A stretch of 34,983 bases of DNA from an uncultured Spartobacteria bacterium (GTDB lineage Bacteria; Verrucomicrobiota; Verrucomicrobiia; Chthoniobacterales; UBA6821). A program made the translations under genes and the position numbers. This document shows, one piece after another, positions 1 through 34,983 of the stretch. The DNA lies in the NCBI GenBank assembly GCA_903868795.1, contig CAIPWR010000002.1, forward strand, positions 1-34,983, given 5' to 3'. The first letter of the stretch is position 1; the number at the start of each line of letters is the position of its first letter. The notes under the pieces are model-generated. The model was not told the origin of the DNA. It saw only the letters and a program-made list of their open reading frames with translations, and searched no databases.

Positions 1-1569
1 CAGTCGCTTCATGCCGAAGATACCAACGCACTCGGAGCAGTCGCCGCAAAAGAACTTCCTCCGATTGCTCCAGGACGCTTCCAGCCAACGGACGAATCCC
101 TGAAGCAGTATCAATATCCTGAGTGGTTTCGCGACGCGAAACTCGGATTCTGGTCTCACTGGGGACCGCAGGCCGTGCCGCGCCACGGCGATTGGTATGC
201 GAGGAAACTCTACATCGGGACGGGCTACGTTGACCAAAGGAAAGGGACCGTGGCGAAGCAGAATGAATCCGATTACACCGATCACCTTGCCCGCTACGGC
301 CACCCTTCCGAGAAAGGCTACAAGGACATCATTCCTCTCTGGAAAGCCGAGAAGTGGGATCCCGAAGCCCTGATGGCGCTCTACAAGAAAGCGGGGGCAA
401 AATACTTCGTCAGCATGGGAACCCACCATGACAACTTCTTCATGTGGGACTCAAAGTTGCACAAGTGGAATGCCGTGCAGATGGGGCCTCACAAGGATGT
501 GGTCGCTACCTGGCAGAAAGCGGCCAAAGCCAACGGCCTCCCCTTTGGTGTCTCCGAACACCTTGCGGCGAGTTACACTTGGTTTCAAGCCGCTCATGGG
601 GCCGATGTCCAGGGGCCGAAGAAGGGAGTGCCCTACGACGGGAACGATCCGAAGAATCAGGATCTCTACCACAAGAAGCTTCCGGCCGACGATCATGAGT
701 GGCTGACAAAAGATCCCGAAAACCAGAAGGAGTGGAACGCCATGATCCGCGAATTGGTGGATACCTATCATCCCGACCTCCTCTATTCCGACAGCAAATT
801 GCCTTTTGGTGACGTGGGCCGAAATCTAATCGCCAACTTCTACAACGGCAACGAGGCCTTCCATAACGGCAAACTGACAGCGGTCTACAACTGCAAGGAA
901 CCCTCCCAGGGCCGCTTCGTTCAGGATCTGGAGCGCGGCGTGAAGGATGATATCAGTCCCTACCCATGGCAGACCGACACCTCCATCGGCGATTGGTTTT
1001 ACAGCACTGGCCAAAAGTACAAGAGCGCAGCCGAGGTGACCGCGATGCTCTGTGATATCGTCAGCAAAAACGGCAACCTGCTCATCAACATCGTCCAGAC
1101 GCCGGAGGGAGACCTTGAGCCGGACGTGCTCGCCATAGTCGACGGGATAGGCAAATGGACCGCGATCAACGGTGAGGGAATTTATGCCACCCGACCTTGG
1201 AAGATCTCGGGAGAGAATCCTTCACCCGCTTCACCGACACCGACTCCCGATCCGAAGAAGAGCGAGATGTTCAATGAGGGAAAGCAAAAACTGAACGCTC
1301 AGAACATCCGCTTCACCATGAGCAAGGATGGCAAGACCCTCTATGCGTTCTGCCTTGGTGAACCGCAGGGGGACATTGCAATCAAGGCCCTCGGATCAGC
1401 ATCGGGCAAGTTGGAGAAGCCGATCGCTTCCGTCACCCTGCTTGGTGGCAAAAATGATCTCACGTGGAAGCAGAACGCAGATGTCTTGATGATCACAAAG
1501 CCTGCCACGTGCCCGCTCCCAGGCATGCCCGTCGGCTTCAAAATCACCTTCAAGGAAACTAAGGAGTAA
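1..1569 (+). CDS. GH29 alpha-L-fucosidase family hydrolase, 5' partial
   Basis: The reading frame is already open at base 1, so the true start and any signal peptide lie outside the window; the GTG at 175 is internal. The window start encodes the GH29 signature PEWFRDAKLGFWSHWGPQ, followed by a HHDNFFMW strand. PDLLYSDS follows, whose second Asp (codon 790-792) is the likely catalytic nucleophile of this retaining family. SKNGNLLINI closes the barrel. A Pro/Thr-rich linker (SPTPTPDP, about 1222-1257) leads to a C-terminal beta-sandwich domain. GH29 enzymes release terminal alpha-L-fucose, and some members act on alpha-L-galactose. It is the first visible gene of a nine-gene operon, and the downstream enzymes suggest its product is oxidised to 6-phosphogluconate, which favours L-galactose. 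Family assignment is firm; substrate is inference. Confidence 0.93.
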   Translation, partial: QSLHAEDTNALGAVAAKELPPIAPGRFQPTDESLKQYQYPEWFRDAKLGFWSHWGPQAVPRHGDWYARKLYIGTGYVDQRKGTVAKQNESDYTDHLARYGHPSEKGYKDIIPLWKAEKWDPEALMALYKKAGAKYFVSMGTHHDNFFMWDSKLHKWNAVQMGPHKDVVATWQKAAKANGLPFGVSEHLAASYTWFQAAHGADVQGPKKGVPYDGNDPKNQDLYHKKLPADDHEWLTKDPENQKEWNAMIRELVDTYHPDLLYSDSKLPFGDVGRNLIANFYNGNEAFHNGKLTAVYNCKEPSQGRFVQDLERGVKDDISPYPWQTDTSIGDWFYSTGQKYKSAAEVTAMLCDIVSKNGNLLINIVQTPEGDLEPDVLAIVDGIGKWTAINGEGIYATRPWKISGENPSPASPTPTPDPKKSEMFNEGKQKLNAQNIRFTMSKDGKTLYAFCLGEPQGDIAIKALGSASGKLEKPIASVTLLGGKNDLTWKQNADVLMITKPATCPLPGMPVGFKITFKETKE

Positions 1570-1578
1570 ATCGACACC

Positions 1579-2514
1579 ATGGAATACCGCATTCTCGGCA
1601 AAACAGGCATCAAGGTCTCGAAGCTTGCCTTCGGCGGCTCGTCCCTCGGCTCCGTCTTTCGTTCCGTTGCGGAGGAAGATGGGATCCGTACCGTCCATAC
1701 GGCGCTCGATCACGGGATCAACCTCATCGATACCGCCCCTTACTACGGTGCCACGAAAGCGGAGGCTGTCTTGGGAAAAGCCCTCAAGGGTGTCGCACGA
1801 GAGCGGTACTTGCTGGCTACCAAGGTGGCCCGTTTCGGTGCCGAGATCGGGGACTTTGATTTCTCCGCCGCGAGGGTTGCCTCAAGCATTGAGGAGAGTC
1901 TGGAACGGCTCGGCGTCGATCACTTCGACTTCATCCAAGTGCATGACATGGAGTTCGGAAACATTGATCAGATCGTCAGTGAGACCATACCAGCCTTACG
2001 CCAGGCCCAAAAGGCTGGTAAGGCACGGTTCGTCGGCATCACCTGCCTGCCGGTACGCCTGTTCAAGCAGGTGATGGATCAGGTCGATATCGACCAGATC
2101 CAGTCCTACTGTCACTACGGACTCAACGACACGGTACTTGCCGACATCCTTCCCTACCTGAAGGAAAAGCAGGTCGGCATCTTTAACTCCGCACCGCTCG
2201 CCATGCGCCTGCTCACCCAGGAGGGTCCTCCCGCATGGCACCCAGCACCTTTAGAGGTACAGGCCAAGTGTGCCGAAGCCGCCGCCTACTGTGCCTCGCA
2301 GGGAGCCGATTTTGCGAAGCTGGCACTCCAGTTTTCGGTGGCCCATCCCGACATCCACACGACAATCGTCGGCACGGCGAACCCCGAACGGATCCTCGAA
2401 AATATCCGCCAGATTGAGGAACCGATGGACGCTTCCCTCCTGGCTAGGGTGCAGGAAATCCTCAAGCCAATCCATAATGTCACTTGGTCAAGCGGCCGCC
2501 CTGAGAACAACTAA
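1579..2514 (+). CDS. Aldo-keto reductase, L-galactose/L-fucose 1-dehydrogenase-like
   Basis: This is a 311-residue AKR barrel with the tetrad visible as D51, Y56, K82 and H122. From memory it closely resembles plant L-galactose dehydrogenase across its length: FDFSAARV, SIEESLERLGVD, HDMEFGN, QIVSETIPAL, VGITCLP, SYCHYGLND, SAPLAMRLLT and GPPAWHPA all have near-identical counterparts there. Bacterial relatives oxidise L-galactose, L-fucose and D-arabinose at C1 to the lactone with NAD(P). It follows the GH29 gene by 9 nt and has an AAGGAG ribosome-binding site overlapping that gene's stop, one of the few clear ones here. The likely role is oxidation of the sugar freed by the GH29 enzyme. Fucose versus galactose preference cannot be read from the sequence alone. 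Confidence 0.88.
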   Translation: MEYRILGKTGIKVSKLAFGGSSLGSVFRSVAEEDGIRTVHTALDHGINLIDTAPYYGATKAEAVLGKALKGVARERYLLATKVARFGAEIGDFDFSAARVASSIEESLERLGVDHFDFIQVHDMEFGNIDQIVSETIPALRQAQKAGKARFVGITCLPVRLFKQVMDQVDIDQIQSYCHYGLNDTVLADILPYLKEKQVGIFNSAPLAMRLLTQEGPPAWHPAPLEVQAKCAEAAAYCASQGADFAKLALQFSVAHPDIHTTIVGTANPERILENIRQIEEPMDASLLARVQEILKPIHNVTWSSGRPENN

Positions 2515-2532
2515 ATTCAACAACCCAAACCC

Positions 2533-2925
2533 ATGCTCAAATCCGGCATTCTCAATCCTGACATCCTCTCCCTAATAGCTCGGGTCCGTCATACCAACAC
2601 AATCGTGATCGCAGACCGGGGATTCCCGTTCTGGCCTCAGATCGAAACGATCGACATCTCGCTGATCGACGGACTGCCGACCGTGAATCAGGTTCTCGAG
2701 GCCCTGCTTCCCTCCGTCGACATGGGTCAGGCCTACATGGCGAAGCAGTTCACCGCCGTGAATCCAAAAACCGTGGTGGCGGTCCGGAAAAAGATTCTTG
2801 GCAAGATCCCCCTCTCCTTTGAAGACCACGAGGCTTCGTTCAAGAAGCGTATCCTCGGAGCGATCGGGCTGATCAGGACGGGCGATACCACGCACTATTC
2901 CAACATCATCCTCGTCTCGGCCTGA
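2533..2925 (+). CDS. RbsD/FucU family sugar mutarotase (pyranase)
   Basis: The 130-residue protein matches the size of RbsD/FucU mutarotases. The active-site residues known from RbsD are at the expected places: H20 and D28 in RHTNTIVIADRGFP, H99 in FEDHE, and Y122 and N124 in the C-terminal HYSNIIL strand. These enzymes speed the interconversion of ring and anomeric forms of free sugars, and family members form ring-shaped decamers. Sitting between the dehydrogenase and the putative lactone hydrolase, it probably supplies the anomer the dehydrogenase uses (L-fucose or L-galactose). There is no Shine-Dalgarno sequence; the leader is A/C-rich (caacaacccaaaccc). RbsD versus FucU subtype is not resolved; context favours the FucU-like role. 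Confidence 0.85.
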   Translation: MLKSGILNPDILSLIARVRHTNTIVIADRGFPFWPQIETIDISLIDGLPTVNQVLEALLPSVDMGQAYMAKQFTAVNPKTVVAVRKKILGKIPLSFEDHEASFKKRILGAIGLIRTGDTTHYSNIILVSA

Positions 2926-2936
2926 GGCTCTTGCCG

Positions 2937-3590
2937 ATGCGTCTGATCGACCTCTCCCAGCCCGTCACCGATGGCGGGCCAAATTGCCCGGTCCACCCCC
3001 CGATCTCTGCAAAAGTCGTGGCAACGCATGCCAAGGACAATTGGCACATGGAGGTAATCACGCTGGCCACCCACACCGGCAGCCATCTCGATGCACCTCT
3101 TCACAAGATCGATGGCGGGAAATCGATCGATCAGATTCCCCTCGAGTCTTTCTTAGGGGAGGCAGTGCTTGTGGATCTCCTCGACTCTACTGCGGACAGA
3201 TCAATCGGTGCCGAGTTGCTGGCTTCACGCCTCGAGGGAGACCTCACGGATCGTATCATCCTACTGGCCACTGGCTGGGGGGAATTCCGTGCCGCCACTG
3301 ACGAGTGGCACTTCCATTCGCCTTACCTCGCCCCCTCCGGGGCACAGTGGCTTGTCGATCAGGGGATCCGTGCCGTCGGAATCGACCATTATTCCATCGG
3401 TGGAAGCCGTGATCCGGACAACACGCGCACCCACGAGATCCTGCTCGGCAACGGACTCTGGGTTGTGGAAGACCTGCGTTTCCCTGTCGAGATCTTTGCT
3501 ATCGGGCCCCGCTTTCGATTCATGGCCCTACCGATAAACTTTCCCGGACACTCCGGCGCCTTCTGCCGCCCGGTCGCCGTGATTGAATAA
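2937..3590 (+). CDS. Cyclase-family metal-dependent hydrolase, candidate aldonolactonase
   Basis: The 217-residue protein carries the cyclase/kynurenine formamidase-family metal motif HxGxHxDxPxH as H46-T-G-S-H50-L-D52-A-P-L-H56, and a conserved GIDHYSIGG segment further on. The family (PF04199) contains zinc or manganese hydrolases that open amide or ester rings, such as kynurenine formamidase and isatin hydrolase. I chose the ATG at 2937, 11 nt after the preceding stop, over a TTG six bases earlier, because it fits the usual MRLIDLSQP start. No tryptophan genes are nearby. Between an aldose 1-dehydrogenase and aldonate enzymes, the missing step is lactone hydrolysis, so I infer an aldonolactonase. 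That function is not proven for this family branch. Confidence 0.8.
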   Translation: MRLIDLSQPVTDGGPNCPVHPPISAKVVATHAKDNWHMEVITLATHTGSHLDAPLHKIDGGKSIDQIPLESFLGEAVLVDLLDSTADRSIGAELLASRLEGDLTDRIILLATGWGEFRAATDEWHFHSPYLAPSGAQWLVDQGIRAVGIDHYSIGGSRDPDNTRTHEILLGNGLWVVEDLRFPVEIFAIGPRFRFMALPINFPGHSGAFCRPVAVIE

Positions 3591-3622
3591 ATAGCCCCAT
3601 CACCTCACCAACTCCACCTACC

Positions 3623-4861
3623 ATGAAGCTCCCAACATTCACACTCGGCATCGGCGACCGCTTCGCTCACCAGGGAAAAGCCCAACTTCGCGCCCTTCAA
3701 AAAGCGGTTGCGCACGGAGTCGAGGTCTCGCCGGTCTGGAACAAGTCCAACCGCGAACACAACCTGATCGGCACGGAGCCATCCTCCTTGCGAGCCGAAG
3801 CGGATGAGGCGGTCGCCTCCCTTGGTTGGAAGGCGCCCTACTTCGTCGACGCGGATCATATCAACCTGAAAACCGTCGACCGCTTCCTGGAGGCCTCCGA
3901 CTTTTTCACGATCGATGTGGCTGACTCGATCGGAAAAGAACCCGATCCCGCCGCCGTCGAGCGTTTGGTGGCAAAGCATGCCGGCGATCCGATCGATTAT
4001 CCGGGTCTTTCCATGCCGATTCTCAGAGGCAGGGAGCAGATCGCCAATGCCGCCGCAAAATTCCTGGCCGCGATGCAGGAAGCCGGGGAGGTCTACCGTC
4101 ATATCGCTGCCCGCAAGCCTGCGGGATCGTTCGCCGTCGAGGTCTCCACTGACGAAGCCTCGGCACCACAGACACCCGCCGAACTCTACCTCATCCTCGC
4201 GATGCTGGCCGATGAGGGAGTTCCCGTGGCCACAATCGCTCCGAAATTCACCGGCCAGTTCAATAAGGGTGTCGATTACGAGGGAAACATCGCCGACTTC
4301 ACCCGCGAGTTTGAGGATGATCTCATCGTGCTCAAACATGCCGGTCCGGCCCTTGGACTTCCCGAGGGACTGAAACTCAGCGTTCACTCCGGCAGCGATA
4401 AGTTCAGCATCTATCCCGTGATCAATCGTCTGGTGAAGAAGCACGGCTCGGGACTCCACCTCAAGACGGCCGGCACAACTTGGCTCGAGGAGATCGCGGC
4501 GATCGCAGGATCGGGGGAAGAGGGAAAAACCTTGGCCGCGGGTATCTATGCCGATGCCCTCGCCCGCTACGAGGAGGTCACGGCACCCTATGCCACGGTG
4601 CTTCATATTGACAAAGCGCTGCTTCCTCCTGCCGTGGAGGTGGTCTCTTGGGACGGAGCACGTCTTTCCCGTGCGATCATCCATGAGCAGACCTGCCCAG
4701 ACTTCAATCCCCACGTTCGACAGCTTTTTCACGTCGCCTTCAAGCTTGCCGCCGAATCCGGCTCCAAGTTCACGGATCTGCTCAAGCTGCATGATGAAGC
4801 CGTTGGCACAGCCGTGACCGGCAATCTTTGGGAGCGCCATCTCAAGCCCCTGTTCCTCTAA
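3623..4861 (+). CDS. uxaE: UxaE-like tagaturonate epimerase family protein
   Basis: The 412-residue protein has features I associate with the tagaturonate 3-epimerase family: GIGDRFAHQGKAQL at the N-terminus, VDADHINL (75-82), EVSTDE (173-178), APKFTGQFNKGVDYEGN (206-222) and KLSVHSGSDKFSIYP (251-265). UxaE interconverts D-tagaturonate and D-fructuronate at C3 and is a metal-dependent, probably TIM-barrel enzyme. The next two genes encode a dehydrogenase able to make tagaturonate and a fructuronate reductase, so the predicted substrate has both a source and a sink in this operon. The start lacks a Shine-Dalgarno and follows an A/C-rich leader (caccaactccacctacc). A related epimerisation on a deoxy analogue cannot be excluded. 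Confidence 0.82.
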   Translation: MKLPTFTLGIGDRFAHQGKAQLRALQKAVAHGVEVSPVWNKSNREHNLIGTEPSSLRAEADEAVASLGWKAPYFVDADHINLKTVDRFLEASDFFTIDVADSIGKEPDPAAVERLVAKHAGDPIDYPGLSMPILRGREQIANAAAKFLAAMQEAGEVYRHIAARKPAGSFAVEVSTDEASAPQTPAELYLILAMLADEGVPVATIAPKFTGQFNKGVDYEGNIADFTREFEDDLIVLKHAGPALGLPEGLKLSVHSGSDKFSIYPVINRLVKKHGSGLHLKTAGTTWLEEIAAIAGSGEEGKTLAAGIYADALARYEEVTAPYATVLHIDKALLPPAVEVVSWDGARLSRAIIHEQTCPDFNPHVRQLFHVAFKLAAESGSKFTDLLKLHDEAVGTAVTGNLWERHLKPLFL

Positions 4862-4879
4862 CGCCAACGACCATCTGCC

Positions 4880-5899
4880 GTGAATGCCATCATCCTCAGC
4901 GAACCCGGAAAACTCGCCCCTCATGACGCACCCGAACCTGCAACACCTGGAGTCGGCGAGGCCCTGATCCGTGTCCACCGTATCGGTTTCTGCGGCACCG
5001 ATTATCATGCCTTTCACGGCAGGCAGCCGTTCTTCGACTATCCGCGTATTCTCGGCCATGAACTCGGCGTCGAGGTTCTGGCGGTCGGGGAGGGGGTTTC
5101 AAATATTGCGGTCGGCGACAAATGCAGCATCGAGCCCTATTTGAACTGCGGCTCCTGCCACGCTTGCCGCAAGGGCCGCGCCAACTGCTGCAGCAACATG
5201 AAGGTTCTCGGCGTCCATGTGGATGGGGGAATGAGGGAGCGTCTAGTAGTTCCTGCAGCCAAACTGCACGTTTCCAAAACCCTCTCTTACGATGCCCTCG
5301 CCTTGGTGGAGACCTTGGCGATCGGCGCGCATGCCATCGACCGAGCGGCCGTCGAAAAAGACGAGACCGTCGTGGTGATCGGAGCGGGTCCGATCGGGTT
5401 GGCCGCCGTCCAGTTTGCCCTATTGCGCGGCGCCCGCGTGATGGTGATCGATCGTGCCGCTCCCCGTCTTGAGGCCTGCTCTCGTCTCTATCCCGCGGTA
5501 ATCACTCTAGATCCCGAAAAATCGTTCATCGAACAGCTGACTTCGATCACGTGCGGAGATCTTGCCGACACGGTGATTGATGCCACCGGCAATCTCGCCT
5601 CCATGGGAGGCTCGCTCGAGTATGTGGGCCACACGGGGCGACTTGTCTATGTCGGGCTCGCACAAGGAGAGGTCACTTTTAATGATCCGCTCTTTCATCG
5701 TCGTGAGATAACTCTCCTCGCGAGCCGGAATGCCCTTTCCAAAGATTTCCCGGAGATCATCAGCGCCATGGAGCAGGGCAAGATCGATCCCCTTGCCTGG
5801 ATCACTCACCGCTGCACCCTTGCTGAAATTCCGGAAAAGCTACCTCTGTGGAGTGAGCCGAAGGCGGGTGTGATCAAGGCGGTTGCTTCCCTCTCCTGA
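4880..5899 (+). CDS. Zinc-dependent alcohol dehydrogenase, L-galactonate 5-dehydrogenase-like
   Basis: This is a 339-residue medium-chain dehydrogenase. Catalytic-zinc residues are C38 and H60-E61 (GHE), structural-zinc cysteines are C90, C93, C96 and C104, and the NAD-binding GAGPIG is at 169-174. Close families are threonine/sorbitol dehydrogenases and the E. coli LgoD (YjjN) type that oxidises L-galactonate at C5 to D-tagaturonate. Context decides: the gene lies 18 nt after the UxaE-like epimerase and 20 nt before a fructuronate reductase-type SDR, so tagaturonate formation is the natural role. The start is GTG at 4880 with no visible ribosome-binding site. Enzyme class is sure; the LgoD role is inferred. 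Confidence 0.85.
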   Translation: MNAIILSEPGKLAPHDAPEPATPGVGEALIRVHRIGFCGTDYHAFHGRQPFFDYPRILGHELGVEVLAVGEGVSNIAVGDKCSIEPYLNCGSCHACRKGRANCCSNMKVLGVHVDGGMRERLVVPAAKLHVSKTLSYDALALVETLAIGAHAIDRAAVEKDETVVVIGAGPIGLAAVQFALLRGARVMVIDRAAPRLEACSRLYPAVITLDPEKSFIEQLTSITCGDLADTVIDATGNLASMGGSLEYVGHTGRLVYVGLAQGEVTFNDPLFHRREITLLASRNALSKDFPEIISAMEQGKIDPLAWITHRCTLAEIPEKLPLWSEPKAGVIKAVASLS

Positions 5900-5919
5900 A
5901 TCGGTGAATATCCCCTCTC

Positions 5920-6747
5920 ATGAAGTCATCAATAGATTCCAAAACGCTTTTTGATCTCACTGGAGAAGTCGCCGTGGTGATCGGTGCCACCGGTGTCCTT
6001 GGCGGTGCGGTCGCCGAGGGGCTTGCATCCTCAGGAGCGACGGTAGCCGTGCTTGGACGCAATGCTGAGCGTGGCGCCGAATGCGTTGCCCGAATCGTTG
6101 CGGCGGGTGGGAAAGCTGATTTTTTCCCTGCTGATGCCTCTTCGCGCGATAGCCTTGAGAAAGCACTGGTTGCGATTTCACGTGTCCATGGAGAGCCGAC
6201 CATCCTGGTCAATGCGGCCGGTGGCAACGATCCCTCCGTAACAGTGACCGCCGAGAATCCCTTCGAGAAAATCAGCGAAACGGATTGGACGAAAAGCTTC
6301 GACATGAACTTAGTTGGAGGAGCGCTTTTGCCATGTCAGGTCTTCGGCAGCGCCATGGCGGATAAAGGGCGCGGCAGCATCATCAACATCGCCAGCGTCT
6401 CCGCGCATCTTCCGCTCTCCCGCGTGGTCGCCTACTCTTCGGCCAAAGCCGCGGTCCTTAATCTGAGCCAATTTCTTGCCCGCGAATGGGCTCCTAAGGG
6501 AGTCAGGGTGAATACGATCACTCCAGGATTCTTCCCTGCAGAGCAGAACCGAAAGCTTCTCTTCAACGACGACGGATCTCCGACCCCACGGGCGGCCAGC
6601 ATCCTAGGCCACACACCCATGGGTCGGTTCGGCACCTCTTCCGAATTGATTGGAGCCGCGGTATTCCTTGCGAGTAATGCTGCCAGCGGTTTTGTCACGG
6701 GAATCGACCTGCGTGTGGACGGTGGATTCCTCAGCCAGACCATCTGA
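5920..6747 (+). CDS. uxuB: SDR oxidoreductase, D-fructuronate reductase (UxuB/YjmF type)
   Basis: The 275-residue classical SDR has the nucleotide-binding GATGVLG at 22-28, NAAGG at 98-102, and the catalytic set S159 / Y172 / K176 (YSSAK). The stretch PGFFPAEQNRKLL and the C-terminal ILGHTPMGRFG with FVTGIDLRVDGGF are typical of Bacillus/Thermotoga-type D-mannonate oxidoreductases, which reduce D-fructuronate to D-mannonate. These are unrelated to the E. coli long-chain UxuB. It directly follows the tagaturonate-forming and epimerising enzymes, as expected. No mannonate dehydratase (UxuA) follows; instead a LarA-like protein and a gluconokinase do. Confidence 0.85.
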   Translation: MKSSIDSKTLFDLTGEVAVVIGATGVLGGAVAEGLASSGATVAVLGRNAERGAECVARIVAAGGKADFFPADASSRDSLEKALVAISRVHGEPTILVNAAGGNDPSVTVTAENPFEKISETDWTKSFDMNLVGGALLPCQVFGSAMADKGRGSIINIASVSAHLPLSRVVAYSSAKAAVLNLSQFLAREWAPKGVRVNTITPGFFPAEQNRKLLFNDDGSPTPRAASILGHTPMGRFGTSSELIGAAVFLASNAASGFVTGIDLRVDGGFLSQTI

Positions 6748-6758
6748 TCACTCAATCG

Positions 6759-8021
6759 ATGAGCGCTCATCTCACCGCAGAACAGGTCGCCGCGATTGTT
6801 GCCAAAGGCATTCCGGCGGAAGGAATGAGAGGCAAGCGCGTGCTGCTGATCATTCCCGATGCGACACGGAGCTGCCCGCTCGGGATGGTGTTCAAGGAAG
6901 TTTATAACCATCTCGTTTCCGAAGTTGCTTCCTTGGATGTGATGGTCGCCCTTGGGACACACCCCCCGATGAGCGAGGAGGCTATTTGTGAGCGCCTCGA
7001 GATCACGCCGGAGGAGCACGCCTCTCGGTATGCCAAGGTCGGGTTTCTCAACCACGAATGGGATAATCCGAATGCCCTCAGGCAGATCGGTGTTCTCACT
7101 CCTGCCGAAATCAGTGATCTCTCCGGCGGGCTCTTCTCAATGGAAGTGCCCGTCACTATCAATGAGCGTCTTTTCGATTACGACGAACTGCTGATTATCG
7201 GCCCAGTTTTCCCGCATGAGGTTGTCGGTTTTTCTGGAGGCAACAAGTACCTTTTCCCCGGCGTTGCTGGGCCGGAAATCCTGAATTTCTTCCATTGGCT
7301 GGGAGCGGTCGTTACGAATCCGATGATCATCGGCCACAAGTGGACACCCGTTCGGAAGGTTGTTGACCGGGCTGCCGCCCTTGTGCCGATCCCGAAGCGC
7401 TGCCTTTGCATGGTCGCGGACAAAGGCGGCCTAGCCGGACTCTTTGCCGGCACGCCGGAGCAGGCTTGGGACGAGGCTTCCGAACTTTCCCGGAAGCTCC
7501 ATATCACGACCAAACCGCATCCCTTCCATACCATCCTCTCGTGCGCCCCGGCGATGTACGACGAGCTCTGGGTCGGCGGCAAATGCATGTACAAGCTGGA
7601 GCCTGTGCTTGCCGATGGCGGAGAGCTGATCATCTACGCACCACACATCCATGAGGTCTCGGTGGTTCATGGCAAGCTGATCGAGGAGATCGGCTATCAC
7701 TGCCGCGATTATTTCCTCGGCCAGTGGGACCGGTTCAAGCATTACCCTTGGGGAGTCATCGCGCACAGCACGCACGTCCGCGGGGTAGGAACCTACGAAA
7801 ACGGTGTCGAACAGTGCCGCGCCAAGGTGACCCTTGCCACGGGGATTCCCAAGGAGATCTGCGAGCGGATCAACATGGGATACCGTGATCCAGCTTCGAT
7901 CCGGATCGAGGACTTTGCCGATCGCGAGGAGGAGGGGGTTCTCCTCGTGCCGAAGGCTGGCGAGATGCTTTTCCAACTCGAGAATCCGGCGCCATGGGCG
8001 GCTGGTTGTGACCGTCCATGA
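6759..8021 (+). CDS. LarA-superfamily nickel-pincer racemase/epimerase, candidate D-mannonate/D-gluconate 2-epimerase
   Basis: The 420-residue protein belongs to the lactate racemase (LarA) superfamily. Key LarA residues are present: DATRSCP (D34, R37), GTHPPM (H68), PHEVVGFSGGNKYLFPG (H153 and K163) and FFHW (H179). The H153-K163-H179 spacing (10 and 16) equals LarA H174-K184-H200, including the lysine that carries the nickel-pincer cofactor and the nickel-binding histidine. LarA enzymes invert the hydroxyl carbon next to a carboxylate. Here the preceding enzyme would deliver D-mannonate, and the next gene, overlapping by ATGA, is gluconokinase. The simplest role is therefore 2-epimerisation of D-mannonate to D-gluconate. 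The cofactor genes larB, larC and larE are not in this window. Family is firm; substrate is a strong inference. Confidence 0.87.
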   Translation: MSAHLTAEQVAAIVAKGIPAEGMRGKRVLLIIPDATRSCPLGMVFKEVYNHLVSEVASLDVMVALGTHPPMSEEAICERLEITPEEHASRYAKVGFLNHEWDNPNALRQIGVLTPAEISDLSGGLFSMEVPVTINERLFDYDELLIIGPVFPHEVVGFSGGNKYLFPGVAGPEILNFFHWLGAVVTNPMIIGHKWTPVRKVVDRAAALVPIPKRCLCMVADKGGLAGLFAGTPEQAWDEASELSRKLHITTKPHPFHTILSCAPAMYDELWVGGKCMYKLEPVLADGGELIIYAPHIHEVSVVHGKLIEEIGYHCRDYFLGQWDRFKHYPWGVIAHSTHVRGVGTYENGVEQCRAKVTLATGIPKEICERINMGYRDPASIRIEDFADREEEGVLLVPKAGEMLFQLENPAPWAAGCDRP

Positions 8022-8500
8022 GCCTTCATGTGGTCATGGGGGTTTCGGGCTGCGGAAAAAGCAGCGTTGCTGCACGGCTTGCTACTGCCAAGGGGGGAGA
8101 CTTTCTGGATGCCGATGATTTCCATCCGTCGGCCAATAAAGCAAAGATGGCGGCAGGCATTCCCCTTCAGGATGAGGACCGTGCGGGCTGGTTGGACACC
8201 TTGAATGCAGAATTAAAGAGTCGCGCAGCAAACGGCAGGGATACCTTCCTAGCCTGCTCTGCCCTGAAGCAGATTTACCGAGATCGCCTCTCCGCAGGGC
8301 TGCCTTCCTTGGGTTTCATCTATCTGAAAGGCTCGCGCGAGGCGATCCGAAGCCGCCTGGAGCGACGCACGGATCACTTCATGCCTTCTACGCTTTTGGA
8401 AAGTCAGTTTTCCACGCTGGAGGAACCGACGGGTGCCTTGACGGTCTCGATTGAGCAATCTCTCGAACATGTCGTCGAAGAGATCCTTAAGAGGATCTGA
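8018..8500 (+). CDS. gntK: Gluconokinase
   Basis: The 160-residue P-loop kinase has the usual GntK size. Walker A is GVSGCGKSS (8-16), followed by the family blocks DADDFHPSANKAKM, GIPLQDEDRAGWL, CSALKQIYRDRL and HFMPSTLLESQF-LEEP. It phosphorylates D-gluconate at O6 to 6-phosphogluconate, feeding the Entner-Doudoroff or pentose phosphate route. Its ATG overlaps the stop of the LarA-like gene (ATGA, 8018-8021), a sign of translational coupling and of a shared pathway. A 6-bp hairpin at 8482-8497 lies in its last codons. It is the last gene of the operon; the next gene is convergent. Its need for a C6 hydroxyl constrains the pathway: a 6-deoxy (fucose-derived) acid could not be its substrate. 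Confidence 0.95.
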   Translation: MSLHVVMGVSGCGKSSVAARLATAKGGDFLDADDFHPSANKAKMAAGIPLQDEDRAGWLDTLNAELKSRAANGRDTFLACSALKQIYRDRLSAGLPSLGFIYLKGSREAIRSRLERRTDHFMPSTLLESQFSTLEEPTGALTVSIEQSLEHVVEEILKRI

Positions 8501-8533
8501 GCAGGTCTTGCTTTCATCTCCGAGTTTCGTGCC

Positions 8534-9385
8534 TCAGGAGCGTGACTGCCAAGCACTGGGCGTCATTCCGGTCTGTCGACGGAACCAACGGGAGAAGTAA
8601 TTCGCATCGGAAAAACCGAGCCGCACCGCTGTCTCCCCGATCGCGCCCCCCTTGGCAAGTTCCCGCTCGCTGGCACGGAGCATTTCTTTGGCACGCCATT
8701 GTCCCAGGGTCAGGCCTGTGGATCGTCTGACAAGACGGTTCAGATAGTCCTGCTGCAGTCCGACGCGGCGAGCGAGTTCTCCGGGAGTTGGCGGTAGTCC
8801 CTCCCGGTCTATTGATCGGAGCAGGCGCCTGGTGACCGCCGTGCCTTGTCTTGAAGTGACGGGATGGGCCACGCAAGCCCGGCGGCACGACTCGAGAAGG
8901 AGCAAGGCTGTGCCTCCAGCGCCGAGCTCCAGGTTGCCTGATCGCTCCGACCGATCCGGGCTTTCATGGGCAAGCTGATTAAGGCGTTCGCGGACCTGCG
9001 CCAGCTCTTCGGCCGGCAGCCAACCGGTTCCTCGCCCGAATTTTCTCGGCCCCTCCCCGCCCAGATCAGCCACCAGGCAGATCGCCAGTCGGGGGGCTTC
9101 TTCGAGAAACGCATGCTCAGTCCCCGCGGGAATGAAAAAGACCGCTCCTGGCGCGACGGGGTGAAGCTCTCCTCCAATTCGCTGCCGTCCCCTGCCTCGC
9201 AGATAGACGAGAAGTTGTCCGTGGGAATGGCGGTGGGGGCTCTCCTTGTCGAAGGGCTGCAGATGGCGGTTAAGCCTAAGCTCGTTCACCGACCAGTCTC
9301 CGCAGCGCAGGTGAAGGCGCTTCAATAGGATCGGCCGTAATGGGGAATCTCCCTTTTTTCTGGCGGATTTTCTGGCGGTTGGCAT
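8534..9385 (-). CDS. AraC-family transcriptional regulator with cupin sensor domain
   Basis: In this 283-residue protein an N-terminal cupin/AraC-binding domain (about 25-170, with HRHSH at 51-55 and IPAGTEHAF) precedes a C-terminal double helix-turn-helix domain (about 185-283). The latter includes ARRVGLQQDYLNRLVRR and the family signature GFSDANYFSRWFRRQTGMTP. Such regulators sense small molecules, usually sugars, and activate adjacent catabolic genes. It is convergent with the gluconokinase operon (33 nt apart) and divergent from the SDR-GH88 operon, so it most likely controls the latter and possibly both. The start is ATG (complement of 9383-9385). Ligand unknown. Confidence 0.93.
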   Translation of the reverse strand: MPTARKSARKKGDSPLRPILLKRLHLRCGDWSVNELRLNRHLQPFDKESPHRHSHGQLLVYLRGRGRQRIGGELHPVAPGAVFFIPAGTEHAFLEEAPRLAICLVADLGGEGPRKFGRGTGWLPAEELAQVRERLNQLAHESPDRSERSGNLELGAGGTALLLLESCRRACVAHPVTSRQGTAVTRRLLRSIDREGLPPTPGELARRVGLQQDYLNRLVRRSTGLTLGQWRAKEMLRASERELAKGGAIGETAVRLGFSDANYFSRWFRRQTGMTPSAWQSRS

Positions 9386-9495
9386 GAAGGTATGATGGCA
9401 GCTAAAACTAGGACGAAGAATAAAGTCGTTATTGTGCTAAAAAAAGCGTTTTCAGCCGATGCGTGGGTGCACCTTTCCTGCCAAGATTTTCCAAT
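9386..9495. promoter_or_regulatory. Divergent promoter region between the AraC gene and the SDR-GH88 operon
   Basis: These 110 bases separate two divergent genes, so both promoters and any operator should be here. The AT-rich core at about 9405-9455 contains a short inverted repeat, aataa-agtcg-ttatt (9419-9433), followed by gctaaaaaaagcg. I could not settle on convincing -35/-10 pairs. Treating this as the regulator's binding region is inference from layout. Confidence 0.45.
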
Positions 9496-10284
9496 ATGAG
9501 CAGACCTGTCGTTCTTGTTACCGGAGCCAGCCGCGGTCTTGGCCGTGGCATCGCCCTCACTCTTGCCGCCGAAGGATACGATCTCGCGATCCATTACGCC
9601 TCCAATGCAACTGCCGCCGAGGAGACCGTTGCCGCCTGCAAGGCCGTGGCAAAGAGCCCGGAGCAGCGTTTCCTTCCTGTCTCCGCGCAACTCGCCTCCT
9701 CCGAACAGCGTGCCTCGATGATGGAGAAGGTGATCAGCGAACTCGGTCACCTTGATGCCTTGGTCAATAACGCCGGCATGGCACCCCGTGAACGCGCCGA
9801 TATCACGGAGGCTAGTGAGGCAAGCTTTGATGAGCTGATCTCGGTAAATCTCAAGGGGCCCTATTTCCTCAGTCAGCTAGCCGCCAATTACTGGCTCAAG
9901 CACCCTAGCGCATCCCGTTTGGCCGGAGGTTACAAGCTGCTCTTCGTGACCTCCATTTCTGCAGCGACCGCCTCCGTGAACCGAGGTGACTACTGCATCT
10001 CCAAGGCCGGCTTGGCGATGGTCTCCCAGCTCTGGGCCTCGCGCCTTGCCGCCGAGGGTGTTCAAGTTCTCGAGCTTCGTCCCGGAATCATGGCAACCGA
10101 CATGACCTCCGGAGTGAAGGGTAAGTACGATGCTCTCATTGCCGATGGCCTCGTTCCTCAGAAGCGCTGGGGCAATCCAGAGGATGTGGGTCTCGCGGTG
10201 AAGGCGATCTGCCGCGGCGACTTCCCTTTCAGCACCGGCGATGTCATCTACCTCGACGGCGGCTTCCATATCAGCCGACTCTAA
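9496..10284 (+). CDS. SDR oxidoreductase (3-ketoacyl-ACP reductase-like), probable uronate-pathway enzyme
   Basis: This is a 262-residue classical SDR: GASRGLG (10-16), NNAG (91-94), Ser in VTSIS (about 153-155), Y166 and K170 (YCISK), and a C-terminal TGDVIYLDGGFH. It is annotated as FabG-like by family. However, its position as first gene of an operon with a GH88 hydrolase, a cupin and a 2-keto-3-deoxygluconate kinase-like enzyme suggests a KduD/DKI-reductase-type sugar-acid role rather than fatty-acid synthesis. I chose the ATG at 9496, which begins MSRPVVLVTG; the GTG 33 bases upstream would add a non-homologous tail. No ribosome-binding site is visible. Confidence 0.87.
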   Translation: MSRPVVLVTGASRGLGRGIALTLAAEGYDLAIHYASNATAAEETVAACKAVAKSPEQRFLPVSAQLASSEQRASMMEKVISELGHLDALVNNAGMAPRERADITEASEASFDELISVNLKGPYFLSQLAANYWLKHPSASRLAGGYKLLFVTSISAATASVNRGDYCISKAGLAMVSQLWASRLAAEGVQVLELRPGIMATDMTSGVKGKYDALIADGLVPQKRWGNPEDVGLAVKAICRGDFPFSTGDVIYLDGGFHISRL

Positions 10285-10311
10285 TTCACCCATCACCCTC
10301 CGCAGATTCCC

Positions 10312-11694
10312 ATGATAACACTTGATACAACACTGACTCCCTCCACGCTGAAGGGGGCTGCTGACCGCGTCTTCGAGGCCTCAGCACCGAAAATCGCCAA
10401 CCTTCAGAAGCGCTGGAAGGATGCGGACGGCACCCCGGTCTTCACCATCGAAGGCAAATACACTTCCCGTGGATGGACCGAGTGGACGCAGGGCTTCCAG
10501 TACGGGGCCGCAATCCTTCAGTACGACGCCACGGGCGACGAGGAGATGCTTCGTATCGGTCGCGAAGGAACGCTTCGCCTCATGGCTCCGCACATCACCC
10601 ACATCGGTGTCCATGACCATGGCTTCAACAATGTCAGCACTTACGGCAATCTCCGCCGCCTCTTGCAGGAGGGTCGTCTGCCAGCCAATGAGTGGGAGGG
10701 GCATTTCTACGACCTCGCGCTGAAGGCAAGTGGTGCAGTCCAGGCCTCCCGCTGGACGCAGCTCACACCTGAACTCGGCTACATCTATTCTTTCAACGGA
10801 CCACACTCGCTGTTCTCCGACACCGTGCGTTCCCTTCGTGCGCTTGCAGTGGGCCACTCCCTTGGTCACCGCCTGATGGGTGAGAATGACAAGGCCTCCT
10901 CGCTCCTCGGACGCATTATCCAGCACGCCGAGACGACGGCCCGTTATAACGTCTACTACGGCAAGGGACGCGACATTTATGACCTTCCCGGACGCGTCGT
11001 CCACGAGTCGATCTTCAACACGAATGACGGCAACTACCGCTGCCCCTCAACCCAGCAGGGCTATACCCCTTTCTCCACTTGGACACGTGGCCTTGCCTGG
11101 ATCCTCTGTGGCTATCCCGAGCAGATGGAATACCTTGAGCAGCTCTCAGACGCCGAGCTAGCCCCCTTAGGTGGCAAGCAGGCCCTGCTCGACCGTTACC
11201 TCGAGGTCTCCACAGCCGTGGCGGAGTTCTACATCCGCGAGACCCCCACCGACGGTATCCCCTACTGGGATACCGGTGCTCCCGGACTTGTCCATCTCGG
11301 AGACTACAACGACCGTCCCGCCGATCCCTTCAATGACCATGAACCAGTCGACAGCTCTGCCGCCGCCATCGGTGCTCAGGGATTGCTTCGTCTTGGTCGC
11401 TACCTCGATCGCCATGGAAAGAAAGAGGAGGGCGCCCGTTACACGGCCGCCGGTCTCACTGCTGCCAAAACCCTCTTCTCAGAGCCTTACCTCAGCCTCG
11501 ATCCCAACCACGAGGGACTTCTTCTCCATACCGTCTACCACCGTCCCAACGGATGGGATCACATCCCTGCCGGCCGCAAGGTTCCTTGCGGCGAATCGGC
11601 CATGTGGGGTGACTACCATCTCCGCGAGTTGGCACTTCAGATCCAGCGCCTCGCCACGGGTGCTCCCTACCTCACCTTCTTCGGCAAGATTTGA
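10312..11694 (+). CDS. GH88-type unsaturated uronyl hydrolase
   Basis: The 460-residue (alpha/alpha)6-barrel hydrolase resembles unsaturated glucuronyl hydrolases. GVHDHGF (D102) fits the first catalytic aspartate motif, and D170 in HSLFSDTVRSL is a candidate for the second. FNDHEPVDSSAAAIGAQGLL and the C-terminal block YHRPNGWDHIP / PCGESAMWGDYHLRELAL are typical of the family. GH88 enzymes hydrate the double bond of 4,5-unsaturated uronic acids on lyase-made oligosaccharides, releasing an unstable unsaturated monouronate. There is no signal peptide, so it is probably cytoplasmic. The neighbours supply plausible next steps (cupin, SDR, kinase). The polysaccharide (pectin, ulvan or glycosaminoglycan) is not identifiable. 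Confidence 0.85.
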   Translation: MITLDTTLTPSTLKGAADRVFEASAPKIANLQKRWKDADGTPVFTIEGKYTSRGWTEWTQGFQYGAAILQYDATGDEEMLRIGREGTLRLMAPHITHIGVHDHGFNNVSTYGNLRRLLQEGRLPANEWEGHFYDLALKASGAVQASRWTQLTPELGYIYSFNGPHSLFSDTVRSLRALAVGHSLGHRLMGENDKASSLLGRIIQHAETTARYNVYYGKGRDIYDLPGRVVHESIFNTNDGNYRCPSTQQGYTPFSTWTRGLAWILCGYPEQMEYLEQLSDAELAPLGGKQALLDRYLEVSTAVAEFYIRETPTDGIPYWDTGAPGLVHLGDYNDRPADPFNDHEPVDSSAAAIGAQGLLRLGRYLDRHGKKEEGARYTAAGLTAAKTLFSEPYLSLDPNHEGLLLHTVYHRPNGWDHIPAGRKVPCGESAMWGDYHLRELALQIQRLATGAPYLTFFGKI

Positions 11695-11703
11695 TCTAAC
11701 AGT

Positions 11704-11731
11704 CTTCAGCCTAAAACCCAAACAGCCTAAC
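11704..11731. repeat. Paired 'cagcctaa' repeats in the GH88-cupin gap
   Basis: Two copies of cagcctaa (cttcagcctaaa and aacagcctaac) lie in the 39-nt gap before the cupin gene. The same octamer or its complement recurs at about 13408-13424, 14552-14587 and 14829-14836, always outside the coding regions I assigned. Confidence 0.6.
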
Positions 11732-11733
11732 CA

Positions 11734-12183
11734 ATGATCATCGCAGACCTCGCCCAAACAGCCGGCCGCACCTATCCGGCCCGTCGCCGCACCCAGAATA
11801 TCGTCGGGGGTGTTTCCCCGATCCAGGCCACTAACTTCGCCATGGGGAACGTGACCCTAGAACCGAACGGAGGCCAGGTTCCCTGGCACAATCAGGAACA
11901 GGAGGAGGTCTACTTCATCGTCGAGGGAGAGGGGGAGATGTGTCTCGGTGAAGAGAGAGTTGCGGTCAAGGCAGGTCAAGCCGCCTACTTCCCCTCCGGC
12001 ATCTTCCACCAGCTCACCAACACCGGCTCGACCCCGATGCGCATGATCTACGTCTATGGACCCGCCGGTGATGTCGCCCACTGGAAGCAGGAGCTGGAGG
12101 GAACACTTCCTCCTGCGGGCGTCGGCGCCACTCCGCCACTGCCTGCCGGTGCCCAGCCTCAGTGCACCAAGAAACCTGAATAA
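11734..12183 (+). CDS. Small cupin-domain protein, candidate unsaturated-uronate isomerase
   Basis: This single-cupin protein of 149 residues has motif 1 WHNQEQEEVYFIVEGEGE and motif 2 PSGIFHQLTNTG. The metal ligands appear to be His, Gln and Glu plus a later His, a variant of the usual His-His-Glu-His set. A low-complexity Pro/Gly/Ala tail follows residue 125. It sits between the GH88 hydrolase and an oxidoreductase. Small cupins of the KdgF type convert 4,5-unsaturated monouronates to their linear keto form, which would fit directly after GH88. I see no KdgF-specific signature, so this is a context guess. Cupin family membership is certain. Confidence 0.85.
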   Translation: MIIADLAQTAGRTYPARRRTQNIVGGVSPIQATNFAMGNVTLEPNGGQVPWHNQEQEEVYFIVEGEGEMCLGEERVAVKAGQAAYFPSGIFHQLTNTGSTPMRMIYVYGPAGDVAHWKQELEGTLPPAGVGATPPLPAGAQPQCTKKPE

Positions 12184-12228
12184 TTCTGTTCAACCCATTC
12201 ACAAAACAACCACACCAACATTGAAATT

Positions 12229-13383
12229 ATGAAAGAACACCGCATCGGCATCATCATGAACGGCGTCACGGGACGCATGGGTACCAACCAGCACCTCCTT
12301 CGCTCCATCAAGGCGATCATCGACCAAGGTGGAGTCCGCATCGGTGACGATGAAGTCATCATCCCGAACCCGATTCTTGTCGGACGTAGCGCTTCCAAGC
12401 TGGTCGAGTTGGCCAAGCGGGCGGGTCTTCCCGAGGATCGTATCTCCACCGATCTGGATGCCGTGCTCAAAGATCCGGAGAACCAGATTTATTTCGACTC
12501 CACTCTTACCGGACAGCGGCCCTCGGGAGTCCGTAAGGCAATCAAGGCTGGAAAGCACATCTACTGCGAGAAGCCGACTGCCACGACCTCGGCCGAAGCG
12601 CTTGCACTTTATCAAGAGGTGACCGCTGCTGGCCTGAAGAACGGTGTTGTTCAGGACAAGCTCTGGCTCCCAGGTCTCCTCAAACTCAAGTACCTCATCG
12701 ACACCGGCTTCTTCGGCGAGATCCTCTCCGTACGGGGTGAGTTCGGATACTGGGTCTTCACTGGCGAACACGAGAAGCTCCAGCGTCCCTCTTGGAACTA
12801 CCGTAAAGAAGATGATGGCGGCATCATCGTCGACATGCTCTGCCACTGGCAGTACGTCATCCAGAATCTCTTCGGCGAGATCAAGTCGCTCACCTGCCTA
12901 GGTGCCACCCACATTCCGACGCGTTGGGATGAGAAGGGAAAGACTTACAAGTGCACGGCTGATGATTCCGCCTACGCCACCTTCGAGCTGGAGAATGGCG
13001 TGATCTGTCACTTCAACTCCTCCTGGACCGTTCGTGTGAACCGCGAGGATCTGCTGACCCTCCAGGTAGATGGAACCAAGGGAAGCGCCGTTGCCGGACT
13101 CCGTGACTGCAAAGCCCAGGCTCATGCCGCCACACCTCGTTGCGTGTGGAATCCCGATATCGACAGCCCGATCGACTACAAGGATGGCTGGACCCGCGTC
13201 CCTTCCAACGACACTTACGACAACGCCTTCAAGGTGCAGTGGGAGCTTTTCCTCAAGCACGTGGTGAAGAACGAACCCTTCCCTTGGAATCTCCTTCAAG
13301 GCGCCAAGGGAGTTCAGCTTGCCGAACTTGGCCTCCAGTCCTGGGAGGAGCGTCGCTGGTTGGACGTTCCCAAGCTCGGCTGA
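12229..13383 (+). CDS. Gfo/Idh/MocA family oxidoreductase
   Basis: The 384-residue protein has an N-terminal Rossmann fold with an unusual GVTGRMG (12-18) nucleotide loop. The family hallmark EKP (114-116, GKHIYCEKPT) is followed by an alpha/beta substrate domain with DDGGIIVDMLCHW providing the typical Asp/His pair. These enzymes oxidise or reduce sugars and inositols with NAD(P). In this operon it probably acts on the sugar acid or an uncommon sugar released with the uronate. The exact reaction cannot be told. The leader is A/C-rich with no Shine-Dalgarno (aaaacaaccacaccaac). Confidence 0.9.
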   Translation: MKEHRIGIIMNGVTGRMGTNQHLLRSIKAIIDQGGVRIGDDEVIIPNPILVGRSASKLVELAKRAGLPEDRISTDLDAVLKDPENQIYFDSTLTGQRPSGVRKAIKAGKHIYCEKPTATTSAEALALYQEVTAAGLKNGVVQDKLWLPGLLKLKYLIDTGFFGEILSVRGEFGYWVFTGEHEKLQRPSWNYRKEDDGGIIVDMLCHWQYVIQNLFGEIKSLTCLGATHIPTRWDEKGKTYKCTADDSAYATFELENGVICHFNSSWTVRVNREDLLTLQVDGTKGSAVAGLRDCKAQAHAATPRCVWNPDIDSPIDYKDGWTRVPSNDTYDNAFKVQWELFLKHVVKNEPFPWNLLQGAKGVQLAELGLQSWEERRWLDVPKLG

Positions 13384-13443
13384 TTGCACCAAAGCCGCAG
13401 AACCTATCAGCCTTCAGCCTAAATTACTAACTGCCTGATTCCT

Positions 13444-14544
13444 ATGTCCATCCTGACACTTCGTCCTGCAGAACAATGCCGCTATGATGAGATCTCCATG
13501 GGGGAGGTCATGCTCCGCCTCTGCCCGGGAGAGGGCCGCATCAAGACAACCCGTTCCTTCAAGGCCTCCGAGGGAGGTGGCGAGTACAACGTGGCCCGGG
13601 GACTCCGTCGCTGCTTCGGACTGCGCACCGCGCTCCTGAGCGCTTTCGCGGAGAACGAAGTTGGCAGGTTGATCGAGGATCTGATCCTTCAGGGCGGAGT
13701 TGACGACACCTTCGTCAAGTGGGTCCCCTACGACGGCATCGGGCGCACTGTTCGCAATGGACTCAACTTCACCGAGCGTGGCTTCGGCGTGCGCGGCGCG
13801 GTGGGTGTCTCCGACCGCGGCATCACCGCCGCCTCGCAGATCAAGCCCTCCGACTTCGACTGGGATCACATCTTTGGCACGCTGGGAACCCGCTGGTTCC
13901 ACACAGGCGGAATCTTTGCGGCACTCAGCGAGAGCGCGGCCGAGACCGTCATCGCGGCCACCGAGGCGGCGCACCGCAACGGCGTCATCGTTTCCTACGA
14001 CCTCAACTACCGCCCTTCACTCTGGAAGGCGATCGGGGGCAAAGAGAAGGCGCAGGCAGTCAATAAGCACATCGCCAGGAACGTCGATGTCATGATCGGC
14101 AACGAAGAGGACTTCACTGCCTGCCTCGGCCTCGAGGTCAAGGGAGCCGACCACAACCTCACCAACCTCGAGCTCGACAGCTTCAAGGCAATGATCGCCG
14201 AGGCCGTGAAGGCCTACCCTAACTTCAAGGTCGTCGCCACCACGATGCGTGGTGTGAAGACCGCCACCATCAACGACTGGGGCGCCATCTGCTGGGCGGG
14301 CGGGAAGTTCTATGAATCGACTCACTATCCCGATCTCGAGATCCTGGATCGCGTCGGCGGCGGAGACAGCTTCGCTTCCGGACTGATCTACGGATTCCTC
14401 ACCACCGATGATCCGCAGATAGCGGTCAATCTCGGTGCCGCCCACGGGGCGCTTGCGATGACCACACCCGGCGACACCTCGATGGCCTCGCTTTCAGAGG
14501 TTAAGAAGCTCGCCGGCGGCGGTGGAGCCCGGGTAGATCGGTAA
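13444..14544 (+). CDS. kdgK: PfkB-family sugar kinase, 2-keto-3-deoxygluconate kinase-like
   Basis: This is a 366-residue ribokinase-fold protein. The substrate-binding N-terminus has SEGGGEYNVARGL, the middle has SYDLNYRPSLW, and the catalytic signature is DRVGGGDSFASGL with base D308. The SYDLNYRPSLW segment resembles 2-keto-3-deoxygluconate kinases. Its product, 2-keto-3-deoxy-6-phosphogluconate, is the normal end of the unsaturated-uronate pathway implied by the GH88 and SDR genes. No KDPG aldolase gene is in the window. It is longer than typical KdgK (about 310-340) because of insertions around 220-250. Kinase class is certain; substrate probable. Confidence 0.85.
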   Translation: MSILTLRPAEQCRYDEISMGEVMLRLCPGEGRIKTTRSFKASEGGGEYNVARGLRRCFGLRTALLSAFAENEVGRLIEDLILQGGVDDTFVKWVPYDGIGRTVRNGLNFTERGFGVRGAVGVSDRGITAASQIKPSDFDWDHIFGTLGTRWFHTGGIFAALSESAAETVIAATEAAHRNGVIVSYDLNYRPSLWKAIGGKEKAQAVNKHIARNVDVMIGNEEDFTACLGLEVKGADHNLTNLELDSFKAMIAEAVKAYPNFKVVATTMRGVKTATINDWGAICWAGGKFYESTHYPDLEILDRVGGGDSFASGLIYGFLTTDDPQIAVNLGAAHGALAMTTPGDTSMASLSEVKKLAGGGGARVDR

Positions 14545-14551
14545 GAGAAAG

Positions 14552-14590
14552 AGGCTATTAGGCTGTAGGCTGTTAGACTATTAGGCCTGC
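14552..14590. repeat. Cluster of 'aggct' heptad-like direct repeats
   Basis: About five imperfect units of the type aggctatt / aggctgt / aggctgtt / agactatt / aggcctgc occur in tandem just after the kdgK stop. They are the reverse complement of the cagcctaa copies in three other gaps of the same region. Confidence 0.6.
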
Positions 14591-14619
14591 AGTCGCAGAG
14601 ATCCCCGGTAAACTTGAAC

Positions 14620-14643
14620 CCCCGCGGTTTAAACAGCGCGGGG
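14620..14643 (+). terminator. Hairpin, probable terminator of the GH88 operon
   Basis: A perfect 7-bp GC stem, ccccgcg / cgcgggg, encloses the 10-base loop gtttaaacag and is followed by ctttcggctt. The T-tract is short, so intrinsic termination is likely but not certain. Confidence 0.55.
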
Positions 14644-14902
14644 CTTTCGGCTTGATCGATCAAGAGCTTAGGAAAAACCGGAAGGATTCTCCGACAAACG
14701 AGCTCTTGTGAAAAACGAGTTTAAGCAACCCGAGGAGGAGTCTTGCGAGAGAAAGCGAATGCACATGGCGATGCGTACTAAAACTCTCGAATGCAAAGCC
14801 GAAACGGATTCCTACGCCATTTTTCCTAACAGCCTAAACCCCTGCTTGCGCTCCTTCGAGGCTTGGCTCCTGAGGCCAGTTTCTGGTCTACTCTACGGCT
14901 CT

Positions 14903-16141
14903 ATGGCGACGCTCAACTCCAACTATCTCAAGCTCAAGGCCGGTTACCTCTTTCCAGAAATCGCACGGCGTGTGAAGACCTTCACCGAGGCGAACCCCGA
15001 AGCCGCGGCACGCATGATTCGCTGCGGCATTGGTGACGTGACCGAACCGCTACCCTCTGCCGTTCGCGAGGCAATGCATGCAGCGATCGACGAGATGGGA
15101 ACCCGGGAGGGATTCCATGGATATGGCCCCGAGCAGGGCTACGAATTTCTGCGTGGTGCCATTGCCAAAAACGACTATCGCGACCGCGGTCTTGAGGTGG
15201 CTGATGACGAGATCTTTGTTTCCGACGGCTCCAAGTGTGATGGCGGGGCGATTCTCGATATCCTGGGACACGACAATGACATCGCCGTCATGGATCCGGT
15301 CTATCCCGTCTACGTCGATACGAATGTGATGGCCGGGCACACGGGCGAGGGCCGCGAGGATGGCTCTTACGAAGGGATTACGTACCTTGAGTGCACGGCC
15401 GAGAACGGCTTTGTTCCGGAGATCCCCTCCGAGAAAGTTGACATCATTTATCTCTGCTTCCCCAACAATCCCACGGGCGCAGTCGCCTCCCGCTCTCAAC
15501 TCGAAGCATGGGTCGCTTATGCCAGGAAGCACGGCTCCATCCTCCTCTTTGATGCCGCCTACGAGGCATACATCAGTGACACCTCCGTTCCACGCTCGAT
15601 CTATGAGATTCCTGGAGCCCGTGATTGCGCAATCGAGTTCCGCAGTTTTTCTAAGAACGGCGGCTTCACCGGCACCCGCTGCGCCTTTACCGTGGTTCCC
15701 AAGGGACTCACCGCCCTCTGCTCCGGTGGAGAGCACCGCCCGATCCATCCCCTCTGGCACCGCCGCTTCACAACCAAGTTCAATGGTGTCAGCTACATCA
15801 CCCAGCGCGGTGCCGCCGCCCTCTACAGCGAGCAGGGTAAGGCCGAAGTGGCTGCGCTGGTGGAGCACTACATGGGTAATGCAGCAATCCTGCGAGAGGC
15901 CGTGCAGTCGTGCGGACTGAAAGTCTATGGGGGAGAGAATGCGCCGTATATCTGGGTGAAGGGTCCGGCAGGACAAACCAGCTGGGAGATCTTCGACCGG
16001 ATGCTCCATGAGGCGAACATCGTCATCACTCCCGGAAGCGGCTTCGGCCGTGCGGGTGAAGGATATTTCCGCATCTCAGCCTTCAATAGCCGAGAGAAGG
16101 CGATCGAGGCGGCTACCCGGATCAAGGCGATGACCTGGTAG
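14903..16141 (+). CDS. dapL: LL-diaminopimelate aminotransferase
   Basis: The 412-residue fold-type I PLP enzyme has [13 protein letters not shown] at the start, [10 protein letters not shown] (42-51), [10 protein letters not shown] (71-80), [17 protein letters not shown] (186-193) and the PLP lysine K251 in [12 protein letters not shown]. DapL converts tetrahydrodipicolinate directly to LL-diaminopimelate with glutamate, a lysine/peptidoglycan shortcut used by plants, Chlamydiae, Verrucomicrobia and some others. That supports a PVC-type host. I chose the ATG at 14903, which gives the normal family length; the longer frame from 14708 adds 65 unrelated codons. Closed by a strong terminator. 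Confidence 0.95.
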
Positions 16142-16162
16142 GATCCATCAAGACATGAAATA

Positions 16163-16198
16163 AAAAAAGCCATGGCCTAGATCAGGCCACGGCTTTTT
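16163..16198. terminator. Bidirectional intrinsic terminator between dapL and the M29-like gene
   Basis: The stem gcc-a-tggcct pairs with aggcca-c-ggc (one A/C mismatch), with a 5-base loop. It is flanked by a run of seven A on the left and five T on the right, so it can end transcripts of both convergent genes. Confidence 0.9.
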
Positions 16199-16220
16199 CT
16201 TTGAAAGGAAGAACTAAATC

Positions 16221-17384
16221 TTAAGCCACCAAGCTGGTGGTGTACTCGGAGGGCTCGTAGTTTTCGATCAGGACTTCCTGCTGGTCGCCGCGCTTCATCC
16301 GAACCTGCTTAACGAGAATCTCCGGGGTCTTGTGCGGCGCGAAGAGGATATCGTCATGGGTTGCATGGCTCTTCTCCGTGAACATCGAAGGAACGAGATG
16401 TCCTCCGAGATGATCACTGCGTCCGGTGGCGACATGGACGGTGCCACGGACCTTCTCATCCTGAATATCGCGTCCGCTGACCGGAAGAAGCTGGGTGCCG
16501 AGACCAAGCTCTCCGAGTTCGCCGGTAACAGGGTCGGAGATGAGCTTGGCATTGTGTTCCGCAATCGTAGAGGCATTCCCCTTGATCAGTTCTGCCTTTA
16601 CGATGCGGCCACCCGTGACGGTCATCAGGCCGAGCGTTCCATCCTCATACTTATGGGGAAAAGATCCCTCGGCACCCTCGGGAACGAAATAGACCTCTCC
16701 GGCGGGCAGGTTGGCGACATCAGGCTCATCACCGCGGCAGAGGCCATGGCTCTTCTGGGCTTCCTGGCCGTTGAGAATAAGGCGCAGGGTATAGTCCTTA
16801 CCTTCACATCCGAATTCGATCTCGACCCAATCTGCCTTGGTGACTCCTAAGCGAAGTTTTTCGGCCTCGACGCTGACCTCGTCGTAATCCACAGCGAGTC
16901 CGCTCGCGAGGATGACCTCGTTCACTCCATGAAGAGTAGCGCCTCGGAAGCCATACTGCTTGGCAAACGCGGTCAGGGGTGCCGTTGCGGAGTAAGTCGA
17001 GATGCAGAGGATAATGTCGTAGTTGGGATAGATATCCTTGGAGAGGCTTACCTGCTTGCCTGATGGGTCGAAGGCCTCGTCCGGAAGATCCAGGTTGCTT
17101 CCACCGGTGAGCTTGTAGGCGAAGATCTCCCCGCCCTGAAGCCCCATCTTGGCCAGGATCTCGGAATTTAGCGGCTTGTGGAACGACTCCACCGCATGCT
17201 TCTGAATGGTTAGAGCCGGGTTGTTCAGGAAATCGAAATCCTTGATGTCGGCGGGATTTTCGAGATCGATCAGAATGCAGAGTCGTTGTCCCTCTTTGGG
17301 GGCGAAAGTCGTTTTGAGAAGCCGCTCCAGACTGAAGGGAGGGAAGGAGCGGGCAGCGATTTGCTGGGCAATCGGTAGGGTCAT
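16221..17384 (-). CDS. M29 (aminopeptidase T)-like metallopeptidase family protein
   Basis: The 387-residue protein has a C-terminal half that carries M29-like blocks: NLPAGEVYFVPEGAEGSF (E230), a later GELGLGTQL (E292), DEKVRGTVHVATG (H317), HLGG, and SHATHDDILF (H343, D344/D345). These match the order of the paired-metal ligands in aminopeptidase T. The N-terminal half, with DIILCISTYSATAPL and GFRGATLHGVNEVIL, is consistent with the family's Rossmann-like domain. It probably cleaves N-terminal residues from peptides in the cytoplasm; there is no signal peptide. The start (complement of 17382-17384) is preceded by an A/C-rich leader (acaacccacacaaccc). It could be a family branch with altered activity. 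Confidence 0.7.
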   Translation of the reverse strand: MTLPIAQQIAARSFPPFSLERLLKTTFAPKEGQRLCILIDLENPADIKDFDFLNNPALTIQKHAVESFHKPLNSEILAKMGLQGGEIFAYKLTGGSNLDLPDEAFDPSGKQVSLSKDIYPNYDIILCISTYSATAPLTAFAKQYGFRGATLHGVNEVILASGLAVDYDEVSVEAEKLRLGVTKADWVEIEFGCEGKDYTLRLILNGQEAQKSHGLCRGDEPDVANLPAGEVYFVPEGAEGSFPHKYEDGTLGLMTVTGGRIVKAELIKGNASTIAEHNAKLISDPVTGELGELGLGTQLLPVSGRDIQDEKVRGTVHVATGRSDHLGGHLVPSMFTEKSHATHDDILFAPHKTPEILVKQVRMKRGDQQEVLIENYEPSEYTTSLVA

Positions 17385-17405
17385 GGGTTGTGTGGGTTGT
17401 TTTAG

Positions 17406-18482
17406 TTAAGGGTATTAACTAATTGGAAAATTAGCCGATCCGTAGGACATAGGAAGAAATTTCATCAGTGGAATTACGATCAGGAGAATCGTGCTACCTT
17501 TGCCGACTGGAAGAAAGCAGGCATGCCGCGACCGAAAAGGTCTCATCGACTTCAGCAGGATGAAATCACTCGGGAAGTCGCTCTCGAACTGGAGAGGATC
17601 TATCCGGATGCCCCAGGAAAAGCCGCTGACTTTGCATTGCCGGTGACGAGATTGGATTCGCTCGAAGCTCTCCGCGAGTTCATCGAAACTCGCTTGGCGG
17701 AATTCGGCACTTGGCAGGACTTGATGGTTTCGGAGGACGCCGATCTCTTTCATTCCATCCTATCCCCCATGCTAAACATAGGCCTGCTCGAACCCATCGA
17801 GTGCGCCTTGGCTGCTGAAAAAGCCTTTAAGGAAGGGAAGGCCCCCCTTCATGCCGTGGAGGGATTTATCAGGCAAGTGATCGGCTGGCGTGAATTCGTG
17901 AACGGCGTCTACTGGCTAAAAATGCCTGAGTACTCCTCGGTCAACGGCCTGAACGCAACACGACCATTGCCACAGTTCTTCTACTCCGGTGAGACCTTGA
18001 TGAACTGCCTGTCCACAGCGCTGCGGGAAACGCTTGATCGGGGGTTTAATCATCACATCCAGCGACTCATGGTTCTGGGGAACTTTTTGCTGATGTCGGG
18101 GGTTGATCCCCAGGAAGCACTCCGTTGGTTCAACGAGATGTATGTCGATGCCCATGATTGGGTGATGGCTGCAAACGTCCTTGGCATGGCCCTGCATGCC
18201 GATGGCGGATACATGGCCACCAAGCCGTATGCGGCCAGCGGGGCCTACATCAGCAAAATGAGCAACTATTGCAACGCTTGTTCATTTAGTCCCAGCATCA
18301 AGAGTGGCAAGGGAGCCTGCCCCTTGAATTTACTCTATTGGAACTTCTTCGATACGCACCAGGATCTCCTGATTCGAAATCCCAGGACGGCAATGCCGGT
18401 CAGGTCATGGCTAAAGCGTGCTGAGGCCGAGCGTCGTCGCGTCGTCGCGGAGGCGCAGGCCTTTCTCGATTCCCTCGGCTAG
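17406..18482 (+). pseudogene. FeS-type bacterial cryptochrome/photolyase, N-terminal domain missing
   Basis: From the ATG at 17523 the frame encodes 319 residues matching the C-terminal FAD domain of FeS-BCP (6-4) photolyases. The four iron-sulfur cysteines C162, C250, C253 and C266 have the same spacing (88, 3, 13) that I recall for Agrobacterium PhrB C350, C438, C441 and C454. Other family blocks are NHHIQRLMVLGNF, DAHDWVMAANVLGM and SNYCNACSF. By that alignment about 188 N-terminal residues (antenna/Rossmann domain) are absent. Homology continues in frame upstream of the ATG (QWNYDQENR, about 17466-17492) as far as a stop at 17403, but without ATG, GTG or TTG. So the gene has been cut at its 5' end rather than evolved short. 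Probably non-functional in repair; expression of a truncated protein is possible. Confidence 0.75.
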
Positions 18483-18560
18483 CAGATCACTCCATCGGGC
18501 GGGGGACAGTGGTGATACGGACTTGAGTGCGGTGTGGGAAAAAAGCTATTTATCCCGGCT

Positions 18561-19706
18561 ATGAACGTCACACGCATTTTTCTCCCCTTCATCGCACTGG
18601 GAACCATTTTCACCCCCACCGTGAAAGCTGATATTCGTCTCGGAGCCGTTTACAGCACGAGTGGCGAACTCGCCCCTCTGGGAGTTCCCTCGCTGAACGG
18701 AGCCAAGTCGGCCGTGCGGCAGATCAACGAAGAGGGCGGCATCGACGGGGAAAAAGTTTCCTTGGTCGTCCTTCCCACTCCTTCCTCTGCAAAGATCGCG
18801 GGCGACGAAATAAAGAAGGCCCTGACCAAGGATGCCGCCATCGATGCCTTCTTCGGACTTGCGGACACGGATCTGGCGTGCGCCGCCGCGCGTGCGGCCT
18901 GCTCCAAGGGAAAAGTCTTTGTAACCTCGGGAGCAACCTCCCCACGCCTTCCCGAGCAGTCAGGTCCCCGCGTTTTCCTCGCTTGCTTCGGTGACAATGC
19001 CCAGGCAGCCGTGGCAGCCGAGTGGCTGACAAATACACGGGGCAGCAAGAAAGCCGCGCTATTCTATGACAATTCGAAGACCTACACCAAACTCCTGCAC
19101 ACTTACTTCTCGGAGGCATTCCACCACCTTGGTGGGAAGATCATAGCAACCGTCCCCTTTGTGGGGGGAAACGCACCTAGGATCCCTGCGGCTGTCTTTA
19201 AAGCCGATGCCATCTATCTCGCAGCAGAGACTGCCTTGAATGCTCAACATATCATTAAGGCTCTCCGTGACGCAGGATTTCGAGGGCCAATCGTCGGGGG
19301 TGATGGTTACGACGCACCATCTGCATGGGTTGGCACTCCTTTGGCTAACGATGTCTGGTACACCACGCACGCCTTCCCCGCCCATACGAAGGGGGCAGCT
19401 TCCGCAACGACAACGGTCTCTTTCTCGACGGCTTACACCGATGCGACCGGTAGCCACGCCAACGCATTTGCGGGACTCGGGCGTGATACAGTCCTCCTGC
19501 TCGCCATCGCCGTTCACAATGCCCATGCCGAAAAGAAGCCACTGGCCTCCGTCCTGGGTGTCACCAGAGACTTCCCGGGCGTTACCGGCGCCATCAGCTA
19601 CAAGGATGGCTCGCGTGTGCCGGTGAAGCCAGTGGCCCTTGTCTCCGCACATAATCCACAGAATCAACCTCTTCAGATCACCCCGTCTTGGGTTCCCAGG
19701 CCCTAG
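18561..19706 (+). CDS. Periplasmic branched-chain amino acid-type ABC substrate-binding protein (orphan)
   Basis: The 381-residue protein has a clear signal peptide (MNVTRIFLPFIALGTIFTPT, cleavage after VKA). The mature part begins DIRLGAVYSTSGELAPLG, the usual start of type I (Leu/Ile/Val-binding) receptors, followed by GAKSAVRQINEEGGIDG and later GGDGYDAP. No permease or ATPase genes of this transporter type lie nearby, so it may serve a distant transporter or act as a sensor subunit. I prefer the ATG at 18561 to the GTG at 18534 because the signal peptide begins there. Its stop overlaps that of the convergent exporter gene (CTAG, 19703-19706). Ligand unknown. Confidence 0.85.
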   Translation: MNVTRIFLPFIALGTIFTPTVKADIRLGAVYSTSGELAPLGVPSLNGAKSAVRQINEEGGIDGEKVSLVVLPTPSSAKIAGDEIKKALTKDAAIDAFFGLADTDLACAAARAACSKGKVFVTSGATSPRLPEQSGPRVFLACFGDNAQAAVAAEWLTNTRGSKKAALFYDNSKTYTKLLHTYFSEAFHHLGGKIIATVPFVGGNAPRIPAAVFKADAIYLAAETALNAQHIIKALRDAGFRGPIVGGDGYDAPSAWVGTPLANDVWYTTHAFPAHTKGAASATTTVSFSTAYTDATGSHANAFAGLGRDTVLLLAIAVHNAHAEKKPLASVLGVTRDFPGVTGAISYKDGSRVPVKPVALVSAHNPQNQPLQITPSWVPRP

Positions 19707-20476
19707 TGCAGCATCTTGGATCCGAGATGGAGAATCTCCGTGCCCAAGGCGAGCAGAATCAGGGTGTAGACCCATTTGCCGGCATTGGGCATCATCACCA
19801 GTTTTGCCGCGATCACGGAACCAATAACGCTGCCGATCGAGACAGGAATGGCCGATGACCAGACGATCTCTCCCCTGATCGCAAAAACAATCACCGCCAG
19901 CAGGCTTGCGATTCCAAGCGACAGCACTTTGACGGCGTTGGCCTGAGCAATGGAAAAACCGGCCAGTAGCACCAGCGCAAGCAGGAGAAAAACCCCTGAT
20001 CCGATAACGATCAGGCCTGCCCAGAATCCGATGAGCAGCGATACGAATAGCATCTTGGGATCTAGGTGGACCTCCGCCCCAAGCTCTCCACTTCCGAGCC
20101 AACGATCGGACTTGGCTAACATCAACGCCAACGCGAGCAGGAGGGCGGTGAACAGCACATAGCCTGTCGCACGGTCGTTGATGATCGATGCCGTCAGGGC
20201 CCCCAATACGGCTCCGAAAACCATTGGGATTGAGATTTTAATTCCAGATCGCCATGGCATTGCCCCTTGGCGATGTAATCTCCAGACTGCGGCCGTAAAA
20301 CCCATAAGGACAGGCACATGGTTGGTCGTGTTGGCAATCATGGGATGGAGCCCCAACCCCACCATCGCGGGGATCTGAAAGATAGATCCTCCGGCGGCAA
20401 AGGTGTTGCAGAAGCCTCCGGCTACCCCCGCCAGGGTAAGGAGGAGCATGCGCATGACACTAATGTCGTGGCTCAT
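19703..20476 (-). CDS. TauE/SafE-family sulfite exporter/permease
   Basis: The 257-residue membrane protein has about eight hydrophobic segments and the two family half-repeats: GVAGGFCNTFAAGGSIFQIPAM near the N-terminus and GFWAGLIVIGSGVFLLLALV in the middle. Members export sulfite, sulfoacetate or other organic anions, or move them inward. I chose the ATG at 20476 because it overlaps the stop of the upstream permease gene as ATGA (20473-20476); a longer frame to 20515 would overlap that gene by 43 bases. The coupling suggests joint expression with the APC permease. Substrate not predictable. Confidence 0.88.
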   Translation of the reverse strand: MSHDISVMRMLLLTLAGVAGGFCNTFAAGGSIFQIPAMVGLGLHPMIANTTNHVPVLMGFTAAVWRLHRQGAMPWRSGIKISIPMVFGAVLGALTASIINDRATGYVLFTALLLALALMLAKSDRWLGSGELGAEVHLDPKMLFVSLLIGFWAGLIVIGSGVFLLLALVLLAGFSIAQANAVKVLSLGIASLLAVIVFAIRGEIVWSSAIPVSIGSVIGSVIAAKLVMMPNAGKWVYTLILLALGTEILHLGSKMLH

Positions 20477-21834
20477 GATGAGGATGATTGTTGAGTTGAT
20501 CGTTTTGTCATCCATCTCAGTAACAGCCCGGCCGCTACGACAATCACAGCAAAGATCCTGGCATTGGGCTTCATGATCAGCAGGGTGAGTTCAAGTGAAA
20601 GCATCAGAAGGAATGTCAAAAACAAGATTACTCTCTGATGTTTTCTCATCGATTTGGAAAAATCGGTGGAACTCGATCCAAGATTCATCGTGATGGCACC
20701 CACAACTCCCACCGCATAGAGATCAGCAAGTTTTGAAATGTTCCCCATGGAGAGGATCAACCCAGCAGGAATGATGATTGCCAGCATCAATCCCGCCATC
20801 GGCACACCGTGACGATTGAGCCTGGAAAACATGCTCGGAAGCTCCAGATCACGGGCCATGAGATGGGACAACGAACTGAGGGCAACCATCGCTGTGTTGA
20901 CAGCTGAGAGCAGTAACAATCCGAAGGTCACACTGATGATCCATGCGGCGACTGTACCCGCGGTGGTCCCCAGGGCGCTGCCGACAAACACTTTCCCCAT
21001 CTCGCGCAGCATATAGTCGCGCACGCCCATGGCATCCATGGAGTTGACCTCGCCGTTGTTCACGGTCAGGCCGGGTAGCGCAACCATGGCGAAGCCCAGC
21101 AGTGTCGTCATAATACAGACTTCCATCATGATCAGGTAGATCGCGGGCTTGGAGGTGAAGTCAACCGAGGGATATTTCAGCGAGGAATGGGGATCAAGTT
21201 TCATGACTCCGGTGGAGTTCGCGATCGCTTCGATCCCAGAGAGTGCCAGCATGATGACGACCAGGTTCTCCCAATTCTTCAGCAATCCGCCATGAGGAGG
21301 TTGGATCATTCTTGCGGCCTCACCCAGGTGAGGAATGGCAAAGAGTCCCAGTGTCAGGACGACCGCCATGGTGGGGATGGAGATCCAGATGGCGACACCT
21401 CCTGATTCCTTCGGCCCCAGAAAGTTGATCGCTCCGATCACGAGGATTGCTATAAACGCACACTCCACGGGATGGGAAACGCCAAGGTAATAGAATGCCG
21501 AGAGAGCACTGATTGAAGCGGTCACAAAGTAGTCAGCCATCAGTAGGAAAGCCCCGATTGCAGAGAGGGCCTTTGAGCGGTCCCTGAGACTGGCGTAGAC
21601 GCCCCCTCCAAAGGGATAGAGACGGCAGATGGTGAGGTAATTGTATGCCACCAGCGCGGTGACCAGACTCATGATGGCAATCGGCCATGGGGAACTGTAG
21701 CCGCAGACAGCAAAGGTCAACCCTACGACATAGGCCTTGCTCGTCCCCCAATCCCCGTAAAGGAGTGCTGCAGCATGCTTCCAGTCCACATTGCGGGGAC
21801 GCTCTCCCGGCCTGGAATGTCGGCGATGATGCAT
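20473..21834 (-). CDS. APC-superfamily amino acid/amine permease
   Basis: The 453-residue protein has about 12 hydrophobic segments. YPFGGGVYASLRD near residue 75 and the helix with LSGIEAIANSTG near 200 match the substrate-binding helices of amino acid-polyamine-organocation transporters. The N-terminus is basic and cytoplasmic (MHHRRHSRPGERPR). Coupled by ATGA overlap to the TauE/SafE gene. Substrate unknown. There is no biosynthetic gene nearby to suggest one. Confidence 0.85.
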   Translation of the reverse strand: MHHRRHSRPGERPRNVDWKHAAALLYGDWGTSKAYVVGLTFAVCGYSSPWPIAIMSLVTALVAYNYLTICRLYPFGGGVYASLRDRSKALSAIGAFLLMADYFVTASISALSAFYYLGVSHPVECAFIAILVIGAINFLGPKESGGVAIWISIPTMAVVLTLGLFAIPHLGEAARMIQPPHGGLLKNWENLVVIMLALSGIEAIANSTGVMKLDPHSSLKYPSVDFTSKPAIYLIMMEVCIMTTLLGFAMVALPGLTVNNGEVNSMDAMGVRDYMLREMGKVFVGSALGTTAGTVAAWIISVTFGLLLLSAVNTAMVALSSLSHLMARDLELPSMFSRLNRHGVPMAGLMLAIIIPAGLILSMGNISKLADLYAVGVVGAITMNLGSSSTDFSKSMRKHQRVILFLTFLLMLSLELTLLIMKPNARIFAVIVVAAGLLLRWMTKRSTQQSSSS

Positions 21835-21840
21835 CTGATC

Positions 21841-22001
21841 CTAGAACTTCAGGCCTACCGACCAGAAGATGTTCTGGCTGACGAGATCGCTGTTCCCGGC
21901 GGAGGCATTATAGAAGATGGAGGTGTTCATCTTCTTGCCGAAGTCCACCACGCTAACAGCCCAACCGCGAGTAGCATTGACAGGGCGCGCGGTTGTTTCA
22001 T
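21841..22001 (-). pseudogene. C-terminal fragment of an outer-membrane beta-barrel protein
   Basis: On the minus strand the last codons before a TAG (complement of 21841-21843) read DFGKKMNTSIFYNASAG followed by NSDLVSQNIFWSVGLKF. Alternating hydrophobic residues and a terminal Phe are the mark of a last beta-barrel strand. The frame has no good start. In another frame the same DNA begins, at 22001, with a signal-peptide-like ORF (MKQPRALSMLLAVGLLA) that stops within 24 codons. An internal deletion joining a signal peptide to the barrel end would explain both, but the signal-like ORF may be chance. The family of the lost protein is not identifiable. Confidence 0.4.
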
Positions 22002-22133
22002 GAATATGGCGGCAAGCAGGCGATTCTAGGAAATTTAGGTGCTGTTTTTAACCCACTAACAAGCCTCCTGTCACTCCGTGTTTTGCCCCGTGTTTTTTCC
22101 TAGACCATAGGGACTCATCAAGGAAACTCGGTC
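22002..22133 (+). other. Leader region of the MFS transporter gene
   Basis: This non-coding stretch contains a direct repeat of ccgtgtttt (22076-22084 and 22088-22096) and a Shine-Dalgarno-like aagga (about 22119-22123) 10 bases before the ATG at 22134. No promoter can be fixed by eye. Confidence 0.4.
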
Positions 22134-23411
22134 ATGCATCGTCCGAAACCAACCCCTCTCAAACCGATTGCCCTCGTCGCAGGAATGGCCGGCAATCTTA
22201 TGGAATGGTACGATTTCGCCCTTTACGGCGTGATGGCTCCCACACTTGGAAAGCTCTTTTTCCCTCAGGGTAACAACCTCGTTTCGATCATCTCGGTCTT
22301 TGGAGTCTTTGCCGCCGGATATATCATGAGGCTGGGGGGCGGCGCCTTCTTCGGTCATCTGGCGGATCATCACGGCAGGCGGATCGCCCTCCTGGCCTCT
22401 GCCACGGTCATGGCCATCACCACGGCCGTTGTGGGATTCCTTCCCTCCTATGCCTCCATCGGGATCGCCGCACCACTCCTTCTCGTCATCCTGCGTCTCA
22501 TTCAGGGGCTATCGACCGGGGGAGAGTTCGTCACCTCGATCACCTATCTGGTGGAGAATGCACCGCCCAATCGCCGTGGTCTGATCGGAACATTGGCGGG
22601 AGCCACGGCATCCGGGGGTATCCTGCTTGGTTCTGGTGCCGGCACGATTCTCTTCTCCATCTTCTCCAAGGAACAGATCCTTGATTGGGCATGGCGCCTT
22701 CCTTTTCTGGTGTCTATCCCCCTCGGACTCTCGATCGCCATTCTTCGGACCAGCCTCCCCGAGGAGGAAAAGCCGGAACGCCATGCCGGGACGCGACCCA
22801 GGCGCTCGAGCGTTCTTCATGTCCTCTTTGAGCATCCTTGGGCCTTGATCAGGGGTGCCTTCGGAGGGTGGGGTTTTCAAGCAGGATTTTACACGATGGC
22901 GATCTTCATGTCCTCCTATCTGGTGGGGGGAAAGATCTTCAATGAGTCGACCGCCCTCGGTCTCCAGTCCGCAGCCCTTGCTGCAGCCATCTCCATCTCT
23001 CCCGTGGCAGGATTTCTCTCCGACCGATTCGGCCGCAAACCGTTGGCCATGATCTCGTTGGGTGGAATCCTGCTGGGAGCCTATCCGCTGTATGTGGTGG
23101 TGAACTTAGGAAATAATACGTTGGCTCTCCTCGCCATGGTGATTTTCATGGTATTGGTGGCTTTGGGGGGATCCACCTATCAGGTCTGGCTTGCAGAGGT
23201 CTTTCCCAGAACCCTGCGGGCCACGGGACTTGGCATTGCCTACAACATCGCGGCAGGCGTCCTCGGTGGGACCACCCCACTCCTCTGCGTTTCGCTGATC
23301 GAAATAACCCACAACCGGATGGCGCCCGCTTTTCTCCTGATTGTCGCCGCAGTTGTCAGCGCCGTTCTCCTGATCTGGCAGAGAGAAACGGGAAAGAAGC
23401 CGCTGAAATAG
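22134..23411 (+). CDS. MFS transporter, metabolite:H+ symporter (MHS/ProP-like) family
   Basis: The 425-residue protein has 12 predicted membrane helices. The N-terminal GNLMEWYDFALYG is the signature of the MHS branch (proline/betaine, citrate, alpha-ketoglutarate, shikimate symporters). The inter-helix motifs GHLADHHGRR and the repeat DRFGRKP are the MFS loop 2-3 and 8-9 motifs. LQGLSTGGEF-type sequence (RLIQGLSTGGEF) is also typical of the branch. It likely imports an organic acid or compatible solute with protons. Preceded by a reasonable ribosome-binding site, unlike most genes of the first 17 kb. Substrate not assignable. Confidence 0.9.
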   Translation: MHRPKPTPLKPIALVAGMAGNLMEWYDFALYGVMAPTLGKLFFPQGNNLVSIISVFGVFAAGYIMRLGGGAFFGHLADHHGRRIALLASATVMAITTAVVGFLPSYASIGIAAPLLLVILRLIQGLSTGGEFVTSITYLVENAPPNRRGLIGTLAGATASGGILLGSGAGTILFSIFSKEQILDWAWRLPFLVSIPLGLSIAILRTSLPEEEKPERHAGTRPRRSSVLHVLFEHPWALIRGAFGGWGFQAGFYTMAIFMSSYLVGGKIFNESTALGLQSAALAAAISISPVAGFLSDRFGRKPLAMISLGGILLGAYPLYVVVNLGNNTLALLAMVIFMVLVALGGSTYQVWLAEVFPRTLRATGLGIAYNIAAGVLGGTTPLLCVSLIEITHNRMAPAFLLIVAAVVSAVLLIWQRETGKKPLK

Positions 23412-23442
23412 CTCCCGACGGAAGGGCCAACCTCATGACGAT

Positions 23443-24054
23443 TCAGCGATTAATTCCCTGAAAACCGATGCTCATGGGCGGGTAATTCTCCCAGCCCTTG
23501 AAATCGAAGTGCCACCACTCGTCGGGATAACTCAAGAAGCCGTGTCGGATCATCACCCGCTGAAGCAGATCGCGATTACGGCGTTCTTCCGCGCTCCCGC
23601 CGGGATAGGTCACGGCCGCACGGGGTGAGAACTCATCGAAATTGCTCGGCATCGGGACAGGGCGCCCGACCTTGTCGACGAGGGTGACATCGACCGCCGT
23701 TCCGCGTGTATGACGGCCTCGATTCACGGCGGGGTTGGAGACAAAATGCTCATCGTGGATGAGATTCCACATCTTCTGCTGCACGGGGAGAGGCCGGTAG
23801 CCGTCGTAGATCTTGAGCCCAAGTCCCTTCATGGCGAGTTCGCGCTGAACACCCTCAAGGCACGGGATCAACTCCCTCCGCACATAGGCTACTGGGAACG
23901 GGTAGAGTTTCTCGCCGGTGAAATTGTAGGTGGTGGCGTACCGGATCTCCTCGAGAGGAGGTCTTTTCATTGACGCCACGTTGAGCAGATCGGGTGCACT
24001 CCCCGCCCGGAGGGCGCCAACCAGTCCCAGCAGGATGAGGGGTAGGAACCGCAT
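23443..24054 (-). CDS. D-alanyl-D-alanine dipeptidase (VanX/DdpX family, M15D), exported
   Basis: The 203-residue protein has an N-terminal signal peptide (MRFLPLILLGLVGALRAGSA). The zinc site is complete: H115 and D122 in GRHTRGTAVDVTL, E179 as catalytic base and H182 in DEWWHFDF. R87 is in YDGYRP. Family enzymes split D-Ala-D-Ala. With a signal peptide it would act in the periplasm on peptidoglycan turnover products, as DdpX-type enzymes do, rather than conferring vancomycin resistance: no vanH/vanA ligase genes are present. It lies 7 nt downstream of the chromate-type transporter on the same strand, so they may be cotranscribed. Confidence 0.9.
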   Translation of the reverse strand: MRFLPLILLGLVGALRAGSAPDLLNVASMKRPPLEEIRYATTYNFTGEKLYPFPVAYVRRELIPCLEGVQRELAMKGLGLKIYDGYRPLPVQQKMWNLIHDEHFVSNPAVNRGRHTRGTAVDVTLVDKVGRPVPMPSNFDEFSPRAAVTYPGGSAEERRNRDLLQRVMIRHGFLSYPDEWWHFDFKGWENYPPMSIGFQGINR

Positions 24055-24061
24055 CGGAGAA

Positions 24062-25528
24062 TCAGCCGAGGAAGAGCAAGCCGGCGACTCCGGAGAGCAG
24101 GATGATTAGGACCGGATTGAGATCGGTCAGCAGGAGGATCAACGCCGCCCCAATCGCGATGAGGGCGGAGGCAGTGGAGTGCACGGCTGACTCAGTGATG
24201 AACATGAAGGCCGCTGACAATGCACCGGAGGCAATGAGAAGGAGCGCCTTGCCGAGCGAAGGGCGCCAACGCCACTGACTCAACCAATCCCAGGAATGAG
24301 CGGCGGTGAGGATCACCGCCATGTTCGGGACAAAGAGCGCTAGCATGGCGATCAGTGCACCCACCAGGGCCCACTGCTCGCCGAAGGGTGAGCAGGCTTT
24401 CAGTCCGATGAAGGCGGCCAGCATGCTGGGGCCGGGAATGATGAAGCTGAGGGAGAAGAAATTCAGAAAATCCCCCTTATCCATCCAGTTGTGGTGACTC
24501 ACGCTGGCACGCTGCATGCAGGGCAGGATGGTTTCCTCGCCGCCGAAGGCGCAGACGGAGAGGGCCGAGAAGGTGGAGACGAGATCGGTGCAGATGGGCG
24601 CGATGGGAAAGGCCTCGGGTGATCCGGGCGACAGCGGCTTGAAGGGGATTGCGGGGCAGGCCTGCTCTTTCTGGGGCTTGTGATCGTGGGTCAGGGCGCC
24701 TTGAATCTTTTCGACGACCCCGGGCCCACTTTTCTCAATCGATGAAATGAGACCCATCATCGCAACCACCGCCACCGCGGTGAGTGCCATACCCCATCGC
24801 TCGGAATTGAAGATTTGGTCCAATTTCCTTCGAAGAAAGTGTCTGAATCCAAGCGTGGGAATGAGTCCGGGGGGCTCCTGCATACCATGCAGCTTTTCAT
24901 GACGGGAGGGTCGGTGCAGCCAGAGCGCCAGCGGTGAGACCCAGATCAGGACGCCCGAGATATGGAGGATTCCGTACCTCAGCAGCACAAAGACCAGCAG
25001 GATGAGGAGAAAATCGCGGTAATCGATCACTGCCTTCCTTCCTATTTCCAGCAGGGTTGCCCCGATCACGGAGCAGACCGCGGCGCCAGCTCCCGCCGCA
25101 ACGGCGATAACCCAAGAGACCTTGTGAAAATGGATGAATGCGCTCCCAAGAAGGAGAGCGAGAAGAAATGAGGGCATGATCATGGCGATCGCCACGACAA
25201 GGGCACCCGGGACACCCCTCACCCGCTGACCGATGTGCACGGCAAGACCGAAGGTGCTGTCGGGCTGGGGCAGGAACTCCGCCAAGGCGAAACTCTCCAA
25301 AAACTCCTTTTCGGTCACCAACTTCCTTTGGATAACAATCTGACGCCTCAAGTGTCCCGCCGCTCCCTGAACCGTGGTCAGGGCAATCACGAAGAAATAC
25401 CAAGCCAACCGCAGCAGTGAGACCTTGGAAGAAATTGCGCCGTGGCTTGGATCATCCTGATGCAGGGAGTCGGAATTCACCGCGAGATCCTCCGATAAAT
25501 AATCGCCGCTTGTCAGCACAATTGGCAC
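24062..25528 (-). CDS. Chromate transporter (CHR/ChrA family), two-domain, divergent
   Basis: The 488-residue membrane protein contains both CHR halves. The first has VQGAAGHLRRQIV, EKEFLESFALAEFLPQPDSTFGLAVHIGQ and RGVPGALVVAIAMIMPS. The second has CAFGGEETILPCMQRASV, FLNFFSLSFIIPGPSMLAAFIG and LALFVPNMAVI. The family extrudes chromate, probably in exchange for another anion. Several canonical positions differ: the first FGGP-like motif is VQGAAG, and PGP of the first half is PQP. A long hydrophilic linker with THDHKPQKEQACP separates the halves. It may therefore move a different anion. The start is uncertain: the frame opens at 25528, but later in-frame starts are possible. Confidence 0.8.
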   Translation of the reverse strand: MPIVLTSGDYLSEDLAVNSDSLHQDDPSHGAISSKVSLLRLAWYFFVIALTTVQGAAGHLRRQIVIQRKLVTEKEFLESFALAEFLPQPDSTFGLAVHIGQRVRGVPGALVVAIAMIMPSFLLALLLGSAFIHFHKVSWVIAVAAGAGAAVCSVIGATLLEIGRKAVIDYRDFLLILLVFVLLRYGILHISGVLIWVSPLALWLHRPSRHEKLHGMQEPPGLIPTLGFRHFLRRKLDQIFNSERWGMALTAVAVVAMMGLISSIEKSGPGVVEKIQGALTHDHKPQKEQACPAIPFKPLSPGSPEAFPIAPICTDLVSTFSALSVCAFGGEETILPCMQRASVSHHNWMDKGDFLNFFSLSFIIPGPSMLAAFIGLKACSPFGEQWALVGALIAMLALFVPNMAVILTAAHSWDWLSQWRWRPSLGKALLLIASGALSAAFMFITESAVHSTASALIAIGAALILLLTDLNPVLIILLSGVAGLLFLG

Positions 25529-25743
25529 TACCGGTGACTTATCCCGGCAGTTTCATCATCATCGACAATCTCCATGGGATGGGGGGCTTAATCCCCGGGA
25601 ACCGAAGATGCATACGGGAGGACAGTGATCCCGATCTTCGCGGCCAACTTTCCGAAGGCAGACAAGACCCGTCCTCCCCTTGTGGAGAAGCAGGGGAAGT
25701 ATTCTTTCCTTCCAAGGAGCCATCCAGTAACCATTTAGTCATC
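25529..25743. promoter_or_regulatory. Divergent intergenic region with a long inverted repeat
   Basis: Between the chromate-type transporter (-) and DoxX (+) genes lies an 8-bp perfect inverted repeat, gggaggac (25616-25623) / gtcctccc (25671-25678). It encloses a smaller hairpin, cttcg (25635-25639) / cgaag (25653-25657). It would fold in a DoxX leader transcript. I tested it by eye against common riboswitch cores and recognised none. Confidence 0.35.
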
Positions 25744-26151
25744 ATGACTGCCTTCTCGAAGCCCCTCTCCATCCTCGACTGGATCCTGCGTCTCACTGCC
25801 GCGATCATCCTCGCCCAGACCCTCTGGTTCAAATTCACCGCCGCTCCCGAATCGGTCTACATCTTTGACAAGGTCGGTCTCGGTGCACCCGGTCGCATTG
25901 GTTCGGGGATCGCTGAACTGATCGCGGCCATCCTGCTCGTGATCCCCCGCACCGCGTGGCTGGGGGCGTTCCTGGCTCTTGGCGTCATGGGTGGAGCCAT
26001 CATGAGTCATCTCACGGTGCTGGGCATCGTGGTCATGGATGATCACGGGGAACTCTTCGCCCTCGCCGTGATCGTGGCTCTCTGTTGTGCCATCGTGTTC
26101 TTCCTGCACCGTCGCTCGATCCCATTCATAGGGAAGCATCTTCCCTTCTGA
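25744..26151 (+). CDS. DoxX-family membrane protein
   Basis: The 135-residue protein has four hydrophobic helices: RLTAAIILAQTLWFKFTAAPESVYIFDKV is the standard first-helix region, and GIAELIAAILLVIP the second. DoxX-like proteins are small inner-membrane proteins; some are linked to oxidative stress, but most have no assigned reaction. I chose the ATG at 25744 because the frame upstream of it lacks homology. It begins a tight run with DinB-like (2 nt gap), DedA-ATP-grasp (0 nt) and TANGO2 (3 nt) genes, presumably one operon. Confidence 0.85.
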   Translation: MTAFSKPLSILDWILRLTAAIILAQTLWFKFTAAPESVYIFDKVGLGAPGRIGSGIAELIAAILLVIPRTAWLGAFLALGVMGGAIMSHLTVLGIVVMDDHGELFALAVIVALCCAIVFFLHRRSIPFIGKHLPF

Positions 26152-26153
26152 CG

Positions 26154-26675
26154 ATGCGCGGGTTGGCTGACGCCTTGGATGCGGTCCTGCTGCAGGGCCG
26201 GCATCTGCTGGAGAGTCTCTCTCAAGAGGAGTTCGTTGCGGTCAACCCGATCGGCAACGGAGCCTCCATCGGAGCCCACTACCGGCACAGTCTCGATCAT
26301 TTTCGTCAGCTTTTCGCCGGACTGGATTATGGAATCATCGACTACGACGCGCGGACCCGTGAATCCCTTTTGGAAACAGATCGTCAGGCCGCCCTGTCCG
26401 CCACCCAAGAACTGCTAACCCGCGCGCAGGATCTCCGCAAACTTGCCGGCGAGAATCCAGTCGAGGTCCGGTGCGGCATCACCTATGGTGAGGAGGATGC
26501 GGGTGCCTCCTCCTCTACCCTGGGGCGTGAAATGATGTTCTGTATCAGCCATGCCATCCATCATTATGCCCTGATCGCCATGCTTCTGCGCGGGGCAAAT
26601 CGGCATGTACCGCAGGGTTTCGGGGTGGCTCCCTCCACGATCCGTCACCAGCTGGAATCGGCGGGGGTCCGCTGA
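26154..26675 (+). CDS. DinB-like four-helix metal-binding protein
   Basis: The 173-residue protein has the DinB/YfiT helical-bundle pattern: IGAHYRHSLDHFRQL with His ligands near residue 45, and CISHAIHHYALIAMLL near residue 145 supplying the paired histidines. Members bind a divalent metal; some are thiol transferases, many are damage-induced or of unknown role. The ATG at 26154, two bases after the DoxX stop, fits better than a GTG inside DoxX. I cannot assign a reaction. Confidence 0.72.
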   Translation: MRGLADALDAVLLQGRHLLESLSQEEFVAVNPIGNGASIGAHYRHSLDHFRQLFAGLDYGIIDYDARTRESLLETDRQAALSATQELLTRAQDLRKLAGENPVEVRCGITYGEEDAGASSSTLGREMMFCISHAIHHYALIAMLLRGANRHVPQGFGVAPSTIRHQLESAGVR

Positions 26676-28253
26676 ATGGGATCCATTATCTGGCAACTGG
26701 TCGGGATTTTCTTCCTCACCTGGCTTTCGGAAGATGCCGCCGTGCTGGGTGCTGCGGTCGCCTGCGCCTCGGGATCCCTGCCTGCGACCCCCTGCTTCCT
26801 TGCCTGTTTCGGAGGACTTTGGTCTGGGGACGCTCTACTGTTTCTGCTCGCCCGTTACGGCGGGCGCCCGTTATCCGAGCGATTCATGGGAAGGGGAGCA
26901 AACTGGCCTTCCAAGCTGGAAAAGAGCGAGGAGTGGTTCCGCAAGCGCGGGATCGTGGCGTTGGTTGTCTCAAGGTTCATTCCCGGGCTGAGACTGACGA
27001 CTTTCCTTGCCGCCGGATTTCTTCGGATGAACGTCATCCTCTTCACTGTCGTCACGGGCGTGATGGCGGCGATCTGGTCGATCCTGATCTTCGCCTTGGT
27101 GAAGATCTTGGGAAAAGCCGCCCCGGCCACCTTCCAAGCATTCAAGGGGCACCTCTACCTGATCATGGGAGCATCACTGTTGCTCCTTGGTGTAATCCAT
27201 TTGCTTTCCCATCTACGCCGATTGCTCTCGCGGTGGGAGTTCTGGCCGGCATGGATCTTCTATTTTCCCATTGCCTTGCGTTATGCAGCCCTCGCCGCAC
27301 GCTACAGCTCCCTGACCCTGCCAAGCGCTGCCAATCCGGGCATGAAGACTGGGGGACTGATCGGCGAATCCAAGATCGAAACCCTCCGGGAACTCCGAAT
27401 GCTCGCTCCCGGATTCGTTCCACCCACCGCCCTCATCCCGACGGAGGGTGACCGGATGGCGACTCTTGAAACCTTCATGGCTTCCGAGAATGAGAGCTAT
27501 CCCGTGGTGCTCAAGCCTGATCTCGGCTTCCGAGGTAGCGGATTCCGCATTGCATGTTCGCGGGAAGAAGCCGCCGCGTATCTCGATGCGGTGACCGTCC
27601 CGGTGATCGTCCAGCACTATGTCTCTGGACCATGTGAGGCGGGCCTCTTTTACTGCCGCTTGCCTTCCGAGAAGAGGGGTAGGATTCTTGCCATCACTGA
27701 AAAAGTATTTCCTCAACTGATCGGCGACGGCAGGAGGAGCATCGAGGAACTCATCTTTGCTGATGAGCGCGCCAGACAACAGGCCCCGATACTGCTCGCA
27801 CGCTTGAGGAAACGACGCGGGGAGGTTCCTGCAGATGGTGAATTCATCCGCCTGGTTCATGCCGGAAACCATGCGCAGGGGTGTCTCTTCCGTGACGGGA
27901 TTCACCTGCACAGCACGCTTCTGGAGCAGCGGATCGACGAGATTTCCAGGAACCTCAACGGCTTCTTCATCGGACGTTACGATGTCCGCTACTCTAACCC
28001 AGAGGAACTGCGGCAGGGGGTGGGGTTCAACATCATTGAACTCAATGGAGTGGCCGGAGAACCGACCAGCGCCTACGACTCCTCGAAGGGAATCTGTCAG
28101 GCCTTCCGACTCCTCTTCCGTCACTGGGAACTAGCCTTTGCGGTCGGGGCGGCCAACCGTGAGAGAGGGCACCAACCCGATTCCCCGAGGAGTATCGTGC
28201 GCGAATGGCTGGCTTACCGCCGCCTTAGTCGCTGCCATCCCGTCGCAGACTAA
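26676..28253 (+). CDS. DedA-family membrane domain fused to an ATP-grasp-like domain
   Basis: In this 525-residue protein, residues 1-180 form a DedA/SNARE-associated membrane domain with the family motif SRFIPGLR (99-106) and several hydrophobic helices; DedA proteins recycle lipid carriers such as undecaprenyl phosphate. After a further hydrophobic segment (about 190-210), residues 230-490 look like an ATP-grasp ligase. YPVVLKPDLGFRGSG (K280) is the ATP-binding strand and loop, VIVQHYV (310-316) the hinge, D436 in GRYDVRYS and E455/N457 in NIIELNG the magnesium ligands. Such a fusion could ligate an amino acid or similar group to a lipid-linked or membrane substrate. It starts directly at the DinB-like stop. 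Both domains are recognisable; the joint function is unknown. Confidence 0.82.
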   Translation: MGSIIWQLVGIFFLTWLSEDAAVLGAAVACASGSLPATPCFLACFGGLWSGDALLFLLARYGGRPLSERFMGRGANWPSKLEKSEEWFRKRGIVALVVSRFIPGLRLTTFLAAGFLRMNVILFTVVTGVMAAIWSILIFALVKILGKAAPATFQAFKGHLYLIMGASLLLLGVIHLLSHLRRLLSRWEFWPAWIFYFPIALRYAALAARYSSLTLPSAANPGMKTGGLIGESKIETLRELRMLAPGFVPPTALIPTEGDRMATLETFMASENESYPVVLKPDLGFRGSGFRIACSREEAAAYLDAVTVPVIVQHYVSGPCEAGLFYCRLPSEKRGRILAITEKVFPQLIGDGRRSIEELIFADERARQQAPILLARLRKRRGEVPADGEFIRLVHAGNHAQGCLFRDGIHLHSTLLEQRIDEISRNLNGFFIGRYDVRYSNPEELRQGVGFNIIELNGVAGEPTSAYDSSKGICQAFRLLFRHWELAFAVGAANRERGHQPDSPRSIVREWLAYRRLSRCHPVAD

Positions 28254-28256
28254 GTC

Positions 28257-29000
28257 ATGTGCACCCTCTCCTTTGTGCCCAAGGCCGATGGATTCCTGCT
28301 CGCCATGAACCGCGATGAACAGCGCACCCGTGCGTCCGGCCTCCCTCCTGCCGTTCGCCGATGCGGCGATCTCTCTGCCCTCTACCCCCGTGAACCGAGC
28401 GGCGGGACCTGGGTGGGCATCAACGAGGCCGGGATCTGCGTCGCGCTGATCAACTGGTACTCTCGCCCGCAACGCATGAGCGCTCCCGCCTTCAGTCGTG
28501 GAATGATCATCCCGCGGCTCCTTGCCCTCCCTTCACTAGAAGACATGGAACGTAGTCTGTTTTTGCTTCCGCTGGAACGATTGAATCCCTTCCGTCTCTT
28601 TGTGATCGGCGGGAGCGCCGACGGCATCCGTGAATACCGCTCGGAGGTATCCGGAACCGAACGGGTGGATCACCCTTTGAGCACTGCCCATTGGTTCTCC
28701 TCGGGACACGACGAGGCCTCCGCCATCACGACACGGAGTGTCGTATGTCGCAAGGCGGCGGAGCAACCTGATGCCGGCACGCTTCCGTGGCTTGAGCGGT
28801 TGCACTCCTCACACGATCCGGAAAAGGGGGCCTCATCCATTTGCATGCACAGGGATGACGCAGAGACAGTGAGCATGACTATCCTGGAGGGCTCTGTTGA
28901 ATCGGCCGCCATGAGGTATCACACATTCCCTCCCTGCCGATCCCTTGGTGGGAAACCGCACCACTCCCGGTTGACCCTTTTTCCCCGGGGGCATGCGTGA
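28257..29000 (+). CDS. TANGO2/NRDE-family protein
   Basis: The 247-residue protein begins MCTLSF with Cys2 as potential N-terminal nucleophile. It contains AMNRDEQRTR, the NRDE motif that names the family, then GGTWVGINEAGICVALIN. The fold is thought to be Ntn-hydrolase-like. Eukaryotic TANGO2 is linked to haem or lipid handling, and bacterial members are largely uncharacterised. It follows the DedA-ATP-grasp gene by 3 nt. Confidence 0.88.
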   Translation: MCTLSFVPKADGFLLAMNRDEQRTRASGLPPAVRRCGDLSALYPREPSGGTWVGINEAGICVALINWYSRPQRMSAPAFSRGMIIPRLLALPSLEDMERSLFLLPLERLNPFRLFVIGGSADGIREYRSEVSGTERVDHPLSTAHWFSSGHDEASAITTRSVVCRKAAEQPDAGTLPWLERLHSSHDPEKGASSICMHRDDAETVSMTILEGSVESAAMRYHTFPPCRSLGGKPHHSRLTLFPRGHA

Positions 29001-29197
29001 AAGCCCGCTCATCCGCCTAAGACCGGCGCGTCCCCTCACGCTTGTTTTTGAAAAAGGATGAGGGATAGTTCCAACTGCCTAAGGTATCTTGGTTTGGCCA
29101 CTGCGGTCAAAATCGCACCGCCTCTCGCATCTCCCGATAACAAGTGCACTGGAAACGTGTGATCTGTCACCATGCGTCCCGGCAAATTCCTATCCCG

Positions 29198-31384
29198 ATG
29201 ACATTTCCTTCCCCATACATCTCATCCCGCAGGGGATGCCTCGGGGTGATGATGGTCGTGACCATGCTTCTCTGGTCACAGGGTGTTGCCCTTTCCCAAA
29301 ACCAACCTATCCAAGCGGGGGAGGGAGCACCGAACGCTCAGCAGGGTCAACTCCCTCCTCTGCCGGAAGCCGCAGTCGAAACCAGCACACTCATGCTTAC
29401 CGATGCTTCGGGTGCAGTCCGGCCGCTTTCGGAACTCACCGGGTCCTCAGCCACGGTCGTCGCGTTCCTGTATGCCACCTGTCCCCTCTGCCAGAGGAGT
29501 GCACCTGTCTTGGAAAAACTTTGGAAGGACGAGCAATCCCATGGAGCGCAAGTGCTGGGAGTTTTCACCGATGGCACGCCGGCCGCCGACATGGAAAAAT
29601 ACAAAAAGGATTACGGCGTCTCCTTCCCGTTGTTTGTGGATAACGGTGGCAAGGTGGCGGCTGCACTCTCCGCCACGGTGACACCGGAGGCTTTCGTTTT
29701 AGACAGCACCGGCAAGCTTCGGTACATGGGTCGCATCAACGACCTCTATCAGGTCCGCGGCGTGCAAAGCCAAACACCCGTGAGGGAAGACCTGCGGGAG
29801 GCCCTGGGTGATGTCGTGTCAGGATCGACGGTGCGTCTTCCCCGCACGCTCCCCGTCGGATGCGCAATCGTGCGTCAGGATCCGCTACCATCCGCGACTC
29901 CGGCAGCCTCCCAGGAAAGCATGATCACCTATCACAAGGATGTAGCCCCGCTTTTACGCAACCATTGCATGATGTGCCACAGTGAGGGAAATGCGGGGCC
30001 GTTCACCCTCACCAGCTACGATGATGCCGCGGACTGGATGAAGTCGGGGCTCCGGGAGATCAAAGCCGGACGGATGCCGCCCGCCCAAGTGGAGAGTGAT
30101 CTGGCAATCCGTAGTGAGAACACGCTTAGCGCGGCGGAAGTCGAGACGCTCGAGTCCTGGATCAAGTCAGGGAAGCCGGAAGGGGACGAAAGCTCAGCCA
30201 CTCCGTTGGCGCCGTTGCCGGATTATTCCAAGTTTCAAGAAGACCTCGGTCCCCCTGATATCATTCTCGAGCAGGGTAAGCCGTTTCATCTGGGCCCGAT
30301 GGGCAGCGATATTTACCGTCATCTTGTATTTACGCTGAACAACAGGGCGGACCTGCGTGTCCGGGCTATCCAATTGCTTCCCTCCAACCGGTCAATCGTA
30401 CATCACGCGCTCATCGGGTATCTGCCCCATGCCGAGGCGCTACAAGCCCTGCGCGATTACGGTGGCCCAGGTCCAACCTTCACCGAGGGTGATCAAGGCC
30501 CCGGATTCTGGGCGCGCCATGGGGTCGGTTTCCGCATCGCCCCGCCCCGCCCCGACGGCATGCCGCTCCTGAGCTTTATCGGCGCCTACGTTCCGGGCAC
30601 GAGTGCCTACGCGGCCCCCTCGGATGCCGATTATATTATTCCCGCGGGAAGCGATCTCATTGCCCAGATGCACTACCATCGCAACGGCATACAGTCGCAG
30701 GATTCCACCCGGATGGGGCTCTGGCTGCGCAAAGACGGCAAAATCCCTCCCAAGATCATGGGCTTTCGTTTCCTTCACGGCGAGATGGTGGTCATTCCCG
30801 CCGGGATCAAGAACATGAAAGTCACCGGAGAGTGGACAGTTCCGGAGGATTGCATGATTGCGGGCATCGGCCCGCATGCGCACCTGCTGGCCCAGTCCAT
30901 GGATGCGACAGCCATCCTGCCGGACCATACCCGTTTCACGATCGCGAAGATCCCTCATTGGCAATACGAATGGCAGCAGCCCTACTTTTTCAAAGAGCCC
31001 CGCTTTCTCCCCAAAGGAACCAAAATCAGGTTTTCTGCCATCTACGATAATAGCGCGGCAAATCCGAAAAATCCATTCAGTCCCCCCAGGCCCGTTTTCC
31101 TAGGTGAAGCGACCACGGACGAAATGCTGCTTCCGATGCTGATTCTCACCTCAGAAAAGGTGATTGATCCCAAGGGGAACAGCGGGTTCACCCCCTTTGG
31201 AGCCTCGGTGACACGGGCAAATCTTTTGCGGAATCTTTACAACGATCAACTGCCCTTTGAGGTACAGCCTGACGGAACCGTGCTTCGGTCGGGAGTAACC
31301 AGCGAGGATGGAAAATATTACAGGTTCAAGAAACCTCTCGACCCAGCCCTGCCACCCTCCGCATACGAAGACCAACTGCCATGA
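29198..31384 (+). CDS. Exported redoxin - cytochrome c - copper type II monooxygenase-like protein
   Basis: From the ATG at 29198 (728 residues) a signal peptide (RRGCLGVMMVVTMLLW, cleavage near ALS-QN) is followed by three domains. A thioredoxin/redoxin domain (about 60-205) has C95-P-L-C98. A short c-type cytochrome-like domain (about 240-330) has C257-M-M-C260-H261 and a possible axial Met in GRMPP. A C-terminal domain resembles ascorbate-dependent copper monooxygenases (PHM/DBH), with histidines at 402-403, HYH 492-494 and PHAH 560-562. It is likely periplasmic or outer-membrane facing. The GTG at 29144 is an alternative start but gives a poorer signal peptide. It overlaps the following ABC transporter gene by ATGA. 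This architecture recurs in Planctomycetes and Verrucomicrobia; the substrate is unknown. Confidence 0.83.
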   Translation: MTFPSPYISSRRGCLGVMMVVTMLLWSQGVALSQNQPIQAGEGAPNAQQGQLPPLPEAAVETSTLMLTDASGAVRPLSELTGSSATVVAFLYATCPLCQRSAPVLEKLWKDEQSHGAQVLGVFTDGTPAADMEKYKKDYGVSFPLFVDNGGKVAAALSATVTPEAFVLDSTGKLRYMGRINDLYQVRGVQSQTPVREDLREALGDVVSGSTVRLPRTLPVGCAIVRQDPLPSATPAASQESMITYHKDVAPLLRNHCMMCHSEGNAGPFTLTSYDDAADWMKSGLREIKAGRMPPAQVESDLAIRSENTLSAAEVETLESWIKSGKPEGDESSATPLAPLPDYSKFQEDLGPPDIILEQGKPFHLGPMGSDIYRHLVFTLNNRADLRVRAIQLLPSNRSIVHHALIGYLPHAEALQALRDYGGPGPTFTEGDQGPGFWARHGVGFRIAPPRPDGMPLLSFIGAYVPGTSAYAAPSDADYIIPAGSDLIAQMHYHRNGIQSQDSTRMGLWLRKDGKIPPKIMGFRFLHGEMVVIPAGIKNMKVTGEWTVPEDCMIAGIGPHAHLLAQSMDATAILPDHTRFTIAKIPHWQYEWQQPYFFKEPRFLPKGTKIRFSAIYDNSAANPKNPFSPPRPVFLGEATTDEMLLPMLILTSEKVIDPKGNSGFTPFGASVTRANLLRNLYNDQLPFEVQPDGTVLRSGVTSEDGKYYRFKKPLDPALPPSAYEDQLP

Positions 31385-33321
31385 AAAAGAGTCAATCCGA
31401 CACCTCAGCCACAGCTTCCGCCGGAAGCCTCTCTCTCAAGGTGGAAGGACTGGCCGTTTCAACCGGTGATTCCGGCCACGAGTTGTTGAAAGATATCTCG
31501 CTCTCCGTGAAGCCCGGTGAGTTTGTCTGCGTACTCGGCCCGAGCGGGGCCGGAAAGACCACCCTGGTGCGCACGCTGCTTGGACAACTGACCCCTAGTA
31601 GGGGTGAAATCCGATTCGGATCGCTTCGGGTGAGCGGAGACTCCGAGCTTCTCAACGGCCTGATCGGATACGTGCCTCAAAAGGAAATCGTTCATGATGA
31701 ACTCCCGGTCGGAAGGGCCCTGAAGTATGCGGCAAAACTGCGACTCCCCCCCTCCTTGAGCAAGCAGGAGATTACTGATCGCATCCATGGGATCGAGAAG
31801 GATGTGGGGATATCCCACCTTCATGAGACGCCGGTAGGAAATCTTTCTGGAGGCGAGTCGAAGCGGGTCAGCCTCGCAGTGGAACTACTTTCCTTGCCAC
31901 GCATCCTGATTGTCGACGAGGCGACGAGCAGCCTTGATCCGGCCAGTGATGCGCGGATCATGCACCTCCTCGCCGAGTATGCAAAAAAATACTCTATCAC
32001 GCTCCTTTGCATTACCCACCACCTTGAAAACGCCAAACTTGCCGACCGCCTGCTCATCCTTGCCTCAGGACATTTGGTCTGGTCGGGCGGCGTGAAGGAG
32101 GCGCTGAATCACTTCGGTGTCCACCGGCTCTCGCAGATCTACCTGCTGCTTGAGGATCAGCCCGTCGATCAATGGGTCAGCCTCCACAAGGTTTTTCAAC
32201 TGCAGGAGGGTGAGGCCAAGGATGAATCCGCAATCGAAGACAAACCACACCAGGCGGCGATGCGACCCGGATGGGTCCGTCAGTTCAGGGCCCTGTTGCA
32301 GCGGGGACTGGAGGTCCTCTTCCGCGACAGACGCTCGCTTGTGTTTCTGATGGGGGTTCCGTTGCTCATGGTGGCGATTGCCTACGCTGCGTTTGCCAAG
32401 GAGCAATTTGACCAGAAAGCGTTCCTCTCCAGGCCGCTGGAGCCGAGGGAAATCCAGCTGGCCGGACAACTCTGGGGCAACACTTTAAGAGCCCTCGCCT
32501 TGTCCGATACTAATGAGGACGAGGGAATCAGTGTCCCCGCTCAAATCCGCGTCTTTTTGGATAAGGAGCCCGACTTGCAGCAGCGACTCCGCTCACCGGA
32601 AACCGCCTTGATCGTGAAAGAGGCTCTTGCCGGTAAGATTCCTGTTGTACCCGAGAAGAAGATCATCAATCCGTGGCCGACGTGGAAGTTTCGCTTCACG
32701 GTGTTGTTCGGAATGCTCATCCTCGGGTTCCTTGCAGGACTCACGGAGATCGTGAAAGAGCGCCCAATTCTCGAAAGAGAGTCTGCCAACGGCGTCAGAA
32801 CCAGTGCCTACCTCGCCTCGAAATTTGTCCTGCTGGGGGTGGTGTTGGCCATCCAGATTGTCCCTTCTACTTGCTTGCTTCAGGGAATATTTCGACTAAC
32901 GACGGCAGGGGCATCTTTGGGCGCCCTTGGTCCGTTCCTTCTCGTCGGTTGGCTCTCTGCGATGGTCTGCGCGGGTATTGGTCTTGTCATTTCAGGGCTT
33001 GTGAAGTCCCGTGATCAGGCACTACTGACACTCCCTCTGCTCATTCTCCCCCAACTGGTTCTTTGTGGCATGTTGATCAGATTGACCGGAGGGGCGCTGA
33101 CAACCATTGCCCAACTTTTTGTTCCCGCCTTCTGGGCCTTTCGGGGATCCATCGACTACGTCACGTTGAACTCTCCCTTCCCCCTCTACGAGATCGGAGA
33201 GCATTTCACGACGAGACAGGCGATCGGCGCCCTCTCCCTGCAGTTGGCTGGCGTCATGCTGCTGGCTTATCTGGTTCTTGTTTGGAGTCTGCACAGGCAC
33301 TTTTTGCGAAAAGTAGATTGA
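31381..33321 (+). CDS. ABCG-type ABC transporter (ATPase fused to ABC-2 membrane domain)
   Basis: This is a 646-residue half transporter. The ATPase has Walker A GPSGAGKT (53-60), Q-loop Q100, signature LSGGE (155-159), Walker B LIVDE (176-180) and H-loop ITHHLE. The C-terminal part (about 310-640) has one helix near 320, a periplasmic segment, then a cluster of about five helices typical of ABC-2 exporters. The order ATPase-then-membrane is that of eukaryotic ABCG proteins and of bacterial homologues. The ATG lies inside the stop of the redoxin-copper protein gene (ATGA, 31381-31384), so the two are translationally coupled. Export of a lipid-like or haem-like compound connected with that protein is possible but unproven. 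Confidence 0.93.
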   Translation: MKKSQSDTSATASAGSLSLKVEGLAVSTGDSGHELLKDISLSVKPGEFVCVLGPSGAGKTTLVRTLLGQLTPSRGEIRFGSLRVSGDSELLNGLIGYVPQKEIVHDELPVGRALKYAAKLRLPPSLSKQEITDRIHGIEKDVGISHLHETPVGNLSGGESKRVSLAVELLSLPRILIVDEATSSLDPASDARIMHLLAEYAKKYSITLLCITHHLENAKLADRLLILASGHLVWSGGVKEALNHFGVHRLSQIYLLLEDQPVDQWVSLHKVFQLQEGEAKDESAIEDKPHQAAMRPGWVRQFRALLQRGLEVLFRDRRSLVFLMGVPLLMVAIAYAAFAKEQFDQKAFLSRPLEPREIQLAGQLWGNTLRALALSDTNEDEGISVPAQIRVFLDKEPDLQQRLRSPETALIVKEALAGKIPVVPEKKIINPWPTWKFRFTVLFGMLILGFLAGLTEIVKERPILERESANGVRTSAYLASKFVLLGVVLAIQIVPSTCLLQGIFRLTTAGASLGALGPFLLVGWLSAMVCAGIGLVISGLVKSRDQALLTLPLLILPQLVLCGMLIRLTGGALTTIAQLFVPAFWAFRGSIDYVTLNSPFPLYEIGEHFTTRQAIGALSLQLAGVMLLAYLVLVWSLHRHFLRKVD

Positions 33322-33377
33322 ACCTGAAACTGAGGACGCGTGCCGGAGCGATCACCCGGGCCTGAGTCGCCGGAAGC

Positions 33378-34983
33378 TTATCCCGTATGCGGGTGCTCTC
33401 TGGGGCCGTTGAGCAGGGTGCCTATCCAAGTGTAACGGACGAGCCACCGGTAGGAGGCGAGTAGCAGCAGGGTGACGACAACCATCACCAGTACAAACTT
33501 TAGGGAGGGAGGCCAAGGCAGGCTCACCACCGCGATCTGGATCGCCAAAACAAGCGGAAGATGTGCGAGGTACATCCAATAGGCCGAGTCGGAGAACCAA
33601 CGTGCGCGGTAGCCGAGATGACTGCAGTAGCGGGCGAAAAGACCCATGATGCCGAGTGAGACAACCCATGCATAACCACACTGCACGAGTGATCCGGCCC
33701 CGCGATCACCAATCAGAATGAATGCCGCGGGCAAGAGGATAACCAACCCAGTCGGAAGTAAGATCTGCCATCCCCTGCCCATCCTGGTTTCCATGCCGTC
33801 GCGTGAAAAAACCGCAGCACCGAACCAGAAGAAGAGGCCGTAGTAGAGCAGAAGATGGGGAGGAGGAAGAGGGCCTAACCAGGCATCGGGTCCGAGCGGA
33901 GTCCCCATGAAAGCCTGAGGGATCAGGGTGAGAGGTGGAATCCACCAGAGGAATTTCCCGGAGGGTGCGAACCCCGCCCAGACCGCCAAGGCAATGCCAC
34001 CTACCAGCCAGAGCAGCAGCCATAGGAACCAGAGGTGATCGAGCAATTCTTCGTCGTAGAGATGGACAGAATGTCCTTTCACGCTGATCAGGAAATCATT
34101 CGAGACAAGAAACTCCCTGTAACGTGCTGAAACCTGGTCGAACCACGTCGAAAAAGAGAGCGCTCCCCGCGCCGGGGCAAGCACCTCAACGGTGTCATGA
34201 ATTCTTCCGCGCAGTTCAGTATCACCGGGAAGTTCTAGTCCGAGTTTGGCGGCGGCATCCTTCTTCAGCTCCAACGCCGCGGCGCAGAGGCCGAGGGGGG
34301 TCGATCCCGCATTGTTCCGTGCGGAGGGGTCCGACCCATGTTCAAGGAGTAGCCGGACTGTGCCGGGATGGCAGAACAGGGCCGCCTCATGCAATGGGGT
34401 ATTCCCTGACTTATCAATCCAGTGGATATTTGCTCCTCGTTCCAGGAGCAGTGCGACCGCTTGTTCGTTTCCTGAGAGAGAAGCCCAGCAAAGCGGGCTG
34501 AGTCCGTAAGCGGGGTCCTCTTGATTGACCGATGCCCCCATATCGAGTTGACGGATAACCGCTGACAGATCACCCGAGAGAATTGCATTCACAAGGTGAC
34601 TCCGTTCTGCAGGAACGGGAGCATGGAGCATTCGGGCCTCCTTTTTGATGAGATTATCAACAGGGATAATGGTGATCAGGGCAAGCAGCAGCGGAAAAAG
34701 AATCCTCTGTACCCGCTGACGGACCATTCCGCCAAGGCCGTGCCGCTGGAGGATGAACATCGTGAAGAAGCCGCTGATCAGAAAAAACAGCGGCATCCGG
34801 AACATGTGGATCGCTGCATAGGGAATGAAGAAGTATCTGTTTTGGTGGGTGTCCTGAACGGGCCACGGGGTCGGAATAAAACTCAGCAAGGCATGAAGGA
34901 CAATGCCCAATAGCATCGCGATCCCCCGCAACGCATCAAGATCAGTGCGCCTTGCGGAGTCGTCAGCCAAGGACGTCTTGTTC
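33378..34983 (-). CDS. Acyltransferase-3 family membrane protein with inserted ankyrin repeats, 5' end possibly outside window
   Basis: The frame runs to the window edge without a stop. A TTG at 34968-34970 could start it (530 residues, MADDSARRTDLDALRG), but the true start may lie beyond. The N-terminus RRTDLDALRGIAMLLGIVLHA with a catalytic-type His (about residue 26) and FFLISGFF is typical of acyltransferase-3 proteins, which acylate sugars at the membrane. After the third hydrophobic segment, residues 122-235 form about three ankyrin repeats: GLSPLCWASLSGNEQAVALL, NTPLHEAALFCHPGTVRLLL and a partial unit. The remaining helices then resume from about 310 to the end. An ankyrin domain inside this family is unusual and should lie in the cytoplasm or periplasm as a docking module. 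Confidence 0.85.
   Translation of the reverse strand, partial: NKTSLADDSARRTDLDALRGIAMLLGIVLHALLSFIPTPWPVQDTHQNRYFFIPYAAIHMFRMPLFFLISGFFTMFILQRHGLGGMVRQRVQRILFPLLLALITIIPVDNLIKKEARMLHAPVPAERSHLVNAILSGDLSAVIRQLDMGASVNQEDPAYGLSPLCWASLSGNEQAVALLLERGANIHWIDKSGNTPLHEAALFCHPGTVRLLLEHGSDPSARNNAGSTPLGLCAAALELKKDAAAKLGLELPGDTELRGRIHDTVEVLAPARGALSFSTWFDQVSARYREFLVSNDFLISVKGHSVHLYDEELLDHLWFLWLLLWLVGGIALAVWAGFAPSGKFLWWIPPLTLIPQAFMGTPLGPDAWLGPLPPPHLLLYYGLFFWFGAAVFSRDGMETRMGRGWQILLPTGLVILLPAAFILIGDRGAGSLVQCGYAWVVSLGIMGLFARYCSHLGYRARWFSDSAYWMYLAHLPLVLAIQIAVVSLPWPPSLKFVLVMVVVTLLLLASYRWLVRYTWIGTLLNGPREHPHTG

Follow-up and report, generated by a model that had tools for sequence, protein, structure and literature searches.

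Oxidative catabolism of L-galactose has been described in Luteolibacter sp. LG18, which belongs to the same phylum, Verrucomicrobiota, as the bacterium analyzed here. Its lgu pathway for L-glucose and L-galactose reaches D-tagaturonate by means of an L-galactose dehydrogenase named as an AKR and an L-galactonate dehydrogenase that depends on NAD; the tagaturonate is then reduced to altronate and leaves by KDG and KDPG (PMC12632266). This upper half, with L-galactose and L-galactonate dehydrogenases, is also reported for Bacteroides vulgatus (BVU_0219, BVU_0222; as cited in the available text of PMC12632266). A lower half is described for Thermotoga maritima, where gnd-uxaR-uxaE-uxaD-gntE-gntK (PMC3750489) brings together UxaE, an SDR with mannonate oxidoreductase activity (UxaD; PMC5673643), a LarA-type epimerase active on D-mannonate in vitro (GntE; PMC7583248) and a gluconokinase, in a module placed in the pectin/galacturonate regulon by the available portions of the sources. 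The route for D-galacturonate in Lactobacillus suebicus leads from mannonate to 6-phosphogluconate and avoids KDG, the kinase acting first and the epimerase second (PMC6978723, available text).

The window, that is, the whole 34,983-nucleotide stretch analyzed here (contig C2 of an uncultured Spartobacteria draft genome), appears to join the two halves. Nine genes, all on the + strand, were located at positions 1-8500 by gene calls and Pfam/NCBIfam profile searches, and they quite probably encode a catabolic route for terminal alpha-L-galactose that ends in 6-phosphogluconate. Both dehydrogenase types are shared with LG18 and B. vulgatus; LG18 converts tagaturonate to altronate, whereas the window would proceed through fructuronate, mannonate and gluconate. 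Neither a tagaturonate reductase nor an altronate dehydratase was found among the nine genes by Pfam/NCBIfam searches, and both types are present on contig C148. These two enzymes reportedly carry the later steps in B. vulgatus, unlike in the window. The combination of UxaE, SDR, LarA-type epimerase and gluconokinase is that of T. maritima, a likeness compared directly in sequence for LarA only (4nar), but the window module lies behind L-galactose genes. As in L. suebicus, KDG would be bypassed, with the order of kinase and epimerase exchanged. No description of the join was found in the open-licence literature, so that the original prediction of an undescribed link between L-galactonate and gluconokinase stood for the join but not for the halves, each already described; mannonate dehydratase and KDG, taken there as the usual exit, have a known exception in T. 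maritima GntE. The observed genes, their order and families are as follows.

1..1569, + strand: GH29, probably exported exo-alpha-L-galactosidase (PF01120, 283 bits; 5' end on contig C125)
1579..2514, + strand: aldo-keto reductase (AKR), L-galactose 1-dehydrogenase type (PF00248)
2533..2925, + strand: RbsD/FucU-type sugar mutarotase (PF05025, 91.7 bits)
2931..3590, + strand: PF04199 metal-dependent hydrolase ('cyclase'), putative L-galactonolactonase (96.6 bits)
3623..4861, + strand: UxaE, tagaturonate-fructuronate epimerase (PF16257, 173 bits, over cut-off)
4880..5899, + strand: Zn-dependent medium-chain dehydrogenase (Zn-ADH), putative L-galactonate 5-dehydrogenase (PF08240/PF00107)
5920..6747, + strand: SDR, D-mannonate oxidoreductase subfamily, putative fructuronate reductase (NF006132, 308 bits, cut-off 281)
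6759..8021, + strand: LarA-superfamily nickel-pincer epimerase, putative GntE-like D-mannonate/D-gluconate 2-epimerase (PF09861, Lar_N)
8018..8500, + strand: gluconokinase, GntK/IdnK type (TIGR01313, 178 bits, cut-off 114)
8534..9385, - strand: AraC-type regulator facing the operon (PF12833; same place in G126)
13444..14544, + strand: PfkB-type kinase, KDG-kinase-like (PF00294 over cut-off; KDG-kinase models under theirs)

The predicted run of nine co-directional genes in near reaction order was thus present throughout, with gaps of 9, 18, 5, 32, 18, 20, 11 and -4 bp, the last being the 4-bp overlap of the gluconokinase gene with the LarA gene; because the spacing is only -4 to 32 bp, the genes were read as one operon. 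It is not complete as predicted, since the contig begins inside the GH29 gene; the 5' part is carried by contig C125, whose end matches the first 119 bases of the window without a difference. In the joined C125-C2 frame, GH29 has its first ATG some 90 bp behind a gene for an AraC-type regulator, and the protein start was judged by eye to be signal-peptide-like. For the PF04199 gene, translation may begin at the ATG at 2937, which is also the start of the frame in its C148 paralogue. The order of encoded enzymes is well supported by sequence. The prediction that no obvious step is missing leaves uptake out of account, as no transporter was found among the nine genes by Pfam search.

We infer every reaction of the route from sequence. 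Exported GH29 would cut terminal alpha-L-galactose from a glycan, and the sugar would be taken up via a transporter encoded elsewhere. The AKR would oxidize L-galactose at C1, the RbsD-like protein would accelerate anomer exchange, and the PF04199 hydrolase would open the lactone to L-galactonate. Oxidation at C5 by the Zn-dehydrogenase would give D-tagaturonate, which UxaE would convert to D-fructuronate and the SDR would reduce to D-mannonate. The LarA-type enzyme with its nickel-pincer cofactor would then invert C2 to give D-gluconate, and gluconokinase would form 6-phosphogluconate, usable by the pentose phosphate pathway. The C148 operon would share the upper steps, after which tagaturonate would leave via altronate and KDG.

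The substrate is likely L-galactose, for which the sequence support is good, rather than L-fucose, the two having been left as alternatives by the original prediction. The GH29 protein is closest to the solved exo-alpha-L-galactosidase BpGH29 of Bacteroides plebeius (7ljj, 230 bits; next protein 172), the chains 7ljj, 7snk and 7lnp of this one enzyme scoring 228-230 bits; 7snk, labelled fucosidase, is the same enzyme as 7ljj, and BpGH29 itself works in porphyran breakdown (PMC12316285, available text). BpGH29 was the only L-galactosidase reference available, and because it shares a sequence cluster with true fucosidases, a cluster called not isofunctional in the available text of PMC11189522, this kinship is no proof of L-galactose release; the window enzyme is probably an exported exo-alpha-L-galactosidase. 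For the AKR, L-galactose dehydrogenases make up all of the top five solved chains (317-358 bits), the following chain scoring 92, and no NCBIfam model reached its cut-off in the profile search. Degradation of L-fucose would agree with the naming of family GH29 for alpha-L-fucosidases and with the C148 transporter, which is over the FucP cut-off, but it was rejected as highly improbable: both GH29 and AKR are nearest to L-galactose enzymes, and contig C74 carries a separate cluster, with GH29, SDR, Zn-ADH, a symporter and an enolase-superfamily protein, that may be the locus for L-fucose. Moreover, a 6-deoxy sugar offers gluconokinase no 6-OH to phosphorylate, and the 6-deoxyhexonate formed from L-fucose would be such a compound. 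LguA of LG18, grouped by its authors with known L-galactose dehydrogenases, is inactive on L-fucose (PMC12632266), and would be linked to the window AKR through that group.

Among the middle steps, the RbsD-like protein scored 90.5 bits with the D-ribose pyranase model (cut-off 93) and 22 with L-fucose mutarotase (cut-off 141). Among solved structures, the PF04199 protein is best matched by kynurenine formamidases and a metal-dependent hydrolase; we know of no characterized sugar lactonase in this family, and the role of L-galactonolactonase was assigned by elimination. Neighborhoods were compared at 99 other listed AKR loci, of which the named ones are the top 80 among at least 580; with L122 and L178, at least one genome is represented twice in this set. 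Up to 8 kb from the AKR, a PF04199 relative was found in 5 and an amidohydrolase in 31 (PF04909 in three tested), the two together in none with about 1.6 expected, a weak hint of mutual exclusion. The Zn-ADH, 80% identical between the window and C148 operons, reached no curated NCBIfam cut-off in the profile search (best NF007489, 196 bits, cut-off 376), and its best solved chain is RspB (4ilk, 156 bits). The UxaE protein has its solved relatives among UxaE structures, 6ilb scoring best with 101 bits. At 17 of the 99 listed loci, in Verrucomicrobiota and Planctomycetota, UxaE occurs no more than 8 kb from the AKR, and UxaA does so at 12, never both (p 0.12); UxaE beside L-galactose-dehydrogenase-type genes in these phyla suggests an L-galactose branch via fructuronate that extends beyond this one operon. 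Separate clades for L-galactose-linked and hexuronate-linked UxaE were not obtained, as a 23-row tree, in which L036 is tagged LarA-linked only since its contig stops before the AKR, gave 6 AKR-label changes against a shuffled mean of 6.2 and is silent on UxaE origin.

For the lower exit, the only solved chain matched by the SDR at E 1e-40 was 2-hydroxycyclohexanecarboxyl-CoA dehydrogenase (177 bits), and two narrower gluconokinase models stayed below their cut-offs with the kinase. The closest solved chain of the LarA protein is T. maritima GntE2 (4nar, 221 bits). Residues were placed by the 4nar alignment with names from the available text of PMC7583248, the alpha 14 region being left out; D34, R37, H68, H153, E154, V155, K163, H179, W271 and K275, which cover the catalytic and NPN-binding positions, the E-V/S loop and the tryptophan before the catalytic lysine, were kept in 30/30 loci, these being the best 30 LarA matches with the window's own included. 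No curated subgroup claims the protein, because its score with the group-18 hexonate epimerase model NF052594 (173 bits) is far under the cut-off of 500. The genome was observed to encode the cofactor proteins LarC (401 bits; gene truncated where its contig ends) and LarE (276 bits), each scoring above its cut-off, as well as 6-phosphogluconate dehydrogenase. Across the order, LarC was found in 68 of 76 LarA genomes versus 17 of 121 others, where the p value of 2e-27 is overstated, the genomes being related, and LarA, counted at E 1e-20, includes fragments and two matches of 27-30% identity beside better ones. In the own genome, UxuA had no match at E 1e-20 and no ManD was over cut-off; the enolase-superfamily gene on C74 was rejected as a mannonate dehydratase (135 bits against a ManD cut-off of 550) and fits another dehydratase model better, whose own cut-off it also misses. 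LarA and UxuA do not avoid each other across the order, UxuA being matched, in several cases partially, in 6/76 LarA genomes and 4/121 others (p 0.19).

The best evidence for the route lies outside the stretch seen by the original prediction, in the paralogous operon observed on C148. It repeats GH29, AKR, RbsD, cyclase and Zn-dehydrogenase at 80-92% identity and goes on with a tagaturonate reductase (UxaB, NF002969, 364 bits against a cut-off of 359), an altronate/galactarate-dehydratase-type enzyme whose domains are over the Pfam cut-offs and a KDG-kinase-like PfkB protein; it also has a FucP-type transporter and is the LG18-like operon of this draft genome. Counterparts of the window PfkB kinase lie directly 3' of Zn-ADH in C148 and in G036. 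Since the upper genes are shared and the lower genes differ, D-tagaturonate is likely the fork between the two operons. C148 was assigned to this genome by binning, composition not deciding: its tetranucleotide distance to the window is 0.127, and the distance was dropped as a membership test because other genomes of the genus (0.100-0.198) are as near as own contigs (0.109-0.268). Contigs C76, C155, C66 and C68, with GH29 matches, were used for composition only. With C148 placed by binning, the balance tips only slightly toward one genome with two L-galactose operons that split after D-tagaturonate, one leading to KDG/KDPG and the other using a nickel-pincer epimerase to reach 6-phosphogluconate, in a genus that swaps such exits as cassettes by recombination within shared genes.

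The full join was found in the window alone, its part from RbsD onward also in G126, a second genome of the genus. Of the expected conservation without nearby uxuA, the block from RbsD on and the lack of UxuA in the own genome were recovered, and the nine-gene block was not found in full elsewhere. The operon is taken as more than chance because that block recurs in G126 and the upper genes recur on C148. LarA or GntK occurred within 8 kb of the AKR at none of the 99 other listed loci; L116, from another family, has UxaE near the AKR and an SDR 72% identical to that of the window. Translated in a guessed frame, the L116 SDR and the G036 UxaE were without a match to NCBIfam families; the L140 dehydratase scored below its cut-off. 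G036, a 97% complete genome of the same genus, has the upper genes and UxaE but neither LarA, SDR or UxuA nor a ManD over cut-off, so UxaE in an L-galactose operon is no proof of a gluconate exit. G094 combines an L-galactose operon having an altronate exit with SDR-LarA-GntK on another contig. The one-strand cluster UxaE-SDR-LarA-GntK-UxaC of G057 leads the lower genes to be seen as a hexuronate-to-gluconate module, and because this genome also gives a UxuA match, the two exits are not exclusive. Besides the window's, 39 LarA neighborhoods were available from 39 of 75 other LarA genomes, many contigs ending nearby: an SDR of at least 69% identity was present in 23 and GntK in 14, no AKR of at least 40% identity in any, and 38 had no match to RbsD, cyclase, Zn-ADH or AKR at 40% identity.

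These 38 neighborhoods favor the main rival of the L-galactose route, in which SDR-LarA-GntK is a hexuronate module that came to lie behind L-galactose genes, L-galactose being used mainly via the C148 altronate/KDG branch while the lower genes serve D-glucuronate and D-galacturonate via UxaC. It is further favored by UxaC on another contig of the genome (C113), by a GH88-like gene (under the Pfam cut-off) and the KDG-kinase-like gene at 10312-14544, by G044, with SDR-LarA behind dnaA and dnaN, and by G075, with SDR-LarA-GntK at the window's chromosomal site without L-galactose genes. We nevertheless consider it unlikely, as gaps of 18 and 20 bp bind UxaE, ADH and SDR together, UxaE sits within the L-galactose block and would produce the substrate of the SDR, and L116 couples its related SDR to such a block in another family. 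Lower genes serving both inputs are possible and compatible with the L-galactose route. A reversal of the last two steps, with the kinase acting on D-mannonate and the epimerase on the 6-phosphate, seems still less probable: this order was measured in L. suebicus extracts, in a paper whose available text did not identify genes (PMC6978723), whereas GntE2, the nearest solved LarA relative, epimerizes free D-mannonate (PMC7583248, available text).

If correct, the L-galactose route would constitute a second bacterial exit for L-galactose, reaching 6-phosphogluconate without passing through KDG, and the LarA superfamily would gain a role in neutral-sugar catabolism. The paired operons make the tagaturonate fork directly testable and would illustrate how gene swaps can give a pathway a different lower half.

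Nine open frames, separated by intergenic gaps of -4 to 32 bp, lie on the plus strand at positions 1-8500 of the window, which corresponds to contig C2 in a draft genome of 2.77 Mb (169 contigs, 97% complete, 0.9% contamination). Pfam and NCBIfam analyses named them GH29, aldo-keto reductase (AKR), RbsD/FucU, PF04199 cyclase, UxaE, Zn-dehydrogenase (Zn-ADH), short-chain dehydrogenase (SDR), Lar_N protein (LarA) and GntK, with the SDR passing the NCBIfam cut-off for D-mannonate oxidoreductase and GntK that of its subfamily. The GH29 start is absent from the window; 119 identical bases link this gene to the end of contig C125 of the same genome, and the first ATG of the joined frame lies there, roughly 90 bp downstream of a gene for an AraC-type regulator. 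The nine-gene operon is real, and is most likely an L-galactose route to 6-phosphogluconate built from two known halves.

The original prediction named L-galactose or L-fucose as the substrate. With 230 bits, against 172 for the next protein, the nearest solved relative of the window GH29 was BpGH29, the Bacteroides plebeius exo-alpha-L-galactosidase that works in porphyran breakdown (available text of PMC12316285). Because BpGH29 shares one sequence cluster with fucosidases (excerpt of PMC11189522), this kinship alone does not prove an L-galactosidase. The five top solved relatives of the AKR were all L-galactose dehydrogenases (317-358 bits; next, 92). LguA of Luteolibacter LG18, placed by its authors among the known L-galactose dehydrogenases, prefers L-galactose over L-glucose and is inactive on L-fucose (accessible part of PMC12632266). 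Taken with the GH29 and AKR affinities, this specificity suggests L-galactose as the best-fitting substrate.

The lower half, UxaE-SDR-LarA-GntK, is of the same kind as uxaE, uxaD, gntE and gntK of T. maritima (accessible part of PMC3750489), whose UxaD is an SDR (excerpt of PMC5673643) and whose GntE2 epimerises D-mannonate (available text of PMC7583248). The GntE2 structure 4nar was the closest solved relative of the window LarA (221 bits), which scored below the curated group-18 model (173 vs 500 bits). The catalytic and cofactor-binding residues named in the available text of PMC7583248, together with the E-V loop and the tryptophan (W) that precedes the catalytic lysine, were conserved at 30 of 30 loci checked. 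LarC, LarE and 6-phosphogluconate dehydrogenase are encoded in the source genome. Across the 197 genomes of the order, LarA occurred in 76, LarC in 85 and both in 68; 12 of the 16 genomes of the genus have LarA. Since UxuA had no match in the source genome (10/197 genomes of the order match) and ManD exceeded its cut-off in none of five genomes tested, the source genome among them, LarA is the only mannonate exit found there. UxaC is encoded on contig C113 of this genome, and hexuronates may therefore be a second input to the same lower half.

Related arrangements were observed elsewhere. UxaE, SDR, LarA, GntK and UxaC lie together at 6098-11486 of locus L039 (genome G057, which additionally has a partial UxuA match), a Thermotoga-kind hexuronate-to-gluconate operon in Verrucomicrobiota. 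At 10424-15702 of locus L042 (genome G044), SDR-LarA closely follows dnaA and dnaN, which is a core-genome location for a carbohydrate module. Several genomes of the order carry LarC with one in-frame stop or in two pieces (model about 1-235 and 236-375). Frameshifting produces LarC in Lactobacillus, and such matches are as expected if LarC is made that way here too.

At E 1e-60, 48 of the 197 order genomes and 3 of the 16 genus genomes encode an AKR of the window type. The neighbourhoods examined were those in 19 of the 47 other order genomes and around 80 named loci, the top 80 from a set of at least 580. At 17 of these 99 selected loci UxaE lay no more than 8 kb from the AKR, and at 12 UxaA did; none had both, and LarA and GntK were found within that distance at 0/99. 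The cyclase (5/99) and an amidohydrolase (31/99) never occurred together, which would fit, weakly, a lactonase role common to both. The full join of upper and lower halves in one operon was thus limited, among the loci examined, to the window, with genome G126 of the same genus having RbsD onward, where its contig begins. This join was undescribed among the openly licensed papers listed by the literature searches, including the available part of PMC6353982.

Other combinations were seen. Genome G094 has an altronate-type L-galactose operon, with SDR-LarA-GntK on a separate contig. Genome G036, of the same genus, carries at 7859-14545 of locus L109 an L-galactose operon that includes UxaE and a KDG-kinase-like gene, yet lacks LarA, SDR, UxuA or ManD over cut-off. 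On contig C74 of the source genome (3762-10982 of locus L134), a symporter, Zn-ADH, enolase-superfamily protein (closest solved relative 3tj4, 454 bits), GH29 and SDR are consecutive; together they make a candidate cluster for L-fucose or another hexonate.

A sister operon on contig C148, assigned to the same genome, has the following order (identity to the window in brackets):

FucP-type transporter
GH29 (84%)
AKR (89%)
RbsD (92%)
cyclase (87%)
galactarate/altronate-dehydratase family protein
tagaturonate reductase (364 bits vs cut-off 359)
Zn-ADH (80%)
PfkB kinase (KDG-kinase models nearest, but their cut-offs missed)

With a common entry and differing exits, the two operons point to D-tagaturonate as the probable shared intermediate.

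The chromosomal site shared by G036, genome G075 and the window adjoins an aminotransferase gene. G036 has GH29-AKR-RbsD-UxaE-ADH there, followed directly by the KDG-kinase-like gene, and SDR-LarA-GntK occupies the site in G075. In the window both gene sets occur together with a GH88-like block, an arrangement that G126 shares from RbsD onward. Positions 9463-14544 of the window encode an SDR, a GH88-like protein (below the Pfam cut-off), a cupin-like protein (by eye), a Gfo/Idh/MocA dehydrogenase and a PfkB kinase, possibly an unsaturated-uronate block. At 33378-34970 (minus strand), an Acyltransferase_3 match falls in two stretches with ankyrin repeats after the first, an odd domain arrangement.

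The ADH-kinase tails of C148 (8207-10402 of locus L035) and G036 (12350-14545 of locus L109) are 97.6% identical, and the upper genes 75%. The simplest reading of these patterns is that the operons are mosaics swapping parts. A duller alternative is that C148 is a misplaced contig from a species resembling G036; its place in the genome comes from binning, and composition cannot decide. The C148/window pair is the strongest evidence for the assembled route, and this paired operon makes the fork at D-tagaturonate testable.

Follow-up and report, generated by a model that had tools for sequence, protein, structure and literature searches.

The conversion of D-mannonate to D-gluconate by an NPN-dependent (nickel-pincer) enzyme of the LarA superfamily has been assayed for GntE2 (LarAH20) of Thermotoga maritima (PDB 4NAR; PMC7583248), and a eukaryotic GntE was reported later (PMC11770544). 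Both the D-mannonate/D-gluconate 2-epimerase reaction and the enzyme type are already published, and the D-gluconate 2-epimerase of the LarA superfamily to which the original prediction for the locus described here refers does exist. In T. maritima, the operon gnd-uxaRED-gntEK is pectin-responsive (PMC3750489), and uxaE-uxaD-gntE-gntK together with gnd has been proposed as a pathway (PMC3750489, PMC6978723). PMC6978723 credits the proposal of a bypass leading from mannonate to gluconate to Rodionova et al. (2012). Bacterial catabolism of L-galactose, as described so far, runs via altronate and KDG (PMC12632266).

We analysed a stretch of 34,983 nucleotides (the window) from an uncultured Spartobacteria bacterium (assembly GCA_903868795.1, contig CAIPWR010000002.1). 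The original prediction had picked out positions 6759-8500 as a LarA homologue coupled to gluconokinase. The open reading frame of the LarA-superfamily protein is intact and encodes 420 amino acids, which match Lar_N of Pfam with 65 bits (cut-off 23.3). The predicted NPN-binding and catalytic set was found as D34-x-x-R37, H68, H153, K163 (+10), H179 (+16) and K275, and the D-R, H and H-K-H pattern with spacings of 10 and 16 had thus been read correctly. All seven residues are invariant in an alignment of 17 rows, containing the protein and 16 relatives that are 55-81% identical. In comparison with 4NAR, they align with D38, R41, H154, K164 and H180 of GntE2, the roles of which are taken from PMC7583248. 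Judged from the alignment, agreement of this kind in residues and spacing is far beyond chance.

The full-length protein found its best PDB match in 4NAR (E=2.8e-64), with other LarA proteins at E values of at least 1.8e-5, and a profile built from its family scored 299 bits against 4NAR and at most 60 bits against lactate and malate racemases. An AlphaFold2 model (mean pLDDT 86) also had 4NAR as its top fold match in the PDB, with a TM score of 0.83 at ~34% identity; closeness to GntE2 is thus a closeness among solved relatives, with 4NAR as the one characterised gluconate epimerase in the comparison. The E-V loop that follows the second catalytic histidine (H153-E154-V155) and the alpha-11 tryptophan (W271) are present. 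An E-V/S loop and this tryptophan mark the hexonate groups 18-20 (PMC7583248), and are thus shared by the gluconate epimerases of groups 19/20 with the putative epimerases of group 18. The only hexonate-epimerase model in NCBIfam, NF052594 (group 18 putative hexonate epimerase), was the best match of the protein and was matched by all 17 rows of the alignment. However, the score of 173 bits lies far below the cut-off of 500, and we therefore place the protein, on its sequence, in the hexonate branch but not as an equivalog of NF052594.

The grouping beside GntE2 supports the candidate function given in the original prediction, and the protein is very probably a GntE of the groups 19/20 type, which would use NPN to interconvert D-mannonate and D-gluconate by epimerisation at C2. 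By analogy with LarA, K163 would anchor NPN and H179 would ligate the nickel, while H68 and H153 would act as acid and base, and the hydrogen at C2 would pass to the cofactor as hydride and return to the other face. We considered whether the protein might instead epimerise another hexonate, or convert 6-phosphomannonate to 6-phosphogluconate after GntK had phosphorylated mannonate. For GntE1, which belongs to a related group, the Km with mannonate is high (PMC7583248), and the phosphorylated order was shown in extracts of Lactobacillus suebicus (PMC6978723). Yet GntE2, the closest characterised relative, acts on free D-mannonate (PMC7583248), and the gluconokinase of Escherichia coli does not use mannonate, as quoted in PMC6978723. 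We regard either variant as improbable.

A check suggested along with the prediction was for NPN-cofactor genes in the same genome, and LarB, LarC and LarE were all found, the LarB gene being split over C146 and C65, two contigs that overlap at their ends by 141 identical bases. Gnd was also found in the genome, and UxaC was found elsewhere in it, outside the operon. The mannonate dehydratase UxuA was not found in this assembly, which is 97% complete. As to other exits, a single PF13378 match turned up in the genome (contig C74), which scored 135 against 550 for ManD and resembles 3tj4 instead. The sole ILVD_EDD protein passes as IlvD (760 bits, cut-off 618) but falls well short of the Entner-Doudoroff enzyme Edd (255 against 708). 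Since UxuA, ManD and Edd are all absent from the 97% complete assembly, no other recognised exit is left for free mannonate, and 6-phosphogluconate would enter the pentose phosphate pathway. The proposal that this organism may bypass mannonate dehydratase thus stands.

On contig C74 (locus L210, 9-2151), a zinc-dehydrogenase of the type found in the window lies beside the enolase-superfamily dehydratase, which is closest to 3tj4 (454 bits) and falls under all NCBIfam cut-offs; this pair may belong to a further sugar-acid route.

The span 6759-8500 proved to be only the tail of a longer operon, whose start is cut off by the contig edge at position 1. The part within the window (1-8500) holds nine genes that all point the same way and are spaced by -4 to 32 nt, and gntE is the eighth of them (Table 1). 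The L-galactose-type genes upstream of gntE, like the T. maritima uxaE-uxaD-gntE-gntK and gnd precedent, lay outside the original prediction. That prediction had also held that the stop of the epimerase gene overlaps the gntK start and that the upstream SDR is of the mannonate-forming type; the overlap is 4 nt with both frames intact, and the SDR passes the cut-off of the NCBIfam model 'D-mannonate oxidoreductase'.

Table 1. Genes of the operon and selected neighbours in the window.
Feature	Position	Strand	Basis or remark
GH29 glycosidase, candidate exo-alpha-L-galactosidase or fucosidase	1..1569	+	Pfam Alpha_L_fucos
Aldo-keto reductase (AKR), L-galactose 1-dehydrogenase type	1579..2514	+	PDB sequence matches
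RbsD/FucU-family mutarotase	2533..2925	+	Pfam RbsD_FucU 91.7 bits
PF04199 'cyclase' hydrolase, candidate L-galactonolactonase	2931..3590	+	Pfam Cyclase 96.6 bits
UxaE, predicted tagaturonate/fructuronate epimerase	3623..4861	+	Pfam UxaE 173 bits, cut-off 27.1
Zn-dependent dehydrogenase, candidate L-galactonate 5-dehydrogenase	4880..5899	+	Pfam ADH_N, ADH_zinc_N
SDR, predicted D-mannonate oxidoreductase (fructuronate reductase)	5920..6747	+	NF006132 308 bits, cut-off 281
GntE, predicted NPN-dependent D-mannonate/D-gluconate 2-epimerase	6759..8021	+	Lar_N, 4NAR match, conserved residues, model
GntK, predicted gluconokinase, 160 aa	8018..8500	+	TIGR01313 178 bits, cut-off 113.75; ATGA overlap with gntE
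AraC-family protein carrying a cupin domain, convergent to the operon and possibly its regulator	8534..9385	-	Pfam HTH_18, Cupin_2
PfkB kinase, KDG-kinase-like	13444..14544	+	5 kb downstream of operon

The 5' end of the GH29 gene is cut by the contig start, and its frame is open from base 1. Its best PDB matches, an alpha-L-fucosidase (7snk) and an exo-alpha-L-galactosidase (7ljj), scored 203 bits each. For the AKR, L-galactose dehydrogenases take all five top places among PDB sequences, led by 9w6y (E=2.6e-106 over residues 1-310), and the next AKR follows at E=5e-25. Every PDB match of UxaE is a UxaE (best 6ilb, E=1.1e-27). The zinc-dehydrogenase falls under every NCBIfam equivalog cut-off (best model 196 against 376), and, among the AKR loci compared, nearly every one has an ADH of its type beside the AKR. 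The role of the PF04199 hydrolase as a candidate lactonase is suggested by position only and is the weakest step of the scheme; the hydrolase holds the same place in a second cluster of this assembly described below.

Between the operon and the PfkB gene (9463-13383), a second SDR, a 460-residue protein whose sole match, to GH88, stays below threshold, and a GFO/IDH/MocA oxidoreductase lie in a row. Elsewhere in the window, one ORF (33378-34970, minus strand) combines an acyltransferase_3 domain with ankyrin repeats, and two adjacent ORFs of 387 (-) and 319 (+) residues at 16221-18482 had no Pfam match.

A comparison of L-galactonate with D-gluconate showed that their stereocentres differ at C2, C3 and C5. 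Because each of these positions is covered by the operon (C2 by GntE, C3 by UxaE, and C5 by the zinc-dehydrogenase together with the SDR), because GntK needs a 6-hydroxyl, and because LguA and LguD provide precedents, we read the operon as a route from L-galactose to 6-phosphogluconate. LguA of Luteolibacter, an AKR related to that of the window, accepts L-galactose but not L-fucose, and LguD oxidises L-galactonate (PMC12632266). In the proposed scheme, GH29 would release L-galactose, the RbsD/FucU protein would speed anomer exchange, the AKR would oxidise C1, and the PF04199 hydrolase would open the lactone. L-Galactonate would then be oxidised at C5 to D-tagaturonate by the zinc-dehydrogenase, inverted at C3 by UxaE to give D-fructuronate, and reduced at C5 by the SDR to D-mannonate; GntE would invert C2 to yield D-gluconate, GntK would form 6-phosphogluconate, and Gnd would pass this on to the pentose phosphate pathway. 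We infer the substrate of every enzyme here, while gene order, families, residues, the presence of larB, larC, larE and Gnd, and the absence of UxuA can be read off the DNA directly. For the identity of GntE and this function of the nine-gene operon taken jointly, we estimate a probability of about 0.7.

The front of the operon could also be viewed as serving L-fucose, with a GH29 fucosidase, an L-fucose dehydrogenase and a FucU mutarotase leading to 6-deoxy acids. L-fucose use typically involves the families GH29 and FucU, the second cluster in this assembly begins with a FucP-type permease, and the GH29 protein matches fucosidase and L-galactosidase equally. However, a 6-deoxy acid would offer GntK no 6-hydroxyl, and on this ground we rejected the idea; moreover, a Pfam search of the cluster found no L-fuconate dehydratase, and the AKR falls with the L-galactose dehydrogenases, the related LguA being inactive on L-fucose. 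We consider an L-fucose operon highly improbable.

GntE relatives (at least 50% identical) were present in 33 of the 388 genomes of the phylum that were sampled; named GntE records are nearly all from Verrucomicrobiota, and the nearest are from Spartobacteria. Of 80 named GntE loci, 42 have an SDR directly beside GntE and on its strand, and four have GntK within 4 kb. UxaC was seen near GntE in 8 of the 80 named and 13 of 32 phylum loci, and Gnd in 5 and 12, respectively, the two sets overlapping in some genomes. Because UxaC or Gnd is often close by, and because the nearest relative (L084) has the order SDR-GntE-GntK-UxaC, the gene neighbourhoods indicate that the usual job of GntE in the relatives is hexuronate breakdown. 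AKR, dehydrogenase and GH29 genes were found near GntE in none of the 80 named loci, and the joining of GntE to L-galactose genes is so far seen in this window only, on one contig.

These neighbourhoods bear on a further possibility, in which GntE has the function given above but the back half of the operon is mainly a module for galacturonate and glucuronate, as in T. maritima, and the upstream sugar-dehydrogenase genes are used separately. The UxaC gene in this genome, the UxaC or Gnd genes beside SDR-GntE in relatives and the place of the T. maritima operon in a pectin regulon (PMC3750489) all fit such an arrangement. Since UxaC is encoded elsewhere in the genome, hexuronates may indeed also feed SDR-GntE-GntK. 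Yet UxaC lies outside this operon, and two separate units are unlikely given nine co-directional genes so closely spaced, in which the dehydrogenase gene stands between those of UxaE and the SDR; in a congener (G334), UxaE and the dehydrogenase likewise accompany L-galactose genes. We therefore regard a mainly hexuronate function as unlikely, and L-galactose as the likely source of mannonate for GntE, which would join two known modules.

GntE and full-length UxuA co-occurred in none of the 33 genomes with GntE, compared to UxuA in 91 of the other 355 (Fisher p=1.5e-4, kinship among the 388 phylum genomes being ignored). We give this mutual exclusion little weight, because relatedness is ignored and four GntE genomes contain weaker UxuA-like matches (E 1e-82 to 1e-68). 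In three genomes (G170, G182 and G331; loci L046, L047 and L057), a UxuA-like gene (E about 1e-81) lies some 2 kb or less from GntE, and mannonate might there be directed either to dehydration or to epimerisation.

The second L-galactose cluster of this assembly lies on contig C148 (L194, 1-10791), and its lower half would follow the altronate/KDG route. It contains, in order, a FucP-type permease, GH29, AKR, RbsD, PF04199, an altronate/galactarate-type (UxaA-like) dehydratase, a tagaturonate reductase of the UxaB type (364 bits, cut-off 359), a dehydrogenase and a KDG-kinase-like PfkB. GH29, AKR, RbsD and PF04199 are 84-92% identical to those of the window and the dehydrogenase 80%, whereas the UxaA-like dehydratase, tagaturonate reductase and PfkB stand in place of UxaE-SDR-GntE-GntK; by its gene content, this lower half is of the known lgu type (PMC12632266). 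At the DNA level, the dehydrogenase-PfkB block is 97.8% identical to G334, whereas the front block is closer to the window (79%) than to G334 (76%). This mosaic may indicate either recombination or a mis-binned contig.

In G334 (L195, 9368-17627), the order is GH29-AKR-RbsD-UxaE-dehydrogenase-PfkB-aminotransferase. PfkB directly follows the dehydrogenase both there and on C148, but is displaced downstream in the window; G334 has no counterpart of the genes at 9463-13383 between its cluster dehydrogenase and PfkB. Neither GntE nor UxuA was found in the G334 genome, and the fate of fructuronate there is not accounted for by our scheme, which counts against it. Comparison of the window, C148 and G334 thus reveals three different lower halves behind the same front genes. 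On balance, we think it probable that the window encodes a complete, KDG-free bacterial L-galactose pathway to 6-phosphogluconate with an essential nickel-pincer step, in which L-galactose oxidation genes have been coupled to a UxaE-SDR-GntE-GntK module, and that members of one genus exchange altronate and mannonate/gluconate lower halves downstream of a common set of front genes.

L-Galactose is a rare sugar of red-algal and plant polysaccharides. If the scheme is correct, an NPN enzyme would gain a defined place in catabolism, a second and KDG-free bacterial route for this sugar would be predicted, and the operon would provide an enzyme set for converting L-galactonate to D-gluconate by three inversions. 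The literature searched, with most subscription journals outside it, held no description of an L-galactose route combined with a mannonate/gluconate epimerase, which is weak evidence of novelty; what the sequence suggests is an already known enzyme within a novel combination of pathways.

Among the known systems, that of T. maritima (GntE2 and gnd-uxaRED-gntEK) shares with the window the fold, the catalytic residues, UxaE, a reductase, GntE, GntK and 6-phosphogluconate as the predicted product. Unlike the window, it is fed by galacturonate through UxaC, and has neither L-galactose genes nor an L-galactonate dehydrogenase. The route from galacturonate to phosphoketolase in L. suebicus (PMC6978723) likewise leads from mannonate to 6-phosphogluconate and bypasses mannonate dehydratase, but there phosphorylation precedes epimerisation, as seen in extracts. 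The lgu pathway of Luteolibacter LG18 (PMC12632266) resembles the front of the operon in its AKR L-galactose dehydrogenase and, if the zinc-dehydrogenase of the window has its candidate function, in a dehydrogenase converting L-galactonate to D-tagaturonate. The same two dehydrogenase activities belong to the L-galactose pathway of Phocaeicola vulgatus, as cited in PMC12632266. A Pfam search of the window operon found neither tagaturonate reductase nor altronate dehydratase, and both are present on C148. In LG18, tagaturonate proceeds to D-altronate and then through KDG and KDPG aldolase, whereas in the window UxaE, the SDR, GntE and GntK would carry it to 6-phosphogluconate.
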